DNA of 53,931 bases from an uncultured Paracoccus sp. (GTDB lineage Bacteria > Pseudomonadota > Alphaproteobacteria > Rhodobacterales > Rhodobacteraceae), in the NCBI RefSeq assembly GCF_937873615.1, contig NZ_CALMYP010000050.1, forward strand, positions 1 through 53,931, written 5' to 3'. This document shows positions 1 through 53,931 of this stretch, piece after piece. The stretch's first letter is position 1. Each line of letters begins with the position of its first letter. The notes below the pieces were generated by a model, which did not search any database, was not told the origin of the DNA, and was given only the letters and a program-made list of their open reading frames with translations. Position numbers and translations under genes: made by a program.

Positions 1-94
1 CCTTTCGAAGAAGCATGGACCGGATCGCTCATACACAGAAGATCTGACACTCTCCACGAACCATTCCATGATCGTCGGCAAGCAATACTCTCAT
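1..94 (-). pseudogene. Response regulator N-terminus, frameshifted, runs off the window edge
   Basis: Reading leftwards from the ATG at 94 gives MRVLLADDHGMVR, the typical first strand and acidic pocket of a REC receiver domain of NarL/LuxR-type regulators. The frame then reads GECQIFCV and stops. Removing one G of the GG near position 54 would restore ESVRSSVYER, a plausible first REC helix, so a 1-bp insertion is likely. An in-frame ATG at 190 would add 32 unrecognised residues; the ATG at 94 has GGGAA upstream. It lies divergent to the sensor kinase unit and could be the remains of its output regulator. It might instead be an unusual start or a sequence error, because only about 30 codons are visible. 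Confidence 0.4.
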
Positions 95-190
95 CAAAAA
101 TTCCCGCAAAGGTTTACTCAATTGCAGATTGTCTAGCGCGTTGTCATCGTTCAGACCAGTAAAACTGGAAGGCCGCTCGGATTTCATCTC

Positions 191-448
191 GGTTACCCCT
201 TGAACCGCACATCGGACTGAAACAAGCTCCCGCTCCCAATGTCTTAGTGGCAGCGCGGTAGAACTATTCTTACATATAACTTTAATATTATATCTCGCGC
301 TTAGGTAGTGAGCAGGGTCACTAGGACTATCAATCCTCTACTTTAGGATAGGGTAGTAACACCTTTGCACGCGGGAAATAAGCAGATGAATGCGGCAACA
401 TCTCGCTTGTTGATTTGTCCAGTTTACCGCTTGTGGAGTTCGGTCCCA
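191..448 (+). promoter_or_regulatory. Divergent control region with two dyads
   Basis: This is about 260 bp without a gene between the response-regulator fragment and the molybdopterin-like gene. It has an AT-rich block (270-296) typical of a promoter. A GTGA-N6-TCAC dyad lies at 308-321. A second dyad at 326-357 has ATCCT/AGGAT inner arms and ACTA/TAGT outer arms. These could be operator sites for the adjacent two-component system. No clear -35/-10 pair was assigned, so this is a structural observation only. Confidence 0.35.
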
Positions 449-943
449 ATGTTCATGAAACGCATTTTTCACGCCGCCGCACTAGCCCTGTTCATCACCG
501 CCCCCCTTCATGCCGGCGAGGTCATGCTGACGATTTCCGGCGATGTCGCCCCCGGCCCGGATGGCGGCGACTGGACCTTCGACAGCGAGGCGCTGCACGC
601 CCTGCCCGTAACCAGCTTCACCACCTCAACCATATGGACGGACGGCCCGCAGAGCTTTGAGGGCGTTTTGCTCAAGACCCTGCTCGATCGGGTCGGGGCC
701 GCCGAGGGCACGATAAAGGCCATCGCGCTGAATGATTACATGGTCGAAGTCCCGACCGAAGATGCTGTCGACGGCGGCCCCATCATCGCCTATATGCGCA
801 ATGGCCACGAGATCGGCGTGCGCGACAAGGGACCGCTTTGGCTTGTCTATCCCTTCGATGCCAACAGAACCTATCAATCCGAGGAATATTATTCCCGCAG
901 CATCTGGCAGTTGAAACGCCTCACCATTGCGGACGGGAAATAG
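449..943 (+). CDS. Secreted oxidoreductase molybdopterin-binding-domain-like protein
   Basis: A 164-residue protein with a signal peptide (Lys-Arg, hydrophobic stretch, cleavage near PLHAGEV). The body resembles the small stand-alone molybdopterin-binding oxidoreductase fold: a MLTISGDV strand, SFTTSTIWTDGPQSFEGVLL, an alanine/leucine helix, IALNDYMVEVP, and MRNGHEIGVRDKGPLWLVYPFD near the end. This class lacks the cysteine that coordinates Mo in sulfite oxidase and is often encoded beside a sensor kinase. A periplasmic sensory or accessory role is therefore more likely than catalysis (inference). The start at 449 has GGAG about ten bases upstream; the ATG at 455 is also possible. The kinase follows after 36 bp, so the two are probably cotranscribed. 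Confidence 0.7.
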   Translation: MFMKRIFHAAALALFITAPLHAGEVMLTISGDVAPGPDGGDWTFDSEALHALPVTSFTTSTIWTDGPQSFEGVLLKTLLDRVGAAEGTIKAIALNDYMVEVPTEDAVDGGPIIAYMRNGHEIGVRDKGPLWLVYPFDANRTYQSEEYYSRSIWQLKRLTIADGK

Positions 944-979
944 CGCGAGGGAAATATCGAACAGGGGCCTCCGACAACA

Positions 980-3463
980 TTGCGTAGCCGCTGGCTTTTC
1001 GCACTTATCGCGATCCCGCTGCTGGCCAGCCTGATCGCCATTTCCCTTTTGGGACGCAGCATCATCTCGGATCTCGAAGCGCTTTCAATCGCGAAGAACG
1101 ACAATGTCAGCTGGAATTCCTCTCAGCTTGAGGTGGAATTGCTGCGCACGCAGAACACGATCATGCGGGCGCAGGCAGATCCCAGCCTGTCGCTGTCCGA
1201 GATCCGCATGCGTTTCGACATCTTCTACAGCCGCGTTGCCACGATGTACGAAAGCCGGCGTTTCGGACAGCTGAACCGCGATCCGGATGCCGCCGCCCTG
1301 GTGGCGCGGGCAAAGGCAAATCTCGATGCCATGCTGCCCCTGATCGACGGCCCTGACGATGACCTGCGCGCCGCTTTGCCAAAGCTGTATCAGCAATTGG
1401 ACGACGAATGGTCCAATCTGCGCCAGCTCACGCTCGATCTCGTCCAGGGTGCTGCCGCCGAAAGTTCGGACCGCCGAAAGAGCATTTCACGGACGCTGAT
1501 CACATTGGGCGGCACGCTTAAGGCATTGATTCTGGCACTGTTTCTGGCCCTGGTGATCGTGCTTCGGCTGTTCCGGCGCGGGCAGCGCTACGCCCATGAC
1601 ATCATGGCCGCGCGCTCTCGCTTCGAGGCGGCGGTCAAATCCTCGAAGGATGCCGTGGTGGTGATGGATACCGCCGGACGGATCGTCGATTTCAACGGCG
1701 CGGGCGAAACCGTCTTCGGCTATAGCCGCCAGGAGGCCATCGGCGCCGACATGGCAGAACTGATCGTGCCGGAATATCTGCGCGAAAAACACCGCGCCGG
1801 CGTGCAGCGCTTCCTCAAGACCGGCGAACAGAAAATGATGCGCTATGGCCGGGTCAGGCTTGAGGGGATGCGCAAATCCGGCGAGGTCTTTCCGGTCGAA
1901 TTGTCCATGTCGGTCGCAGAGGCCGATGGCGAGCAGGTCTTCGTGTCGTTCCTGCGCGATATTACCGCCGATCTGGCTGCGGAAGACATGCTGCGCGCGG
2001 CCCGCGACCGGGCGCAGGAAAGCGAGAAAGCCAAATCAGACCTGCTGACGGTCATGAGCCACGAAATGCGCACGCCGCTGAACGGCATCCTGGGATCCCT
2101 CTCGCTCATCGACTTCGACGAGCTTTCCGAACGGAACAAGCGGCATGTCAAGTCGATTGAAATATCGGGCGAGTTGATCCTGTCGCATGTCAACGACGTG
2201 CTCGACCTGTCCAATCAGAACGGCGACAGCCCGAAACGCAAGAAGGTCGCATTCGACCTGCGAGAGCTTGTCTGCAAGGTCTGGACCAGCCTGAGGGCGA
2301 ATGCCGAGGCGCGCGGCAACCAGATGAATGTCAGCTTTCTGACCGAGACCCCGCGCGTCGTCCTGGGGTATGAGATCGCCCTGCAACAATGCCTGGTCAA
2401 TCTCGTTGGCAATGCCATCAAGTTTACCCGCGACGGGGTCATTTCAATCGAGGTCGAGCGGCTGGCCCATGATGATCTGGTAGAGATCAGGGTGGCCGAC
2501 ACCGGCATCGGAATGGCGACCGAGGATCTGGCGCGGATCTTCGACGAGTTCGTGACGATAGACACCGCATTTTCCCGAGAAAACGCCGGGACCGGCCTCG
2601 GGCTTGCCATCACCCGGCGGCTTGTCGATGCGATGGGGGCCACCATAGAGGTCGACAGCATTTCGGGCGAAGGCAGTCTTTTTACCATGCGCATTCCCCT
2701 GCCAGAGGCCGGCGAGATGCAGAGAACCGAGGCCAAGGGATCGGAGCTGGTCCCTGCCGGCATCCGTCCCGGTCAAAGCGCGCTCGTCGTCGATGACAAT
2801 GAGATCAACCGAATAGTCCTGACCGATATGGTATCGGACCTCGGCTTCGAGGTTCATCAGGCCGCCGACGGGTTGCAGGCCATCGAAGCGGTGCGGCATC
2901 GACCCTTTGACATTGTCTTTCTCGACATCAGCATGCCAGGCATCGACGGGATCGACACCCTCGCCCGCATCCGCGCGCTGGAGGTCGGCTGGCGCAATGT
3001 GCCTGCCGTCGCCGTTACCGCGCATGTCTCGCCTCAGGACCATGACGTCATTCTGCGTGCCGATTTCAGCGGCCTTCTGGTCAAGCCCGTAGACCCGGCC
3101 GCAATCGGCAAGGCCGTCGCATCGGTTCTTGGCGCTGAAGCCCTGCCCTCCAGGTCGGCTTCCCGAAAGCCTGATATGTCCGAGTTCGAGAAACGCTTTG
3201 GACAGGACCGTTACCAGTCGGCGATGAAGGAGTTCTGCGCCGAGCTTACGGAATTGCTCGACACGCTGGAAACCGTTCCTGCGCCTGACGAACAGCACCG
3301 GCGCATGGTCCATCGGCTGTCAGGCTCCGCCGCGACCCTGGGTGCCCACGATGCCTGGAGGAGACTTCAGCAGTTGCAAAGCCTCGATGAAGATCCGGCC
3401 GATGGCCTCAAGGAACGGCTGGTAATGGAACTGCGCGCATGTTGCTGCGACACCGAGCGATAG
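980..3463 (+). CDS. Hybrid sensor histidine kinase (PAS-HisKA-HATPase-REC-Hpt)
   Basis: An inner-membrane sensor of 827 residues starting at TTG. Transmembrane helices at about 5-27 and 178-200 enclose a helical periplasmic sensor region of about 150 residues. A PAS domain follows (about 215-335), then HisKA with phosphoacceptor H361 in VMSHEMRTPLNG. The HATPase domain has the N box NLVGNAIKFT, the G1 box DTGIGM and the G2 box GTGLGL. A receiver follows with D649 in VFLDISMPG, and a C-terminal Hpt domain with H778 in MVHRLSGSAATLG. This is a complete phosphorelay needing only a final response regulator; the fragment at the left edge is the obvious candidate. The C-terminus (ACCCDTER) abuts a foreign ParB-like remnant and may have been altered. 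Confidence 0.9.
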   Translation: MRSRWLFALIAIPLLASLIAISLLGRSIISDLEALSIAKNDNVSWNSSQLEVELLRTQNTIMRAQADPSLSLSEIRMRFDIFYSRVATMYESRRFGQLNRDPDAAALVARAKANLDAMLPLIDGPDDDLRAALPKLYQQLDDEWSNLRQLTLDLVQGAAAESSDRRKSISRTLITLGGTLKALILALFLALVIVLRLFRRGQRYAHDIMAARSRFEAAVKSSKDAVVVMDTAGRIVDFNGAGETVFGYSRQEAIGADMAELIVPEYLREKHRAGVQRFLKTGEQKMMRYGRVRLEGMRKSGEVFPVELSMSVAEADGEQVFVSFLRDITADLAAEDMLRAARDRAQESEKAKSDLLTVMSHEMRTPLNGILGSLSLIDFDELSERNKRHVKSIEISGELILSHVNDVLDLSNQNGDSPKRKKVAFDLRELVCKVWTSLRANAEARGNQMNVSFLTETPRVVLGYEIALQQCLVNLVGNAIKFTRDGVISIEVERLAHDDLVEIRVADTGIGMATEDLARIFDEFVTIDTAFSRENAGTGLGLAITRRLVDAMGATIEVDSISGEGSLFTMRIPLPEAGEMQRTEAKGSELVPAGIRPGQSALVVDDNEINRIVLTDMVSDLGFEVHQAADGLQAIEAVRHRPFDIVFLDISMPGIDGIDTLARIRALEVGWRNVPAVAVTAHVSPQDHDVILRADFSGLLVKPVDPAAIGKAVASVLGAEALPSRSASRKPDMSEFEKRFGQDRYQSAMKEFCAELTELLDTLETVPAPDEQHRRMVHRLSGSAATLGAHDAWRRLQQLQSLDEDPADGLKERLVMELRACCCDTER

Positions 3464-3582
3464 CGATGCTGGTTGCTGAGGATGGCACCGTGATTGCAGG
3501 CCATGGTCGCCTGCTGGTCGCGCAACATCCAGCACAGCCCAAGGTGCCGGTGATGGTCGCCAAGGGGTCTTGCGATGACGAT
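3439..3582 (+). pseudogene. ParB/Srx-like nuclease domain remnant
   Basis: In the frame opened at 3439, residues IAMLVAEDGTVIAGHGR followed by LLVAQHPAQPKVPVMVAKG closely match the core of the ParB/Srx fold seen in mobile-element DNA-modification proteins. There the pattern is roughly LVDEDGTIIAGHGRLLAA...VPVIVA, with GHGR the diagnostic motif. Only about 40 residues remain, with no credible start, upstream strand or downstream domain. It overlaps the 3' end of the sensor kinase in another frame, so it is a scrap left by recombination. The rest of the gap (3583-3650) holds only a short CCCC-GCC-GGGG hairpin at 3639-3649 that could help end the potA-side transcript. Confidence 0.5.
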
Positions 3583-3650
3583 ATCTGGCCATATCCTATC
3601 GAAAACTATGCAAAAAGGAACTGCCTATACATGACAAGCCCCGCCGGGGA

Positions 3651-4736
3651 TCAGTCATTCAGGATCGCCATGTTCTCGGCATCCCAGCTGACCCAGACCA
3701 GATCGCTGCCAACGGCATGACCGAGATCGGTATCGACATAGGCGCGCATCGTCGCCTCCTCATGCTCGCCGACGGCAAGCTGGACGGCCACGCGCGAGCC
3801 GTAGAAGGTCTTGCCGGTGACGCGACCCTTCACGGCATTCGGCGTCTCGGGCTGGGCGGCATGAAGGTCCAGCTTCTCCAGCCGGATCGAGGCGGTGACC
3901 GGCTGGCCAGAGGCCGGCAGGCCACTGCGCGCGGTGCCAAGCAGCGTCTTTCCCTGCCACTCCATCGCGACCTGGGCACCCTTGCGCTCGCGCAGCGTGC
4001 CTGAAAGCAGGTTCGTCTCGCCGATGAATTCCGCCACGAAGCGGCTGGCGGGCTGGAAATACAGCTCTTCCGGGGTGCCGTCCTGCTCGACCCGGCCCCT
4101 GTTCATGACCACGATGCGGTCGGACATGGTCAGTGCCTCTTCCTGGTCGTGGGTGACGAACAGGAAGGTCTTGCTGGTCCGTCGCTGGATGGATTTCAAC
4201 TCCTGCTGGACCTGCCCGCGCAGCTTGGCGTCAAGCGCGCCGAGCGGTTCGTCCAGCAGCAGCAGCGCCGGATCGGGCGCCAGCGCCCGTGCCAGCGCCA
4301 CCCGCTGACGCTGCCCGCCGGATAGCTGCGCCGGATAGCGGCCGCCGAAATCGCCGAGTTCGAGGAAGGACATGATCTCGTCCGAGCGGCGCCGGATTTC
4401 GGCCTTGCCCATGCCCTTCAGTTCCAACCCGAAGGCGATATTGCCGGCGACGGTCATATGGGGGAACAGGGCGTAATCCTGGAACACCATGTTGACATGT
4501 CGCTTTTCGGCCGGCTGGTAGGTCACGTCGACGCCGTCGAGGAAGACCTTGCCGGTCGTCGGTCGCTCGAACCCGCCGAGGATGCGCAGCGTGGTGGATT
4601 TTCCGCAGCCCGACGGCCCGAGAAATGTCACGAATTCGCCGCGTGCGATATTGAGCGTCAGATTGTCCAGCGCGACGGTCTTGCCGAAATGCTTCGACAT
4701 TCCTTCGATTCGGACAAGCGGTGACTGGTCGTTCAT
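3651..4736 (-). CDS. potA: Polyamine-type ABC importer ATPase (PotA-like)
   Basis: A 361-residue ATPase that powers the importer encoded directly upstream. It has Walker A GPSGCGKST (about residue 40), a Q-loop in NMVFQDYALFPHMTV, the signature LSGGQRQRVALARAL, Walker B LLLLDEPLGALD and the switch FVTHDQEEA. A C-terminal TOBE-like region (about 240-361) is typical of the CUT2/Pot/Fbp group. It is the last gene of the ten-gene operon, starting three bases after the permease stop. The family carries spermidine, putrescine and other cationic or amino compounds. Here the neighbours suggest an opine-like or amine substrate, which the ATPase itself cannot reveal. Confidence 0.9.
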   Translation of the reverse strand: MNDQSPLVRIEGMSKHFGKTVALDNLTLNIARGEFVTFLGPSGCGKSTTLRILGGFERPTTGKVFLDGVDVTYQPAEKRHVNMVFQDYALFPHMTVAGNIAFGLELKGMGKAEIRRRSDEIMSFLELGDFGGRYPAQLSGGQRQRVALARALAPDPALLLLDEPLGALDAKLRGQVQQELKSIQRRTSKTFLFVTHDQEEALTMSDRIVVMNRGRVEQDGTPEELYFQPASRFVAEFIGETNLLSGTLRERKGAQVAMEWQGKTLLGTARSGLPASGQPVTASIRLEKLDLHAAQPETPNAVKGRVTGKTFYGSRVAVQLAVGEHEEATMRAYVDTDLGHAVGSDLVWVSWDAENMAILND

Positions 4737-4739
4737 GTC

Positions 4740-5543
4740 TCAGTTATCCTTGTTCAGACGGCGCGTGAAGCGCTCGGCCCAGACGCCGATAATGGCGGTC
4801 AGGACCAGGGCGATGGAGGCTATGGCGTTGATTTCCGGGCTCATCCCGGAACGGAGCTTGGCGAAGATCAGCACCGGCAGCGTTGGTTCGTAACCGCCGA
4901 GGAAGAACGAGCGGACGAAATCGTCGAAGGACAGGAGCAGGCAGAAGATCGACGCGCCGAGGATGGCGGGCGCCAGATAGGGCAAGGTGATCCGGATGAA
5001 TGCGACCAGCGGGTCGGCGCCAAGGTCGCGGGCGGCCTCGATCTGGCTTTTCGGCAGCGTCGACAGCCGGGCCATGACCACCAGCGCCACGAAGGGCACG
5101 TTATGGACGGCATGAGACCAGACGATGGCGCCCATGCCCGGCTCGATCCCCACCCAGCGCGCATAGATGCGGAAGGCGATGGCCGAGATGATGCCCGGCA
5201 CCAGGGCCGGCAGCACGGTCAGCCCGAACATCACGGCGCGGCCGTGGAACCTGCGCCCCTCCAGCAGCACCGCGATCCAGGTGCCTACGACGACCGAAAT
5301 CAGCGTGGACAGGATCGCGATCAGCATCGAATAGCCGAAGGCAAACATGACCTCGGCATCGCGGAAGACCTCGACATACCAGTCCAGCGTCCAGGATTTG
5401 ATCGGGAAGCCGATGAACTTGGAATCCTTGAACCCCATCATCACCATCAGGATCAGCGGCACGAAGACATAGACGACGAAGGCCCAGTAGAGGCAACTGA
5501 GCAGGATCCGGTTGCCGCGGTAAAGCTCGACCCGGTCGTTCAT
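4740..5543 (-). CDS. potC: ABC importer permease (PotC-like)
   Basis: A 267-residue inner-membrane permease with about six hydrophobic segments. The cytoplasmic coupling loop EAARDLGADPLVAFIRITLP is the EAA motif that contacts the ATPase. The start at 5543 overlaps the stop of the first permease (ATGA), and a longer reading upstream would run into that gene. Family members end in a basic tail, seen here as AERFTRRLNKDN. With the partner permease it forms the heterodimeric channel of the Pot-type importer. Confidence 0.88.
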   Translation of the reverse strand: MNDRVELYRGNRILLSCLYWAFVVYVFVPLILMVMMGFKDSKFIGFPIKSWTLDWYVEVFRDAEVMFAFGYSMLIAILSTLISVVVGTWIAVLLEGRRFHGRAVMFGLTVLPALVPGIISAIAFRIYARWVGIEPGMGAIVWSHAVHNVPFVALVVMARLSTLPKSQIEAARDLGADPLVAFIRITLPYLAPAILGASIFCLLLSFDDFVRSFFLGGYEPTLPVLIFAKLRSGMSPEINAIASIALVLTAIIGVWAERFTRRLNKDN

Positions 5544-6526
5544 CTGCTCTCTCCCCGGCGCAGCGCGCTCATGAGTTTCTGGAAGGCGGCGGTGATCAGC
5601 AGCGCCGCCACGAACATGAGCACCGCGAAGGCGGCGCCGGTCGGCCACTGGTCACCGGCGACATGGAAGAAGCCGGCGATGGTTTCGGCGAAGACCGTGG
5701 TGGATGGCCCGCCCAAGAGGACCGGGGTCGCATAGAAGCCGGTCGAGATCAGGAAGACCAGCGTACAGCCCGAAGCAATACCTTCCAGCGTCATCGGCAA
5801 CGAGATCCGCCAGAAGCGCGTCCACGGCCCGGCGCCAAGATCGGCGGCAGCCTCGTTCATGCTTTTCGGCAGCTTCTCCAGCGCCGAATACAGCGGCAGC
5901 AGCATGTAGAGCGCGGTCAGGTAAACGATCCCGACCCCCATCGAGAAGCCTGTATACATGAAGGGAATGGGCTGATCGATCAGGCCCAGCCATTTCAGAG
6001 CCAGGTTCAGCGCGCCTGTATTGCCCAGAAGGATCATGATCGCATAGGTGCGCACGATCTCGCCCACCCAGAAGGGGATCAGCAGGATCAGCAGAAACAG
6101 CATCTGGTTCCGGCGGCTGACATGGCGCGCCAGGAAATAGGCGACGGGATAGGCCAGCACCAGCGTGCAGAAGGTAAAGGCGGCGGCGAAGGTCAGGGTG
6201 CGGAAGAAGGGCATCCAGAAGATACTGTCGCCGAAGAAGCGCAGGTAGTTGTCGAAGGTGAAATGCTGCTCAACACCGGGCGCGACCGGATAGGCATCGG
6301 TCAGCGAGACCCGCAGCATCTGCAGCATCGGCCCGAGATGCTGGGTCAGGACCCAGACGATCGGCAATGCGGCCAGGATCGCGAACTGGCGCTTTGGCGA
6401 TGCAGTAACAAGGCGCATCATCGCCGTATAGGGCGCCCAGCCGGTCAGACGGCCCCAGAAGGTCCGGTCGGGCACGCCGCTCTGCACCCTTGGTGCGTCA
6501 TTGCTCGCCGATATCTCGCGCTTCAT
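5540..6526 (-). CDS. potB: ABC importer permease (PotB-like)
   Basis: A 328-residue inner-membrane permease, longer than PotC because of an N-terminal extension before the first helix (FAILAALPIVWVLTQHL). It has several further hydrophobic segments (FCTLVLAYPVAYFLA, MLFLLILLIPFWVGEIV). The EAA loop NEAAADLGAGPWTRFWRISLP lies at about residue 230. It follows the binding-protein gene by 74 bp and overlaps the next permease by four bases. The extended N-terminus is common in Pot/Fbp-type first permeases. Confidence 0.88.
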   Translation of the reverse strand: MKREISASNDAPRVQSGVPDRTFWGRLTGWAPYTAMMRLVTASPKRQFAILAALPIVWVLTQHLGPMLQMLRVSLTDAYPVAPGVEQHFTFDNYLRFFGDSIFWMPFFRTLTFAAAFTFCTLVLAYPVAYFLARHVSRRNQMLFLLILLIPFWVGEIVRTYAIMILLGNTGALNLALKWLGLIDQPIPFMYTGFSMGVGIVYLTALYMLLPLYSALEKLPKSMNEAAADLGAGPWTRFWRISLPMTLEGIASGCTLVFLISTGFYATPVLLGGPSTTVFAETIAGFFHVAGDQWPTGAAFAVLMFVAALLITAAFQKLMSALRRGESR

Positions 6527-6600
6527 TCGCTCACCTGTCGAAAACTGGAGGCACCTGCCCCGCGCCTTGCGGGACAGGAACGGATATGGCCGGAACGGCT

Positions 6601-7710
6601 TCAGGCGGCCTTGATCGCCTCGACTGCCGGATCGACGAGGCCGTATTTCAACTCGTTTGCCTCAGCGCGGAAGAATTTCATATTCGCCAGCTGTTCCTCG
6701 GGGAAGGAGGTCGATTTCTGCTCGATCTCGGACAGATGCGGCGCGACATCCTTGTAGGTCGAGATGAAGCCCGAGGCCTTGGTCATCGCCGCGCCGATCT
6801 CGGGCGAGGAGAGGATGGCGTCGATGAAGGTATAGGCGTTGTCCGCGTTCGGGGCGTTATTGGCGATGTTATAAGTATAGACGAAGCCGTAGGAGCCTTC
6901 GTTCGGGATCGCCATGGCCAGCGGGAAGCCGTCATTGATCAGCGCCGCCGCAGGGCCGTTCCAGGCATGACCCAGCACGATATCCTGATTGACCATCATC
7001 TGCTGGAACTCGGCACCACCGTCGTAATATTTGCGCACCAGCGGCTTTTTCTCGATCAGGAAATTCTTCGCCTCCTCGACGATGGCGGCGGCCTTTTCGG
7101 GGTCGTTCAGATATTCGACCATATTGCCGTCATAGCCCTTCATCAGCATGACGATCGACATCATGTCCTGGATGATATAGGCGTTCTTGCCCTTGTATTT
7201 ATCGCTGAAAAGCGTGTTCCAGCTCAGGGCCTCCTCGGCACCGACCACTTCGGTATTATAGGCCAGAACCTCCATCCCGGCGAGGATCGGGGCGCCCCAT
7301 TTCTCGCCATTGATCGTCGACCAGTCGCTTTCCGAATAGACCGGGTTGATATTGCCCCAGTTCGTCAGCCGCCCGGTATCCAGCGGCGCCAGCAGGCCGC
7401 CTTCGATGAACTGCAGGAAGCGGTGGCCGGCGACGGTCATGATGTCGACGGTCGGGTTAGGCTGTTCGGCGGCCAGAAGGTTGAACTGCTTGCCCTGGTC
7501 GTCCACCAGCCGGACATTGACCTTGATGCCGGTATCCGCCTCGAACTGGGACTTGAAGCTGTCCGGAACGAAGTTGTTATAGGTCCAGATATTCACCTCG
7601 CCGCCCGACTGGGCCGAAGCGTGGCGCAGATAAGCGGGCGAGGCCAGCACCGCGCCAGTGGCGGCAGCCGTGCCCAGGAAGCGGCGGCGGTTATAGATCA
7701 GCTTCGTCAT
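6601..7710 (-). CDS. Periplasmic binding protein, spermidine/putrescine type (PotD/PotF-like)
   Basis: A 369-residue solute-binding protein. It has a Tat-type signal (YNRRRFLGTAAATG, cleaved near ASAQS), then the family opening VNIWTYNNFVP...FEADTGIKVNV. The start has AAGGAG eight bases upstream. Tat export is usual for PotD/F-like proteins in alphaproteobacteria. The protein sets the specificity of the importer. Between it and the permeases there is a 74-bp gap. The real ligand may be a polyamine, an opine or another amine; the opine-dehydrogenase-like gene directly upstream favours a secondary amine carrying carboxylates (inference). Confidence 0.88.
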   Translation of the reverse strand: MTKLIYNRRRFLGTAAATGAVLASPAYLRHASAQSGGEVNIWTYNNFVPDSFKSQFEADTGIKVNVRLVDDQGKQFNLLAAEQPNPTVDIMTVAGHRFLQFIEGGLLAPLDTGRLTNWGNINPVYSESDWSTINGEKWGAPILAGMEVLAYNTEVVGAEEALSWNTLFSDKYKGKNAYIIQDMMSIVMLMKGYDGNMVEYLNDPEKAAAIVEEAKNFLIEKKPLVRKYYDGGAEFQQMMVNQDIVLGHAWNGPAAALINDGFPLAMAIPNEGSYGFVYTYNIANNAPNADNAYTFIDAILSSPEIGAAMTKASGFISTYKDVAPHLSEIEQKSTSFPEEQLANMKFFRAEANELKYGLVDPAVEAIKAA

Positions 7711-7760
7711 GTCTTCGTCTCCTTGTTGGTGATATTTTTCTTCTTTGGTCGTCTTGCGGT

Positions 7761-8861
7761 TCAGGCCCCGATCCGCGGGTCCAGAAGGCCGGTGCTGGCC
7801 GCCAGTTTCAGGTCGTCCAGGCTGTAGCGCTCCAGTTCCAGCGCCTTCAGCAGCGTGTTCTCGTCCTCGAAGTTCCGTCCATACATGGCCGAGAAGATCC
7901 GGATGCCGGCCTCGTGCAGTTGGGCTGGATGCCCCGCCAGGCGGCCGAGCGCGGCGGTCAGCACCAGCCCGTAAGGCACGTCCTCGGTGACATAACGGCT
8001 GTCGGCGGTAGCCGGGCCGGTGCCGCCGTTGCCCTGTTCGTGCATCTGCTGGTTCATCTCGGAGATCGAGGCGACGGGGACATGGAAAGACAGGTGAAAA
8101 TGCTCGAAGATGGTCTTCACGTCGAGGCCGAGAGCATGGGCGATCTCCAGCCGTTCCTCGTCCAGCCGTTCCAGCAGCCGGCCGACGGTCGGGGTGACGT
8201 TCTGGCCCTGCGACCAGGTCTCGCCCCGTTCCATCCGCGTGATATTGCCAAGGGCGATGCCCATGTGGTTCTGCGGGTTCAGATTGGAGAGTGAAATCGC
8301 CAGCAGCCCGTCACGGGGCTGGAAACGGTCGCCGAAAAGCGCCCGGCAGACCTCAAGCGCCTCGGCCGAGCGATCCGCCGGCACGGTGCAAAGGTCGACC
8401 CGGCTTCGCACCGTATTCACCCTGACGCTGGTGCCCGAGGTCCGTCGTCCGGTGCAGATCGTCGTCCCCCAGGCGGTGACCGGCGCCGTCACCCCGCGCC
8501 GTGCCAGAAGCTGCATCAGATAGATGGCGCCAAGCGAGGCATGGGACGAGATGATGACGTGATGGCGATCCTCGATATGCGGGGCAAGCGCGTCCAGAAC
8601 CGCCTTGTGGCCATAGCCCGGCAGCGCGACGATCAGCACGTCGTTCCGGCGCGCGAGTTCGGCGGCGCTTTCGGCGATGCGCGGCGAGAAGCTGCATTCG
8701 ACGGCGCCGGTGGCGGTCAGGGAAGCGCCCGCCGCAAGCTCGGCCGTGCCTTTGCCTGAGGGGGACCACAGCATCGGGTCATGGCCGCTCTCATGGATGA
8801 GCGCAGCCGTTCCGAAGGCGATCGAGCCCGCCCCTGCCAGTCCTGCCATCGTCACATCCAT
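7761..8861 (-). CDS. NAD(P)-dependent opine/octopine dehydrogenase family enzyme
   Basis: A 366-residue enzyme with an N-terminal Rossmann fold (GLAGAGSIAFGTAALIHESG) and a helical C-terminal domain with NPQNHMGIALGN. The pattern NxxxH...N is typical of octopine/nopaline dehydrogenases (PF02317), where the histidine is catalytic and binds the amino-acid substrate. The family interconverts an opine with an amino acid plus a 2-oxo acid. In a catabolic operon with an importer, oxidative cleavage is the likely direction (inference). The start at 8861 directly abuts CGAGG, so ATG 8849, twelve bases on, is an alternative. The gene lies 76 bp below the CMD pair on the same strand. Confidence 0.75.
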   Translation of the reverse strand: MDVTMAGLAGAGSIAFGTAALIHESGHDPMLWSPSGKGTAELAAGASLTATGAVECSFSPRIAESAAELARRNDVLIVALPGYGHKAVLDALAPHIEDRHHVIISSHASLGAIYLMQLLARRGVTAPVTAWGTTICTGRRTSGTSVRVNTVRSRVDLCTVPADRSAEALEVCRALFGDRFQPRDGLLAISLSNLNPQNHMGIALGNITRMERGETWSQGQNVTPTVGRLLERLDEERLEIAHALGLDVKTIFEHFHLSFHVPVASISEMNQQMHEQGNGGTGPATADSRYVTEDVPYGLVLTAALGRLAGHPAQLHEAGIRIFSAMYGRNFEDENTLLKALELERYSLDDLKLAASTGLLDPRIGA

Positions 8862-8937
8862 CCTCGTATTATTTATGTATTTTTCTGTCAGGTTACACCA
8901 GTTGAACGGTATGTCATCTGTTATGCAGGATGACGGG

Positions 8938-9528
8938 TCACTTTCCCGCGCTGTCTGGCCGCACCGGATCGCCCAGCACATGCATGAGCCGGTTGGCCCA
9001 GCCAAAAAGCGATGTCGAGAGGATCAGATCGAGGATCTCGGCCTCATCCAGCCCGGCGGCCTTCAGGGCCGCGACATGGCTCGCGGTGGCCTGCGGGGGG
9101 CATTGCGACAGTGCCACTGCGAAATCGAAGATCGCCCGGTCGCGGGGTCCGAGATCGGCCCGCGCGCCGTCCCGGAACAGTCGGTCCGTCACCTCGGTCG
9201 ATTTTTCCAGCTGCGCATGGCGGTCGGCATGAACCGCCGCGCAATAGATGCAGTGATTGACCATCGAGGCGCCAAGCGCGCCCAACTCGCGTTCGGCCCG
9301 GCTCATGCCGCCCTTGTCATACATGATCGCGTTGAAAAGCGGCGAGCGCACCTTCAGGCTTTCGACATCATGGGCGAGCGTCAGCACATAGGCCGAAACC
9401 TTGGTATTGGAGGGGGTGACCTGCAGGGCGTCAAGCTGTTCTGCGGTGGCTTCGGCCAGATCGACCGGCACCACGCGCGGCTGCCAATGCGGGACATTGC
9501 GGGTGAATTTGGTGATCGGTTTGGTCAT
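8938..9528 (-). CDS. Peroxidase-related CMD/AhpD-fold protein with CxxC
   Basis: A 196-residue carboxymuconolactone-decarboxylase-fold protein of the peroxidase-related type. The redox site is visible as MVNHCIYCAAVHADR (Cys-x-x-Cys with a following His), as in AhpD. It overlaps the preceding CMD gene by four bases (ATGA). The pairing of a CxxC protein with a cysteine-poor CMD protein matches the Avi_7169/Avi_7170 pair described by TIGR families. Its role may be thiol-peroxidase protection or a reaction on the flavoenzyme's product; the precise substrate is unknown. Confidence 0.75.
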   Translation of the reverse strand: MTKPITKFTRNVPHWQPRVVPVDLAEATAEQLDALQVTPSNTKVSAYVLTLAHDVESLKVRSPLFNAIMYDKGGMSRAERELGALGASMVNHCIYCAAVHADRHAQLEKSTEVTDRLFRDGARADLGPRDRAIFDFAVALSQCPPQATASHVAALKAAGLDEAEILDLILSTSLFGWANRLMHVLGDPVRPDSAGK

Positions 9529-9998
9529 GCGCGCGCCTCCCGCAGCAGGCGAAGCCCGGCGACGACCCGGATCTGATAGGCGAGGAAGGCGTTCAACTCG
9601 GCCAGGCGGACGATATCGGCATCGCTGATGCCCGCGGCCTGAAGGGCCGCGATATCCCCGGCGACGACCTGGCGCGTATCCGCCGCCACCTTGTCCATGA
9701 AGGCGAGCACCGGGCCAAGCCCGCGCGCCGCGCCATCCTGCGCCGGATCGGCAAGGGCGGCATCATCGCCCGCGCCGGTCGCATAGTGCCGGGCGAGCGC
9801 GGTCTGGGCGTTCAGGGTGGCAATACGCGCGGCCAGTGCGGCGCGCAGGGAATGCGGCCAGGCGCCCGGGGCCTTTGGGCGCAGCACCGCGTCCTCGGCA
9901 GCCTGGGTCATCTCGAAGATGTTGGCGCGGGTGGCGATGACTGCCTCCAGCACGCCATCGGTCCCCGCCATGCGAAGTGTCGTGAGCTCTGGCGTCAT
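9525..9998 (-). CDS. CMD domain protein, Avi_7170-like
   Basis: A 157-residue all-helical protein of the carboxymuconolactone-decarboxylase fold (LRAALAARIATLNAQTALARHYA and ISDADIVRLAELNAFLAYQIRVVAGLRLL). It lacks the CxxC pair of its partner encoded next. It overlaps genes at both ends by ATGA junctions, so translation of the three is coupled with the flavoprotein. The start at 9998 was fixed by that overlap. No catalytic residue can be named; a non-redox partner subunit is one possibility. Confidence 0.68.
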   Translation of the reverse strand: MTPELTTLRMAGTDGVLEAVIATRANIFEMTQAAEDAVLRPKAPGAWPHSLRAALAARIATLNAQTALARHYATGAGDDAALADPAQDGAARGLGPVLAFMDKVAADTRQVVAGDIAALQAAGISDADIVRLAELNAFLAYQIRVVAGLRLLREARA

Positions 9999-11479
9999 CA
10001 GGCCACCTTTCCTTTCCCCGTATCGCCGGGCAGTTCCGACGGCACCCATTCGCTGCCATCCAGTTCCGGCTTGTCGTAATCCAGCATTGCCTGCCAGTGC
10101 CCGGCCACATCCTCGGCATAAAGCGCCGCCGCGACCGCGCGGGCGAGCCAGGCCGCGCCTTCGGAAATCCCCGGAATATCGCCGCTGACCTTGCCCAGGC
10201 TGGCCGTCGCCCCATAGTTGAAGCAATAGACATCCGACAGCCAGGGCGCCGTGCCCGGCCGCTTCTCGCGGAAGGTGAAATCGGCGTTCAGATAGGGAAA
10301 GCGACCGAGATCGCGCGACGCCTCGTCTTCGGGCGAGGTATAGACATCCTCCCACAGAAGGATATCGCCCGCCGCCGGGCCGAATTCGGTCCGCGACATC
10401 GGATCGACGGTGAAGCCGGTGCCGAGGATGACGAAATCGGCCTCATGCGCGCTGCCATCGGCAAAGCCGATATGCACGGCGCCATTCTTCTCGGCCGTTG
10501 AGGCGACGGCCTTTCCGAAATGAAAGAAGGCATTCGGGTGCCGACTGACACGCATCGTCGATCCATGCGGCGGCGGGGTCTGGGTGGCGAAGGAATATTG
10601 CATGAAGCGCCAGCGCCATTCATCAGGCAAACCGGCATAGCCGGCAGTAAACCCGAAAGAGCCGATACCCATCATCTTGTTGATCCGTGGCATCTGGCGG
10701 CGGCGGATCAGGTGGCGCACCTCTGCCGCGCCATGTTCCAGCGCCTCGGCGGCATTGTCGACGGCCGAGGCGCCGACGCCGATCACCGCCACCCGCTTTC
10801 CATTCAGCGCCGCGAAGTCGATCTCGTCCGCGCTATGCGCCCAGAAACGGCGGTCGAGGCCTTTGACGAAGCCCGGGATATTCGGCAGGCCGGTGCCGTC
10901 GCGACCCGTCGCGAAGATCAGCTTCCGGCACAGGATCGAGCGTTCCGCCCCGCCGCTGAGATGCAGGCGCAGCAACCCGTTCTCCGGCTCGACCCGGTCG
11001 ACCGAGATGCCGTTCTCGATCGGAATGTCGAGGACGCGCCGATACCATTGCAGATAGTCCATCCACATCGGTCGCGGGATCTTGTCGAGCGCCTGCCAGC
11101 TTTCCGTGCCGAACTGGGCGCGATACCACGCTTGAAAGGTCAGCCCGCCATGGCCATAGGCAGGGCCGGTAAGTTCCTTGGGCGAGCGCAGCGTCTCCAT
11201 CCGGGCATAGCTGAGCCATGGTCCCTCGCGCCCGGCCGCGCTGCGGTCGAGCACGCGTATATCGCGGATGCCGCCGGTCTGGAGTGCAAGCCACGCAACC
11301 ATGCCGCACATGCCCCCACCGATGATGACGACATCGCGAACCCCGTCCCGAGGGCGGACCCAGTCCTTGCCCGGCCAGCACAGGAAGTTCAGCGCCTCGC
11401 GCAGCTGCGCCTCCAGCACCGGCAGGCCCTTGCCGTCGATGGGGGAGGATCCGGGGGGCGGCGCTGCGTTCACTGTCAT
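9998..11479 (-). CDS. FAD/NAD(P)-binding oxidoreductase (flavin monooxygenase-like)
   Basis: A 493-residue flavoprotein with two dinucleotide-binding sites. VVIIGGGMCGMVAWLAL near residue 50 binds FAD, and RVAVIGVGASAVDNAAEAL near residue 240 is an NAD(P) site. FATGRDGTGLPNIPGF lies between them and FVILGTGFTVDP follows. This is the layout of group-B flavin monooxygenases and lysine/ornithine N-hydroxylase relatives, but the exact family is not clear. The start at 11479 follows GAGCAG. Coupled to the two CMD genes, it probably oxidises the imported amine or its cleavage product (inference). Confidence 0.75.
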   Translation of the reverse strand: MTVNAAPPPGSSPIDGKGLPVLEAQLREALNFLCWPGKDWVRPRDGVRDVVIIGGGMCGMVAWLALQTGGIRDIRVLDRSAAGREGPWLSYARMETLRSPKELTGPAYGHGGLTFQAWYRAQFGTESWQALDKIPRPMWMDYLQWYRRVLDIPIENGISVDRVEPENGLLRLHLSGGAERSILCRKLIFATGRDGTGLPNIPGFVKGLDRRFWAHSADEIDFAALNGKRVAVIGVGASAVDNAAEALEHGAAEVRHLIRRRQMPRINKMMGIGSFGFTAGYAGLPDEWRWRFMQYSFATQTPPPHGSTMRVSRHPNAFFHFGKAVASTAEKNGAVHIGFADGSAHEADFVILGTGFTVDPMSRTEFGPAAGDILLWEDVYTSPEDEASRDLGRFPYLNADFTFREKRPGTAPWLSDVYCFNYGATASLGKVSGDIPGISEGAAWLARAVAAALYAEDVAGHWQAMLDYDKPELDGSEWVPSELPGDTGKGKVA

Positions 11480-11519
11480 CTGCTCAGATTCCTGGTTTCT
11501 GCGTCCCGTCCGGCCCGGG

Positions 11520-12866
11520 TCACGCGCGCTGCGCGCCGGGCCATTCGGTGTGAAGGTCGTCGATATGGTAGGTATGGCTGTGCCGGTGCCGCAGCCCACT
11601 GGCGGGCGCGTCCCGAAGATGGGGGTGGTCCTCGGGCAGTTCGGGGTGGTCATGTTCAAGGGCTGCCGGATCGCCTGCCGGCCAGACCCGCGCGGCGATT
11701 GCCGCGACCAGCACCGTCAGCACCGACAGCATGATCAGCGCCGGCGCCAGCCCCGCCCGCGCCGCCAGTTGCCCGGCCAGCGGATAAGCCAGCATCCAGC
11801 CGGCATGAGACAGAGAGAACTGCGCCGCGAAAAGCGCCGCGCGATCCGCCGAAACGGCCGAGCGCGCGATGACCAGCCCGCCGGGCGTAAGCACCAGCGA
11901 CGCCGCGATACCCAAGCAGGACCACAGCGCGAAATAGCCCGCCAGCCCCAATGGCAGCGCGATCAGCGGCCCGAGTGCTGCATGGATTAGCGCACCGGCC
12001 AGCATCACCCGCCGCTCGCCCAAGGCTGCGATCAGCCGGGGCACGAATATGGCGCCAAGCGCCGCGCCCAGCCCGTAGAAGGCCATCAGCTTGGGATAGT
12101 AATACTCGGAATCGCCCAGCCAGTTGCCCGCCAGCACGACCGAGTTGACCAGCACCCAGGCCATGCTCAACGAGAGGGCGAGGTTCAGCAGGAACAGCCC
12201 GCGCAGCCGCGGCGTCTTGCGGTAGATCCTGAGCCCCTTCAGGGCGCGCTTCATGAACGGTCCCTTGCCATTGGCTTTCGGCGTGGCCGGAAAGCGCGTC
12301 GCCAGCAGCGCCGCGACAGAGCCGACAAAGGCCAGTGCCGCCAGCCAGAAAAGGAATTGCGCGCTGATCAGCTGCAGCGCCACGGCGGCGATGACCGGCG
12401 ACAGGATCGATTCCAGCGTATAGGCGATGCGCGACCAGACCAGGGCGCGGCTGTAAAGTCCTTCGTCGGGAAAGATATCGGGAATGACCGACTGGAAGAC
12501 CGGCGTGAAGCCCGAGGAAACACCGAAGAACAGGAATGCCAGCGCCGCGATCTGCCAGGTCTCGGTGGCGAAGGCCATGGGCAGAAGCAGCAGCATCCGC
12601 GCCAGGTCCAGCCCGACCATCACCGGCTTGCGCGGCCGGCCGGCCAGCAACGTCTCGGCCATCGGGGCGAGGAAGACATAGGCGACCATCTTGACCGCCA
12701 GCAGGAAGCCGAGGATCTGCCCCGCCGCCGCGGCCCCGCCGATCCGATAGGCGGCCAGCGACATTGCCACCGTCATCAGCCCGATGGCCAGAAGCGAACA
12801 GATCTGCGCAAGGAAAAGCGTGCGGAACGCGGGATTTCCGATGGGGCTTTTCAGCGTCTCGGTCAT
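11520..12866 (-). CDS. Major facilitator superfamily transporter
   Basis: A 448-residue integral membrane protein with about 12 hydrophobic segments (AQICSLLAIGLMTVAMSLAAYRIGG, FLFWLAALAFVGSVAALLATRF, FSLSHAGWMLAYPLAGQLAA). The central basic loop (FMKRALKGLRIYRKTPRLRG) is the usual divider of the two six-helix halves. The C-terminus is a hydrophilic His/Glu-rich tail (EHDHPELPEDHPHLRDAP and RHRHSHTYHIDDLHTEW). That is unusual for an MFS carrier and could bind a metal. It overlaps the class V PLP gene by four bases. Export of a product or toxic intermediate is plausible. Confidence 0.8.
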   Translation of the reverse strand: MTETLKSPIGNPAFRTLFLAQICSLLAIGLMTVAMSLAAYRIGGAAAAGQILGFLLAVKMVAYVFLAPMAETLLAGRPRKPVMVGLDLARMLLLLPMAFATETWQIAALAFLFFGVSSGFTPVFQSVIPDIFPDEGLYSRALVWSRIAYTLESILSPVIAAVALQLISAQFLFWLAALAFVGSVAALLATRFPATPKANGKGPFMKRALKGLRIYRKTPRLRGLFLLNLALSLSMAWVLVNSVVLAGNWLGDSEYYYPKLMAFYGLGAALGAIFVPRLIAALGERRVMLAGALIHAALGPLIALPLGLAGYFALWSCLGIAASLVLTPGGLVIARSAVSADRAALFAAQFSLSHAGWMLAYPLAGQLAARAGLAPALIMLSVLTVLVAAIAARVWPAGDPAALEHDHPELPEDHPHLRDAPASGLRHRHSHTYHIDDLHTEWPGAQRA

Positions 12867-14323
12867 GATGGAACCAGGTTTTTCAGCGAATTACTGGCCT
12901 TGAAGCGGGCGGTACTGCTCTCCACGTGATACCGGCTCAGATACTCGGGCGCAATCCGCGCGAGCTCATCTACCGCATTGATAATCATGTCGGCCTTGCT
13001 ATCGCTCATCAGCGCCGAGAGGTTCAGCCGCACCCAACCGGGCTTCGATGTCTCCTCGCCGCGTTCCAGTGCCGCGATGGTCGCGTCGGATTGCGCGCGC
13101 CCTAGCCCCAGCAGCCGGTGCCCGTAGGGCCCCGCGCAGGCACAGCCGCCACGCGCCTGCACCCCGGTCATGTCGCTGAGCAACCGGGTGAAAAACTGGT
13201 GATGGACCGGCTGGCCGGCGGCATCGCGAATGAGGAAGGAAAAGATCGGCAGCGCCGGCGCGCAGGGATTGCCCAGAATCAGGATACGCGGATTGTCGGA
13301 CCAGGTGGCAAGGGCGCGGGCGCGAAGGGCCTGCTGGCGTGCGTCCAGCCAGTCCTGGCCGAGCGCTTCCTTGACCAGCATCACCAGCGCCGCCCGGATA
13401 TCGCCGGTCAGGTTCGGCGTCCCGCCCTCTTCCCTGGCGACGATACTGTCGGAATAGACATGGCCCCAGGGCGAGACGAAGCTGACCGTGCCGCCGCCGG
13501 GCTGTGTGGGGCTGCGGCGGCGGGCGAGTTCGTCGCGGATGATGGCCACGCCGCTGGCGCCGGGACCGCCGGGGAACTTATGGGCCGAGAAGACGATCGC
13601 ATCCTTTTGCGCATCGGTGCCCTCGCCCATCTCCATCAGGCAATAGGGGCCGGCGCAGCCGTAATCCCAGATCGCCAGCGCCCCATGCGCGCGCAGAAGC
13701 CGCGTCACCGCGTCGCTGTCGCTCAGGATCCCGGTGACATTCGACGCAGCCGAGAAGGCGCCGACGATCCGCGCTGCCCCCTGCGCCGCCGCCAGTGCCC
13801 GGGCGAGATCCTTCAGGTCGACACCGCCCTCCGGCGCCTCGGCAATCTCGATCACCTCGGCGCCGGTCTCGCGCCAGGGCAGGATATTCGAATGATGCTC
13901 GTAAGGTCCGGTCAGCACCACCGCCCGGCCGCCCTCGCGCACGATACCCGCCAGATCAAGCAGCCCCACGATCCTGTTGATGCCCGAGGTCGAGCCGGCC
14001 CCGGTGAAGATGACGCTGGTGCCGGGGCCGGCGCCGGTCAGCCGGGCGATCTCGGCCCGCGCCGCTTCGCGCAGCCGGCTCATGTATTCGCCGCAGAACG
14101 AAGCCTCGGTATGGGTATTGGCGTAGAAGGGCAGCAACCGGTCGCGGATGAAGTCCTCGACCTGCGAGAGCGCGCGGCCCGAGGCGACATAATCGGCATA
14201 GATCAGCGGGCGCCTGCCGAAAGGCCCGTCGAATTCGACATTATCACCGATCAGGCCGGCGCGGATCCGGCCATGAATGTCATCGCCGGAAAGTGCCGCC
14301 TTGAAGTCGTCGATATCGGTCAT
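12863..14323 (-). CDS. Class V aminotransferase-fold PLP enzyme (cysteine desulfurase-like)
   Basis: A 486-residue PLP enzyme of fold type I. The Schiff-base lysine is in VFSAHKFPGGPGASG. Earlier motifs are FTGAGSTSGINRI and YEHHSNILPW (the His that stacks on PLP). Near the C-terminus RGGCACAGPYGHRLLG places a cysteine where cysteine desulfurases carry theirs. Family reactions include C-S, C-N and C-Se lysis; the substrate is not evident. As the promoter-proximal gene it faces the Lrp regulator, and its stop overlaps the MFS start. It is longer than typical IscS/CsdB-like enzymes (about 400), mostly through extra residues at both ends. Confidence 0.78.
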   Translation of the reverse strand: MTDIDDFKAALSGDDIHGRIRAGLIGDNVEFDGPFGRRPLIYADYVASGRALSQVEDFIRDRLLPFYANTHTEASFCGEYMSRLREAARAEIARLTGAGPGTSVIFTGAGSTSGINRIVGLLDLAGIVREGGRAVVLTGPYEHHSNILPWRETGAEVIEIAEAPEGGVDLKDLARALAAAQGAARIVGAFSAASNVTGILSDSDAVTRLLRAHGALAIWDYGCAGPYCLMEMGEGTDAQKDAIVFSAHKFPGGPGASGVAIIRDELARRRSPTQPGGGTVSFVSPWGHVYSDSIVAREEGGTPNLTGDIRAALVMLVKEALGQDWLDARQQALRARALATWSDNPRILILGNPCAPALPIFSFLIRDAAGQPVHHQFFTRLLSDMTGVQARGGCACAGPYGHRLLGLGRAQSDATIAALERGEETSKPGWVRLNLSALMSDSKADMIINAVDELARIAPEYLSRYHVESSTARFKASNSLKNLVPS

Positions 14324-14423
14324 GTCGCCCTCTGAAAGACCCGATCAGTATAACTTGCATTTCGCGAGAATCTTTACATATTCTCATTGCATGATCCGCA
14401 TTATTGGGTCATATGATCGCTCT
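14324..14423. promoter_or_regulatory. Divergent promoter and likely Lrp operator
   Basis: This is the intergenic region between the ten-gene operon and the Lrp gene. An inverted repeat GAGAAT-N8-ATTCTC lies at 14366-14385. On the minus strand a good -10 (TATACT, 14347-14352) would place its -35 at the edge of that repeat. An Lrp-type dimer at the repeat could thus control the operon and its own gene. Binding is inferred from position and symmetry. Confidence 0.45.
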
Positions 14424-14888
14424 ATGGACCATAAATTCGATTATTTCGATTTCCGCATTCTGGAGGCGTTGCAGCGCGATTCCGCGCAGTCGCAGCGGGC
14501 GCTGGCAGATGAGGTGGGGCTCTCTCAGAACGCCTGCTGGCGGCGACTGAAGGCGCTGGAGGCGTCGGGCGTGATCCGCAACCGCACCGTGGTGCTGGAT
14601 CGCGACAAGCTGTTCGGCGGCTTCGTGGTGTTTTCGCTGATCAAGACCCGGCACCATTCGGCTGACTGGCTGCGCCAGTTCCGTCACCATGTCTCTGCCA
14701 TCCCCGAGGTGATCGACTTCTTCCGCATTGGCGGCGAATACGACTATCTGCTGAAGATCGTCACCCGCGACATGGCCAGCTATGACGATGTCTACAAGCG
14801 CCTCATCGCCGATATCGAGCTGGAGACCGTCACCTCCTATTTCGCCATGGAAGCCATCGAGGAACAGCGTCCGATCCCGCTGAGCTGA
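14424..14888 (+). CDS. Lrp/AsnC family transcriptional regulator
   Basis: A 154-residue regulator. The N-terminal HTH is FDFRILEALQRDSAQSQRAL...VGLSQNACWRRLKALEASGVI. The C-terminal ligand-binding RAM/AsnC domain includes EVIDFFRIGGEYDYLLKIVT and ends with a short helix. Lrp proteins sense amino acids and related small molecules. Divergent from the ten-gene operon, it is the probable local regulator that detects the imported compound or its amino-acid product. An in-frame ATG at 14391 would add 11 residues but would cover the promoter; 14424 fits family length. Confidence 0.88.
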   Translation: MDHKFDYFDFRILEALQRDSAQSQRALADEVGLSQNACWRRLKALEASGVIRNRTVVLDRDKLFGGFVVFSLIKTRHHSADWLRQFRHHVSAIPEVIDFFRIGGEYDYLLKIVTRDMASYDDVYKRLIADIELETVTSYFAMEAIEEQRPIPLS

Positions 14889-14891
14889 TGG

Positions 14892-14927
14892 GCGTTTTTC
14901 CGGTTCTGCGCGGCGCAGGAAACGCCG
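14892..14927 (+). terminator. Hairpin just after the Lrp gene
   Basis: GGCGTTT pairs with AAACGCC around an inner TGCG/CGCA stem, immediately after the Lrp stop. There is no U-tract behind it, so it is at best a weak intrinsic terminator. Confidence 0.3.
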
Positions 14928-15288
14928 CCCGACCCGCACATGATGCGACCGCCCCTGATGGCATTGGTGTGCCAAGGTGATCCGGCAGAATCAGTATGGC
15001 GCGAGCGGATACCATGTTGGGTATCGAACCCATTGCCGATGATGAAACAGCGTAGTTATCCGGCAGCGCGGGGCTTTGGCGGAAGGCAGAGGCTATCTTT
15101 GATCTTGGCGAGAGAGCTATCATCAGAAACAGATACTCCACCCGCAGAATGATTGAATCCCGGCCTCCCCCTGTAGCTTCTCGGTGACGAGTCGGTCCGT
15201 AAGGGCAGTCTGCCGTCATCACCCTGGAGAAGATCGCACAGCACGCCGCCTGACGATGTCCGACCCAGAGAACATGACAATCGGTGGC
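14928..15288. other. Gap without recognisable gene
   Basis: This is about 360 bp between the convergent Lrp gene and the metallophosphoesterase. Short open frames on both strands have no start signals and no family resemblance that I can name. I saw no tRNA, attachment site or obvious repeat. Confidence 0.5.
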
Positions 15289-15834
15289 TCACCCGCCTTC
15301 TTCGATCCGGTCGGCAAATTCCAGCGGTGGCAGAGTTGCCGCCCTGATGACGATATCGGCGGCTCGGACGGGCGCGAAGTCCCACAGATCGACCCCGACA
15401 TTGACCTGACGGTCCGAGCCAGCCCAGCGGTCATGAACATGGCCGAAGAGCTGAATGGCCCCCTGCCTCGCCCCGTTCCAACTCAGCAATGGGTAATGAC
15501 AAAGGACGAAACGCTCCGGCCCGTCCTGCACCTCGGTGAGGTCATGAATGCTGGTCCAGGGCAAGGCTTCGATCTGCGCATCGTCATGATTGCCGCGAAT
15601 GAGGTGCTTGCGTCCCGGCAATCCTGTCAGAAGCTCTGACGCAATGGCCGCGCCGCCCTGCGCGGCATCGGCAACGTCGCCCAGGATCCAGAGGTCGTCA
15701 TCGGGGCCGAGCCGGGCCGCCAGCCTTTCAATGACAGCATGGTTCATCGCAGCAACATCGCCGAACGGGCGATCAAAGAAGCGCCGGATGCCATCATCGG
15801 AAAGATGCAGGTCAGCGCTATACCAATGGGTCAT
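15289..15834 (-). CDS. Small calcineurin-like metallophosphoesterase
   Basis: A 181-residue phosphoesterase with all family metal motifs in order: SADLHLSD (D-x-H near residue 8), LGDVAD, GNHDD, CHYPLLSW and FGHVHD. The size and order match the small stand-alone phosphoesterases often annotated as hydrolases or phosphodiesterases. The substrate (nucleotide, DNA end or phosphoester) cannot be told. The start has AGGAG five bases upstream. It follows the helicase-nuclease gene by 148 bp on the same strand, so it could be the last gene of that unit. SbcD-type nucleases share the fold, but this protein lacks their extra capping domain. Confidence 0.8.
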   Translation of the reverse strand: MTHWYSADLHLSDDGIRRFFDRPFGDVAAMNHAVIERLAARLGPDDDLWILGDVADAAQGGAAIASELLTGLPGRKHLIRGNHDDAQIEALPWTSIHDLTEVQDGPERFVLCHYPLLSWNGARQGAIQLFGHVHDRWAGSDRQVNVGVDLWDFAPVRAADIVIRAATLPPLEFADRIEEGG

Positions 15835-15982
15835 GTGAACTCCTGTCAGGTGAGGTCGCGGGTATAGTCATGGGCGGTTCTGTCGCAGACCGTTCCGATG
15901 CCGGAAATTGAACCGCGATTGTCTGGGCGAAGCGCCAAGGTGGGAGAGGTGTGTGGCGATGTCGTTCAAGGGCGCAAGGGCT

Positions 15983-18900
15983 TTACAGCACATCTGCCTG
16001 ACATGCCCGGGCGCGGGCAGAGGTCAGGTCCAGAAAATCGAGCCGCCCATGATCGACCCAAAGCAATGCCACGCCATTCAGCTCGTATGACGGGAACGCG
16101 ACCCGGACCAGGCCGGCATAGGCAGAAAGCTGCGGCCAGTAGGTGCCAAAACCCTCGCCCGCACCGCCGGTCTTGTGGTCGATCAGCAGGCATCCCTTCG
16201 GCCCAACTGCCAGAAGGTCGATCATGCCGGGAATTTCAGCACCCCCTGAAGTGTGCCCCAGCAGAGGGATTTCACAGAGCAGATCGGTGTAGCCTTCGGC
16301 CGACAGCCAGGCCCTCAGCGCCGCCGCCCTCTCTGCCACCAGGTCCAGGGTTGCGTCGTCCAGTCCGGTTGCCGCAGGCAAGGCTGTGATCATGTCGGGC
16401 CGGGTCAGGCACGTCCGCAAGGCAAGGTGCAGCGCCGTGCCTCGGGCCGCATCGCTGACCGAGCGGGGCCATGGAGTACCCAAGGTGATACCCCGGCTAT
16501 CTGGTGCAGACCGGCCCGTAGTGGATTGCGATGGTTGCAACCGCCAGGGCGTCAAGTCCACGGCAGGCAAGGGGGTGGCGCTGCCGAGCCGTGGCGTATC
16601 CGTGATCTCACCCTCCAGATACTCGGTGAAGCCGGCAAGGTCGGGCAACTGCCGGATGGTGGCCGGGCAATCAGTCTCGCCGATGCTCAGCTTATTAACA
16701 TCGATCTTGGGCGCGCAGGCATCTGTAAAGACATGGAACAGGCACTCGGCTTCCGGGGCTTCCTCGTCACGCTTTTTCACGAAGCCAGGCCACTCCAGCA
16801 CCAGTTTGTCGCGGGCCCGGGTCAGGGCGACGTAAAGAAGGTTCTTCGCATTTGCCTCGAAATCCGCGCGCCGATCCTCGATGAACCGCCGCTCGGGCTC
16901 CGGGGCGGCAAATCGCGGCGTGTGGATCAGTGCGGCCGAGGCCAGAACGGCGTCCATATCGTCGATCTTGTCAAGCGCTGTGAACCGGGTCGCAGTGGTT
17001 CCCGGCCATTCTTCGATCTTATGGTCGAATTCCGCGACCACGGTGATCGGCCATTCACGCCCCTTGCTGGCATGCCATGTGACGATCTCGACCGCCTCGG
17101 CGCTGTTGGCGGCGGGGTCGGGACGACGGTCGAAATCGCGCTCGCCCGCGCGGGCATCCAGCCAGCCCAGAAACACCTTGGCGCTTTCGCCATGAAACCC
17201 GGCGGCGGCCTTGAGGTCGCGGTGCGCGGATTCGAAGTCGGCAGCTTCTGCTTCAAGTCGCAAGAGGTCTGCCCGCGCCTGTGCCGCGTCAGGCTGACGG
17301 TCGGCCCATAGACGCAGACCAGAGGCATTGAGCACCAGATCCAGTGCATTGGACATCGGCAAGCGTGCAAGGCTGTCCGACAGGGCCGCCAGTTGCATCA
17401 GCATTGGATCATCCGCAAACCGCCCCTGAATCTGCGCCTGCATTGCGGCTTGCAGGCTGAGCGGATCGGGGCCGAGGGTGCGCAGCACAAGCGCGGCATT
17501 CGTATCGGCGGGGTTCGCGGCATAGCTGAGCGCCGCGCGCGCCGCCTGAACAACCGGACTGGCTGCCCAACCATCCTCGGCAATGCGAACAGGCACGCCG
17601 CGCGCGCGCAATTCCTCGGCATAGCGTGCGGCTGCCGCGTGCGTGCAGACCAGAAGGGCGATGTCAGAGGGACGCACGCTCCTCTCGGCCTTGCTTTGCC
17701 GGTCGGTGATCTTGTCCTCCGCCTCCAGGATCTGGGCGATGCGCTCGGCAATATGCTCGTGCGGCTTGGAATACTTTCTTACCCCGCGGCTTCGGACGGT
17801 GTTCAGGACCTCCAACGCCGGGCCGGACACAGGATCACGGGTCGGGGCCAGCGCGTTGTAGCCTGCGCCAAACAGCCCTGCACCCATGGCATTTACGAAC
17901 TCCATCACCGCCGGTGTTGATCGCCAGTTGCGGTCAAGCGGCTGCGTCGCATCGGGGTTGGCCGCCGCCAATGCCTGCGACAGGCGCGGATCAGCGCCCT
18001 GAAACCCCATGATCGACTGTTTGACATCCCCCACCAGCAGGGTGCGCGGCGCGCGGGCACCCAACTGCCAGAGAAGCGCGAACTGCACCGGGTTGGTGTC
18101 CTGAAATTCGTCGATGATGACGCAGTCAATCTCATCCAGCACGGCCTGTCGCACCGCCGGATCGGTGCGCAACAGCCGTTCGGCGCCTGCAATCATGTCG
18201 GCGAAGTCAATCAGACCAAGCGCCTTCTTGCGCGTCTCGTAAGCCTCCATCACCTCCTGCGCACAGGCGATCATGCACCGAAAATGCAGCTTTGCATCGG
18301 CCAAGGGGCCGGGATGTGCGGGCAGAACGTCCGCCGCCTTCATGATCGCACCGGCAAGCTTATCGTAGCGAGGTGGCGTCTGCGAATTGCGGTTCGAAGT
18401 GAAGAGGCTGCGCAGGGATTGCCAGAGGCCCCAGTCCCGGTCCAGCAGGGTCGGGTCACGTTCGACACGACGAAACAGGGCCAGATTGTTTTCCAGCGTC
18501 TCGCTGGGGCCCTTGGCCGTGACGGTGGCCATGCCGCCCTCTGGAAAGGCTGCAAGCATGGCGGAAACCGCCTTCGCCAACCTTTTACGGGCGGCCGCGG
18601 GATCCTTGATTACCTTGCCATAGATCGTATCGAGCCGCTTCAACGCGGGCGCGATCAGGCCCGGGTCGAGGCCCTTGTCGCCCAGCCCCCGCAACAGGTC
18701 GATCATCGAAAGAACCCGACCTCGCAGCGAATCCTCGACCGTTTCGCCTTTCTGCCAATTGGGCTGATAGCCGAACCGCTCGGGCTCTGCCTTGATCGGG
18801 TCAAGCGATTTGGCATGGGCCAGCGCCTGCCGGATCAGAAGGTCGCGCTCGGGATCGCCAAGGTGGCGCGGTTGCAGTGACGCGCCCGCTGCCAGCGCAT

Positions 18901-19189
18901 GTTCCGTCAACAGCCGCAGGCCCAACCCATGAATCGTTGAGACATAGGCCCTTTCAACCGCCATGGCCTCGGCGACCAGCCCATCCGCCAGAAGCCCCGC
19001 CCGGATGCGTTCGCGCAATTCGCCTGCGGCGGCTTCGGTAAAGGTCACCGCAAGAATACGCTCAGGCCGCACCACGCCACGCTTCACCCAGTCGGAAAGC
19101 TGGGTCTTGATACGATGGGTTTTTCCTGCGCCCGCGCCTGCGGGGACGATGACCAATCCAAGGTCTGAATCTGCGCCGTCCATAGTCAT
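15983..19189 (-). CDS. AddA-like UvrD helicase with C-terminal RecB-type nuclease
   Basis: A 1068-residue SF1A helicase-nuclease. The motifs appear in order: Walker A VPAGAGAGKTHRI (about residue 20), VTFTEAAAGELRERI, Walker B VIIDEFQDTNPVQF (about 355), LLVGDVKQSIMGFQGADP, NWRSTPAVMEF, VTWHASKGREWPITVV and LYVALTRARDKLVLEW. The C-terminal nuclease has GTALHLAL, then GMIDLLAVG and LLIDHKTGG (about 1000) and QLSAYAGL, i.e. a complete PD-(D/E)XK set. It is smaller than housekeeping AddA and very different from it, and it overlaps the AddB-like gene by ATGA. The predicted action is ATP-driven unwinding and cutting of DNA ends, in a complex with that partner. Confidence 0.85.
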   Translation of the reverse strand: MTMDGADSDLGLVIVPAGAGAGKTHRIKTQLSDWVKRGVVRPERILAVTFTEAAAGELRERIRAGLLADGLVAEAMAVERAYVSTIHGLGLRLLTEHALAAGASLQPRHLGDPERDLLIRQALAHAKSLDPIKAEPERFGYQPNWQKGETVEDSLRGRVLSMIDLLRGLGDKGLDPGLIAPALKRLDTIYGKVIKDPAAARKRLAKAVSAMLAAFPEGGMATVTAKGPSETLENNLALFRRVERDPTLLDRDWGLWQSLRSLFTSNRNSQTPPRYDKLAGAIMKAADVLPAHPGPLADAKLHFRCMIACAQEVMEAYETRKKALGLIDFADMIAGAERLLRTDPAVRQAVLDEIDCVIIDEFQDTNPVQFALLWQLGARAPRTLLVGDVKQSIMGFQGADPRLSQALAAANPDATQPLDRNWRSTPAVMEFVNAMGAGLFGAGYNALAPTRDPVSGPALEVLNTVRSRGVRKYSKPHEHIAERIAQILEAEDKITDRQSKAERSVRPSDIALLVCTHAAAARYAEELRARGVPVRIAEDGWAASPVVQAARAALSYAANPADTNAALVLRTLGPDPLSLQAAMQAQIQGRFADDPMLMQLAALSDSLARLPMSNALDLVLNASGLRLWADRQPDAAQARADLLRLEAEAADFESAHRDLKAAAGFHGESAKVFLGWLDARAGERDFDRRPDPAANSAEAVEIVTWHASKGREWPITVVAEFDHKIEEWPGTTATRFTALDKIDDMDAVLASAALIHTPRFAAPEPERRFIEDRRADFEANAKNLLYVALTRARDKLVLEWPGFVKKRDEEAPEAECLFHVFTDACAPKIDVNKLSIGETDCPATIRQLPDLAGFTEYLEGEITDTPRLGSATPLPAVDLTPWRLQPSQSTTGRSAPDSRGITLGTPWPRSVSDAARGTALHLALRTCLTRPDMITALPAATGLDDATLDLVAERAAALRAWLSAEGYTDLLCEIPLLGHTSGGAEIPGMIDLLAVGPKGCLLIDHKTGGAGEGFGTYWPQLSAYAGLVRVAFPSYELNGVALLWVDHGRLDFLDLTSARARACQADVL

Positions 19190-21732
19190 TCCTCCTCGAT
19201 CTGGCGGATGAATGCGGTAACCAGGGTCGAGCCATCGGTCAGCGCATAGGGTGTGAACCCGGCCTCTTTCTTGAAGAACCCCTCGTCAGCCGAGGTATTC
19301 AGCACCACCTGCCCGGCGCCAAGCTGCTCCAGCCGTTCAGCAAGCATCTCAACAGCCGCTTCGTTGACGGCGTCTCCCATGTCCTGGGCGGGCGAGCCTT
19401 CTGCGGGCGCAAGGCCGGATGTCAAAAGCCCACCGTCATTCATCAGGTGATAGGCGATGCCGATCTCGCGACCAGTCAGTGGGACCATCCCGTCGCCGTC
19501 GCGCCGAACAGGACACGCGAGCAAGTCACGATAGAGCCCCGCTTGCAGATCCCAGCCGGCCTCCATTCGCCTGCGCCGGGCCGATGTGCCGCTTTTCTTG
19601 TGATCGACGACAAGCAGCGCGCCGTCAGGCAACTCAAGGATTGCATCGGCCTTGCCATGCAGGCTGATGCCATGCGCTTCACCCGCCAGCCAGATCTCGT
19701 TACCGATGATCTTCGCGCCAAGCGCCAGCAGATGTTCGCGCCAGCGCAGCGCGGCCTGCTGGATCTCTCGTTTCAGGCCGTTGCGTTCCATTTCCCATGA
19801 TGCGCTGCGCAGGAACCCCGCGTGACGGGTCAGCGCAAGATCATAGGCCTGGTCCACCGCGTCGGTCAGTGCTGCAAGATCCGGCACGGGCTGATCCTTG
19901 AGGAACACATGTTCGAACACGTCATGGGCGATGTTGCCTTTGGCCATCACGTCGAGCTCCTCGGCGGACCAGGACATGTCGCCCGCGCCAATCTCATCCA
20001 GAAGCCAGGCCAGCGGGCTGACCAGAAGTGTTTCCAGCCGAGAGGGTGACTGCGGCTTGCTTGTCCCATCATCCTTGCGACGGAGCGCCAGGAGGTCGAG
20101 GCCCGGGAACAAGAGCGCCTCGGGGAGTTCGTCAGGCTCCGGCAAGGGCGGCAGGCGGTGATGGGCCACAGGCCAGTCCTCGGGCGGCAGGCGCGACAGG
20201 TCGAGGATCAGATCCTGAGCCTCCTCCACATCCGATATTGCGCGTGCGACCAGTGACAGCCCCGCTGAAGGCTGCTGCCGCGCGCCCGACAGATCTCGCC
20301 ACGGAATCAGAAAGGTCACGGAGTCTGACACCGCCTGAAGCTGCCGATCGAAGAGAAAGAGACTTTCGGCCAGGCTCTCTGCCCGCCCGCGAAGCTGAAG
20401 CCCGGTGGTGGTTCGGATCGCGGTGATTTCGCTGTCCAGAAACAGTGGGTTGGCGCGGGACCGGGTCGGATAGAGACCGTCCGAGAAATCCGTGACGATC
20501 AGATGTCGGCAATGCCGCCACGGAGTTTCGTGCGCAGCCCACAGGCTGACGCCTTCAAGGTTGTGGTCTGCACCGGCTTGCGGCGGCGACGAGATCTGGA
20601 TACCGCGCAATATCCCTTCCCAGTCCGGGCTGACGTCGCCGGGTGGGATAGACAGCCGCGCACGGACTTCGTTCCCCTGCGAAATGCGCCCGCAGATACG
20701 GTCGATCAGGAACCGCAATTGGGCGAGGCTGCCGGCCGATGCCCGAATATCCGTCCAGAGGTCCATGTGCGCGGGGGTGGATGACAGGATATCACCGCGA
20801 AAGTCACCTCCGATCAGGCTTTCGGCAAGATCGCGCCCTGTCTGCGCGGCCCATGGCATCAGCGGGGACAAGGCCAGACTGGCAAGGACCATCGCGGGCG
20901 TGGGGGTGCGCTTGGCCAGTGCCAGTTGAAGTGCCGTTTCACCAATGATGTCACGCTCTGGCAGGCTGCCGGGAAGACCTGAAATCGGCACGCCTTGATC
21001 GGCAAAGGCCCGTGCGATCTGGCGCGTATCACCAGCGGTCAGCACGGCAATCTCTCGCGCCGGGATACCGCTTTCGATCAATGCGCGCGCTTGGGCCGCC
21101 GCAAAATCGGCGCAGGCGGCCAAATCGCGCAAACCATAAAAGGCGAGGCTGTCATCCTTTGGCGCGGCCTCGATCCCGGCCTCGACCACCCCAACCTGCA
21201 AGGCGTGAAGCCTTGAGCCTTCCGCCGCCGCGCGCTTCTTCGCGGGTGCGGCCACCGCCCCGAATTCCTGCTGCAGCCGCGCGTAAAGTGCCTTCATCGC
21301 GGCTGGCGCATGTGGATCGAGTGACCCCTCGACCACTGGCGCCTGCTCAAGGAACCGCCCATGCGGCAGTTCAAGCACATGCCGCACCGGGGCCAGTCCC
21401 TCGGGCAAGGCCTCTCCCAGTTTTCGCCAAAGCGCCGTCAGAGCATCCAGATGTCGCCCTGCCCGGCTGGCACCCATCGCGTCCGCCGAGGGCACGCGCA
21501 GATCGGCTGTGGCCAGGACCAGACCTTCCAAGGCCGCGCTGACGGCAGAGATCGTCTCGACCGGCGCATTGACCAGGCTCTCCCGCCAGACCGGATGGGG
21601 GTTCTCCGCAATCGCTCGCCCCGGTGCCCAATCAGGGGCTTTGGGGGCAAGCGACAGTTCTGCGAGGCCGGTATCAGTCAGTCGATAATGCAAGCCGGAC
21701 CGGGGATCGGCCACGAGAAACGGATAGAACAT
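19186..21732 (-). CDS. AddB-like protein with PD-(D/E)XK nuclease, no helicase Walker A
   Basis: An 848-residue partner of the AddA-like gene. No Walker A is visible, and the N-terminal half is a degenerate helicase-like body (LTAGDTRQIARAFADQGVPI; HLIVTDFSDGLYPTRS resembles the family's Superfamily I remnant). The C-terminal nuclease is intact by motif: GNIAHDVFEHVF (about 600), HGKADAILEL, VVDHKKSG (about 710) and the QxxxY motif DLQAGLYR. The four cysteines of the AddB/Cas4 iron-sulfur cluster are not seen. This gives a two-nuclease, one-motor complex without an FeS staple. The start lacks a strong ribosome-binding site, so the true N-terminus is open. Confidence 0.78.
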   Translation of the reverse strand: MFYPFLVADPRSGLHYRLTDTGLAELSLAPKAPDWAPGRAIAENPHPVWRESLVNAPVETISAVSAALEGLVLATADLRVPSADAMGASRAGRHLDALTALWRKLGEALPEGLAPVRHVLELPHGRFLEQAPVVEGSLDPHAPAAMKALYARLQQEFGAVAAPAKKRAAAEGSRLHALQVGVVEAGIEAAPKDDSLAFYGLRDLAACADFAAAQARALIESGIPAREIAVLTAGDTRQIARAFADQGVPISGLPGSLPERDIIGETALQLALAKRTPTPAMVLASLALSPLMPWAAQTGRDLAESLIGGDFRGDILSSTPAHMDLWTDIRASAGSLAQLRFLIDRICGRISQGNEVRARLSIPPGDVSPDWEGILRGIQISSPPQAGADHNLEGVSLWAAHETPWRHCRHLIVTDFSDGLYPTRSRANPLFLDSEITAIRTTTGLQLRGRAESLAESLFLFDRQLQAVSDSVTFLIPWRDLSGARQQPSAGLSLVARAISDVEEAQDLILDLSRLPPEDWPVAHHRLPPLPEPDELPEALLFPGLDLLALRRKDDGTSKPQSPSRLETLLVSPLAWLLDEIGAGDMSWSAEELDVMAKGNIAHDVFEHVFLKDQPVPDLAALTDAVDQAYDLALTRHAGFLRSASWEMERNGLKREIQQAALRWREHLLALGAKIIGNEIWLAGEAHGISLHGKADAILELPDGALLVVDHKKSGTSARRRRMEAGWDLQAGLYRDLLACPVRRDGDGMVPLTGREIGIAYHLMNDGGLLTSGLAPAEGSPAQDMGDAVNEAAVEMLAERLEQLGAGQVVLNTSADEGFFKKEAGFTPYALTDGSTLVTAFIRQIEEE

Positions 21733-22003
21733 GGGCTTTCGGCTCTCTGCATGAATTTGGTGGTGTGTTTTGATATTGTTTTAAATCAATGGATTATATA
21801 ATCAGTCTCGGGTTCCTGTGGGCATGCAAAGGACATCCAGCCTCGGATTTTTGATCCTGCGTCGAGCCGTTGCCAACAGCCAAGCTGTCGATGCGGCGCG
21901 GGTGAGAAGCACGGTCACGAAGCAAGCGATGTTCTTTCCTTGTCGGTTCGAATTCACAATATCGCCTGATTACGTCAATTTCGGTCGTATCAGGGGCAGA
22001 GCT
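21733..22003 (-). promoter_or_regulatory. AT-rich spacer with a possible internal promoter
   Basis: A 271-bp gap between the WYL gene and the AddB-like gene. It holds a near-palindromic ATTATATAAT at about 21790-21799, which gives a TATAAT -10 on either strand. No matching -35 is obvious on the minus strand. It may allow the nuclease pair to be transcribed apart from the AAA+/WYL pair. No gene was seen in it. Confidence 0.35.
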
Positions 22004-22945
22004 TCAAGAAACCTCCAGGAATTGCGCTTCAACCTGATCGCCCCATCTCGCCAAATACCATTCCATCTCCTGCCGCCCGCCAGCACGGAAACGGACCACC
22101 AGCGATCCGTCTTCCATGCGCTCGGTCTGCTGTTTCGGATGGAACACATATCCCGCCGCTTCATCGGCCACTTCCGGCAGAAAGTGCCATACGACATCCA
22201 GCGGTTCCTCGCGCCAGACGCCGAAGCTCTCGGATAGCCACTCCTGCAGATCGAACCATTCGGGGCGCTCATAGACATCTGACTCCAATGAAACCCGTTC
22301 GAAACCGGCGAGCGCAAACAGACGCAGATCGTCCTGATACTCGCTCCACGCCAATAGGTACTGGCGCCCCTGGCCAAAGAGCAGGGCAATTGGGCCGAGT
22401 CGGGTATTGCGCGAGAGTTTTGCCGTGGCGCGCGCGCGATGGTCAGCCGAGATCATGACCCCGGCAAGGATTGCCTCACGAAGCTCAGACAAGACCTCAG
22501 GGGAAATGTCTTCACGCGGTCCTGGTCGAAACGCCACGCCGTCAGCCATCAGCTGGGCTTCCAGGTCAGCAGCAATTATCCTGCGGCGGTCTTCGCGGAA
22601 CATTGCCTGCACCTTTCCCAAAAGACGCTCCAGCACTTCTGCCGTCAACTCATCGCCCTCGCGCCGGGCAATGGCGGCGGCGCGGTGCCCGGCGGTCAAC
22701 TCATCAAGCGTCGGCTCGGCCATGCGACCCAATGATCCCGGCGGGAAACGCCAGTATTTTCGGCCACTTTCGCCAGAAAGTTCCTCGATTTGAGGGTATG
22801 CGTTGCGCAGGGCATCACGCATCCGTTCTGCTGTCCGACGGGAAACGCCGAATTCGCGTTCTATATCGGACAGTGAAACACCCTCGGCCGATCCCTGCAT
22901 TTTCAGGGCCAGCCTTTGCAGATCTTCCTGGCGAGCGTAGCGCAT
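22004..22945 (-). CDS. WYL-domain HTH transcriptional regulator
   Basis: A 313-residue regulator. The N-terminal winged HTH is QRLALKMQGSAEGVSLSDIEREFGVSRRTAERMRDAL. The WYL region follows (about 150-230) with AILAGVMISADHRAR and LGPIALLFGQGRQYLLAW. The C-terminal WCX-type extension ends in EMEWYLARWGDQVEAQF. The start at 22945 has AGGAG five bases upstream, which decides it over longer readings. WYL proteins sense nucleic-acid or nucleotide ligands and often control defence or DNA-damage loci. It lies 49 bp after the AAA+ gene and so is probably in its operon. Operators were not identified. Confidence 0.86.
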   Translation of the reverse strand: MRYARQEDLQRLALKMQGSAEGVSLSDIEREFGVSRRTAERMRDALRNAYPQIEELSGESGRKYWRFPPGSLGRMAEPTLDELTAGHRAAAIARREGDELTAEVLERLLGKVQAMFREDRRRIIAADLEAQLMADGVAFRPGPREDISPEVLSELREAILAGVMISADHRARATAKLSRNTRLGPIALLFGQGRQYLLAWSEYQDDLRLFALAGFERVSLESDVYERPEWFDLQEWLSESFGVWREEPLDVVWHFLPEVADEAAGYVFHPKQQTERMEDGSLVVRFRAGGRQEMEWYLARWGDQVEAQFLEVS

Positions 22946-22994
22946 GGGTTCTCCTGACAATGCCGAGCAAGCATTGCGGCGCATGACTTTGGCG

Positions 22995-24998
22995 TCAACG
23001 CCCAAAGCCGATCGGTCGCGCTGTCCCGGTCTTTGCCGCATCTTCACAGATCAGCGCGCGCAGGATTTCCTCCGGGTCTGAATCGCCCAGTGCCTGCACC
23101 TTGCGGGCCACATTCGCGAAATCCCCGGGAGTAAGCCCGGTAAGTGCAGACAACCCGGCTGGAGGCGAGCATGAAAAATGCGCAGCCCAAGCCAGCGGAA
23201 GCTGGTCGATTGAAAGAAAATCGAACCGGATGCGGAAGGTGAACCGGCGCTGTGTTGCAGGGTCGAGCTTTTCAACGAAGTTGGTTGTGCAGACGAAGGG
23301 CAGCGGGTGGCTTTCCATCCAGGTGAGCATTTCATTGACCTGGCTCACCTCCCAGCTGCGTTCAGCGCCGCGACGGTCAGCCAGCAGACTGTCTGCCTCG
23401 TCGAAGATGAGCATGGCACCGTCGGCGCGTGCGTCAGAAAAGGCCTGCGCGATGTTCTGCTCGCTTTCGCCAACCCATTTCGAGATCAGGTCCGAGGCGC
23501 GCTTTTCGATCACTGGCATACCGATGACCCTGGCCAGGTGCCTTGCCCATGCGCTTTTGCCGGTCCCCGCCGGTCCTTCCAGACAGAAACTAACCCTGCG
23601 GGATGCATCGCGGGCCGCCAGCCGCGTCTCGATCCGGCCCAGATCTGCATCTGCGCGGGCCAGACCCTGTTGCCAGGGCACTTCCGAATAATGCCGCGGC
23701 GCACTATCGGCGCCGCCCTTTGCCAGACGGGCAGCGGCATCAAGCACCTGCGAGACAACCGCTTCCCCACCATTGCAAAGCCTTGCCACCTCCATTGCAT
23801 CCGACACAAGCGCCGGTGCCTGATCGTGCCGTTCCGCCATTTCCGGAAGGGCGGCATCCGGTATGCCGACACCATGTCGTTCCTCAAGCCGTCGCCAGAT
23901 GCGCGCCCGGACCCGGCCCGATGGTGGACGCATCAGGACCGAATAGCTGATCCGCCGCAGGAAAGCGGGATCACAGGCCTTGACCGAGTTCGTGGTCCAG
24001 ATCACCGGGATCGGGTTCGTTTCGAGGATTCGGTTGAAATGGACCTTCGACGGGGTCGGGCGGCTGAGGAAGAAGTTCCCCGCAGCAAACAGGTCTTCCA
24101 TCTCGTCGAACAGCAGCACGGTGTCCGATCTTTGCCCCAGCATTCGAGACGCCATGGTCAGTTCGGCCAACCGCTCTTGGCGCGACGGCTCCCCGCCCTC
24201 ATCGTCAGTTTCCCCCACCGCGCGCAGTTCAGCACCGACCTCTCGCGCGAGCACCTTGGCGAATTCAGTCTTGCCTGTGCCGGGAGGTCCGTAGAGCAGA
24301 ATGTGCATGCCTGGCCGACGCTTGGCGAGCGCGTGCGACAGCAGGTCACGCATCAGATCCGCGTCACGACCCAAAGCTTCGAAATCCCGCCATTCAGCCT
24401 CCGGCGCAGCGGCGCGCGGGAACATCAGCGCGATCAGGTCCACAATGCTGTCGACTTCGGCCAGAAGCGCGAGGGTCAGGCGATCAGACAGATCGAACGG
24501 CATCCGGCTGCGAAGCCGACCGTGATTGCGCTGCACCAATCCCGAGTTTGTCAGCCTGCCCGAGGCGCGCATCGCAGCCCGGATTTCATGTTCAGGTGCC
24601 GCGCAGAACCACGACAACAGCAGCGGCACCGTGACCTCCCCTGTTTCAAGCGCGCCATCGACAACATGTTCGAACCCGTCGAACAACTTGTAGAGGGCAA
24701 CGAAGGCTAGGGCGGATGTCTCGACCCGGGACAACCCGAAATGATCGCCAAAGAGGGCTGCGTTGCGCTGAACGGTTTCTGCCTCTCCTCCCCCTGCTGA
24801 GGGAACCAGGTCATGAGCGATGGACCGGACCTTTTCCCACCAGTGGGCGCTAGGCCGGCTACGGGGCCGCTCTGGGCATTCAATGTCGGTTAGGTATTCC
24901 AACCAGCTGGGCAGCTCTTTGGCTATGCGGCTTGCCGGACCGAAACGGTCAGCCAGTCGGGCGATCAGATCAAGGGCGAGGTGTTGTTCGTGCATCAT
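22995..24998 (-). CDS. Tandem AAA+ ATPase with Vps4/p97-type second domain
   Basis: A 667-residue protein: a helical N-terminal domain (1-220) and two AAA modules. D1 has Walker A YGPPGTGKTEF (about 237), Walker B LLFDEMEDLF (about 295) and an RR pair in PAFLRRISYS. D2 has EGPAGTGKSAW (about 475), Walker B LIFDEADSL (about 528), QRRFTF for the Arg finger and a pore loop SKWVGESEQN. That pore loop is the classic one of Vps4/katanin/p97 enzymes, so D2 probably threads a protein (or remodels a complex) through a hexamer pore. The start at 24998 has GGAG seven bases upstream. It is the first gene of the unit containing the WYL regulator and the AddAB-like pair. Confidence 0.8.
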   Translation of the reverse strand: MMHEQHLALDLIARLADRFGPASRIAKELPSWLEYLTDIECPERPRSRPSAHWWEKVRSIAHDLVPSAGGGEAETVQRNAALFGDHFGLSRVETSALAFVALYKLFDGFEHVVDGALETGEVTVPLLLSWFCAAPEHEIRAAMRASGRLTNSGLVQRNHGRLRSRMPFDLSDRLTLALLAEVDSIVDLIALMFPRAAAPEAEWRDFEALGRDADLMRDLLSHALAKRRPGMHILLYGPPGTGKTEFAKVLAREVGAELRAVGETDDEGGEPSRQERLAELTMASRMLGQRSDTVLLFDEMEDLFAAGNFFLSRPTPSKVHFNRILETNPIPVIWTTNSVKACDPAFLRRISYSVLMRPPSGRVRARIWRRLEERHGVGIPDAALPEMAERHDQAPALVSDAMEVARLCNGGEAVVSQVLDAAARLAKGGADSAPRHYSEVPWQQGLARADADLGRIETRLAARDASRRVSFCLEGPAGTGKSAWARHLARVIGMPVIEKRASDLISKWVGESEQNIAQAFSDARADGAMLIFDEADSLLADRRGAERSWEVSQVNEMLTWMESHPLPFVCTTNFVEKLDPATQRRFTFRIRFDFLSIDQLPLAWAAHFSCSPPAGLSALTGLTPGDFANVARKVQALGDSDPEEILRALICEDAAKTGTARPIGFGR

Positions 24999-25220
24999 TG
25001 TCCATCTCCGTTGTTTCAACAGAGATACCAGGCCAATACGTCAGATCTGGACAGATGGTTTCGGCCTTGGATCGGAATTGATGCCATAACCGCCCCCCCC
25101 GGCGGCATCTTTGTGCCTCGGAGGGTCCGCAACGATCCACAAAGGGAGGCGGCCATCAGCCGATCAGGCAGTAACGCTGGATCTGATCGGGGGTGGCGCG
25201 CGGTCTGGTTTGCTCGGCGG
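24999..25220. other. Spacer upstream of the AAA+ gene
   Basis: This 222-bp spacer must carry the promoter of the AAA+ unit and the 3' end of the hydroaromatic operon. I saw a run of eight C at about 25093-25100, but no convincing -35/-10 pair, SOS-type site or terminator. Confidence 0.35.
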
Positions 25221-27110
25221 TCACCGTCTCGGCATGCCTTTCGGGTTCAGGACGCGCTTCTGGGCGGCAATTCGGAACGGTGCGTTCGGACCGCCATAGC
25301 CATCGTAGCCGTCGACCCGTTGCACGATCTCGAAGAACAGCCCGCCGGCCAGAGGCCTGCTGTAATATTGGAAGAAGCAGCCGTCGCTGTCCTCGTCATA
25401 GAGGATATTGAGCGATTTCATCGTCTCGACCTGATCTGCATCCAGGCTGAACCTGGCCTGCAGATCGGCATAGTAATTGCCGGTCATCGGCAGCGGCTGA
25501 AAGCCCATCCCGGACATCCGGCGCGCGGTCGCGAAGATGTCGCCGGTGGCGAAGGCGACATGCTGGACCGCACCGCCGAAGCTGTCGGCCAGAAACCTGC
25601 CGGCAAGCGTTCGATGCGTTTCGGCGCCATTCAGCGTGATCCGTGTCGCGCCATCGGGTGACTTGATCGCCTGGCTGCGCACCAGCCCGTCGGGGTCGAT
25701 GACATCGACCATGACCGCGCGCCGCATGTTGAAGATCGAGCTATAGAACAGCGACCAGCTGAGCATCTCATCGTAGTTCATCGTTTCGGCGATATGGTCG
25801 ATCCTGTACAGGCCGGCATCCGCTTGCGCGCTTTGCCCGGTTGGCTGGAACTCGACCGACCAGACATTCGCAAGACCGCTGGCCTCGTCGATGAAATGCA
25901 TGACACTGCCGCCGACCGAACGAATGGCCGGGATCTCCATCTCTCCCGGGCCGACGGCCTGGCTGAAGGGCGCGGCGGCAAGTGCGACGGCCCGCTGTTC
26001 GGTGTCGGCGGCACTGGCGACGGACAGTCCGACATCGCAGATATTGGTTCCATGCATCGTATAGGCCGAATTCGCGAAACCGGTTGTCTCGGTATTGACC
26101 ACGATCCGGATATCGCCCTGCTGCCACAGCGCGACCTGTTTCGAGACATGGTTGCCGACATGAATGAAGCCCATGCTGCGAAGCAGCGCCGTCAGGGCTG
26201 CGGCTTCCTCGTCGCGGGTGGCGAATTCGATGAAGGCAAATCCGTCGACATCGACCCGCGCCGGAATGTCGGGCACCTCGATCCGGATGCCGGGTTCGCT
26301 GCGGCGGACATCGTCCATGAGCGCGACAAGCGACCGGTAACCGTCGCGGGCCAGGCCATCGGGGCGGCCACCCCGGAACTGGTCGTTGAAGATCTCCAGG
26401 CTGACGGGCCCGTCATAGCCGGTGGCCGCAACGGCGCGCATGAAATCGGTGACGGCGAGATCTCCCTCACCCGGCATGGAGCGGAAATGCCGCGACCAGT
26501 ACAACAGATCCATGTCGATCAGCGGGGCGTCGGCCAGTTGCACGAAGAATATCCTGTCGCTCGGGATGCGGCGGATGGTGTCGGGGTCGATCTTGCGCGC
26601 CAATGTGTGAAAACTGTCCAGGATCAGCCCGATATTCGGGTGATCGGCGCGCCGGACGATTTCCCAGGCGTCGCGATGGTCGTTGACATGGCGACCCCAG
26701 GCGAGCGCCTCGTATCCGACGCGCATCCCTTGCGTGGCGGCGATCTCGCCAAGTTCGGCGAAGTCGTCGGCGGCGCGGTCTATCCCGCCAAGCGCCGCCG
26801 GGTGAAGCGAGGAACAGATCAGCATCAGGTCGGTGCCAAGCTCTGCCATGGTGTCGAACTTGCGGCGCGCGCGCTCGAAAGCCTTGGCGCGCAAGTCGCC
26901 CGGAAGCCCCTCGAAGTCCCGGAACGGCTGGAAAAGCGTGATCTCCAGCCCGTGATCGCGGATCATGTCGCCGATCTCGCGCGGGGAGCCGGCATCGGCA
27001 ATGAAATCCTGTTCGAAGATCTCGATCCCGTCGAAGCCGGCCCGGGCGATGGCGGCCAGCTTTTCGCGGAGATTGCCGGAAATCGAGACCGTGGCGATAG
27101 AGGTTTTCAT
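25221..27110 (-). CDS. quiC: QuiC-like 3-dehydroshikimate dehydratase fusion (TIM barrel + HPPD-like)
   Basis: A 629-residue two-domain enzyme. Residues 1-280 are a xylose-isomerase-type TIM barrel with the metal ligands seen as VGYEALAW (Glu), LILDSFHTL (Asp), FFVQLADAP (Gln) and VSLEIFNDQ (Glu). Residues 290-629 are a glyoxalase-fold, HPPD-like half with His in RIDHIAETMN and VQHVAFATGDI and Glu in FEIVQRVDG. This is the architecture of fused bacterial DHS dehydratases, which turn 3-dehydroshikimate into protocatechuate. In that family the second half is usually of unknown activity; here its metal triad looks intact. The gene ends the operon and overlaps AroE by four bases. Confidence 0.88.
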   Translation of the reverse strand: MKTSIATVSISGNLREKLAAIARAGFDGIEIFEQDFIADAGSPREIGDMIRDHGLEITLFQPFRDFEGLPGDLRAKAFERARRKFDTMAELGTDLMLICSSLHPAALGGIDRAADDFAELGEIAATQGMRVGYEALAWGRHVNDHRDAWEIVRRADHPNIGLILDSFHTLARKIDPDTIRRIPSDRIFFVQLADAPLIDMDLLYWSRHFRSMPGEGDLAVTDFMRAVAATGYDGPVSLEIFNDQFRGGRPDGLARDGYRSLVALMDDVRRSEPGIRIEVPDIPARVDVDGFAFIEFATRDEEAAALTALLRSMGFIHVGNHVSKQVALWQQGDIRIVVNTETTGFANSAYTMHGTNICDVGLSVASAADTEQRAVALAAAPFSQAVGPGEMEIPAIRSVGGSVMHFIDEASGLANVWSVEFQPTGQSAQADAGLYRIDHIAETMNYDEMLSWSLFYSSIFNMRRAVMVDVIDPDGLVRSQAIKSPDGATRITLNGAETHRTLAGRFLADSFGGAVQHVAFATGDIFATARRMSGMGFQPLPMTGNYYADLQARFSLDADQVETMKSLNILYDEDSDGCFFQYYSRPLAGGLFFEIVQRVDGYDGYGGPNAPFRIAAQKRVLNPKGMPRR

Positions 27111-27952
27111 GCCGCTTCATCCTGCGTCAGAAGATCGGCGCGCAGCCGGGCCGGGTCCAACGGCAGGCCCGCGAACAGCGCCCAGGCATCGAGGCCCTGA
27201 TGGAAAAACAGCTCATAGCCTGAAATGCAGTTCAACCCCTGCGCTTCGGCATCGCGCAGGAACTGCGTATCGACCGGCGTATAGACGGCATCGAAGGCCC
27301 AGCTCGCGCCGGTCATGGATCCGGCGGGCAGCGGCGTGCCCTCATGGCCGACCATGCCGACCGGGGTGCCGTTCAGAAGCCCGGCCGCGCCATGTGCTGC
27401 CCGGGCGGCGTCCGCTTCCACGGTGATCGGTGGGGCGCCAGGCAGGGCGCGCAGATCGGCGGCAAGGGCCTCGGCCTTGGCCAGATCCCGGTCGGCCAGC
27501 CGAATCTCGCTGGCACCGAGCGTGACCAGCCCGAAGGCAAGCGCGCGGCCCACGCCGCCGGTGCCGATCAGGCAGGCAATGCCGGGGGCAATATCGGGGC
27601 GGGCATGGCGATAGGCGGCGACAAAGCCCGAGTAATCGGTATTGCATCCCTTCGGGCCGTCCGCTTCGAACAGCACCGTATTGACCGCCCCGATGGCGCG
27701 AACCAGCGGGTCGTCGATGGTGACCATTCGCGCCACCCGCTCCTTATAGGGATAGGTGACATTCACCCCGCGAAAGCCGCGCGCGGCAGCCGAGGCGAAG
27801 ACGGTATCGAAATCCTGGCCCAGTTCCTTCGGAATCAGCCGGTCATAGGTGACCTCGATCCCGTTCTGCACCCCCGCGAGCCGATGCAGCAGCGGCGAGC
27901 GCGACCGCAGGATATTGTCGCCGATCAGTCCCAGATACAGTGTCTCGGTCAT
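27107..27952 (-). CDS. Quinate/shikimate dehydrogenase (AroE family, NAD-type)
   Basis: A 281-residue AroE-fold enzyme. The substrate-site SRSP near the start, catalytic Lys in NVTYPYKE and the substrate Asn/Asp in CNTDYSGF are all present. The cofactor loop is GTGGVGRALAFG. The strand after it reads RLADRDLAKAEALA. That acidic residue (LAD) in place of the NRT of biosynthetic, NADPH-using AroE is the pattern of NAD-dependent catabolic quinate/shikimate dehydrogenases. With QuiC in the same operon it would give 3-dehydroshikimate or 3-dehydroquinate. Another hydroxy-acid substrate is possible. Confidence 0.85.
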   Translation of the reverse strand: MTETLYLGLIGDNILRSRSPLLHRLAGVQNGIEVTYDRLIPKELGQDFDTVFASAAARGFRGVNVTYPYKERVARMVTIDDPLVRAIGAVNTVLFEADGPKGCNTDYSGFVAAYRHARPDIAPGIACLIGTGGVGRALAFGLVTLGASEIRLADRDLAKAEALAADLRALPGAPPITVEADAARAAHGAAGLLNGTPVGMVGHEGTPLPAGSMTGASWAFDAVYTPVDTQFLRDAEAQGLNCISGYELFFHQGLDAWALFAGLPLDPARLRADLLTQDEAA

Positions 27953-28980
27953 TGCTCGACCCTTTCAGTTTGCGTGGCGTTGAATTCCCGCCCGACCGCC
28001 TCGACCACGGCGAGCGTCCTTGCCGCATCGGCCGCATCCACGATGGGCGGGCAATCGCCGCGGATGACGGCGGCGAAGTGATCGGCCTGAAGAACCAGCG
28101 GGTCGGAATCCTCGACCGGCAGGGCGGTCGCGCGCATCGGCGTCAGCCAGCTTCGCGGTCCGTCCGGTCGCCAGAGGCGCAGGCCCGGCAGTTCCAGCGA
28201 CGCATCGGTGCCAGAGATGGTCAGGCAGGACTGCCCGGTTTCCGGATAGTCCGGGTTTTCCCCGGCGGTCAGTTCCCAGCTCCATGGCGCGGCCGTCGCA
28301 TCCGAAACCGCCAGCGTCGCCAAAGCACCCGAGGCAAGGCGCAGGATCGCGGCGGCGCTGTCCTCGACCGCATGACCGCGGATCGCGTTCGAGACGAAGG
28401 CGCTGACATCCGTGACCTCGCCCAGCAGGTTGCGCAGGGTGTCGATCTCATGGACGAGATTGGTCAGGATCGGCCCGGCCCCCGGCTGTCGCCGCCAATC
28501 GGGCCGGAAATAGTCGTCGGGCTTGCAGAGCAGGACCGAAACATGGGCGGTCACGATCCGCCCGAGTGCGCCGGCCTCGATCGCCGCCTTTGCGGCGGCG
28601 ATGCGCGGGTTGTGGCGGCGGTGATGTCCGATCAGCACCGGAACGCCCGAGGCCCGGGCCGCTTCGACCAGAATCGAAGCCTCGGCCGATGTCGCCGCGA
28701 CCGGCTTTTCCACCAGCACCGGAAGGCCACGCTCGATACAGGCAAGCGCCTGCGAGACATGCATCCCGGTCGGCGTCGCCAGCACCACGCCCTCGATGCC
28801 AGCCGGCAATTCGTCGAGCGTGGCATGGCGGGCGACGCCATGAGCGGCGGCGACGGCATCGGCACCCGGATCGGGATCGACGATGGCCGCCAGCCGCGCG
28901 CCCTTGCTTTGCGCCAGCGCCACCGCATGTTTCCTGCCGATCAGACCGGCACCGACGATGGCAATGGAGACGCGCTTCAT
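27949..28980 (-). CDS. Gfo/Idh/MocA family oxidoreductase
   Basis: A 343-residue NAD(P)-dependent dehydrogenase of the Gfo/Idh/MocA superfamily. The Rossmann motif is IAIVGAGLIGRKHAVALAQ near residue 6. The catalytic-loop EKPVAAT sits at about 95, and the C-terminal sheet follows with LVHEIDTLRNLLGE. The family oxidises hydroxyl groups on cyclic polyols, sugars and related compounds. Here it is the first enzyme gene after the TctA permease, in tandem with AroE and QuiC. It may oxidise another hydroxyl of a hydroaromatic acid, or an inositol-like side substrate. The substrate is not determined by sequence. Confidence 0.8.
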   Translation of the reverse strand: MKRVSIAIVGAGLIGRKHAVALAQSKGARLAAIVDPDPGADAVAAAHGVARHATLDELPAGIEGVVLATPTGMHVSQALACIERGLPVLVEKPVAATSAEASILVEAARASGVPVLIGHHRRHNPRIAAAKAAIEAGALGRIVTAHVSVLLCKPDDYFRPDWRRQPGAGPILTNLVHEIDTLRNLLGEVTDVSAFVSNAIRGHAVEDSAAAILRLASGALATLAVSDATAAPWSWELTAGENPDYPETGQSCLTISGTDASLELPGLRLWRPDGPRSWLTPMRATALPVEDSDPLVLQADHFAAVIRGDCPPIVDAADAARTLAVVEAVGREFNATQTERVEQ

Positions 28981-28983
28981 GGC

Positions 28984-30492
28984 TCAGGCCGCCTTTCCGC
29001 CCAGAAGCCGGGCCTTGCCCTTGTGCCAGATCGGCGTCTGCGAGACGAAGATCAGGATCACCGCGATGAACAGGACCAGAGACAAGGGGCTGGTCAGGAT
29101 ACCCTGGAAGAACAGGCCAAGATCCTCTCGTTCCGAGATGATCGCCCGGCGCCAGTTGTCGTCCAGCAGGCGCGACAGGATCACACCCAGGATGACCGGT
29201 CCCAATGGATAGCCGTAATGGCGCATGAAATACCCGAACAGGCCGAAGCCAAGCATCCAGTAGACATCCGTGATCGCGTTGTTCACCGCATAGGCGCCGA
29301 CGATGGACAGGAGCATGATCAGCGGGATCAGCACGCTGCGCGGCATTTCGACGATCTTGGTGAACAGCCGGATCCCGGTCAGGCCGAAGATCAGCATGAA
29401 GAAGTTCGCCGTGATCAATGCGCCGACGATGAACCAGAACATGTGCGGCTGCTCGATCATCAGCATCGGGCCGGGGTTCAGCCCGTGGATGAACAGCGCA
29501 CCGATCATGATCGCGGTCACCGCATCGCCGGGGATCCCCAGCGTCATCATCGGGATGAAGGCGCCACCCACGGCGGCATTGTTCGCGGTTTCCGGGGCCA
29601 CCAGCCCCTCGATCGCACCGGTCCCGAAGGGACGTTCGGGGTTCTTGGTCACGCGCTTGGCATGGTCATAGGCCATCAGCGCCGCGATATCGCCGCCGGT
29701 GCCCGGAAGCGCGCCGATCAAAACCCCGATGGACGATGTCTGCAGGCTGAGCGGCAGGTGCTTCTTCACGGTCGCGAAGGATGGCACGATCTTGTCGATC
29801 TTCTGGCGCACGGCATCCTTGTTGACATGGTGAAGCTGCAAAAGCGCCTCGGACACGCCGAACATGCCGATCATCACCGCGATGAAGGAGATGCCGTTCT
29901 CCATGATCGGCAGGCCGAAGGTAAAACGCTCGTCGAAGGTCAGCGGGTCGCGGCCGACCGCACCGATGGCGATGCCGAGCGCACCGGCGAAGATGCCCTT
30001 CACCAGGCTTCCCTGGCTCAGCGAGCCGACCAGCAGGATGCCCAGAACCGCCAGCAGCATATAGTCGCGAGGCTGGAAGGTCAGCGCGAAATCCGACACG
30101 AAGGGCGCGGCGAGCGCCAGAACGCCAATGCCGATGAAGCCGCCGATGAATGACATCACCGTCGTCACCCCGATGGCCGTTCCAGCCTCGCCGCGCTGTG
30201 CCAGAGGATAGCCGTCAAGCGCGGTGGCGATGGCCGAGGGCGCGCCGGGAATGTTCAACAGGATCGCGGTCCGCGAGCCGCCATAGACGCCGCCCATATA
30301 GATGCCGATCATCAGCGACAGCGCCGGATAGACATCCCAGGAGAAGGTGAAGGAAATCAGGATCGACACCGCCATGGTGACCGAAAGGCCCGGGATCGCG
30401 CCGACATAGACGCCGGCGAATGTCCCCAGCCCCACCAGCAGCAGCAGCTGCGGCTGGGTGAAGATCGTCATTATGTCCAGGAATGCCTGCAT
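28984..30492 (-). CDS. tctA: Tripartite tricarboxylate transporter large permease (TctA)
   Basis: A 502-residue membrane protein of the TctA family. The opening is LLLLVGLGTFAGVYVGAIPGLS, then GIYMGGVYGGSRTAILLNIPG (a conserved TctA loop). It has about 10-12 hydrophobic segments and LGIPGDAVTAIMIGAL, a second inverted-repeat copy of the loop. The true start is at 30492, overlapping TctB by one base (TGATG). It forms the membrane channel driven by ion gradients. The gene precedes the MocA-type gene by three bases. Confidence 0.92.
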   Translation of the reverse strand: MQAFLDIMTIFTQPQLLLLVGLGTFAGVYVGAIPGLSVTMAVSILISFTFSWDVYPALSLMIGIYMGGVYGGSRTAILLNIPGAPSAIATALDGYPLAQRGEAGTAIGVTTVMSFIGGFIGIGVLALAAPFVSDFALTFQPRDYMLLAVLGILLVGSLSQGSLVKGIFAGALGIAIGAVGRDPLTFDERFTFGLPIMENGISFIAVMIGMFGVSEALLQLHHVNKDAVRQKIDKIVPSFATVKKHLPLSLQTSSIGVLIGALPGTGGDIAALMAYDHAKRVTKNPERPFGTGAIEGLVAPETANNAAVGGAFIPMMTLGIPGDAVTAIMIGALFIHGLNPGPMLMIEQPHMFWFIVGALITANFFMLIFGLTGIRLFTKIVEMPRSVLIPLIMLLSIVGAYAVNNAITDVYWMLGFGLFGYFMRHYGYPLGPVILGVILSRLLDDNWRRAIISEREDLGLFFQGILTSPLSLVLFIAVILIFVSQTPIWHKGKARLLGGKAA

Positions 30493-31076
30493 CACCCGGC
30501 ACCTCCATTGATCATGTTGCGGAAGAACTGGATGAACTCTGCCTCGGGAACGACGCCCGAGGGCATCAGGACAGAGAAGACGATGCGGAAGATCAGCCAG
30601 ATGGTGATAAGGCTGCCCAGCGAAACGCCGATGGTCCAGCCCCAGCCTCGACGCGCCAGAAGCTTGATCGCGGCAATCAGGAACAGTGCCGAAGTCGGCA
30701 GGAAGCCAAGCGGGCGCAGCAGGATGCCATAGGCGATCAGCAGACCGGCGAAGACCAGGACCACCGGCGGCAGGATGTCGCGCACGACGGTCTCGCTGTG
30801 ATCGAGCGGCAGCTTCGCGGTCTTGAACAGGATGATGCCGGCAGTGATGACCATCGCGAGAGTCGTCGCCATCGGGATTGCACCGGGCGAAGACAAAGCG
30901 TCGAAGCCAGCGATGCCATAGGCGCTCCATAGAAGCGCAAGGCTGGCGATCAGCATGATCGCCGCGAAGACGAGTTCGCCGGGACGGCGCTGCGTCTGCT
31001 CGCCGCCGGGGGTGGCATCCGAGGTGCCGTCGTGATGTTCGGGATCGATATAGATGTCTGGATCGGTGGCAGGCAT
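30492..31076 (-). CDS. tctB: Tripartite tricarboxylate transporter small subunit (TctB)
   Basis: A 194-residue membrane protein with a charged N-terminus of about 45 residues and four hydrophobic segments (LVFAAIMLIASLALLWSAYG; TTLAMVITAGIILF; PVVLVFAGLLIAYGILL; WTIGVSLGSLITIWLIFRIVF), the TctB layout. The start at 31076 is fixed by GAGGAGG five bases upstream; the upstream ATG at 31094 is less likely. The small subunits are poorly conserved, and identification also rests on position between TctC and TctA. Confidence 0.85.
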   Translation of the reverse strand: MPATDPDIYIDPEHHDGTSDATPGGEQTQRRPGELVFAAIMLIASLALLWSAYGIAGFDALSSPGAIPMATTLAMVITAGIILFKTAKLPLDHSETVVRDILPPVVLVFAGLLIAYGILLRPLGFLPTSALFLIAAIKLLARRGWGWTIGVSLGSLITIWLIFRIVFSVLMPSGVVPEAEFIQFFRNMINGGAG

Positions 31077-31179
31077 AGCGTCCTCCTCACGCATGCAGGA
31101 TAGGAACGGCGCCGCGCTTCGCAAGGGAAGTGCGGCGCCGAAGGTCACCGGAAGGCGACCGTCATTGCCGGTTCGGCAG

Positions 31180-32181
31180 TCACTCGGCGGGGCGGGCGAT
31201 CCCGAATTCCTCGGGCGAGGCCTTGGTCAGGCCGGCATCCTGCAGCAGCCAGGCGGTGCCCTGCTGCCAATTGGTCAGGAAGTCCTGCGCCTCGGCGCCC
31301 GAGATGTTCATCATGGTGAAGCCGCGACCGTCCATGAGCTCGATGAAATCGGCATTCTCGGCACCGACCTTGTAGGCCTCGGTCAGTTTCGCCACCACGT
31401 CATCGGGCGTGCCGTTCGGGACGAAGACGCCGAAGAACGGACCCCAGGGCAGATGCGCCTCATAGCCGGCGTTGAAGCTGGTGATGGTGGGCGCGTCGGG
31501 CAGGTTCTTGTTCGCTTCGGTATCGAAGACCGCGAGCGGCTTCATGCTGCCGGCGCGGATGAACTCGATCGAGGCACCGAGCACGGCAGGCATCACGTCG
31601 ATGGCCCCGCCCTGCAGCGCCGTCAGCGCCGGGCCGTCGCCGTCATAGGGCACCTTGATGACATCGAGGCCGCCTTCGACCGATTCGATCATCGCGGTGA
31701 TGACCGACGGCAGACCGCCGGGGCCGGTCGAGCCGAAGCGCACAGCGCCGGGATTGGCCTTGATATGCTCCATCATCCCCGCGTAATCGTCGAAGGGCGC
31801 ATCCGGGCTGGCAACCAGAATGGCGGTGCCGCGGGCCAGGACGTTGATCGGGATGAAGTCCGAATAATCCTTCTTGCCGAGGCCCAGAACCTTGTAGAGC
31901 AGCGGGTTCTCGGCGCCCATCAGCAGGGTATAGCCGTCTGCCTTGGCACCCGCGACCTGGTTCAGCGCAATCGCGCCGACGCCGCCGGTGATGTTCTGCA
32001 GCACGACCTTGCCGCCGAGAACATCTTCGGCATGGGGCGTGACCGAACGCATGACCGTGTCGGTCGAGCCGCCGGCACCCCATTGAATGATGCCTTGGAT
32101 TTCCTTTTCCGGATATTCCGCCACGGCTGCCGTGACACTGAGTGCAAGCGCGCCGAGCGCGCCGAATACCATTCGCTTCAT
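31180..32181 (-). CDS. tctC: TTT periplasmic binding protein (TctC/Bug family)
   Basis: A 333-residue solute-binding protein of the Bug/TctC family. It has a signal peptide (MKRMVFGALGALALSVTAAVAEYP). The typical PxGGxxD-like loop appears as IIQWGAGGSTDTVMR, and VLQNITGGVGAIALNQVAGAKADGY is the family's characteristic second strand-loop. A GGGAGGAGA ribosome-binding site lies ahead of the start. It leads the TctCBA-MocA-AroE-QuiC operon. The ligand is probably a carboxylate such as quinate or shikimate (inference from the enzymes). Confidence 0.9.
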   Translation of the reverse strand: MKRMVFGALGALALSVTAAVAEYPEKEIQGIIQWGAGGSTDTVMRSVTPHAEDVLGGKVVLQNITGGVGAIALNQVAGAKADGYTLLMGAENPLLYKVLGLGKKDYSDFIPINVLARGTAILVASPDAPFDDYAGMMEHIKANPGAVRFGSTGPGGLPSVITAMIESVEGGLDVIKVPYDGDGPALTALQGGAIDVMPAVLGASIEFIRAGSMKPLAVFDTEANKNLPDAPTITSFNAGYEAHLPWGPFFGVFVPNGTPDDVVAKLTEAYKVGAENADFIELMDGRGFTMMNISGAEAQDFLTNWQQGTAWLLQDAGLTKASPEEFGIARPAE

Positions 32182-32257
32182 GAGTCTCCTCCCTTTCGAT
32201 ACGGACCGCCCGGTTTCCGACAGCGGTGTGTCAGTGCATGATCGCGGGAGGGGGTCA

Positions 32258-32300
32258 TAACGTCAAATACAGTTTTTTCGTGATCGTTAACTTAATGTTA
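32258..32300 (-). promoter_or_regulatory. Operator-like motif pair in front of tctC
   Basis: On the minus strand this reads TAACATTAAGTTAAC, 17 bases, then ATTTGACGTTA. The first contains a TAAC-N5-GTTA dyad and touches the stop of the LysR gene. The same two elements occur at 33250-33294 in front of LysR and the flavoprotein. Shared motifs before both arms suggest one regulator, most simply the LysR protein encoded between them. Confidence 0.55.
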
Positions 32301-33224
32301 CTTTTCTTCTCGCAAGGACGGCCCCTGGGCAACTGCGCGGGACAACTCGCGGCGGAATTGCTGGATCGCGTATTCGGCAAATCCGGATAGAACCCGCCCC
32401 TTCTTGCGGGCGATATAGATGCTTACACTGGCGTCCTCGGCCAGCGGGCGGCGCACCAGGCCGGGCATATAGACCTCGGCCACCGAGAATTCGTCGATGA
32501 TCGCGACACCAAGGCCGTGACGGACCAGGCTGACAACCGTCTGGGCAAAACGACCGCGCATCACGTGGCGAACCGGAAGTCCGGCATCGATAAAGGGCTT
32601 TGCCATGAGCGCGCCGTAAGGGTCGACGGGGCTGACGCCGATCATCGGTTGATCGGCAAGGTCGTGGACCGAAATCGCCGGACGATTCACGAGCGGATGA
32701 TTTTCGGGCATGATGACGACCAGCCGCCCTTCAGAGATCCGCTCGTTCTCGATGGCCTCGTTCTGTACGGCGGAGCTCATGACCACGAATTCCCCCCGTT
32801 CCAGAAGCAGGTAATCGACGGTCTCCTCGATCTTGAGGATATTGAGGTCCATGAACAGGTCGGCATAGCGGTACCGGACCCGGCGCATCACCCGCGCGGC
32901 GATGAACTGGGCGATCGACGGGGCCGAGGCGAAGGCCAGTTGCACATCCTCGCCCTTCTGCAGCGCATTGACGGCCGTCTGCAGGTTCTCGACACCGCGA
33001 TAGACCTCGCGCAGTTGGTCGAAGACCCGTGACGCCTCGACCGAGGGCACGAAAAGTCCCGCCTTTCGCTCGAACAGCCGGATGCCGAGCGATTCTTCGG
33101 TATGCTTCACCAGCCGGCTGATGCCGGGGGCCGAGACATGCAGCATCTTGGCCGCGCCGCTGATCGTGCCGGTCAGCATGACGGCCCGAATGACCTCGAC
33201 CTGCCGCAGGGTGATTTCCGACAT
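32298..33224 (-). CDS. LysR family transcriptional regulator
   Basis: A 308-residue LysR-type regulator. The winged HTH is TLRQVEVIRAVMLTGTISGAAKMLHVSAPGISRLVKHTE near the N-terminus. The effector-binding domain opens with VQLAFASAPSIAQF and includes GVSPVDPYGALM. The start at 33224 follows a GGGAGAGGGAA-type ribosome-binding site. It stands between the TTT operon (same strand, downstream) and the divergent flavoprotein unit and probably controls both, using an imported hydroaromatic acid or its product as effector. Its own stop lies inside the tctC-side operator motif. Confidence 0.9.
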   Translation of the reverse strand: MSEITLRQVEVIRAVMLTGTISGAAKMLHVSAPGISRLVKHTEESLGIRLFERKAGLFVPSVEASRVFDQLREVYRGVENLQTAVNALQKGEDVQLAFASAPSIAQFIAARVMRRVRYRYADLFMDLNILKIEETVDYLLLERGEFVVMSSAVQNEAIENERISEGRLVVIMPENHPLVNRPAISVHDLADQPMIGVSPVDPYGALMAKPFIDAGLPVRHVMRGRFAQTVVSLVRHGLGVAIIDEFSVAEVYMPGLVRRPLAEDASVSIYIARKKGRVLSGFAEYAIQQFRRELSRAVAQGPSLREEK

Positions 33225-33249
33225 CTTCCCTCTCCTCCCCAGGGTGGAT

Positions 33250-33294
33250 GTTAACCTGATGTTATGCGATGATACATACAAGCATTTGACGTTA
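33250..33294 (+). promoter_or_regulatory. Operator-like motif pair between LysR and the flavoprotein
   Basis: GTTAACCTGATGTTA (33250-33264) contains a TAAC-N5-GTTA dyad. ATTTGACGTTA (33284-33294) follows after 19 bases. The pair mirrors the one at 32258-32300. It sits in the 96-bp divergent promoter, as expected for a LysR site that also autoregulates. Confidence 0.55.
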
Positions 33295-33320
33295 CATCAC
33301 AGATTTCCAAACCTGCGCAT

Positions 33321-35039
33321 ATGAAAGCGCAGACAGACAATCACGAGACGCCCGAATGGGCAGAGACCTGCGACCTGATCGTCGCCGGCGCCGGTGCGGC
33401 CGGGCTGGCGGCGGCGGTGACGGCGGCGCATCACGGCCTGTCGGTGGTGCTGGCCGAAAAGGCGCCGGTGCTGGGCGGCACGACGGCCTGGTCGGGCGGC
33501 TGGATCTGGGCGCCGGACAATCCGGTCGCCCGGCGCGCCGGCGTGCAGGAGAAGGCGGGCGACCCGCAACGCTATCTCGAAGCGGTGCTGGGCAACCGCT
33601 TCGACCCGGAACTGGCCTTGGCCTTCCTGAATGCTGCGCCCGAAATGGTGGATTTCTTCGAAAGCCATACCGCGCTGCAATTCGATGCCGGGCTGAAGAT
33701 CCCCGACACTTACAGCCATCAACCTGGGGCCGGCATGGGCGGGCGCTCGGTCATCGCGAAGCCCTATGACGGCCGCGAACTCGGGGCGCAGATCCACCTC
33801 CTGCGACCGCCGATGCGCGAGACGACGTTCCTCGGCCTGACCATTCAGGCCGGCCCCGACCTGCGCGCCTTCATGACGGCGACCCGCTCGCCGCGAGCGG
33901 CGCTGCATGTCGCGGGCAGGCTGGGGCGGCATTTCCGGGACCTGCTGCGCCACGGCCGGGCCATGCAGATGCGCAATGGCAGCGCACTTGTCGCGCGGCT
34001 GATCCGTTCGGCGCTCGACAGCGGCGTGGACCTGCGACCGCGACATGCACTGGCAAGGCTGGTGTCGGAAGGGGACGGCATTGCCGGCGCCGTTCTGGTT
34101 GCCGATGGCCGCGAGATCGCCATCCGGGCCAGGCGCGGCGTGGTGCTGGCCTGCGGCGGTTATCCCCATGACCTGCCGCGCCGCGCCAGAAGTTTTCCGC
34201 GCCCCGAAGGGCATCTGACGCTGGCTGTGCCCGAGGCCTGCGGCGACGGCTTGCGCCTTGGCGAAAGCGCCGGCGGCAGTCAGGCACAGGGCCTTGCCGC
34301 CCCTGCCGCTTGGTGCCCGGTCTCGCGCGTCGACTGGCCCGATGGCACTCATGGGGTCTTCCCGCATATCATCGACCGCGGCAAGCCGGGGCTGATCGGG
34401 GTGCTGGCCACTGGCCGGCGCTTCTGCAACGAGGGGCTGGGCTATCACGATTACGTCGAAGCCATGCTGGCGCATGTCCCCGAGGGCGAGGAAGTCGCCT
34501 CCTGGCTGATCTGCGACCGCCGCTTCCTGCGTCGCTACGGGCTGGGCATCGTGCGCCCGTCGCCGGTTCCGGTCGGACCGTGGCTGCGCACGGGCTATCT
34601 GAAGACGGGCCGGACCATCGCCGAACTGGCGCGGGCCTGCGGGATCGACGCCGACGGGCTGGCGCAGACCATCGCCACGTTCAACGGACCCGCCGCGCAA
34701 GGCGAGGATCCGGCCTTCGGACGCGGCACGACACCCTATATGCGCCTGCAGGGCGATCCCGATCACGGCCCCAATCCCTGCCTCGCCCCAATTGTCCGGG
34801 CACCCTTCTATGCGGTGAAGGTTGTCCCCGGCAGCTTCGGCACCTTCGCGGGACTGCTCACCGATGGCCATGCCCGCGTGCTGGACGCGGAGGGATCGCC
34901 GATACCCGGCCTCTATGCCGCCGGCACCGACATGGCGAGCGTCATGCGCGGCTTCTACCCCGCCGGCGGCATCAATCTCGGCCCGGCGCTGACCTTCGGC
35001 TTCATCGCCGGTCGCCATGCCGCAGGGGGCCGCCCATGA
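33321..35039 (+). CDS. FAD-dependent oxidoreductase (fumarate reductase / ketosteroid dehydrogenase-like)
   Basis: A 572-residue flavoprotein. The FAD site is DLIVAGAGAAGLAAAVTAAHHG with VVLAEKAPVLGGTTAWSGG. The C-terminal FAD loop is IPGLYAAGTDMASVMRG...YPAGGINLGPALTFG, and LACGGYPHD lies in the middle. This is the succinate/fumarate reductase and 3-ketosteroid-dehydrogenase fold, which adds or removes hydrogen across an activated C-C bond. In this locus it may desaturate or reduce a cyclohexene or hydroaromatic acid (inference). Its stop overlaps the isomerase start by ATGA, so the two are coupled. Confidence 0.8.
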   Translation: MKAQTDNHETPEWAETCDLIVAGAGAAGLAAAVTAAHHGLSVVLAEKAPVLGGTTAWSGGWIWAPDNPVARRAGVQEKAGDPQRYLEAVLGNRFDPELALAFLNAAPEMVDFFESHTALQFDAGLKIPDTYSHQPGAGMGGRSVIAKPYDGRELGAQIHLLRPPMRETTFLGLTIQAGPDLRAFMTATRSPRAALHVAGRLGRHFRDLLRHGRAMQMRNGSALVARLIRSALDSGVDLRPRHALARLVSEGDGIAGAVLVADGREIAIRARRGVVLACGGYPHDLPRRARSFPRPEGHLTLAVPEACGDGLRLGESAGGSQAQGLAAPAAWCPVSRVDWPDGTHGVFPHIIDRGKPGLIGVLATGRRFCNEGLGYHDYVEAMLAHVPEGEEVASWLICDRRFLRRYGLGIVRPSPVPVGPWLRTGYLKTGRTIAELARACGIDADGLAQTIATFNGPAAQGEDPAFGRGTTPYMRLQGDPDHGPNPCLAPIVRAPFYAVKVVPGSFGTFAGLLTDGHARVLDAEGSPIPGLYAAGTDMASVMRGFYPAGGINLGPALTFGFIAGRHAAGGRP

Positions 35040-35872
35040 CCCGCAAACTGGGTGTCGCCCATCTGACCGCCATCGACCTTGCGCCCGCGGCCTTCATCGA
35101 ATCCGCCGCGCGTGCCGGCTTCGACCATGTCGGCCTGCGACTTTTGCGGGTGACGGGGACCAGCCCCGGCTATCCGCTGATGGATGACCCGGCAGCCATG
35201 CGCGAGACCCGACGCGCAATGGCGGCGACGGGCCTGACGGTGCATGACATCGAGTTCGTGCGGATCACGCCCGAGACCGAGCCGGCCAGCCTTGGCGCCT
35301 TCCTGGACGCGGGCGCGGAACTGGGCGCAAGGCAGGTGATCTGCGCCCCCTACGATCCAGATCTGCACCGCCTTGCAGAGCGTCTGGCGGAACTGTCATT
35401 CCATGCCGCCGGGCGCGGCCTCGGCATCGTGCTGGAGTTCTTCCCCTGGACCGTCGTCCCGGATCTCGCCACCGCAATCCGTGTGACCGTGGCCGCGGGC
35501 GAGAAGGTCGGCATCCTCGTCGACAGCCTGCATTTCGACCGCTCCGGCTCCACGCTCGACCAGCTTCGCCACGTCCCGCCCGCGCGCCTGCCCTTCGCCC
35601 ATCTCGCCGATGCGATGGTGCAGCCGTCCTATTCCGAGGCGGAGCTGCTGCACACCGCCCGCGACGAGAGACTTCCCCCCGACGAGGGTCAGATCGACCT
35701 GCGGGACTTCCTCGCGGCACTGCCGAAGGACCTTCCCGTCTCGGTCGAGGTGCCGATGTCCGCCTTCGCTGCGGCAGAGGGCAACGACGCGGTCCTGCGC
35801 CGCGTGGCACGGGCCAGCCGACAGTTGCTCAGCCGGAGCGAGGCCGATGATCAGGAGCCAGGCCTGCGATGA
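35036..35872 (+). CDS. Sugar phosphate isomerase/epimerase-type TIM barrel
   Basis: A 278-residue xylose-isomerase-like TIM barrel. The usual metal ligands are visible in VLEFFPWT (Glu), LVDSLHFDRS (Asp/His), FAHLADAM (His) and VSVEVPMSA (Glu). It is distantly similar to the N-terminal half of the QuiC-like fusion and could be a second dehydratase, an isomerase or an epimerase. It is translationally coupled to the flavoprotein. Downstream, 67 bp separate it from an IS630 terminus, so the unit ends at the transposon nest. Confidence 0.8.
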   Translation: MTRKLGVAHLTAIDLAPAAFIESAARAGFDHVGLRLLRVTGTSPGYPLMDDPAAMRETRRAMAATGLTVHDIEFVRITPETEPASLGAFLDAGAELGARQVICAPYDPDLHRLAERLAELSFHAAGRGLGIVLEFFPWTVVPDLATAIRVTVAAGEKVGILVDSLHFDRSGSTLDQLRHVPPARLPFAHLADAMVQPSYSEAELLHTARDERLPPDEGQIDLRDFLAALPKDLPVSVEVPMSAFAAAEGNDAVLRRVARASRQLLSRSEADDQEPGLR

Positions 35873-35939
35873 CCCGGTTCGGCGCCGGCCTAAGGCGCGT
35901 CTCAAGAACCTACACCAAAGGTAGTGTTTGTTGACTTAT

Positions 35940-36301
35940 ACCAACGGCCCTCGATCCTGACTCGCTTTATGGGGCTTCGGGATGCGCCGTCTTTCTGAAG
36001 CAATGCCATTGCACAACATGGAGTTGGGGGCGGCAGGGATTGCGATCACGCTGAGGGATCTGACGGCGGGGCAGTTGCGCAAGTCGGCTATCCGAACGAA
36101 GGACGCTTGAGCGGCGTGGCAGATGCTGGCGCTCGCGCTGGTAATGGAAGGCGTGGACCGGAAGACCGCAGCCGAGAGTTGCGGAATGGACAGGCAAACG
36201 TTGCGGGATTGGGTGCATCGTTACATTTCCGAGGGGCTCGCGGGGCTTTCGAACCGCAGGAAGCCGAACCTGGGCAGAAGTCAGCTTGCAGGGCCGTTGG
36301 T
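35940..36301 (+). mobile_element. IS630-type element, internally deleted, both ends kept
   Basis: The ends carry a perfect 12-bp inverted repeat, ACCAACGGCCCT at 35940-35951 and its complement at 36290-36301. The span is only about 360 bp against roughly 1.1 kb for a complete element. The coding part is the N-terminal fragment listed separately. A target duplication (TA for this family) is not clearly visible. Confidence 0.6.
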
Positions 36302-36305
36302 GTGA
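36018..36305 (+). pseudogene. IS630 family transposase N-terminal fragment
   Basis: The frame reads ITLRDLTAGQLRKSAIRTKDA, a stop (TGA 36108-36110), then MLALALVMEGVDRKTAAESCGMDRQTLRDWVHRY and GLAGLSNRRKPN. That is the HTH half of an IS630-type transposase. The DDE catalytic half is missing; the frame jumps straight into the right inverted repeat. Both the stop and the deletion make it inactive. Confidence 0.65.
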
Positions 36306-36437
36306 CATCGTTCTATACGCCAGCCTCAGGCGAGGAGGCAGTATCTACCTGATAGGTGGTGCGAGAGAGATCATCGGCATTCGGCAGTTTTGGGACCTGA
36401 CGGACCGACCGATCGACAGCTTAGGGATTGTGGGGAT

Positions 36438-36816
36438 TCATCTTGAGTTGATGACGGCGGCGGCGAGATAGATCATTGCGGAGAAGCTTTGGTCGGTTTT
36501 GCAGGCGCGCATGGCGATACGCTTGAACTCTTTGAGTTTGCAGAAGAAGTTTTCGACCAAGTGGCGCCATTTGTAGATCTCGGCGTCGATCTTGAGCTTC
36601 TGGGCGCGACCGGGATGCTGCGAGATGACGACCTTGGCGCCGCGCTTGTCGAGTTCCTCGACGATCCAGTTGGCGTCATAGGCCTTGTCACCCAGCAGCG
36701 CGCCGAAATTGACGCCCTCGATCAGCGGCGCAACGCCGATGGTGTCGAAGCGATGTCCAGGCAGCAGTTCGAAGCGGACCAGATTGCCCAAGGCATCGGT
36801 CAGCGCCAGGATCTTG
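36438..36816 (-). pseudogene. IS5 transposase orfB, C-terminal part
   Basis: This encodes KILALTDALGNLVRFELLPG...LIEGVNFGALLGDKAYDANW and ends in IYLAAAVINSR. It includes the C-terminal DDE region (KAYDANWIVEELDKRGAKVVISQHPGR and KWRHLVENFFCKLKEFKR). The frame continues exactly into the N-terminal part beyond the IS256 insertion when the 1317 bp and one 8-bp duplicate are removed, giving GGMTTKILALTDA. It was recently intact and is split rather than decayed. Confidence 0.8.
36809..36816. repeat. Target-site duplication of IS256, left copy
   Basis: GGATCTTG directly precedes the left terminus of the IS256 element. An identical copy follows the right terminus. Eight bases is the length expected for this family. 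Confidence 0.85.
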
Positions 36817-38133
36817 GGGACTATCCTGAATTTTGTGCGCTGACGTGGTAACTGCTCGAAGAGGAGACCCACGTATGAGCATCGACAAAGACTTGCTGGA
36901 TCGCCTGATGGAAGGACGGTCGCCTGGAGATCTGTTTGGCAAGACCGGCATCCTGTCGGAACTGACCAAGGCACTGGCGGAACGTGCGCTGAGCACGGAG
37001 ATGGACGTCCATCTCGATGAAGAGCGCGCCGAGGAAGCGCCTGAGGGCCAGAACCAGCCCCCCAATCGCCGCAACGGGCGTAGCCAGAAGACGGTGACCA
37101 CCGACAGCGGCAAGGTTGTCCTGGACATTCCGCGCGACCGCAACGGCACCTTCGATCCGCTGCTGATCGCCAAATATCAGCGGCGCTTTCCCGAGTTCGA
37201 TCGCAAGATCATCAGCATGTATGCCCGGGGCATGACGACCCGCGAGATCCAGGGTCATATCGAGGAAATCTACGGCGTCGAGGCATCGCCGAGCTTGATT
37301 TCTGCGATCACCGACGCGGTCATGGACGAGGTTGCCGCCTGGCAGAACCGCCCCTTGGAACCCTGCTATCCGATCGTCTTCATGGACGCGATCCGGGTCA
37401 ATATCCGCAGCGACGGGACGGTCTCGAACAAGGCGGTCTTCGTAGCCCTGGCGGTTTTGCCGGATGGCACGCGGGACGTTCTGGGCCTGTGGTTCCAGGC
37501 CAATGAGGGTGCGAAGTTCTGGGCCAAGGTTCTCAGCGACCTGCGCAACCGAGGCGTCCAGGACATCCTCATCGCCGTCGTGGACGGGCTGAAGGGCTTT
37601 CCGCAGGCCATTGAGGCGGCTTTCCCCCAGACCAGGATCCAGACCTGTATCGTCCACCTCCTGCGCCATTCCATGAACTTCGCCAGTTACAAGGACCGCA
37701 AGGCCGTCGCCGCCGCTCTCAAGGCGATCTACACGGCGGTGGATGCTGACGCGGCCGAACTAGCCCTGACCGATTTCGAGGACAGCGATCTCGCCCGACG
37801 GTATCCGGCGATCGCGCCGAGCTGGCGCCGCGCCTGGAACGAGGTCATCCCGTTCCTCGACTACCCGCCCGAGGTGCGCAGACTGATCTACACCACGAAT
37901 GCCATCGAGGCGCTCAATTCGAAGGTCCGTCGCGCTGTCCGCACACGCGGCCATTTCCCAAGCGACGATGCGGCGGCGAAATTGATCTATCTGGCGCTCA
38001 ATGCTACATCGACCGAGTGGAAGCGTTCGGTCCGCGAATGGCACGCTGTCAGATCGCAGTTCGCCATCATGTTCGAAGACCGCTTCCCGATGGCGTAAGA
38101 AAACGCGTCACGCACAAAATTCTGCACAGTCTC
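36817..38133 (+). mobile_element. Complete IS256-family insertion sequence
   Basis: 1317 bp with imperfect terminal inverted repeats: GGGACTATCCTGAATTTTG on the left, GAGACTGTGCAGAATTTTG read inward on the right, about 19 of 23 positions identical. It is bordered by the 8-bp duplication GGATCTTG and carries one intact transposase. The intact duplication and unbroken gene indicate a recent, probably still mobile, insertion into the IS5 element. Confidence 0.9.
36875..38098 (+). CDS. IS256 family mutator-type transposase
   Basis: A 407-residue DDE transposase. Catalytic segments visible are FMDAIRVN (first Asp), VVDGLKGFPQAI (second Asp) and TTNAIEALNSKVRR (Glu). Also seen are MYARGMTTREIQGHIEEIYG (HTH-like) and HLLRHSMNFASYKDRK. 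The length is normal for the family. The start at 36875 has GAGGAGA upstream; an earlier in-frame start at 36833 would lie inside the inverted repeat. It ends in EDRFPMA, a tail also found in a scrap at 52.65 kb. Confidence 0.92.
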   Translation: MSIDKDLLDRLMEGRSPGDLFGKTGILSELTKALAERALSTEMDVHLDEERAEEAPEGQNQPPNRRNGRSQKTVTTDSGKVVLDIPRDRNGTFDPLLIAKYQRRFPEFDRKIISMYARGMTTREIQGHIEEIYGVEASPSLISAITDAVMDEVAAWQNRPLEPCYPIVFMDAIRVNIRSDGTVSNKAVFVALAVLPDGTRDVLGLWFQANEGAKFWAKVLSDLRNRGVQDILIAVVDGLKGFPQAIEAAFPQTRIQTCIVHLLRHSMNFASYKDRKAVAAALKAIYTAVDADAAELALTDFEDSDLARRYPAIAPSWRRAWNEVIPFLDYPPEVRRLIYTTNAIEALNSKVRRAVRTRGHFPSDDAAAKLIYLALNATSTEWKRSVREWHAVRSQFAIMFEDRFPMA

Positions 38134-38141
38134 GGATCTTG
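38134..38141. repeat. Target-site duplication of IS256, right copy
   Basis: GGATCTTG immediately follows the right terminus, identical to 36809-36816. Confidence 0.85.
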
Positions 38142-38145
38142 GTCG

Positions 38146-38514
38146 TCATTCCGCCTTTGGAGCGACCGATGGCCTGGCTCTGAGTCCCCCTTTTGCGCCC
38201 TGGCCGTGCCGGTGAACCTTGACGATGGTGGCATCGACCATAGCGTATTCCATGTCAGGTTCTTCCGACAGGGCATCGAAAATTCGCTTGAAAACATCAG
38301 CTTCTCGCCAATCGCGGAAGCGCCGGAACGCCGTGCTCCAGTTACCGAACATCGCTGGCAGATCGCGCCATGGACTGCCCGTTCGCACAATCCACAACAC
38401 CGCCTCCACAAAAAGCCGGTTGTTCCTGCCGCTTCGACCCGGGTCCGTCGCCTTACCCAAGCAGTGCGGCTCCATCTTCGCCCATTGGGCATCGGTCAAG
38501 ACAAAGCGTTCCAT
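38146..38514 (-). pseudogene. IS5 transposase orfA (N-terminal frame) with -1 slippage site
   Basis: 122 residues starting MERFVLTDAQWAKMEPHCLG and including NRLFVEAVLWIVRTGSPWRDLP and MEYAMVDATIVKVHRHGQGAKGG, the N-terminal half of IS427-group transposases. At 38186-38194 (minus strand AAAAGGGGG) a -1 slip moves to the frame TQSQAIGRSKGGMTTKIL that continues in orfB. Without the slip the frame ends at 38146. It is intact in itself but is listed as broken because the fused product is interrupted by IS256. Confidence 0.75.
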
Positions 38515-38641
38515 CCAAAGTATGAATCACATCTCCGCCAAAATGGAAATCCTGAATCCCCACAATCCCTAGGTCGCTTCTGTTGCCGCTTTCCTCTCTT
38601 ATTTCGTAATAAGCAGGAAAAAACCCTCTGCCCGACCGGCT

Positions 38642-39796
38642 TCAAGACCGCCCAAGCAGCCGGCCCATGGTATCGAAGGCAGCTTCGATCGCCCATGCGC
38701 CGCTGACATGGCCGGGCGACAGACGCAGCACCTGACCCCGACAGTCGGTCGATACCCCCTCTCCGGCCAAAGTGGTCACGACGGCCGTTGCATCTTCCGC
38801 TGTTGGCAGCCGCAGCATGACGGACCCGCCGCGTTTCGCGGCATCGCGGGGCGAGTTCAGAGTCAGGCCCAGCCCATCGGCGCATTCGATGATGCGCTCC
38901 ACCATTCTGCGGTTGTCACTGACCAATGTGTCACGATCCTGCCGCGTGTGCCATTGCAGCGCGGGCAAGGATGCGACTGCGGCCATGGCTGCCGGCGTGC
39001 CGCTATCGAAGCGCCGGGCGTCCGGTGCATATGCAAATTTGTCCAGATCCCATGAGAAAGGGTTGGCCTGCGAAAACCAGCCGCGCGCTTCGGGCGACAG
39101 ATCGTCGAGAAGCGCCTCTTTGACATAAATAATGCCGGCACCCGGCGTGCCGCACATCCATTTCAGGCTCGTCGAAAGCACAAAGTCCAGATCGAGCGCA
39201 TGGGCATCGAACGGCAACAGTCCAGCCGCCTGCGTGATGTCAGCGCAGACCAGACTGCCCATATCGTGCCCATGGGCGGTCAGCGCCGCGGCGTCGCAGC
39301 GGGCCGAGGCGATAGAAGTCACCCAGGTGAACAGACCAAGGGCGACGTCGCGGTCCCAATGGGCGATCATGTCCTCGGTCTCGACCCAGCTTTTCCCTTC
39401 GGACAGAGGCACGGTCTCAAGCGTGAACCCCATTTTCGGCGCCAACCCCGCCAGCAGGAAATGAACCGAGGGGAAACAGTCCGCCGTGACCAGGACGCGC
39501 TTGCCTTTCAGCATCGCCTCCGGCAGGGCGCGCATGAGCATGTGCATCCCCGCCGTGACGCTTTCACAGGTTGTCGTCGTGCCTTCGGGCGTATTCAGAA
39601 CCTGGCGCCAGCAATCGATGAAGGCGGCACGCTTCTGCATGATATAGCCCCATTGCCCGTCATCCGGTGCCGCCCAGACCCGCGCGAAATCGGCCATTGC
39701 AGTTGCCAGTTCGGCCTCTTTCCCGGGATACTGGCCGATGGAATGATACAGGAAATATCCTTGGCCAGGGTCGTTGGTCAGCTTGTTACGGGGCAT
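38642..39796 (-). CDS. Kynureninase-like class V PLP enzyme
   Basis: A 384-residue fold-type-I PLP enzyme. The Schiff-base lysine is in LSTSLKWMCGTPGAG; the aspartate that pairs with the pyridine nitrogen is in VCADITQAAG. The fold and motifs are close to kynureninase, and the family also contains other C-C or C-N lyases. No kynurenine-pathway neighbours are present, so the substrate is open. The gene ends the minus-strand operon after the TRAP permease, 14 bp behind it. The start at 39796 has AAGGA upstream. Downstream 72 bp lead to the IS5 terminus. Confidence 0.75.
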   Translation of the reverse strand: MPRNKLTNDPGQGYFLYHSIGQYPGKEAELATAMADFARVWAAPDDGQWGYIMQKRAAFIDCWRQVLNTPEGTTTTCESVTAGMHMLMRALPEAMLKGKRVLVTADCFPSVHFLLAGLAPKMGFTLETVPLSEGKSWVETEDMIAHWDRDVALGLFTWVTSIASARCDAAALTAHGHDMGSLVCADITQAAGLLPFDAHALDLDFVLSTSLKWMCGTPGAGIIYVKEALLDDLSPEARGWFSQANPFSWDLDKFAYAPDARRFDSGTPAAMAAVASLPALQWHTRQDRDTLVSDNRRMVERIIECADGLGLTLNSPRDAAKRGGSVMLRLPTAEDATAVVTTLAGEGVSTDCRGQVLRLSPGHVSGAWAIEAAFDTMGRLLGRS

Positions 39797-39810
39797 GAAA
39801 TATATCCTTG

Positions 39811-41103
39811 TCAGAAGCCCATCAGTCGCGGCAGCGCCAGGCTGATCTGCGGAAAGGCCGAGATGATCGCGAGTGCGAGAAAATTGACCAGCAGGAAGGG
39901 CATATTGGCCCGCACAAGCGCGCCCAGCCCGCAGCCCGCGATCCGCTCGGCCGCGAAAAGGCAGACGCCAAGCGGCGGCGTCAGCAGGCCGATATTCAGG
40001 TTGAGGATGGCAACAACACCGAAATGCATCGGGTCGATGCCGGATTGCACGGCCGCTGCCGACAGCAGTGGGCCGAACAGGATGATCACCGTGGTCGGGT
40101 CGATGAACATCCCAAGCACCAGCAGCAGCACATTGAAGAGCAGAAGCGTGCCGAAATATCCAAGTTCCCAACCACCGATCGCACCGGCAACGAGGGCTGG
40201 CACATTCTCACGGCCCATGACCCATGAAAACGCCGCACCGCAGCCGACGATGATCAGCAGTTGCCCCGAAAACACCGCAGAACTGCGCAGGACAGCAAAA
40301 AACCCCCGCAGATCCAGCGCGCGATAGATGAACATCGACACAAGCAGGGCATAGAGGGCCGCGACTGCACCGGCCTCGGTCGGGGTCATGATCCCGCCCA
40401 ATAGCCCGGCCAGGATGATGACGGGAATCATCAGCGGCAGGGCGGCCGCGCCGGTGGCCTGCGCGACTGCACGCGGCGAACGATCCATCTCGATCCGAGG
40501 GTAGTCATGCATTTTCGCCTGCACGGCGATCAGCCCCATCTGGGCCAGCCCGATGACCAGACCGGGCAATAGCGTCGCCGCCATCAGCCCGCCGATGGAA
40601 ATGCCGGTCATGGAGCCATAGATCACAGCAACCAGAGACGGCGGCACCATTGGCCCGATGATCGAAGACGAGGCGGTGACCGCTGCCGCATAGGCCGCCG
40701 TATAGCCCTGTGCGACCATCGAAGGAATGAATACCCGGCCCAGGGCGGCGATATCGCCAAGTGCTACGCCGGTGATGCCCGCAAACAGGATAGAGGCACC
40801 AACATTGACCTGCGCCAGACCGCCGCGCATCCAGCCGAACAGGACATTCGCGAAATGGACCAGCTTCTCGGTAATGCGACCGGCATTCACCAACTCTCCT
40901 GCCAGAATGAACAGCGGGATCGCCATCAGAACAAAGCTGTCCATCCCCTGATAAAGTCGTTCCGACGCAAGCGGCAGATATCGCCAATGGTCCCCCCAGG
41001 CCATCCAGACCAGCATGGAGGCAATCATCGACCAGGCAATCGGCAGTCCGAGCACCATCAGTCCAAGGAAACTGGCCAACAGCGCAAGCAAGGCACCACT
41101 CAT
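39811..41103 (-). CDS. dctM: TRAP transporter large permease (DctM)
   Basis: A 430-residue membrane protein with about 12 hydrophobic segments (LLALLASFLGLMVLGLPIAWSMI; FVLMAIPLFILAGELVNAGRI; ILFAGITGVALGDIAALG). IIGPMVPPSLVAVIYGSMTG is the conserved loop of the DctM family. It overlaps the small permease by four bases (ATGA). It forms the Na+/H+-driven channel for the substrate delivered by the DctP-type protein encoded upstream. Confidence 0.92.
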   Translation of the reverse strand: MSGALLALLASFLGLMVLGLPIAWSMIASMLVWMAWGDHWRYLPLASERLYQGMDSFVLMAIPLFILAGELVNAGRITEKLVHFANVLFGWMRGGLAQVNVGASILFAGITGVALGDIAALGRVFIPSMVAQGYTAAYAAAVTASSSIIGPMVPPSLVAVIYGSMTGISIGGLMAATLLPGLVIGLAQMGLIAVQAKMHDYPRIEMDRSPRAVAQATGAAALPLMIPVIILAGLLGGIMTPTEAGAVAALYALLVSMFIYRALDLRGFFAVLRSSAVFSGQLLIIVGCGAAFSWVMGRENVPALVAGAIGGWELGYFGTLLLFNVLLLVLGMFIDPTTVIILFGPLLSAAAVQSGIDPMHFGVVAILNLNIGLLTPPLGVCLFAAERIAGCGLGALVRANMPFLLVNFLALAIISAFPQISLALPRLMGF

Positions 41104-41582
41104 TCGATCCGGTCTCCGCGCAGAAGCCGGTCCGAAGCGAAGAAAGTCGCGAACAGAAAGCTGACCGGCACGGCGGCATACGGATAGGAGAGGCTGATCC
41201 GCAATCCGTCGCTGCGTTGACCCGCCGCAAAGATCACCATCTCGATGCCCTGCCAGAACAATACCGCGACAACGCCAAGGGTCACGATATCCAGCAGAAA
41301 TCGAAGGGCGCGTTCCGCGGTGGGCAGGGATTGTGCCAGAAAATCCGGCAGCAGGCTGATGCGGATATGGCTGGCTTCACGTATGGCAACAGCCGATGCC
41401 AGCAAGGTCGACCAGATCATGGCATAGCGGGCGACCTCCTCGGTAAAGACCGGGATGCCGGCACCAGTATAGCGCAACAGGATCTGGATCACGACCAATG
41501 CGAACATCGCCAGCAGGCACAGGGCAGCCGAGGCACGCAGCACCTTATCGAGTATCGAAGCGGACCGGGCCAGCCTGTGCAT
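41100..41582 (-). CDS. dctQ: TRAP transporter small permease (DctQ)
   Basis: A 160-residue membrane protein with four hydrophobic segments (ASAALCLLAMFALVVIQILL; VARYAMIWSTLLASAVAI). RYTGAGIPVFTEEVARYAMIW is the conserved DctQ motif around the second segment. The start at 41582 is one base beyond the DctP stop (TGACATG). An upstream TTG at 41600 is possible but unlikely. Confidence 0.88.
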   Translation of the reverse strand: MHRLARSASILDKVLRASAALCLLAMFALVVIQILLRYTGAGIPVFTEEVARYAMIWSTLLASAVAIREASHIRISLLPDFLAQSLPTAERALRFLLDIVTLGVVAVLFWQGIEMVIFAAGQRSDGLRISLSYPYAAVPVSFLFATFFASDRLLRGDRIE

Positions 41583-41583
41583 G

Positions 41584-42591
41584 TCACCGGGCGCCTTCAA
41601 CCGCGCCGAAGGCCTGTTCGATCAGTTCGGGTGTATCGAGGTTCTCCCGCAACCAGTCAAGCGCTGCCGGCTGCATCACCACCTTGAAGGCATCGCGCTG
41701 TTCCCCAGTCAACCGCTGAACCGTCACACCATTTTCCTCGGCGGCGGCGATTGCCTCTGCCTCGGCAGCACGAGAGGCTTCGCGGTTATAGGCGATGGCG
41801 GCGTCGGCGGCATCGCGGATGGCCTGTTGGTCCGCTTCAGGCAGGCCGGAAAAGAAATCGTCAGAGATACCGAGCGGCCCGAAGGCATAGACATGGCCGG
41901 TCATCGACAGATGAGACTGCACCTCGGCAAGATTGATCAGGTTGAAGATCGCAACCGAGTTGTCCTGTCCATCGACCACGCCAGTCCGCAGCGCGGTATA
42001 AAGCTCTCCGAAGGCGACCGGAGAGGCAGAGGCCCCCATGGCCTCGACCGGAATGGTGGCAAGCGGCCCGAGCACCCGCAATTTCAGGCCCTTCATATCG
42101 TCGGGACCTTCGATCGAACGGTTGGCGCTGAAATGCTTGAAGCCGCCCGATTCCCACCAGCCGAGAACGCGGATGCCGGTCTCGTTCAGGATGGCGTCGG
42201 CCATGGATTGTCCGAACGGCCCGTCAAGCACGGCCCAGGCAGTTTCCTCATCCGGAAACAGATAGGGCATGTTCAGAACCATCACGTCGGGATAGATCGA
42301 GGCATAATTGCCGTCTGCAGCATCGGTCATTTCCAGAAGGCCGCGGCGCATCTGCGCCAGCCGGTCGTTCGGAGCACCCAGCGCGCCTCCATAGACCAGT
42401 TCGACGTTGATATCCGTATTGGCCTCGACCTGTTCTTCGAAGGTCCGATACATGCCGTTGACGAAATCGAAACCCTCGATCGTCTCGGGCAAGGACAAGC
42501 CCACGGTCAATGTCTGCGCCGCCGCCGGGGCGGCCAGGGCAAACAGGGCCGCGGCGGTGATGTTGATGGGCTTCAGGGTGCTGAGTTTCAT
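41584..42591 (-). CDS. dctP: TRAP transporter substrate-binding protein (DctP)
   Basis: A 335-residue periplasmic protein. It has a signal peptide (ITAAALFALAAPAAAQ), then LVYGGALGAPNDRLAQMRRGLLEM and PYLFPDEETAW, both standard DctP features. The central GLKLRVLGPL and NSVAIFNLINLAEV lie near the family ligand-contacting segment, where an Arg salt-bridges a carboxylate. The ligand is probably an organic or amino acid (inference). It lies 18 bp after the ABC permease and begins the TRAP part of the operon. Confidence 0.9.
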   Translation of the reverse strand: MKLSTLKPINITAAALFALAAPAAAQTLTVGLSLPETIEGFDFVNGMYRTFEEQVEANTDINVELVYGGALGAPNDRLAQMRRGLLEMTDAADGNYASIYPDVMVLNMPYLFPDEETAWAVLDGPFGQSMADAILNETGIRVLGWWESGGFKHFSANRSIEGPDDMKGLKLRVLGPLATIPVEAMGASASPVAFGELYTALRTGVVDGQDNSVAIFNLINLAEVQSHLSMTGHVYAFGPLGISDDFFSGLPEADQQAIRDAADAAIAYNREASRAAEAEAIAAAEENGVTVQRLTGEQRDAFKVVMQPAALDWLRENLDTPELIEQAFGAVEGAR

Positions 42592-42609
42592 GAGGTCATC
42601 CTTTTTCCG

Positions 42610-43284
42610 TCATCGGGCAAAGGCTTTCGATGCCCGTTTTTCGAGGTATCCAGTGAATCTGACCATCGGCCACAGGATCATCACATAGATACCTGCGGCC
42701 CCGATCAGTGGGGTGGGATTGGCGAACAGTGCCTGCGCGTCGGTGGCCTGTTTGAGCAGATCGGACAGCGCCACGACCGAGGCGAGCGCCGTATCCTTGA
42801 TGACCGAAACACAGTTCGAAGCATGTGGCGGAATAACGATCCGCACCGCCTGGGGCAGGATCACCTTGCGCATCGTCACCGTGAATCCGAGACCGAGCGA
42901 TTGCGCCGCCTCGAATTGGCCCTTGGGAATGGCCTGAATGCCCGCCCGTAGGACTTCGGCGGTGAAGGCGGTCAGAACCATGATCAGCGCCGTTGCTGCC
43001 GCCACGAAAGAGTTGAGCGTGATACCCGCAAATGGCAGCGCGTAATAGATGAGGATCAGGAGCACCAGCACCGGGATTGCACGAACCAGGTCGATGTAAA
43101 GCACCGCAAGGATGCGGATCGGCTTGGGCGCATAAAGCCGGACGACAGCCAGAAGAGTGCCCAGGACTGTGCCGCCAATGATCGTCACAATGCCGAGGCC
43201 AAGGGTAAACTTCAGCCCGGTCAACAGCATCGGCAGCGCCCGCTGCAGCACGCTCATGTTGAAGAATATGTCCAGGATATTCAT
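42610..43284 (-). CDS. Polar amino acid ABC transporter permease
   Basis: A 224-residue membrane permease of the His/Glu/Gln type (GltK/GlnP-like) with five hydrophobic segments (GIVTIIGGTVLGTLLAVV; DLVRAIPVLVLLILIYYALP; ALIMVLTAFTAEVLRAGI). The coupling EAA loop is FEAAQSLGLGFTVTMRKVILP. The start at 43284 was chosen over the upstream in-frame ATG 43296 from family length and a weak AGGA signal. Only one permease is encoded here, so a homodimer is likely. Its ATPase lies in the divergent plus-strand unit at 46.4 kb, which is unusual. Confidence 0.85.
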   Translation of the reverse strand: MNILDIFFNMSVLQRALPMLLTGLKFTLGLGIVTIIGGTVLGTLLAVVRLYAPKPIRILAVLYIDLVRAIPVLVLLILIYYALPFAGITLNSFVAAATALIMVLTAFTAEVLRAGIQAIPKGQFEAAQSLGLGFTVTMRKVILPQAVRIVIPPHASNCVSVIKDTALASVVALSDLLKQATDAQALFANPTPLIGAAGIYVMILWPMVRFTGYLEKRASKAFAR

Positions 43285-43345
43285 CGAAGGTATCATCCTG
43301 ATTAGGAAGGCCGGGGAAGTAAGGTACTGCCCCGGCGTGGTTCGG

Positions 43346-44152
43346 TCAGTAGTTTCCGACGGTGGGAATGGGCAATGGTGTGACCGTGACACTGCCGTCG
43401 GCCGGGGGCGCGCCCAACCATTTTTCGTAAAGCGCGGCCATGGTGCCATCGCTCTTCATGTCAGAAATAGTGTTGTTCACGTCTTCCAGCAGCGCAGAAT
43501 CCTTTGACATCATCATCGCGAACAGCTCGCCGGTGGTGATTTCATAACTGAGTTCCAGTCCCTGCATCTGCGTGAACGCATAGCGCAGACCGACCGCATC
43601 GTTGACGACCGCGTCGACACGACCGGCAAGCAGATCGGTCAGCATATTGGCAACGCTGTCATAGCTGGAAAGGCTGGAATAACCGATCTCGGCCTCGCGT
43701 TCTTTCATCCAGGTTTCCGGGAATGATGTCGCGATAGTGCCAATGCGGATCCCCTCCAGATCCTCCAGGCTTTTGATGTCGCTGCCCGACTTCACGCCGA
43801 TGCCAAGCGCACCTTCGACATAGGGCTGGGTAAAAGACTGCCCCTCAAGGCGCTCGTCGGTGATGGTCAGGGACGAGATCACCGCATCGACACGCCCCGA
43901 TGCCGTTGCGACGAACAGCGCCCGGAAGTCGTAACCACTGATTTCGGGCGTCATGTCCAGACGCTTGGCGATTTCATTGACGATATCGACCTCGAAGCCG
44001 ACGAAACTGCCGTCCTCCTGGCGGTTTTGCCAGGGTGGGTTCGCCGGATAGGCGCCAACCCGGAACGTCTCCTGTGCCAGCGCTGGCAGGGCGGTGAGTG
44101 CAATCGACAAGGCGACTGCTGATTTGAGGAAAATGCGTCTCATGTTGAGCAT
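43346..44152 (-). CDS. Amino acid ABC transporter periplasmic binding protein
   Basis: A 268-residue family-3 solute-binding protein. The signal peptide is FLKSAVALSIALTALPALAQ. The body opens FRVGAYPANPPWQ with GSFVGFEVDIVNEIAKRL, the standard first motif. DAVISSLTITDERLEGQSFT, LEDLEGIRIGTIATS and LLAGRVDAVVNDAVGL follow. AGGGA lies eight bases before the start. The ligand class is polar amino acids, possibly a D-amino acid or a glutamine/proline relative given the hydro-lyase gene upstream (inference). Confidence 0.88.
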   Translation of the reverse strand: MLNMRRIFLKSAVALSIALTALPALAQETFRVGAYPANPPWQNRQEDGSFVGFEVDIVNEIAKRLDMTPEISGYDFRALFVATASGRVDAVISSLTITDERLEGQSFTQPYVEGALGIGVKSGSDIKSLEDLEGIRIGTIATSFPETWMKEREAEIGYSSLSSYDSVANMLTDLLAGRVDAVVNDAVGLRYAFTQMQGLELSYEITTGELFAMMMSKDSALLEDVNNTISDMKSDGTMAALYEKWLGAPPADGSVTVTPLPIPTVGNY

Positions 44153-44207
44153 GTGATTGGTCCCTGTTGTTTGCGGCTCAATTTGTGTTCCTTGCCGGGT
44201 TCGTCCG

Positions 44208-44981
44208 TTAGGGCGCCCGTCTTCTTGTATTACGGTCGGTAATCAGCATGTGACCCGGCGCATGGGTGATCGCGAGATCCGGCGCGGCGAATGCGATTGC
44301 TCGTTCCAGCGACACGCCGCAGGCCCAGAACACCGGCGTCTCGCCATCGGCGATGTCGGTCAGTCCGATGCCGTCGATGGGCCGGGACAGATCCACACCA
44401 ATGCGCTGTGGGTCTCCAATATGGACCGGCGCGCCATGCGATTCCGGCTGGGCGCCGGTCAACTCGACCGCTCGCGGCACTTGCGACGACGGCACCGCCC
44501 TCATGCTCACCACCAGATTGCCGCCGAATGCGCCGCTCTCGGCCATGGAAATGTTGCTGTCGAAGGCCGAGCAGGTCTTGCCCGGCGCATGACATCTGAG
44601 CGTGACCCCCCCGGCGACAAGACCAGCTTCGAAGCTGAGCGAGCAGCCGATGGCAAAAGCTACGAGATCATCGCGCCACAACCGCGAGATATCGCGGGGC
44701 ATTTCAACCGCATGACCGTCCCGGAATACGCGATATTGCGGCAGGTCCGTACGTAGGTCGATATCTTGCCCCAGCCCGGGTAGCGTCGGATCGCCGGGCG
44801 CGCCCCTGGCCAGCAGGGGAAAAGGCGCCGGGTTGGCCTTCAGGAAGGTTTCGAAATCATCAGCAAGGGCAAGCGGGATCAGGGCTAGATTGGCCTGCAT
44901 GAAACCCGCCGCCATCGACCCCGTCGGTCCGATTAAGGTGCCGTTTCTGGCAGCGAGCCGAAGATCGTAAGCCTCGGTCAT
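44208..44981 (-). CDS. Putative hydro-lyase of the YcsI/DUF1445 (D-glutamate cyclase) family
   Basis: A 257-residue protein with the two family signatures: FAIGCSLSFEAGLVAGG near the middle, and PVFWACGVSLERAI plus ITHAPGHMLITD near the end. Mammalian relatives convert D-glutamate to 5-oxo-proline; bacterial members are annotated as hydro-lyases with mostly unknown substrates. Beside an amino-acid importer, cyclisation or dehydration of an amino acid is a reasonable guess. The SRPBCC gene overlaps it by ATGA. Confidence 0.78.
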   Translation of the reverse strand: MTEAYDLRLAARNGTLIGPTGSMAAGFMQANLALIPLALADDFETFLKANPAPFPLLARGAPGDPTLPGLGQDIDLRTDLPQYRVFRDGHAVEMPRDISRLWRDDLVAFAIGCSLSFEAGLVAGGVTLRCHAPGKTCSAFDSNISMAESGAFGGNLVVSMRAVPSSQVPRAVELTGAQPESHGAPVHIGDPQRIGVDLSRPIDGIGLTDIADGETPVFWACGVSLERAIAFAAPDLAITHAPGHMLITDRNTRRRAP

Positions 44982-45427
44982 GCTGCCTGACCGAAAGCGC
45001 GCTCAAGCTGCGCTTTAATCAACAATATTTCAGTCTCATGCGCCGTGCAGGTCCGAGCCCATCTTTCGGGCGTCGCCGCGCCGCCACGAATGGCATGCAG
45101 GGCGACGATGGACTGGCTGTCCTGCCATCCGAGCATTCTGGCATCGGTGATCCTGATATAGATTCGCGGTTCCCGATGCGAGGCACTGCCGACCGAATAG
45201 TCGATCAGGCCCAGCTTTCGCACCGGATGGATTTCGACAAAGGCCTGCGAGCGGTCAAACAACGACGTGCCGACGAAAACCTCGCCGTCATGCTGTGCCA
45301 GCCCCATGGAGCCAAGCGACCACCCGCCAACGAAAGCCGCGTCAGATAGCCGGTCAAAGGCATAGTCCGCCGGCACGGCAACCTCGACCGAGGCAACATG
45401 AACAATGGCGCTTTCAGCGTGTCGCAT
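44978..45427 (-). CDS. SRPBCC-fold (START-like) small protein
   Basis: A 149-residue soluble protein. The N-terminal strand VASVEVAVPADYAFDRLSDAAFVGGW is the usual opening of SRPBCC (START/Bet v1-like) ligand-binding proteins, with a long C-terminal helix (ETEILLIKAQLERAFG). Some members are enzymes and some bind hydrophobic ligands; this one gives no catalytic clue. It is the first gene of the minus-strand operon, coupled to the hydro-lyase, and sits opposite the GntR promoter region. Confidence 0.65.
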   Translation of the reverse strand: MRHAESAIVHVASVEVAVPADYAFDRLSDAAFVGGWSLGSMGLAQHDGEVFVGTSLFDRSQAFVEIHPVRKLGLIDYSVGSASHREPRIYIRITDARMLGWQDSQSIVALHAIRGGAATPERWARTCTAHETEILLIKAQLERAFGQAA

Positions 45428-45643
45428 CGCTCCCTCCCCGGTAGCAACACCTGCGACGCTACACGGAGTCCCGCTTTCATATCAACAAAAAGTATACAGT
45501 TAATGCTGAAATTTTATCAAACAGAAGATAAATATTTGGATATGAACAAGAATTGGTCAAAATGACGTGGAGATATCGTATACTAATTGACTTGACTTCC
45601 CCCGCGAGTCGGCGTTCTCCTGAAGCAACCGGGAAGGAACAGC
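45428..45643. promoter_or_regulatory. Divergent promoter with two GTATAC sites
   Basis: An AT-rich stretch (45478-45600) between the SRPBCC operon and the GntR gene. GTATAC occurs at 45492-45497 and at 45578-45583. The latter reads TCGTATACTA (45576-45585), fitting the GntR/FadR consensus T-N-G-T-N(0-3)-A-C-N-A. The sites are 86 bp apart, about eight helical turns, so two regulator dimers could cooperate by looping. Confidence 0.5.
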
Positions 45644-46294
45644 ATGACCCGCCGCAATATCCGCCAACGTGTCCATGAAGACATACGGACCCAGATTCTG
45701 CGTGGAGAGATCGGCCCAGATACCAAGCTTGTCGACACAGCCATTGCCGGAGAACTGGGCGTGTCGCGCATGCCCGTCCGCGAGGCATTGATGCAGCTTG
45801 TCAGCGAAGGCTATCTGGAAGGCACCAGCCGGGGCTTTGCCCTGCCAAGCCTGAGCCACGAGCAAATTCTGGAATTTTTCGTGCTTCGCCGACTGCTGGA
45901 ACCCCATGCGGCTGCGAGCGCAGCGCAGGCACGGACGGAGCAGGTAATCGCCGCGATGCAGGAGGCCGTGTCAGCAATTCAAGCCACGCTCACAACCCGC
46001 GCCTTTGAACCATTCTTCCGCGCCTGTGAGCATTTCAGGGACAGCTGGCTCAACGCTGTTCCGAATACGGAGTTGCGTCGGACAATCCAGCGCTATTCCG
46101 GGCAGGTTCAATCGGTGCGCCTGTCGACGATGCGCGACCTCGACACCAAAAGGACGATCATCGCAGGTCAGCTTGAGCTTCTGGAGGCCTTCAAGGCAAA
46201 GGACGCTCTGGCCGCAAGTAATTGCATGAGCCGCTTCGTCATGGAGGGCGAAAAGAGTTACCGCAAGCTCACCCGCGCGGAATGGTCCGGGTAA
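45644..46294 (+). CDS. GntR family regulator (FCD subfamily)
   Basis: A 216-residue regulator. The winged HTH is NIRQRVHEDIRTQILRGEIGP...VDTAIAGELGVSRMPVREALMQLVSEG. The FCD helical sensor domain follows (ILEFFVLRRLLEPHAAASAAQ, with a basic/acidic ligand pocket). GGGAAGGA lies before the start. It faces the eight-gene minus-strand operon and is followed by the ABC ATPase, so it probably controls the divergent transporter units through the GTATAC sites. FCD members usually respond to carboxylic acids. Confidence 0.9.
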   Translation: MTRRNIRQRVHEDIRTQILRGEIGPDTKLVDTAIAGELGVSRMPVREALMQLVSEGYLEGTSRGFALPSLSHEQILEFFVLRRLLEPHAAASAAQARTEQVIAAMQEAVSAIQATLTTRAFEPFFRACEHFRDSWLNAVPNTELRRTIQRYSGQVQSVRLSTMRDLDTKRTIIAGQLELLEAFKAKDALAASNCMSRFVMEGEKSYRKLTRAEWSG

Positions 46295-46365
46295 ACCTCC
46301 GCCAGCCTGCCTGATGCTGCACTTGCAGTATGGCCCCATTTATCCGAGCGAGGACTGAGAGAGAC

Positions 46366-47130
46366 ATGGTGATGACAGAAAACCGTTCCGCGACAGTCGC
46401 AGTGATCAAGGTCGAAGGGTTGGAAAAGTGGTTCGGCGAGTATCAGGCGCTGAAGGATATCAATCTGTCGGTGCAACCCGGCGAGAAGATCGTGATCTGT
46501 GGCCCGTCGGGTTCGGGAAAATCGACGTTGATCCGGTGCTTCAACCAGCTTGAGCAACACCAGAAGGGCCGCATCACCGTCGACGGCACCGAGCTTGTTC
46601 CGGGTTCTCGCGCCAACGCTGCGGCCACGCGTGAAATCGGCATGGTTTTTCAACAGTTCAACCTGTTCCCGCACATGACGGTCCTGGAGAATTGCGTTCT
46701 TGCGCCCATGGAAGTGCGGCATATCAGCCGGTCCGAGGCAGAGGCAGTGGCCATGGACTATCTGACCAAGGTTCGGATTCAGGATCAGGCGCAGAAATTC
46801 CCGATGCAGCTTTCCGGTGGTCAGCAACAACGGGTCGCGATTGCGCGCGCGCTTTGCATGAAACCGAAGATCATGCTTTTCGATGAGCCAACCTCGGCAC
46901 TCGATCCGGAAATGGTGAAAGAGGTGCTCGATACCATGGTCGCCTTGGCAGAAGGTGGCATGACCATGGTTTGCGTCACGCATGAAATGGGCTTCGCCCG
47001 GCGTGTGGCCGACCGGGTGATTTTCATGGATCGCGGCCAGATCATCGAGGAAGCTCCGCCAGAAGAGTTCTTCCAGAACCCACGCGAATGCCGGACCAGG
47101 GATTTCCTTGACCAGATCCTGACCCACTGA
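46366..47130 (+). CDS. Amino acid ABC transporter ATP-binding protein
   Basis: A 254-residue ATPase of the GlnQ/HisP type. Walker A is GPSGSGKST, the Q-loop [15 protein letters not shown], the signature [15 protein letters not shown], Walker [17 protein letters not shown], and the switch [19 protein letters not shown]. It is separated from the matching binding protein and permease, which are on the opposite strand 2-4 kb away, but no other permease partner is in the window. The start at 46366 has GAGAGAGA just upstream; an earlier ATG at 46330 would add an unlikely 12-residue leader. Confidence 0.92.
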
Positions 47131-47169
47131 CAGGCGCCGTTTCGCCGCATTGGCCGGATATGGCCTTCA

Positions 47170-47961
47170 ATGACGAAGCGCTCTAAGCTGACACGGATAT
47201 TCCTATCGCGCATTACCGCCTTTCAATTGAGGGTTTTCAATACCGTGCTACAAAATCGCGCCAGACCCGGTCTTTCGCATGTCAAGCCGGTCGCCGTGCG
47301 CGCCACCCTGGGTGACGCCGTCTATCGAGAGCTTCGCGATGCGCTATCGGTCGGTCGGTTCGATCCCGGCGAGGCGTTGACCATCGGCGCGATCTCTGAC
47401 GCGTTCAACACCAGCCACATGCCTGCGCGCGAGGCATTGCGCCGGCTGGTGGCGGAAGGCGCGCTGGAAGTGGGGACCAGCGGTTCGGCCAAGGTGCCAT
47501 CGGTCGATGCAAGGCGTCTCGACGACATCACCGAGGCTCGCGTGCTGCTAGAGCGTCGGGCGACGGAGCTTGCCGTAGTTCAGGCATCGGCGGAAGATCT
47601 GACGGAAATTGATCGCCTCGCCCGCATCCATGCCGAAATTGCCAATCACCGCGATGTCTACGACATGCTGCTGAAAAACCGCCGCTTTCATTTCGCGATC
47701 TATCGGGCATCTCACTCTGCCGTGCTACCGCCGCTGATCGAATCGCTATGGCTGCAATATGGGCCCTATATGCGCCTTCTGTCTGATCATTTGAATGCCG
47801 CGCGCGAACAGGGGGGGCATGGCGTCTACGCCGAAGGTCACAGGCGTATTGTCGCAGCTATCCGCGCCGGCGATGCCGAGGCTGCCGCCGATGCGATCGA
47901 GGCAGATATCCGGCGCACGCGCTTCGAGATGCAGGAGCCGTTGCGCGCGCTGGCCGGCTGA
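47170..47961 (+). CDS. Second GntR family regulator (FCD subfamily)
   Basis: A 263-residue GntR/FCD protein. The HTH is TLGDAVYRELRDALSVGRF...LTIGAISDAFNTSHMPAREALRRLVAEG. The FCD half has ARVLLERRATELAV and EGHRRIVAAIRAGDAEAA. The first ~38 residues have no strong signal, and the start is doubtful: ATG 47170 lacks a ribosome-binding site and GTG 47245 is an alternative. It is convergent with RidA across a nine-base gap. The 14-bp palindrome at 48380 in front of RidA and the aminotransferase is a likely site for it. Confidence 0.82.
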   Translation: MTKRSKLTRIFLSRITAFQLRVFNTVLQNRARPGLSHVKPVAVRATLGDAVYRELRDALSVGRFDPGEALTIGAISDAFNTSHMPAREALRRLVAEGALEVGTSGSAKVPSVDARRLDDITEARVLLERRATELAVVQASAEDLTEIDRLARIHAEIANHRDVYDMLLKNRRFHFAIYRASHSAVLPPLIESLWLQYGPYMRLLSDHLNAAREQGGHGVYAEGHRRIVAAIRAGDAEAAADAIEADIRRTRFEMQEPLRALAG

Positions 47962-47970
47962 ACCAGCCGC

Positions 47971-48354
47971 TCAGCGTTTGAGCGCGGTCACCTCCAACTC
48001 CACCCGCATTGCCTCTTCTGCGAGGGTCACGATGACGGTGGTGTTTGTCGGACGCGGCTCCTGGAAGGTTTCGCCGAGGATCCGCGAGACAGGAACGATA
48101 TCCTCGCGTCGAGTCAGAAAGACCCGCACCCGCACGATGTCCTTCAAGGTCGCGCCCGCCTGCGCCAAGGCATGGGCGATATTGGACAGCGCCTGACGGG
48201 TCTGCGCCTCTGCGCCTTCGGGAATCTCGCCGGTCTGAAAGTCGTAACCGACCGTGCCTGAAACGAAGATGAACTCTCCGTCAACGACCGCCCTGCTATA
48301 GCCGGCAAGCTCCTCGAACTTCGAGCCGGATGAAATCGTCCACCTATCCGCCAT
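47971..48354 (-). CDS. RidA family (YjgF/UK114) imine/enamine deaminase
   Basis: About 127 residues from ATG 48354; in-frame ATGs at 48363 and 48372 are alternatives. Family features are FVSGTVGYDFQTGEIPEGAEAQTRQALSNI, VRVRVFLTRRED and, near the end, the conserved Arg region RPTNTTVIVTLAEEAMRVELEVTALKR. RidA hydrolyses reactive 2-aminoacrylate-type enamines released by PLP enzymes. Its position divergent from a PLP aminotransferase gene fits a role in clearing such intermediates. The stop faces the second GntR gene. Confidence 0.85.
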   Translation of the reverse strand: MADRWTISSGSKFEELAGYSRAVVDGEFIFVSGTVGYDFQTGEIPEGAEAQTRQALSNIAHALAQAGATLKDIVRVRVFLTRREDIVPVSRILGETFQEPRPTNTTVIVTLAEEAMRVELEVTALKR

Positions 48355-48379
48355 CCTCTGCATACCTTTCATACTTGCT

Positions 48380-48393
48380 CATTTGATCAAATG
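48380..48393. promoter_or_regulatory. Perfect 14-bp palindrome, likely GntR operator
   Basis: CATTTGATCAAATG is a perfect palindrome in the 99-bp gap between the divergent RidA and aminotransferase genes. It resembles operators of FCD-type GntR regulators, and the second GntR gene lies next to RidA. Location between divergent starts is ideal for joint control. Its specific partner is inferred. Confidence 0.55.
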
Positions 48394-48453
48394 ATGTTTA
48401 TCTTGTTCGGATCCGGCTGACAATCCTCCCGTCGGCCCTGAGCAGGAGTGGAA

Positions 48454-49623
48454 ATGCCCGAACTCGCCAAACGCGTCACGCAAACATCCAAGAAAAGCTA
48501 TGGGATGTTCGCCAAGGCGGCCGGGATCGACGATCCGGCCCGCGATTTGATCCATCTGGAACTGGGCAAACCTTTCCACACAACGCCGCCGCATATTGTC
48601 GATGCGACGGTCGCGGCTCTGCGTGCGGGCGACGTGCATTACAGCGACCTCGCCGGATTGCCGGAATTTCGCGCGGCCATTGCAACCAAACTGCGCAGTT
48701 ACAACAAGCTGGATGTCGAACCCTCTGACGTGATCGTCACCAATGGCCTGACACAGGCCTCCTTCGCTGCTTTCATGGCGCTGATCGACGATGGCGACGA
48801 AGTCATCCTGCTGGAGCCCTATTATCCGCAACATGTCGGCAAGATCGAGATGGCGGGCGCCCGACCGGTCTTCGTGAAACTGGATGCCGCGAAAGGCTAT
48901 GCGATAGACGCAGCTGCCATCGAGGCCGCCGTGACACCCCGCACCAAGGCCATCGTGCTGGTGAACCCCTGCAACCCGACCGGCCGCGCCTATAGCCGCG
49001 AGGAGTTGGAGGGCCTGGCCGAGATCGCCCGCCGCCGCGATCTGTTCGTCATTGCCGACGAAGTCTATGACCATATCGTTTTCGACGGGATCGAGCATGT
49101 GAGCATCGCCGCCCTGCCCGGCATGGCAGAGCGGACGGTCTCTATGTATGCCTTCACCAAGGCCTATGCGATGGATGGGTGGCGCCTGGGCTATCTGACG
49201 GCGGCACCGAAGTTGATGCCGGCCATCGCCAAAATCGTCGCGACCGAAGTGACTCACGTCAACACGTTCATCCAGCATGGCGGCCGCGCCGCGCTGGAAG
49301 GGCCGGAAGAGATCTTGGCGCATCTGGTCGAGGACGACCGCTTGAAGCGCAACCTCGTTGTAGAACGGCTGAACCAGATGCCCGGCGTCCGTTGCCCGCT
49401 GCCGGAAGGCACGATCTATGCCTTCCCCGACATCTCTGCGAGCGGACTGAGCAGCCAAGACGCCGCCGACCGGCTGCTGGCGGAAGCCAACGTCGTCGTC
49501 GAATCCGGCGCCTTCTATGGCCCGGCGGGTGAAGGCCGATTGCGCGTCTGCTTCGGCTCGGAAAGCCCGGAACGCCTGACCTTGGCTATGGACCGCATGC
49601 AGTCTTTCTTCAATACGATCTGA
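48454..49623 (+). CDS. Class I/II PLP aminotransferase
   Basis: A 389-residue aminotransferase of fold type I. Schiff-base Lys is in YAFTKAYAMDGWRLGYL, PLP-phosphate and pyridine contacts appear in VTNGLTQASFAAFMALI and VLVNPCNPTGRAYS, and DEVYDHIVF gives the Asp/Tyr pair. The C-terminal Arg of the substrate carboxylate site is probably in GRLRVCFG. The start at 48454 has AGGAG five bases upstream. It precedes a TRAP operon by about 100 bp on the same strand and is divergent from RidA, so it likely acts on the imported amino compound. Confidence 0.88.
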   Translation: MPELAKRVTQTSKKSYGMFAKAAGIDDPARDLIHLELGKPFHTTPPHIVDATVAALRAGDVHYSDLAGLPEFRAAIATKLRSYNKLDVEPSDVIVTNGLTQASFAAFMALIDDGDEVILLEPYYPQHVGKIEMAGARPVFVKLDAAKGYAIDAAAIEAAVTPRTKAIVLVNPCNPTGRAYSREELEGLAEIARRRDLFVIADEVYDHIVFDGIEHVSIAALPGMAERTVSMYAFTKAYAMDGWRLGYLTAAPKLMPAIAKIVATEVTHVNTFIQHGGRAALEGPEEILAHLVEDDRLKRNLVVERLNQMPGVRCPLPEGTIYAFPDISASGLSSQDAADRLLAEANVVVESGAFYGPAGEGRLRVCFGSESPERLTLAMDRMQSFFNTI

Positions 49624-49722
49624 CGCCCGACTCCGATCCCCGGTTGCGAACAAGGGCCGCACAGAAGCCCGCAGCGGGGTGCAACCCACCAACTGACCGA
49701 TCCAACAACGCGAGGACCACCG

Positions 49723-50700
49723 ATGAAATTCTCAGTACTCACGGCAGGCTTTGTTTTGCTGACCGCTTCGGCCCAAGCCGAAACGACCTGGCAGATGCAT
49801 ATCAATTTTCCAGCCGGAAATTTCGACACTCAGAACGCGATGAAATTCGCCGAAGCCGTCAAGACGCAGACCAATGGCGAGGTGGTGATCGAGGTCATGC
49901 CCGGCGGCTCTCTTGGTCTGAAAGGACCGGAAGTTCTGGGCGCAGTTCGCGACGGCATCGTGCCCATCGCGCATTACCATCTGGACACCGCCGTCGGAGA
50001 AGAGCCGTTCTTCGGCATTCAGGGCGTTCCCTACCTGACCCGCAATTTCGCCGACGCCGCCAAGCTGGAAGCGATGGCCGCCCCAACCTATGAAATGATT
50101 GCCGAGCGCAACAACCAGAAGATCCTCTATTCGGTCTTCTGGCCGGGCGTGCAGCTTTACACAAGAAATCCAGTCGTGGATGTCGCCGATCTCGATGCGC
50201 TGAAGATCCGCACCGGCAACAAGCCGAGCACCGACTTCTTTGCCGATATGGGCGCCGCTCCGACGCTCATGCCCTGGGCCGATGCGCTCGTTGCGCTCGC
50301 CTCGGGCGGCCTCGACGGGATCGCCACCTCCGCCACCTCGGGCGTCGATGGCAAGTTCTGGGAGTTCATGGGCGCCGTCAACACGATCAGCTATGTGAAT
50401 CCGACTGCCGTGGTTGCTGTCAATCTTGATGCATTCAATGCGCTGTCACCCGAGAACCAGCAGATCATCACCGAGCTTGCCGCAAAGATGCAGCCCGAAT
50501 TCCGCGCCGTCTCCGAAAGCGAAGATTCCGTCCGGCTGGAAGAACTTGCAGCCGCCGGAATGGTCGTATCCGCACCCAGCGAGGCGTTCTCTACCGCCTT
50601 GGAAGAGGCGGCGAAAAAGCAATGGGACGCTTTCGCCAGCACCGGCGGTCCCGAAGCCGCCAAGGTCATGGACGCCTATCTGGCCGAGCGCGACCGATGA
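49723..50700 (+). CDS. dctP: TRAP transporter substrate-binding protein (DctP), second system
   Basis: A 325-residue periplasmic protein. The signal peptide is VLTAGFVLLTASAQA, then NFPAGNFDTQNAMKFAEAV and EVMPGGSLGLKGPEVLGAVRDG. PVVDVADLDALKIRTGNK has the ligand-binding Arg segment of the family. It differs strongly from the DctP at 41.6 kb in its N-terminal strand and ligand loop, so the substrate is different. It is translationally coupled to the small permease. Confidence 0.9.
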   Translation: MKFSVLTAGFVLLTASAQAETTWQMHINFPAGNFDTQNAMKFAEAVKTQTNGEVVIEVMPGGSLGLKGPEVLGAVRDGIVPIAHYHLDTAVGEEPFFGIQGVPYLTRNFADAAKLEAMAAPTYEMIAERNNQKILYSVFWPGVQLYTRNPVVDVADLDALKIRTGNKPSTDFFADMGAAPTLMPWADALVALASGGLDGIATSATSGVDGKFWEFMGAVNTISYVNPTAVVAVNLDAFNALSPENQQIITELAAKMQPEFRAVSESEDSVRLEELAAAGMVVSAPSEAFSTALEEAAKKQWDAFASTGGPEAAKVMDAYLAERDR

Positions 50701-51221
50701 CGCGGACCGCAATTGTCCGCGCCACGGATCGTGGCGTGGACATGCTGATCAGGATTGCCGAAATCGTCTCGGCAATCCTGCTATGGCTGATCTTCGCGGT
50801 CCTTGTGGCTGAACTGGTGTCGCGCAACTTGTTCTCGCATTCACTGGCGGGCAGTTGGGAGGTGGCGGCCTTTCTGATGGCGGCGATGTTCAGCCTAGGC
50901 CTTGCGCCCGCCCTGCGCGCGAACAGTCATGTGCGTGTTGTGATGCTATCGGGCCTGTTGACCGGACGGCCTGCTCGCATTCTCGACGCGCTCATCCTGC
51001 TCATCGCCTTTATGGTCAGCAGCTACGCCGCCCTGGCCCTCGCCAAACTCAGCCTCACCTCGCTGAGCCGTAGCGCAAAGTCCTGGGAGTTGTCGCTGCC
51101 GCTGGTCCTGCCCCAGGCGGCCGTCACGCTTGGTATGGCGCTCTTCGCACTCACCTTTGCCGCGCGCTTGCTGCTTCTGTTTATTGGCGCGCCAGAACGA
51201 TCGGCGGAGGACCAGGAATGA
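50697..51221 (+). CDS. dctQ: TRAP transporter small permease (DctQ), second system
   Basis: A 174-residue membrane protein with four hydrophobic segments (IVSAILLWLIFAVLVAELVSR; AAFLMAAMFSLGLAPAL; DALILLIAFMVSSYAALAL; PQAAVTLGMALFALTFAARLLLL). The segment AELVSRNLFSHSLAGSWEVA matches the small-permease motif. It overlaps DctP and DctM by ATGA junctions at both ends. Confidence 0.87.
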   Translation: MTRTAIVRATDRGVDMLIRIAEIVSAILLWLIFAVLVAELVSRNLFSHSLAGSWEVAAFLMAAMFSLGLAPALRANSHVRVVMLSGLLTGRPARILDALILLIAFMVSSYAALALAKLSLTSLSRSAKSWELSLPLVLPQAAVTLGMALFALTFAARLLLLFIGAPERSAEDQE

Positions 51222-52504
51222 GCACGACTATTGCCGCGATCGTGCTGTTCTTCGTGCTGCTTCTGGCCGGTGGCCTGTGGATCGGCCTGTCGATGATGGC
51301 CGCAGGCATCTTCGGCCTGGAGATGTTCCATACGCTGCCGGTTGACAAGGTCCTGGCGCAAAGCCTGTTCAACACTGTCAGCTCGACCGAGCTGCTTGCC
51401 CTGCCCCTGTTCATCCTGATGGCGGAGCTGTTGTTCCGCACCAAGGTTTCCGATCACATGTTCAGCGGCCTCGCGCCTTGGACGACCTGGCTTCCGGGGC
51501 AACTTCTGCACATCAATATCATCGCCTCGACTTTATTTGCTGCGGTCTCGGGCTCATCGGCCGCGACCACGGCAACCGTTGGGCGGATCACGCTGAGCGA
51601 ATTGGACAAGCGCGGCTATGACCGCTCTATCGCCATCGGCTCGCTCGCGGGGGCGAGCACCATCGGCTTTCTGATACCACCCAGCCTGCCCATGATCATC
51701 TATGGGGTTTTAGCCGAGGTCTCTATCCTAAAGTTGTTCATTGCCGGCATTCTGCCGGGCTTGGTACTGGCCCTTGGCTTTTCCCTCATGACCATGGCGC
51801 TGACGCTTCTGCGCGGCGCATCGCCACCACAGAAAGAGGTCTATAGCGCGAAAGACCGCCTGGACAGCATCCGCAAGCTCGGCCCGATCACAGCCCTCGT
51901 CCTGCTGCTCATCGTCGGGCTCTATGGCGGTTTTGCCAGCCCGACCGAGGCCGCAGCCATCGGTGTCGCCGGCGCTATCGGACTTGCAGCCTTGGGTAGA
52001 GAGTTGAGCCTCAAGGCCCTGCAGGAAGCAGCCATCGCCACGTTGCGCACCTCGGCGATGCTGGCGCTGATCACCGCGGGTGGCGCCTTCCTTTCGGTCG
52101 CGTTCAACTATCTTCAGATTCCGACCTATGTCGTCAATCTCGTCAATAGTGCCGAACTTTCGCCGCTTGGCGTCGTGCTGGCCCTGCTGGTGATCTATCT
52201 GCTTCTTGGCTGTATTCTCGACGGCATGTCGATGATCGTCGTGACACTTCCCATCGCATTGCCTGCAGTCCTCTCGGCAGGATGGGACCCGCTCTGGTTC
52301 GGCATCTTTCTGGTGGTCGCCATCGAAATGGCCCAACTCACCCCGCCGGTCGGCTTCAACCTGTTTGTGATCCAGGGCATCACCAGCGAGACAATGACCC
52401 GCATTGCACGATCCGTGGTGCCCTATTTTGCCGTCCTGCTGCTGCTCATGGCCCTGCTGATCGCCGCACCGGGCATCGCCCTCTGGCTGCCCCATGTGGT
52501 CTGA
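51218..52504 (+). CDS. dctM: TRAP transporter large permease (DctM), second system
   Basis: A 428-residue membrane protein with about 12 segments. Family motifs include LPLFILMAELLFRTKVSDHM, ASTLFAAVSGSSAATTATVG, TIGFLIPPSLPMIIYGVLAEV and SPTEAAAIGVAG. The C-terminal half repeats the pattern. The coupling to DctQ by ATGA makes a complete PQM set, the second TRAP system in the window. It ends the last intact operon before the debris. Confidence 0.92.
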   Translation: MSTTIAAIVLFFVLLLAGGLWIGLSMMAAGIFGLEMFHTLPVDKVLAQSLFNTVSSTELLALPLFILMAELLFRTKVSDHMFSGLAPWTTWLPGQLLHINIIASTLFAAVSGSSAATTATVGRITLSELDKRGYDRSIAIGSLAGASTIGFLIPPSLPMIIYGVLAEVSILKLFIAGILPGLVLALGFSLMTMALTLLRGASPPQKEVYSAKDRLDSIRKLGPITALVLLLIVGLYGGFASPTEAAAIGVAGAIGLAALGRELSLKALQEAAIATLRTSAMLALITAGGAFLSVAFNYLQIPTYVVNLVNSAELSPLGVVLALLVIYLLLGCILDGMSMIVVTLPIALPAVLSAGWDPLWFGIFLVVAIEMAQLTPPVGFNLFVIQGITSETMTRIARSVVPYFAVLLLLMALLIAAPGIALWLPHVV

Positions 52505-52846
52505 ACCGTCCTGTGGCACTGGGCGATTACGGCGCTCTGCCGATCATTGACGAGATTGGAAAGGGCATGCCGAAGCAGGAGCAGGCGAAGCGGATACAGT
52601 TCTCGCCACAGCCGGGCTGGCTGGATGGGTCGAGGATCGCTTCCCAATGGCGTAATCAAGACGCCGGCGGCACCGCGTCATGGCGGATGCAGCATACTGG
52701 AAAAGCTGACATTCGAGGGCGGCAAGACAGCATGATGTGGCCGCAGCCGGCAGTGCTGCGGCACCGGCAGGCCGATAAATGGCTCCGGCAATCCCATTGA
52801 CCTCGGGCGGCACACCGAAGGATCCATAAACCCGCTTGCTCCGCTC
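52505..52846. other. Debris stretch after the TRAP operon
   Basis: About 340 bp. It contains the IS256-type scrap described separately and no intact gene. Short frames on both strands are shadows without starts. Confidence 0.45.
52590..52655 (+). pseudogene. IS256-type transposase 3' scrap
   Basis: The frame ends VEDRFPMA and TAA (52653-52655), matching the EDRFPMA-stop tail of the complete IS256 transposase here at protein and nearly at DNA level (19 of 24 bases identical or so by eye). Residues before this tail do not match, so only the last few codons remain. The left limit is approximate. Confidence 0.4.
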
Positions 52847-53179
52847 CTACGACAATGCTGCTTTCAGATAGGGCGCGGTAGGACTCATTTGATGTCGGGC
52901 AACCTCGGCTGGAAGACCGGCCACGATCACATGACCACCTTCCTTGCCAGCACCCGGCCCGAGGTCGATCACCCAATTCGCCTGAACGACAATGCGCATG
53001 TCGTGCTCGACGACCACGACCGTATTGCCGGCATCGACAAGCTCCTGAAGGTGTCGCATCAGGCGGTCGGCATCGGCGGGATGCAGGCCAGAAGTGGGTT
53101 CATCCAGCACATAAAGCGTCCTGCCACCTCCGGCGCGTTGCAGTTCAGTCGCCAGCTTGATGCTGCGTTGCGCCTCACC
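52847..53179 (-). pseudogene. UvrA-like excinuclease C-terminal fragment
   Basis: About 110 residues reading GEAQR, IKLATELQRAGGG, LYVLDEPTSGLHPADADRL (Walker B and D-loop), VVVVEHDM (switch) and WVIDLGPGAG, the C-terminal ABC module of UvrA-type proteins. Everything upstream, including the second Walker A, is missing. The break is exactly at LSG/GEAQR, the ABC signature, where IS66 begins. A serine is also inserted in the GEAQR-IKLA stretch. It ends in YLKAALS with TAG. The fragment is inactive. Confidence 0.8.
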
Positions 53180-53814
53180 GTAAGCGGCGGCCACGCCCCA
53201 TTGAGTTGATGTGTTCCTGATGCCTGACACGCCTGCGATAGGGTCTGCTTGAGCAGATGGAGGTTGCGCATGTCGGATGGTGGTGATGGGTTCGTGGGCC
53301 GGTGCGAGGTTGTCGAACCGCGGCGGCGAGGCAAGCGGCGGTGGCCAACTGTGGTCAAGGCACGGATCGTCGCCGAGAGCCTTCAACCGGGTGTGCTTGT
53401 TGTCGATGTTGCGGCGCGCTATGACATTCTGCCCCATCACCTGTCAGATTGGCGTCGCCTTGCCCGGCAGGGTCGGCTGGCACTCCCTGGTGACCTGATG
53501 GACGAGCTGACCACATCCTCAGGCTCGGCGGTGGCGGAGCCTGCCTTCGTGCCGCTCTCCATTTTGCCCGATCCAGCGGATCAGCCCGTGCCTTTTTCGA
53601 CTGCCGTTGCCGTGCAGGATGGTTCCGGGGTGATGGTGATCGAGGTCGGACGCGATCTGTTGCTGCGCATTCCCGGCGATGTTGCAGTGGAACGCGCGGC
53701 CGCACTGGTACAGGCGTTGCGAGGGGCGTCGTGATTGTCGCTGGCGGGCGGCTGCCGATCCTGATCGCGACACGCCCAGTGGACTTTCGCTGCGGGCATA
53801 ATGCTTTGGCACTG
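53180..53814 (+). mobile_element. IS66-family element, left part, truncated
   Basis: The left terminus begins GTAAGCGG at 53180, the usual GTAA end of IS66 elements. It carries tnpA and the start of tnpB. The element is broken in tnpB near 53812-53815, and tnpC and the right end are absent. A target duplication cannot be tested. Confidence 0.65.
53270..53734 (+). CDS. tnpA: IS66 accessory protein TnpA
   Basis: A 154-residue IS66 TnpA. The HTH is [44 protein letters not shown], and [27 protein letters not shown] is the typical C-terminal end. The start at 53270 has GGAGG six bases upstream, and the stop overlaps tnpB. Length is normal. It is likely non-functional without tnpB and tnpC. Confidence 0.85.
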
Positions 53815-53817
53815 TGA
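53731..53817 (+). pseudogene. tnpB: IS66 tnpB, truncated after 28 residues
   Basis: The GTG start overlaps the tnpA stop. It reads [20 protein letters not shown] and CGHNALAL, then TGA, against about 115 residues for intact TnpB (which continues after PVDFRKGHD...). The break coincides with TGTGAACCGGCCCGGG, apparently the end of another insertion sequence. Confidence 0.75.
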
Positions 53818-53931
53818 ACCGGCCCGGGTTTGCCGGAGAGTTTCTGGTTCAATGATCACGCTGTTTTTTCATCAACGTGTAAGCGTTGTCTGGCGATCAC
53901 CTTCTGCTGACGGGATAGATTTGCGACTTGG
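53815..53931. mobile_element. Possible IS3-type element end (runs off the window)
   Basis: TGAACCGGCCCGGGTTTGCC resembles the TGAACC...CCCGGG termini of IS3-family elements. It sits exactly where IS66 tnpB is cut. No transposase is visible before the window ends, so this rests on the terminal sequence and the break point. Confidence 0.35.

Follow-up and report, generated by a model that had tools for sequence, protein, structure and literature searches.

What does a gene cluster do that sets a tandem AAA+ ATPase and a WYL regulator beside an AddAB-like pair? The cluster lies in a contig of an uncultured Paracoccus sp., the whole 53,931-nucleotide stretch of which is the window analysed here. 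Our reading, to which we assign a probability of roughly 0.5, is that the cluster is a pared-down version of a mobile and modular defence locus, as yet unnamed, that is induced by ssDNA and built around a diverged AddAB-like helicase-nuclease.

The cluster comprises four intact minus-strand genes, and coordinates, open reading frames (ORFs) and Pfam matches agree with the domains assigned in an earlier note on this DNA. The first gene encodes the tandem AAA+ ATPase (P0001; 22995–24998, 667 aa; two AAA stretches in Pfam); its ATG is at 24998, and the ORF stays open 5′ of it to a TTG at 25019. The second encodes a DriD-like wHTH-WYL-WCX transcription regulator (P0002; 22004–22945, 313 aa; Pfam WYL and WCX). 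After a 271-bp interval, where the earlier note overlooked a fragment of a gene since lost, come the AddB-like subunit (P0003; 19186–21732, 848 aa), which has a PD-(D/E)XK nuclease domain (PDDEXK_1) and no Walker A motif, and the AddA-like SF1 helicase (P0004; 15983–19189, 1068 aa), which has UvrD N- and C-terminal domains and, at its C terminus, nuclease motifs of PD-(D/E)XK type. The 49-bp gap between the ATPase and regulator genes, the 4-bp ATGA overlap of the AddB-like and AddA-like genes, and the 148-bp gap that separates the latter from a small metallophosphoesterase gene on the same strand (P0005; 15289–15834, 181 aa) are as first described. The four main genes have dN/dS values of 0.04–0.19 against five relatives, indicating that they are under purifying selection and, therefore, that the cluster is not a product of chance.

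The best fold match of P0003 is AddB of the B. subtilis AddAB complex (4ceh_B, 4.6e-21), and a GxGK[ST] motif is found in 0 of 71 AddB-like relatives, supporting the proposal that the protein is helicase-dead. The AddA-like family retains Walker A, DEFQD and DHK in 63 of 64 members; the nuclease motifs of P0004 were read from the alignment, Pfam giving no nuclease match. The pair resembles AddAB in subunit order, in the dead helicase fold of AddB, in the PD-(D/E)XK-type motifs of both subunits and in the intact SF1 motor motifs of AddA, but P0003 shares only ~14% identity with AddB in the structural alignment and has 848 aa against 982 aa for the genome's own AddB ORF. Furthermore, the window pair is a patchy, mobile second copy alongside an intact housekeeping pair. 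The housekeeping addAB genes, whose absence was to have counted against the earlier interpretation, are present on another contig, with scores (AddB 683.3 bits, AddA 1115.5 bits) above the curated NCBIfam cut-offs (addB_alphas, 486.5 bits; addA_alphas, 860.75 bits). P0004 reaches 152.4 bits with addA_alphas, and P0003 matches no NCBIfam family at 1e-3 and so falls short of addB_alphas as well. The window pair is thus distinct from housekeeping addAB.

P0001 is a CDC48/VCP/Rix7-like protein in which two full AAA modules follow ~215 aa of largely helical N-terminal sequence unmatched in Pfam. In its family (alignments of 25 and 20 rows), the two Walker A lysines, the two DE pairs and the two RR pairs never vary. 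Its best PADLOC family is IetA (98 bits) and that of P0004 is GajB (125 bits, within the shared UvrD motor), matches that would suit a known system; nevertheless, we consider it very improbable that the cluster is IetAS, Gabija, BREX, Azaca or a duplicated housekeeping AddAB. P0001 is related to IetA at the level of the AAA domain but differs in its two full modules and helical N-terminal region; it scores 92 bits with the NCBIfam IetA-type model (cut-off 510), and no peptidase S8, the subtilase partner in IetAS, is found among the 35 window ORFs scanned. The same ORFs include no TOPRIM partner, such as the TOPRIM/OLD protein GajA of Gabija, and no BrxC, PglX or PglZ, PADLOC having been run on the five cluster proteins; no BREX or Azaca gene is recognised at the locus. 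Duplicated housekeeping AddAB is rejected by score, P0004 lying far below the AddA cut-off. P0003 matches no PADLOC family at 1e-3, in agreement with the earlier view that the cluster fits none of the systems considered.

ARMADA, BRIGADE and TALON (PMC12458937) were also rejected: none of the four main proteins was recognised as a YprA-type helicase, and in that paper the sole mention of WYL is a reference and the sole mention of UvrD is the ArmD helicase. The main text of a large BREX survey (PMC12839542) contains no AddB, RecB, UvrD or Azaca, and the literature searched yielded no description of an AddAB-like modular locus.

Comparison of 78 related loci reveals that the AddB-AddA pair is the core and hardly varies (77 loci have the AddB family, 75 AddA), with the remaining genes attached to it as modules. 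L061 is an exception: it has AddB and ample sequence but shows no AddA ORF. Upstream of the core, 58 loci carry AAA+ and WYL (26), WYL only (9), AAA+ only (3), BREX (9) or none of these (11). Directly behind AddA, a complete three-gene cassette is present in 34 of the 49 loci with enough downstream sequence (22 M27-like, 12 Azaca), counting strictly complete ZacABC or M27ABC sets; two further loci carry a partial M27, and 13 have no recognised downstream cassette. For example, L028 holds a genuine Azaca (388, 516 and 1031 bits). It is 97.8% identical to L027 over 8.3 kb that end 142 bp before the AddA stop codon, after which the cassettes differ. With at least 14 changes of downstream state on the AddB tree, the cassette, Azaca or Azaca-like PDC-M27, is exchanged between loci. 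Upstream, type I BREX replaces AAA+/WYL in one clade of nine loci, in which, as in L045, BrxC-PglX-PglZ-BrxL precede a retained AddB-AddA and M27. Since relatives often adjoin recognised phage-defence genes, the cluster is probably an unnamed defence locus, and the defence context suspected at the outset gains support from these Azaca, PDC-M27 and BREX neighbours.

Of the fixed four-gene unit that the earlier note had envisaged, only the AddB-AddA core stands; AAA+ and WYL are exchangeable modules, and the four genes do not always occur together, a finding that the note itself had named as counting against its unit. AAA+-WYL is found without AddB-AddA in L016, L017 and L019; in nine AAA+ neighbourhoods from a sample of the class, a WYL gene lies close by in five, the pair in none. 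Together with the nine BREX-type loci, in which AddB-AddA occurs without AAA+-WYL, these cases would fit a reading in which the window merely juxtaposes a small AAA+-WYL regulator/ATPase system and an AddB-AddA add-on of Azaca-type or BREX systems. We regard this as unlikely: on the AddB tree the BREX type forms one nested clade, so that AAA+-WYL appears to be the ancestral partner of AddB in these alphaproteobacteria; in addition, a candidate operator of the WYL protein would link the two parts.

The closest solved structure to P0002 is DriD of Caulobacter crescentus, an ssDNA-sensing activator (best PDB matches 8tp8, 1e-44, and 9pfq, 6e-44; a passage in PMC11804915 identifies 8TP8 as DriD). 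P0002 31–341 aligns to 8tp8 17–323, so that the wHTH-WYL-WCX homology, over 300 aa, is nearly full length, and both share the identical HTH segment RRTAERMRDA, which is probably the recognition helix. P0002 differs from DriD in being locus-specific and adjoining AAA+ and nuclease genes, and its sensing of ssDNA is inferred from this homology. Against an activator of DriD type, passages of PMC9122601 describe the WYL protein BrxR, also from defence loci, as a repressor. A DriD paralogue elsewhere in the genome was sought and rejected: the sequence surrounding each of the four further WYL domains bears no useful resemblance to P0002 (best E, 0.13).

We searched for a DriD-like pattern, ATACGAC-N7-GTCGTAT. 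In the window, a DriD-like operator with two mismatches lies at 21970–21990, 13 bp behind the WYL stop codon; it is not significant alone (0.71 sites expected in the window at ≤3 mismatches) but is significant by comparison across loci. A weak candidate operator with four mismatches, one of six such sites (≤4) in the window, lies at 25036–25056, 37 bp before the start codon of AAA+, a spacing equal to that in L025 (site 5176–5196, start 5234). Among related and hence non-independent loci, operators with ≤3 mismatches occur after WYL, ahead of the next unit, in 30 of 46 regions (shuffles, 0.2) and before AAA+ in 14 of 31 (shuffles, 0.35), being missing from the other 16 and 17; there are none before AddB in BREX-type loci (0/9), after AddA (0/60) or inside AddB (0/71). 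A complete same-genus locus, L105, has only sites of four and five mismatches. DriD-type operators thus lie at putative promoters across the family, weakly so in L105.

The window locus is, judged by its sequence, a reduced derivative that lacks a downstream cassette and has lost a phosphatase/ADP-ribosylglycohydrolase gene. A 5′ remnant of that gene persists at 21866–21943 on the minus strand (tblastn 4e-9 over 26 aa; DNA 86% identical to L025 over 77 bp), and its body is missing. No window ORF is of M27 type (blastp), and a search of the genome with M27C of L105 returned only a weakly similar helicase (1.7e-5) that scores as BrxH and belongs to a different BREX on contig C64, BrxF-BrxC-PglXI-BrxH-PglZ. 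The cluster differs from most relatives in lacking the trio, a point that the earlier note did not bring out, and from the BREX clade in lacking BREX.

The locus is mobile and its spread is patchy: it occurs in 4 of 37 genomes of the genus (counting this one and a fragment) and 6 of 295 of the family (again counting this one), and the AddB gene is on 11 plasmid records (10 at ≥80% coverage), seven of them typed conjugative. Such plasmids would also suit an accessory repair module, a horizontally moving, damage-inducible AddAB paralogue in which an ssDNA-activated WYL protein raises resection and aids host or plasmid after double-strand breaks, with no invader targeted; AddAB is a break-repair enzyme, and DriD appears as a DNA-damage regulator in portions of PMC12340889 and PMC11804915. 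This has a low probability in our estimate, given that the genome already holds a complete housekeeping addAB and that, wherever enough sequence is available, most loci combine the core with Azaca, PDC-M27 or BREX. Moreover, cassettes are swapped near the AddA stop codon, a behaviour not known from repair operons. Phage sequences gave no match to the locus and therefore no direct phage link. The left flanking gene (25221–27110) has a match in 24 of the 41 genomes of the genus, this one among them; in an empty-site comparison, a right-flank gene was recognised in none of six stretches beside such matches.

If the defence reading holds, the WYL protein would bind ssDNA from a replicating phage, an entering plasmid or broken DNA and, through similar operators, activate two units, AAA+-WYL itself and AddB-AddA with its attached modules. 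AddA would then unwind DNA from ends, with AddB as its helicase-dead partner, and the nuclease domains of both may cut the strands and so degrade linear or processed invader DNA. The CDC48-like ring may remodel a protein or nucleoprotein target, and the Azaca or Azaca-like cassette of most relatives, with its PLD-type protein and SNF2-type helicase, may supply ends or discrimination. Tentatively, and with somewhat under even odds, we propose a class of unnamed immune loci in which a conserved AddAB-derived end-degrading core is governed by a DriD-like ssDNA switch, ssDNA made by unwinding sustains that switch, and interchangeable cassettes (Azaca, PDC-M27, BREX, ADP-ribosylglycohydrolase/HEPN) occupy fixed flanking slots. 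An inducible defence locus would then have taken over a break-repair machine as its core, and the trigger and regulator-operator pair of such a locus would be predictable beforehand, offering a way to learn how such a locus stays off before infection. It would also bear on why some Azaca and BREX loci adjoin AddB-AddA, and PD-(D/E)XK nuclease and UvrD helicase annotations on alphaproteobacterial plasmids may then mean defence, not repair.

The metallophosphoesterase P0005 is weakly PdeM-like (30 bits, cut-off 150), with no Pfam family at 1e-3. It was rejected as a core part, its homologues occurring in L105 (the same locus as L022) and L069 alone, and is at best an occasional accessory or passenger; other phosphoesterase families are present in L034, L037, L059, L014 and L091.

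The locus is built around an AddB-AddA pair that is distinct from the housekeeping enzyme. The five minus-strand genes have the positions, gaps and overlap that an earlier note had claimed for them, as judged from ORF coordinates, and its domain calls were borne out by Pfam, which finds two AAA stretches in the ATPase, WYL and WCX domains in the regulator, PDDEXK_1 in the AddB-like protein and UvrD helicase domains in the AddA-like protein. Compared with five relatives, the four main genes, all of them intact, show purifying selection (dN/dS 0.04–0.19). The same note had counted on housekeeping addAB genes elsewhere in this 3.86-Mb genome (74 contigs, the window being contig C50), and these lie on contig C68, scoring above the curated cut-offs (AddB, 683 bits; AddA, 1115 bits). 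The AddA-like protein of the window reaches 152 bits against an NCBIfam cut-off of 861, and the AddB-like protein matches no NCBIfam family at 1e-3; the window pair is not the housekeeping pair.

The AlphaFold model of the AddB-like protein (31-row alignment, pLDDT 84.5, pTM 0.52) has the AddB chain of AddAB as its best structural match (4.6e-21, ~14% identity). None of 71 relatives contains a GxGK[ST] motif, and a simple PD-(D/E)xK pattern is present in 63 of them; in the 31-row alignment H603, D696, D710, Q730 and Y734 do not vary, and conservation of K712 is at least 90%. In AddA, the Walker A, DEFQD and DHK motifs are retained in 63 of 64 cases, with invariant alignment columns. These conserved motifs point to a C-terminal nuclease in the AddA-like protein, a part in which Pfam finds helicase-type domains only. 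The ATPase belongs to the CDC48/VCP/Rix7/NVL group and has two conserved ATPase sites. Its N-terminal region of ~215 aa has no Pfam match and is mostly helical in the predicted model; the family of the ATPase suggests a remodelling role.

To obtain related loci, we used an alignment of four AddB sequences to scan 84,980 species genomes. The best 80 of 81 matches gave 78 loci, a minimum number since short patterns seed the scan, assigned by record title to Pseudomonadota (71, including Rhodobacterales 31, Sphingomonadales 20 and Hyphomicrobiales 12), Chlorobiota (4), Thermodesulfobacteriota (2) and a 'Euryarchaeota' MAG (1). ORF clusters found anywhere in these loci, many of which are cut by contig ends, were AddB (77), AddA (75), WYL (46), AAA+ (33), M27C-like (24), ARH (22), ZacC-like (14) and HEPN-like (10); one locus, L061, has AddB without an AddA ORF. 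The ARH gene encodes a DSP-type phosphatase fused to an ADP-ribosylglycohydrolase and lies within two ORFs ahead of AddB in 18 loci (L025–L034, L036, L048, L051, L057, L058, L062, L066 and L067). The ARH and HEPN-like genes hint at a side branch of ADP-ribose or nucleotide signalling.

Both flanks of AddB-AddA vary. Among 58 loci with at least 5 kb upstream (a module anywhere upstream in the stretch being counted, and L098 left out for its unclustered AddB ORF), 26 carry AAA+ and WYL, 9 WYL only, 3 AAA+ only, 9 BREX and 11 none, the WYL labels including a few at only 21–24% identity. Among 49 loci with AddA and at least 5.5 kb downstream, a complete gene trio directly behind AddA is M27-like in 22 and Azaca in 12, M27 is partial in 2 (L049, L088), and 13 have no recognised cassette, although in L082 similar genes lie behind AddA in the opposite orientation. 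PADLOC was applied to representatives only and identified PDC-M27A, B and C in Rhodoferax (605, 805 and 1288 bits), ZacA, B and C in Palleronia (388, 516 and 1031 bits) and BrxC, PglX, PglZ and BrxL in L045 (638, 1415, 1051 and 1167 bits). The M27-like cassettes beside AddB-AddA bear only a distant resemblance to the PADLOC models; in Leisingera, cassette protein A has no PADLOC match and protein B only a weak match to ZacB.

Close pairs show that these modules are exchanged. L027 and L028 share 8.3 kb at 97.8% identity, ending 142 bp short of the AddA stop, beyond which their cassettes differ. L030 and L048 share 12.2 kb at 93% identity, part 40 bp short of the AddA stop and resemble each other again past the cassette. 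A quickly built tree from 72 AddB proteins requires 8 upstream and at least 14 downstream state changes, and in it the eight BREX-type rows form one clade (with L041, L042 and L044) nested in the AAA+/WYL group; the deep part has long branches, so we rely on the alphaproteobacterial pattern only. A very similar BREX-AddB-AddA-M27 element is shared by several genera within the Hyphomicrobiales and Rhodobacterales (L038, L039, L040, L043, L045, L060, L063, L064 and L065). AddB of these nine loci is 94.3–99.7% identical, M27 not being visible in L064 (contig ends), and the element looks recently spread.

The best solved-structure matches of the WYL regulator are 8tp8 (156 bits, 1e-44) and 9pfq. 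8TP8 appears in PMC11804915 as DriD, which PMC12340889 presents as an activator switched on by ssDNA and gives ATACGAC-N7-GTCGTAT as its site; when DriD and the window's regulator are aligned, they have RRTAERMRDA in the HTH in common. A site with up to three mismatches lies behind WYL in 30 of 46 regions (0.2 expected from the mean of 20 shuffles) and ahead of AAA+ in 14 of 31 (0.35 expected). No such site occurs in the 9 regions upstream of AddB in BREX-type loci, the 60 regions behind AddA or the 71 regions within AddB. Related loci are not independent samples in these counts, and the signal is seen in two distant AddB clades and in two separate places. The window has a predicted site with two mismatches behind WYL, which is not significant alone (0.71 expected at up to three in the window), and a candidate with four ahead of AAA+. 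Away from AddB-AddA loci, the AAA+-WYL pairs of L128, L131 and L016 have a site close to AAA+, and those of L017, L019 and L130 have none there.

Azaca was reportedly shown by Millman et al. 2022 to protect against phages. The genes and their motifs, the operator sites, the module exchange, the reduction and the patchy spread are observations, and the mechanism is a proposal built on them. In it, ssDNA arising in phage replication, in conjugation or at breaks would activate the WYL protein, which would induce AAA+-WYL and AddB-AddA; AddB-AddA would degrade DNA from ends, and the cassette, if present, may add cutting or discrimination. The main rival, also compatible with the sequence, is that the locus serves DNA repair. 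The gene set is described in no paper among the open-access PMC matches listed (20 of 6,171, 15 of 241 and 15 of 78 in several searches); Azaca appears in a table of PMC10952713, credited there to Millman et al. 2022.

The window copy is reduced. Its 271-bp WYL-AddB gap holds the first codons of the ARH gene (26 aa aligned by tblastn at 4e-9; 77 bp of DNA at 86% identity), the window has no M27-type gene, and its AddB is nested among cassette-bearing relatives in the tree. L105, from the same genus, has AAA+, a phosphoesterase in the opposite orientation, WYL, AddB, AddA and M27ABC; its AAA+ gene does not form a single open reading frame, and its candidate operators have four and five mismatches only. 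Other AddB copies are in decay: L107 retains AddB fragments only, and two family genomes (G511:C83, G684:C35) have an in-frame stop within the AddB match. Around the cluster, positions 3651–14888 and 25221–52504 carry catabolic and transport genes (ABC, TctA/TctC, DctP/DctM, aminotransferases, GntR/LysR regulators), with no integrase or transposase among the scanned ORFs. A BREX-type locus lies on contig C64 of the same genome (L145, 109–14600: WYL, BrxF, BrxC, HEC-01A/B pair, PglXI, BrxH helicase, PglZ).

The distribution is patchy. AddB-like genes occur in 4 of 37 genus genomes (the window's own and one fragment counted), 6 of 295 family genomes (own counted), 1 of 385 class-sample genomes (the window's own) and 0 of 50,697 phage records, and in 11 of 72,556 plasmid records, 10 at 80% coverage or more and 7 typed conjugative. 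The AAA+ family occurs in 10 of 289 class-sample genomes (own counted); among nine neighbourhoods from 12 class-sample matches (own and two partial omitted), five have WYL nearby and none has the AddB-AddA pair. In L135 (5869–11143), a RecB/AddA-like protein with ~21% identity to the window's AddA-like protein lies directly ahead of AAA+, with WYL nearby, possibly a parallel pairing.
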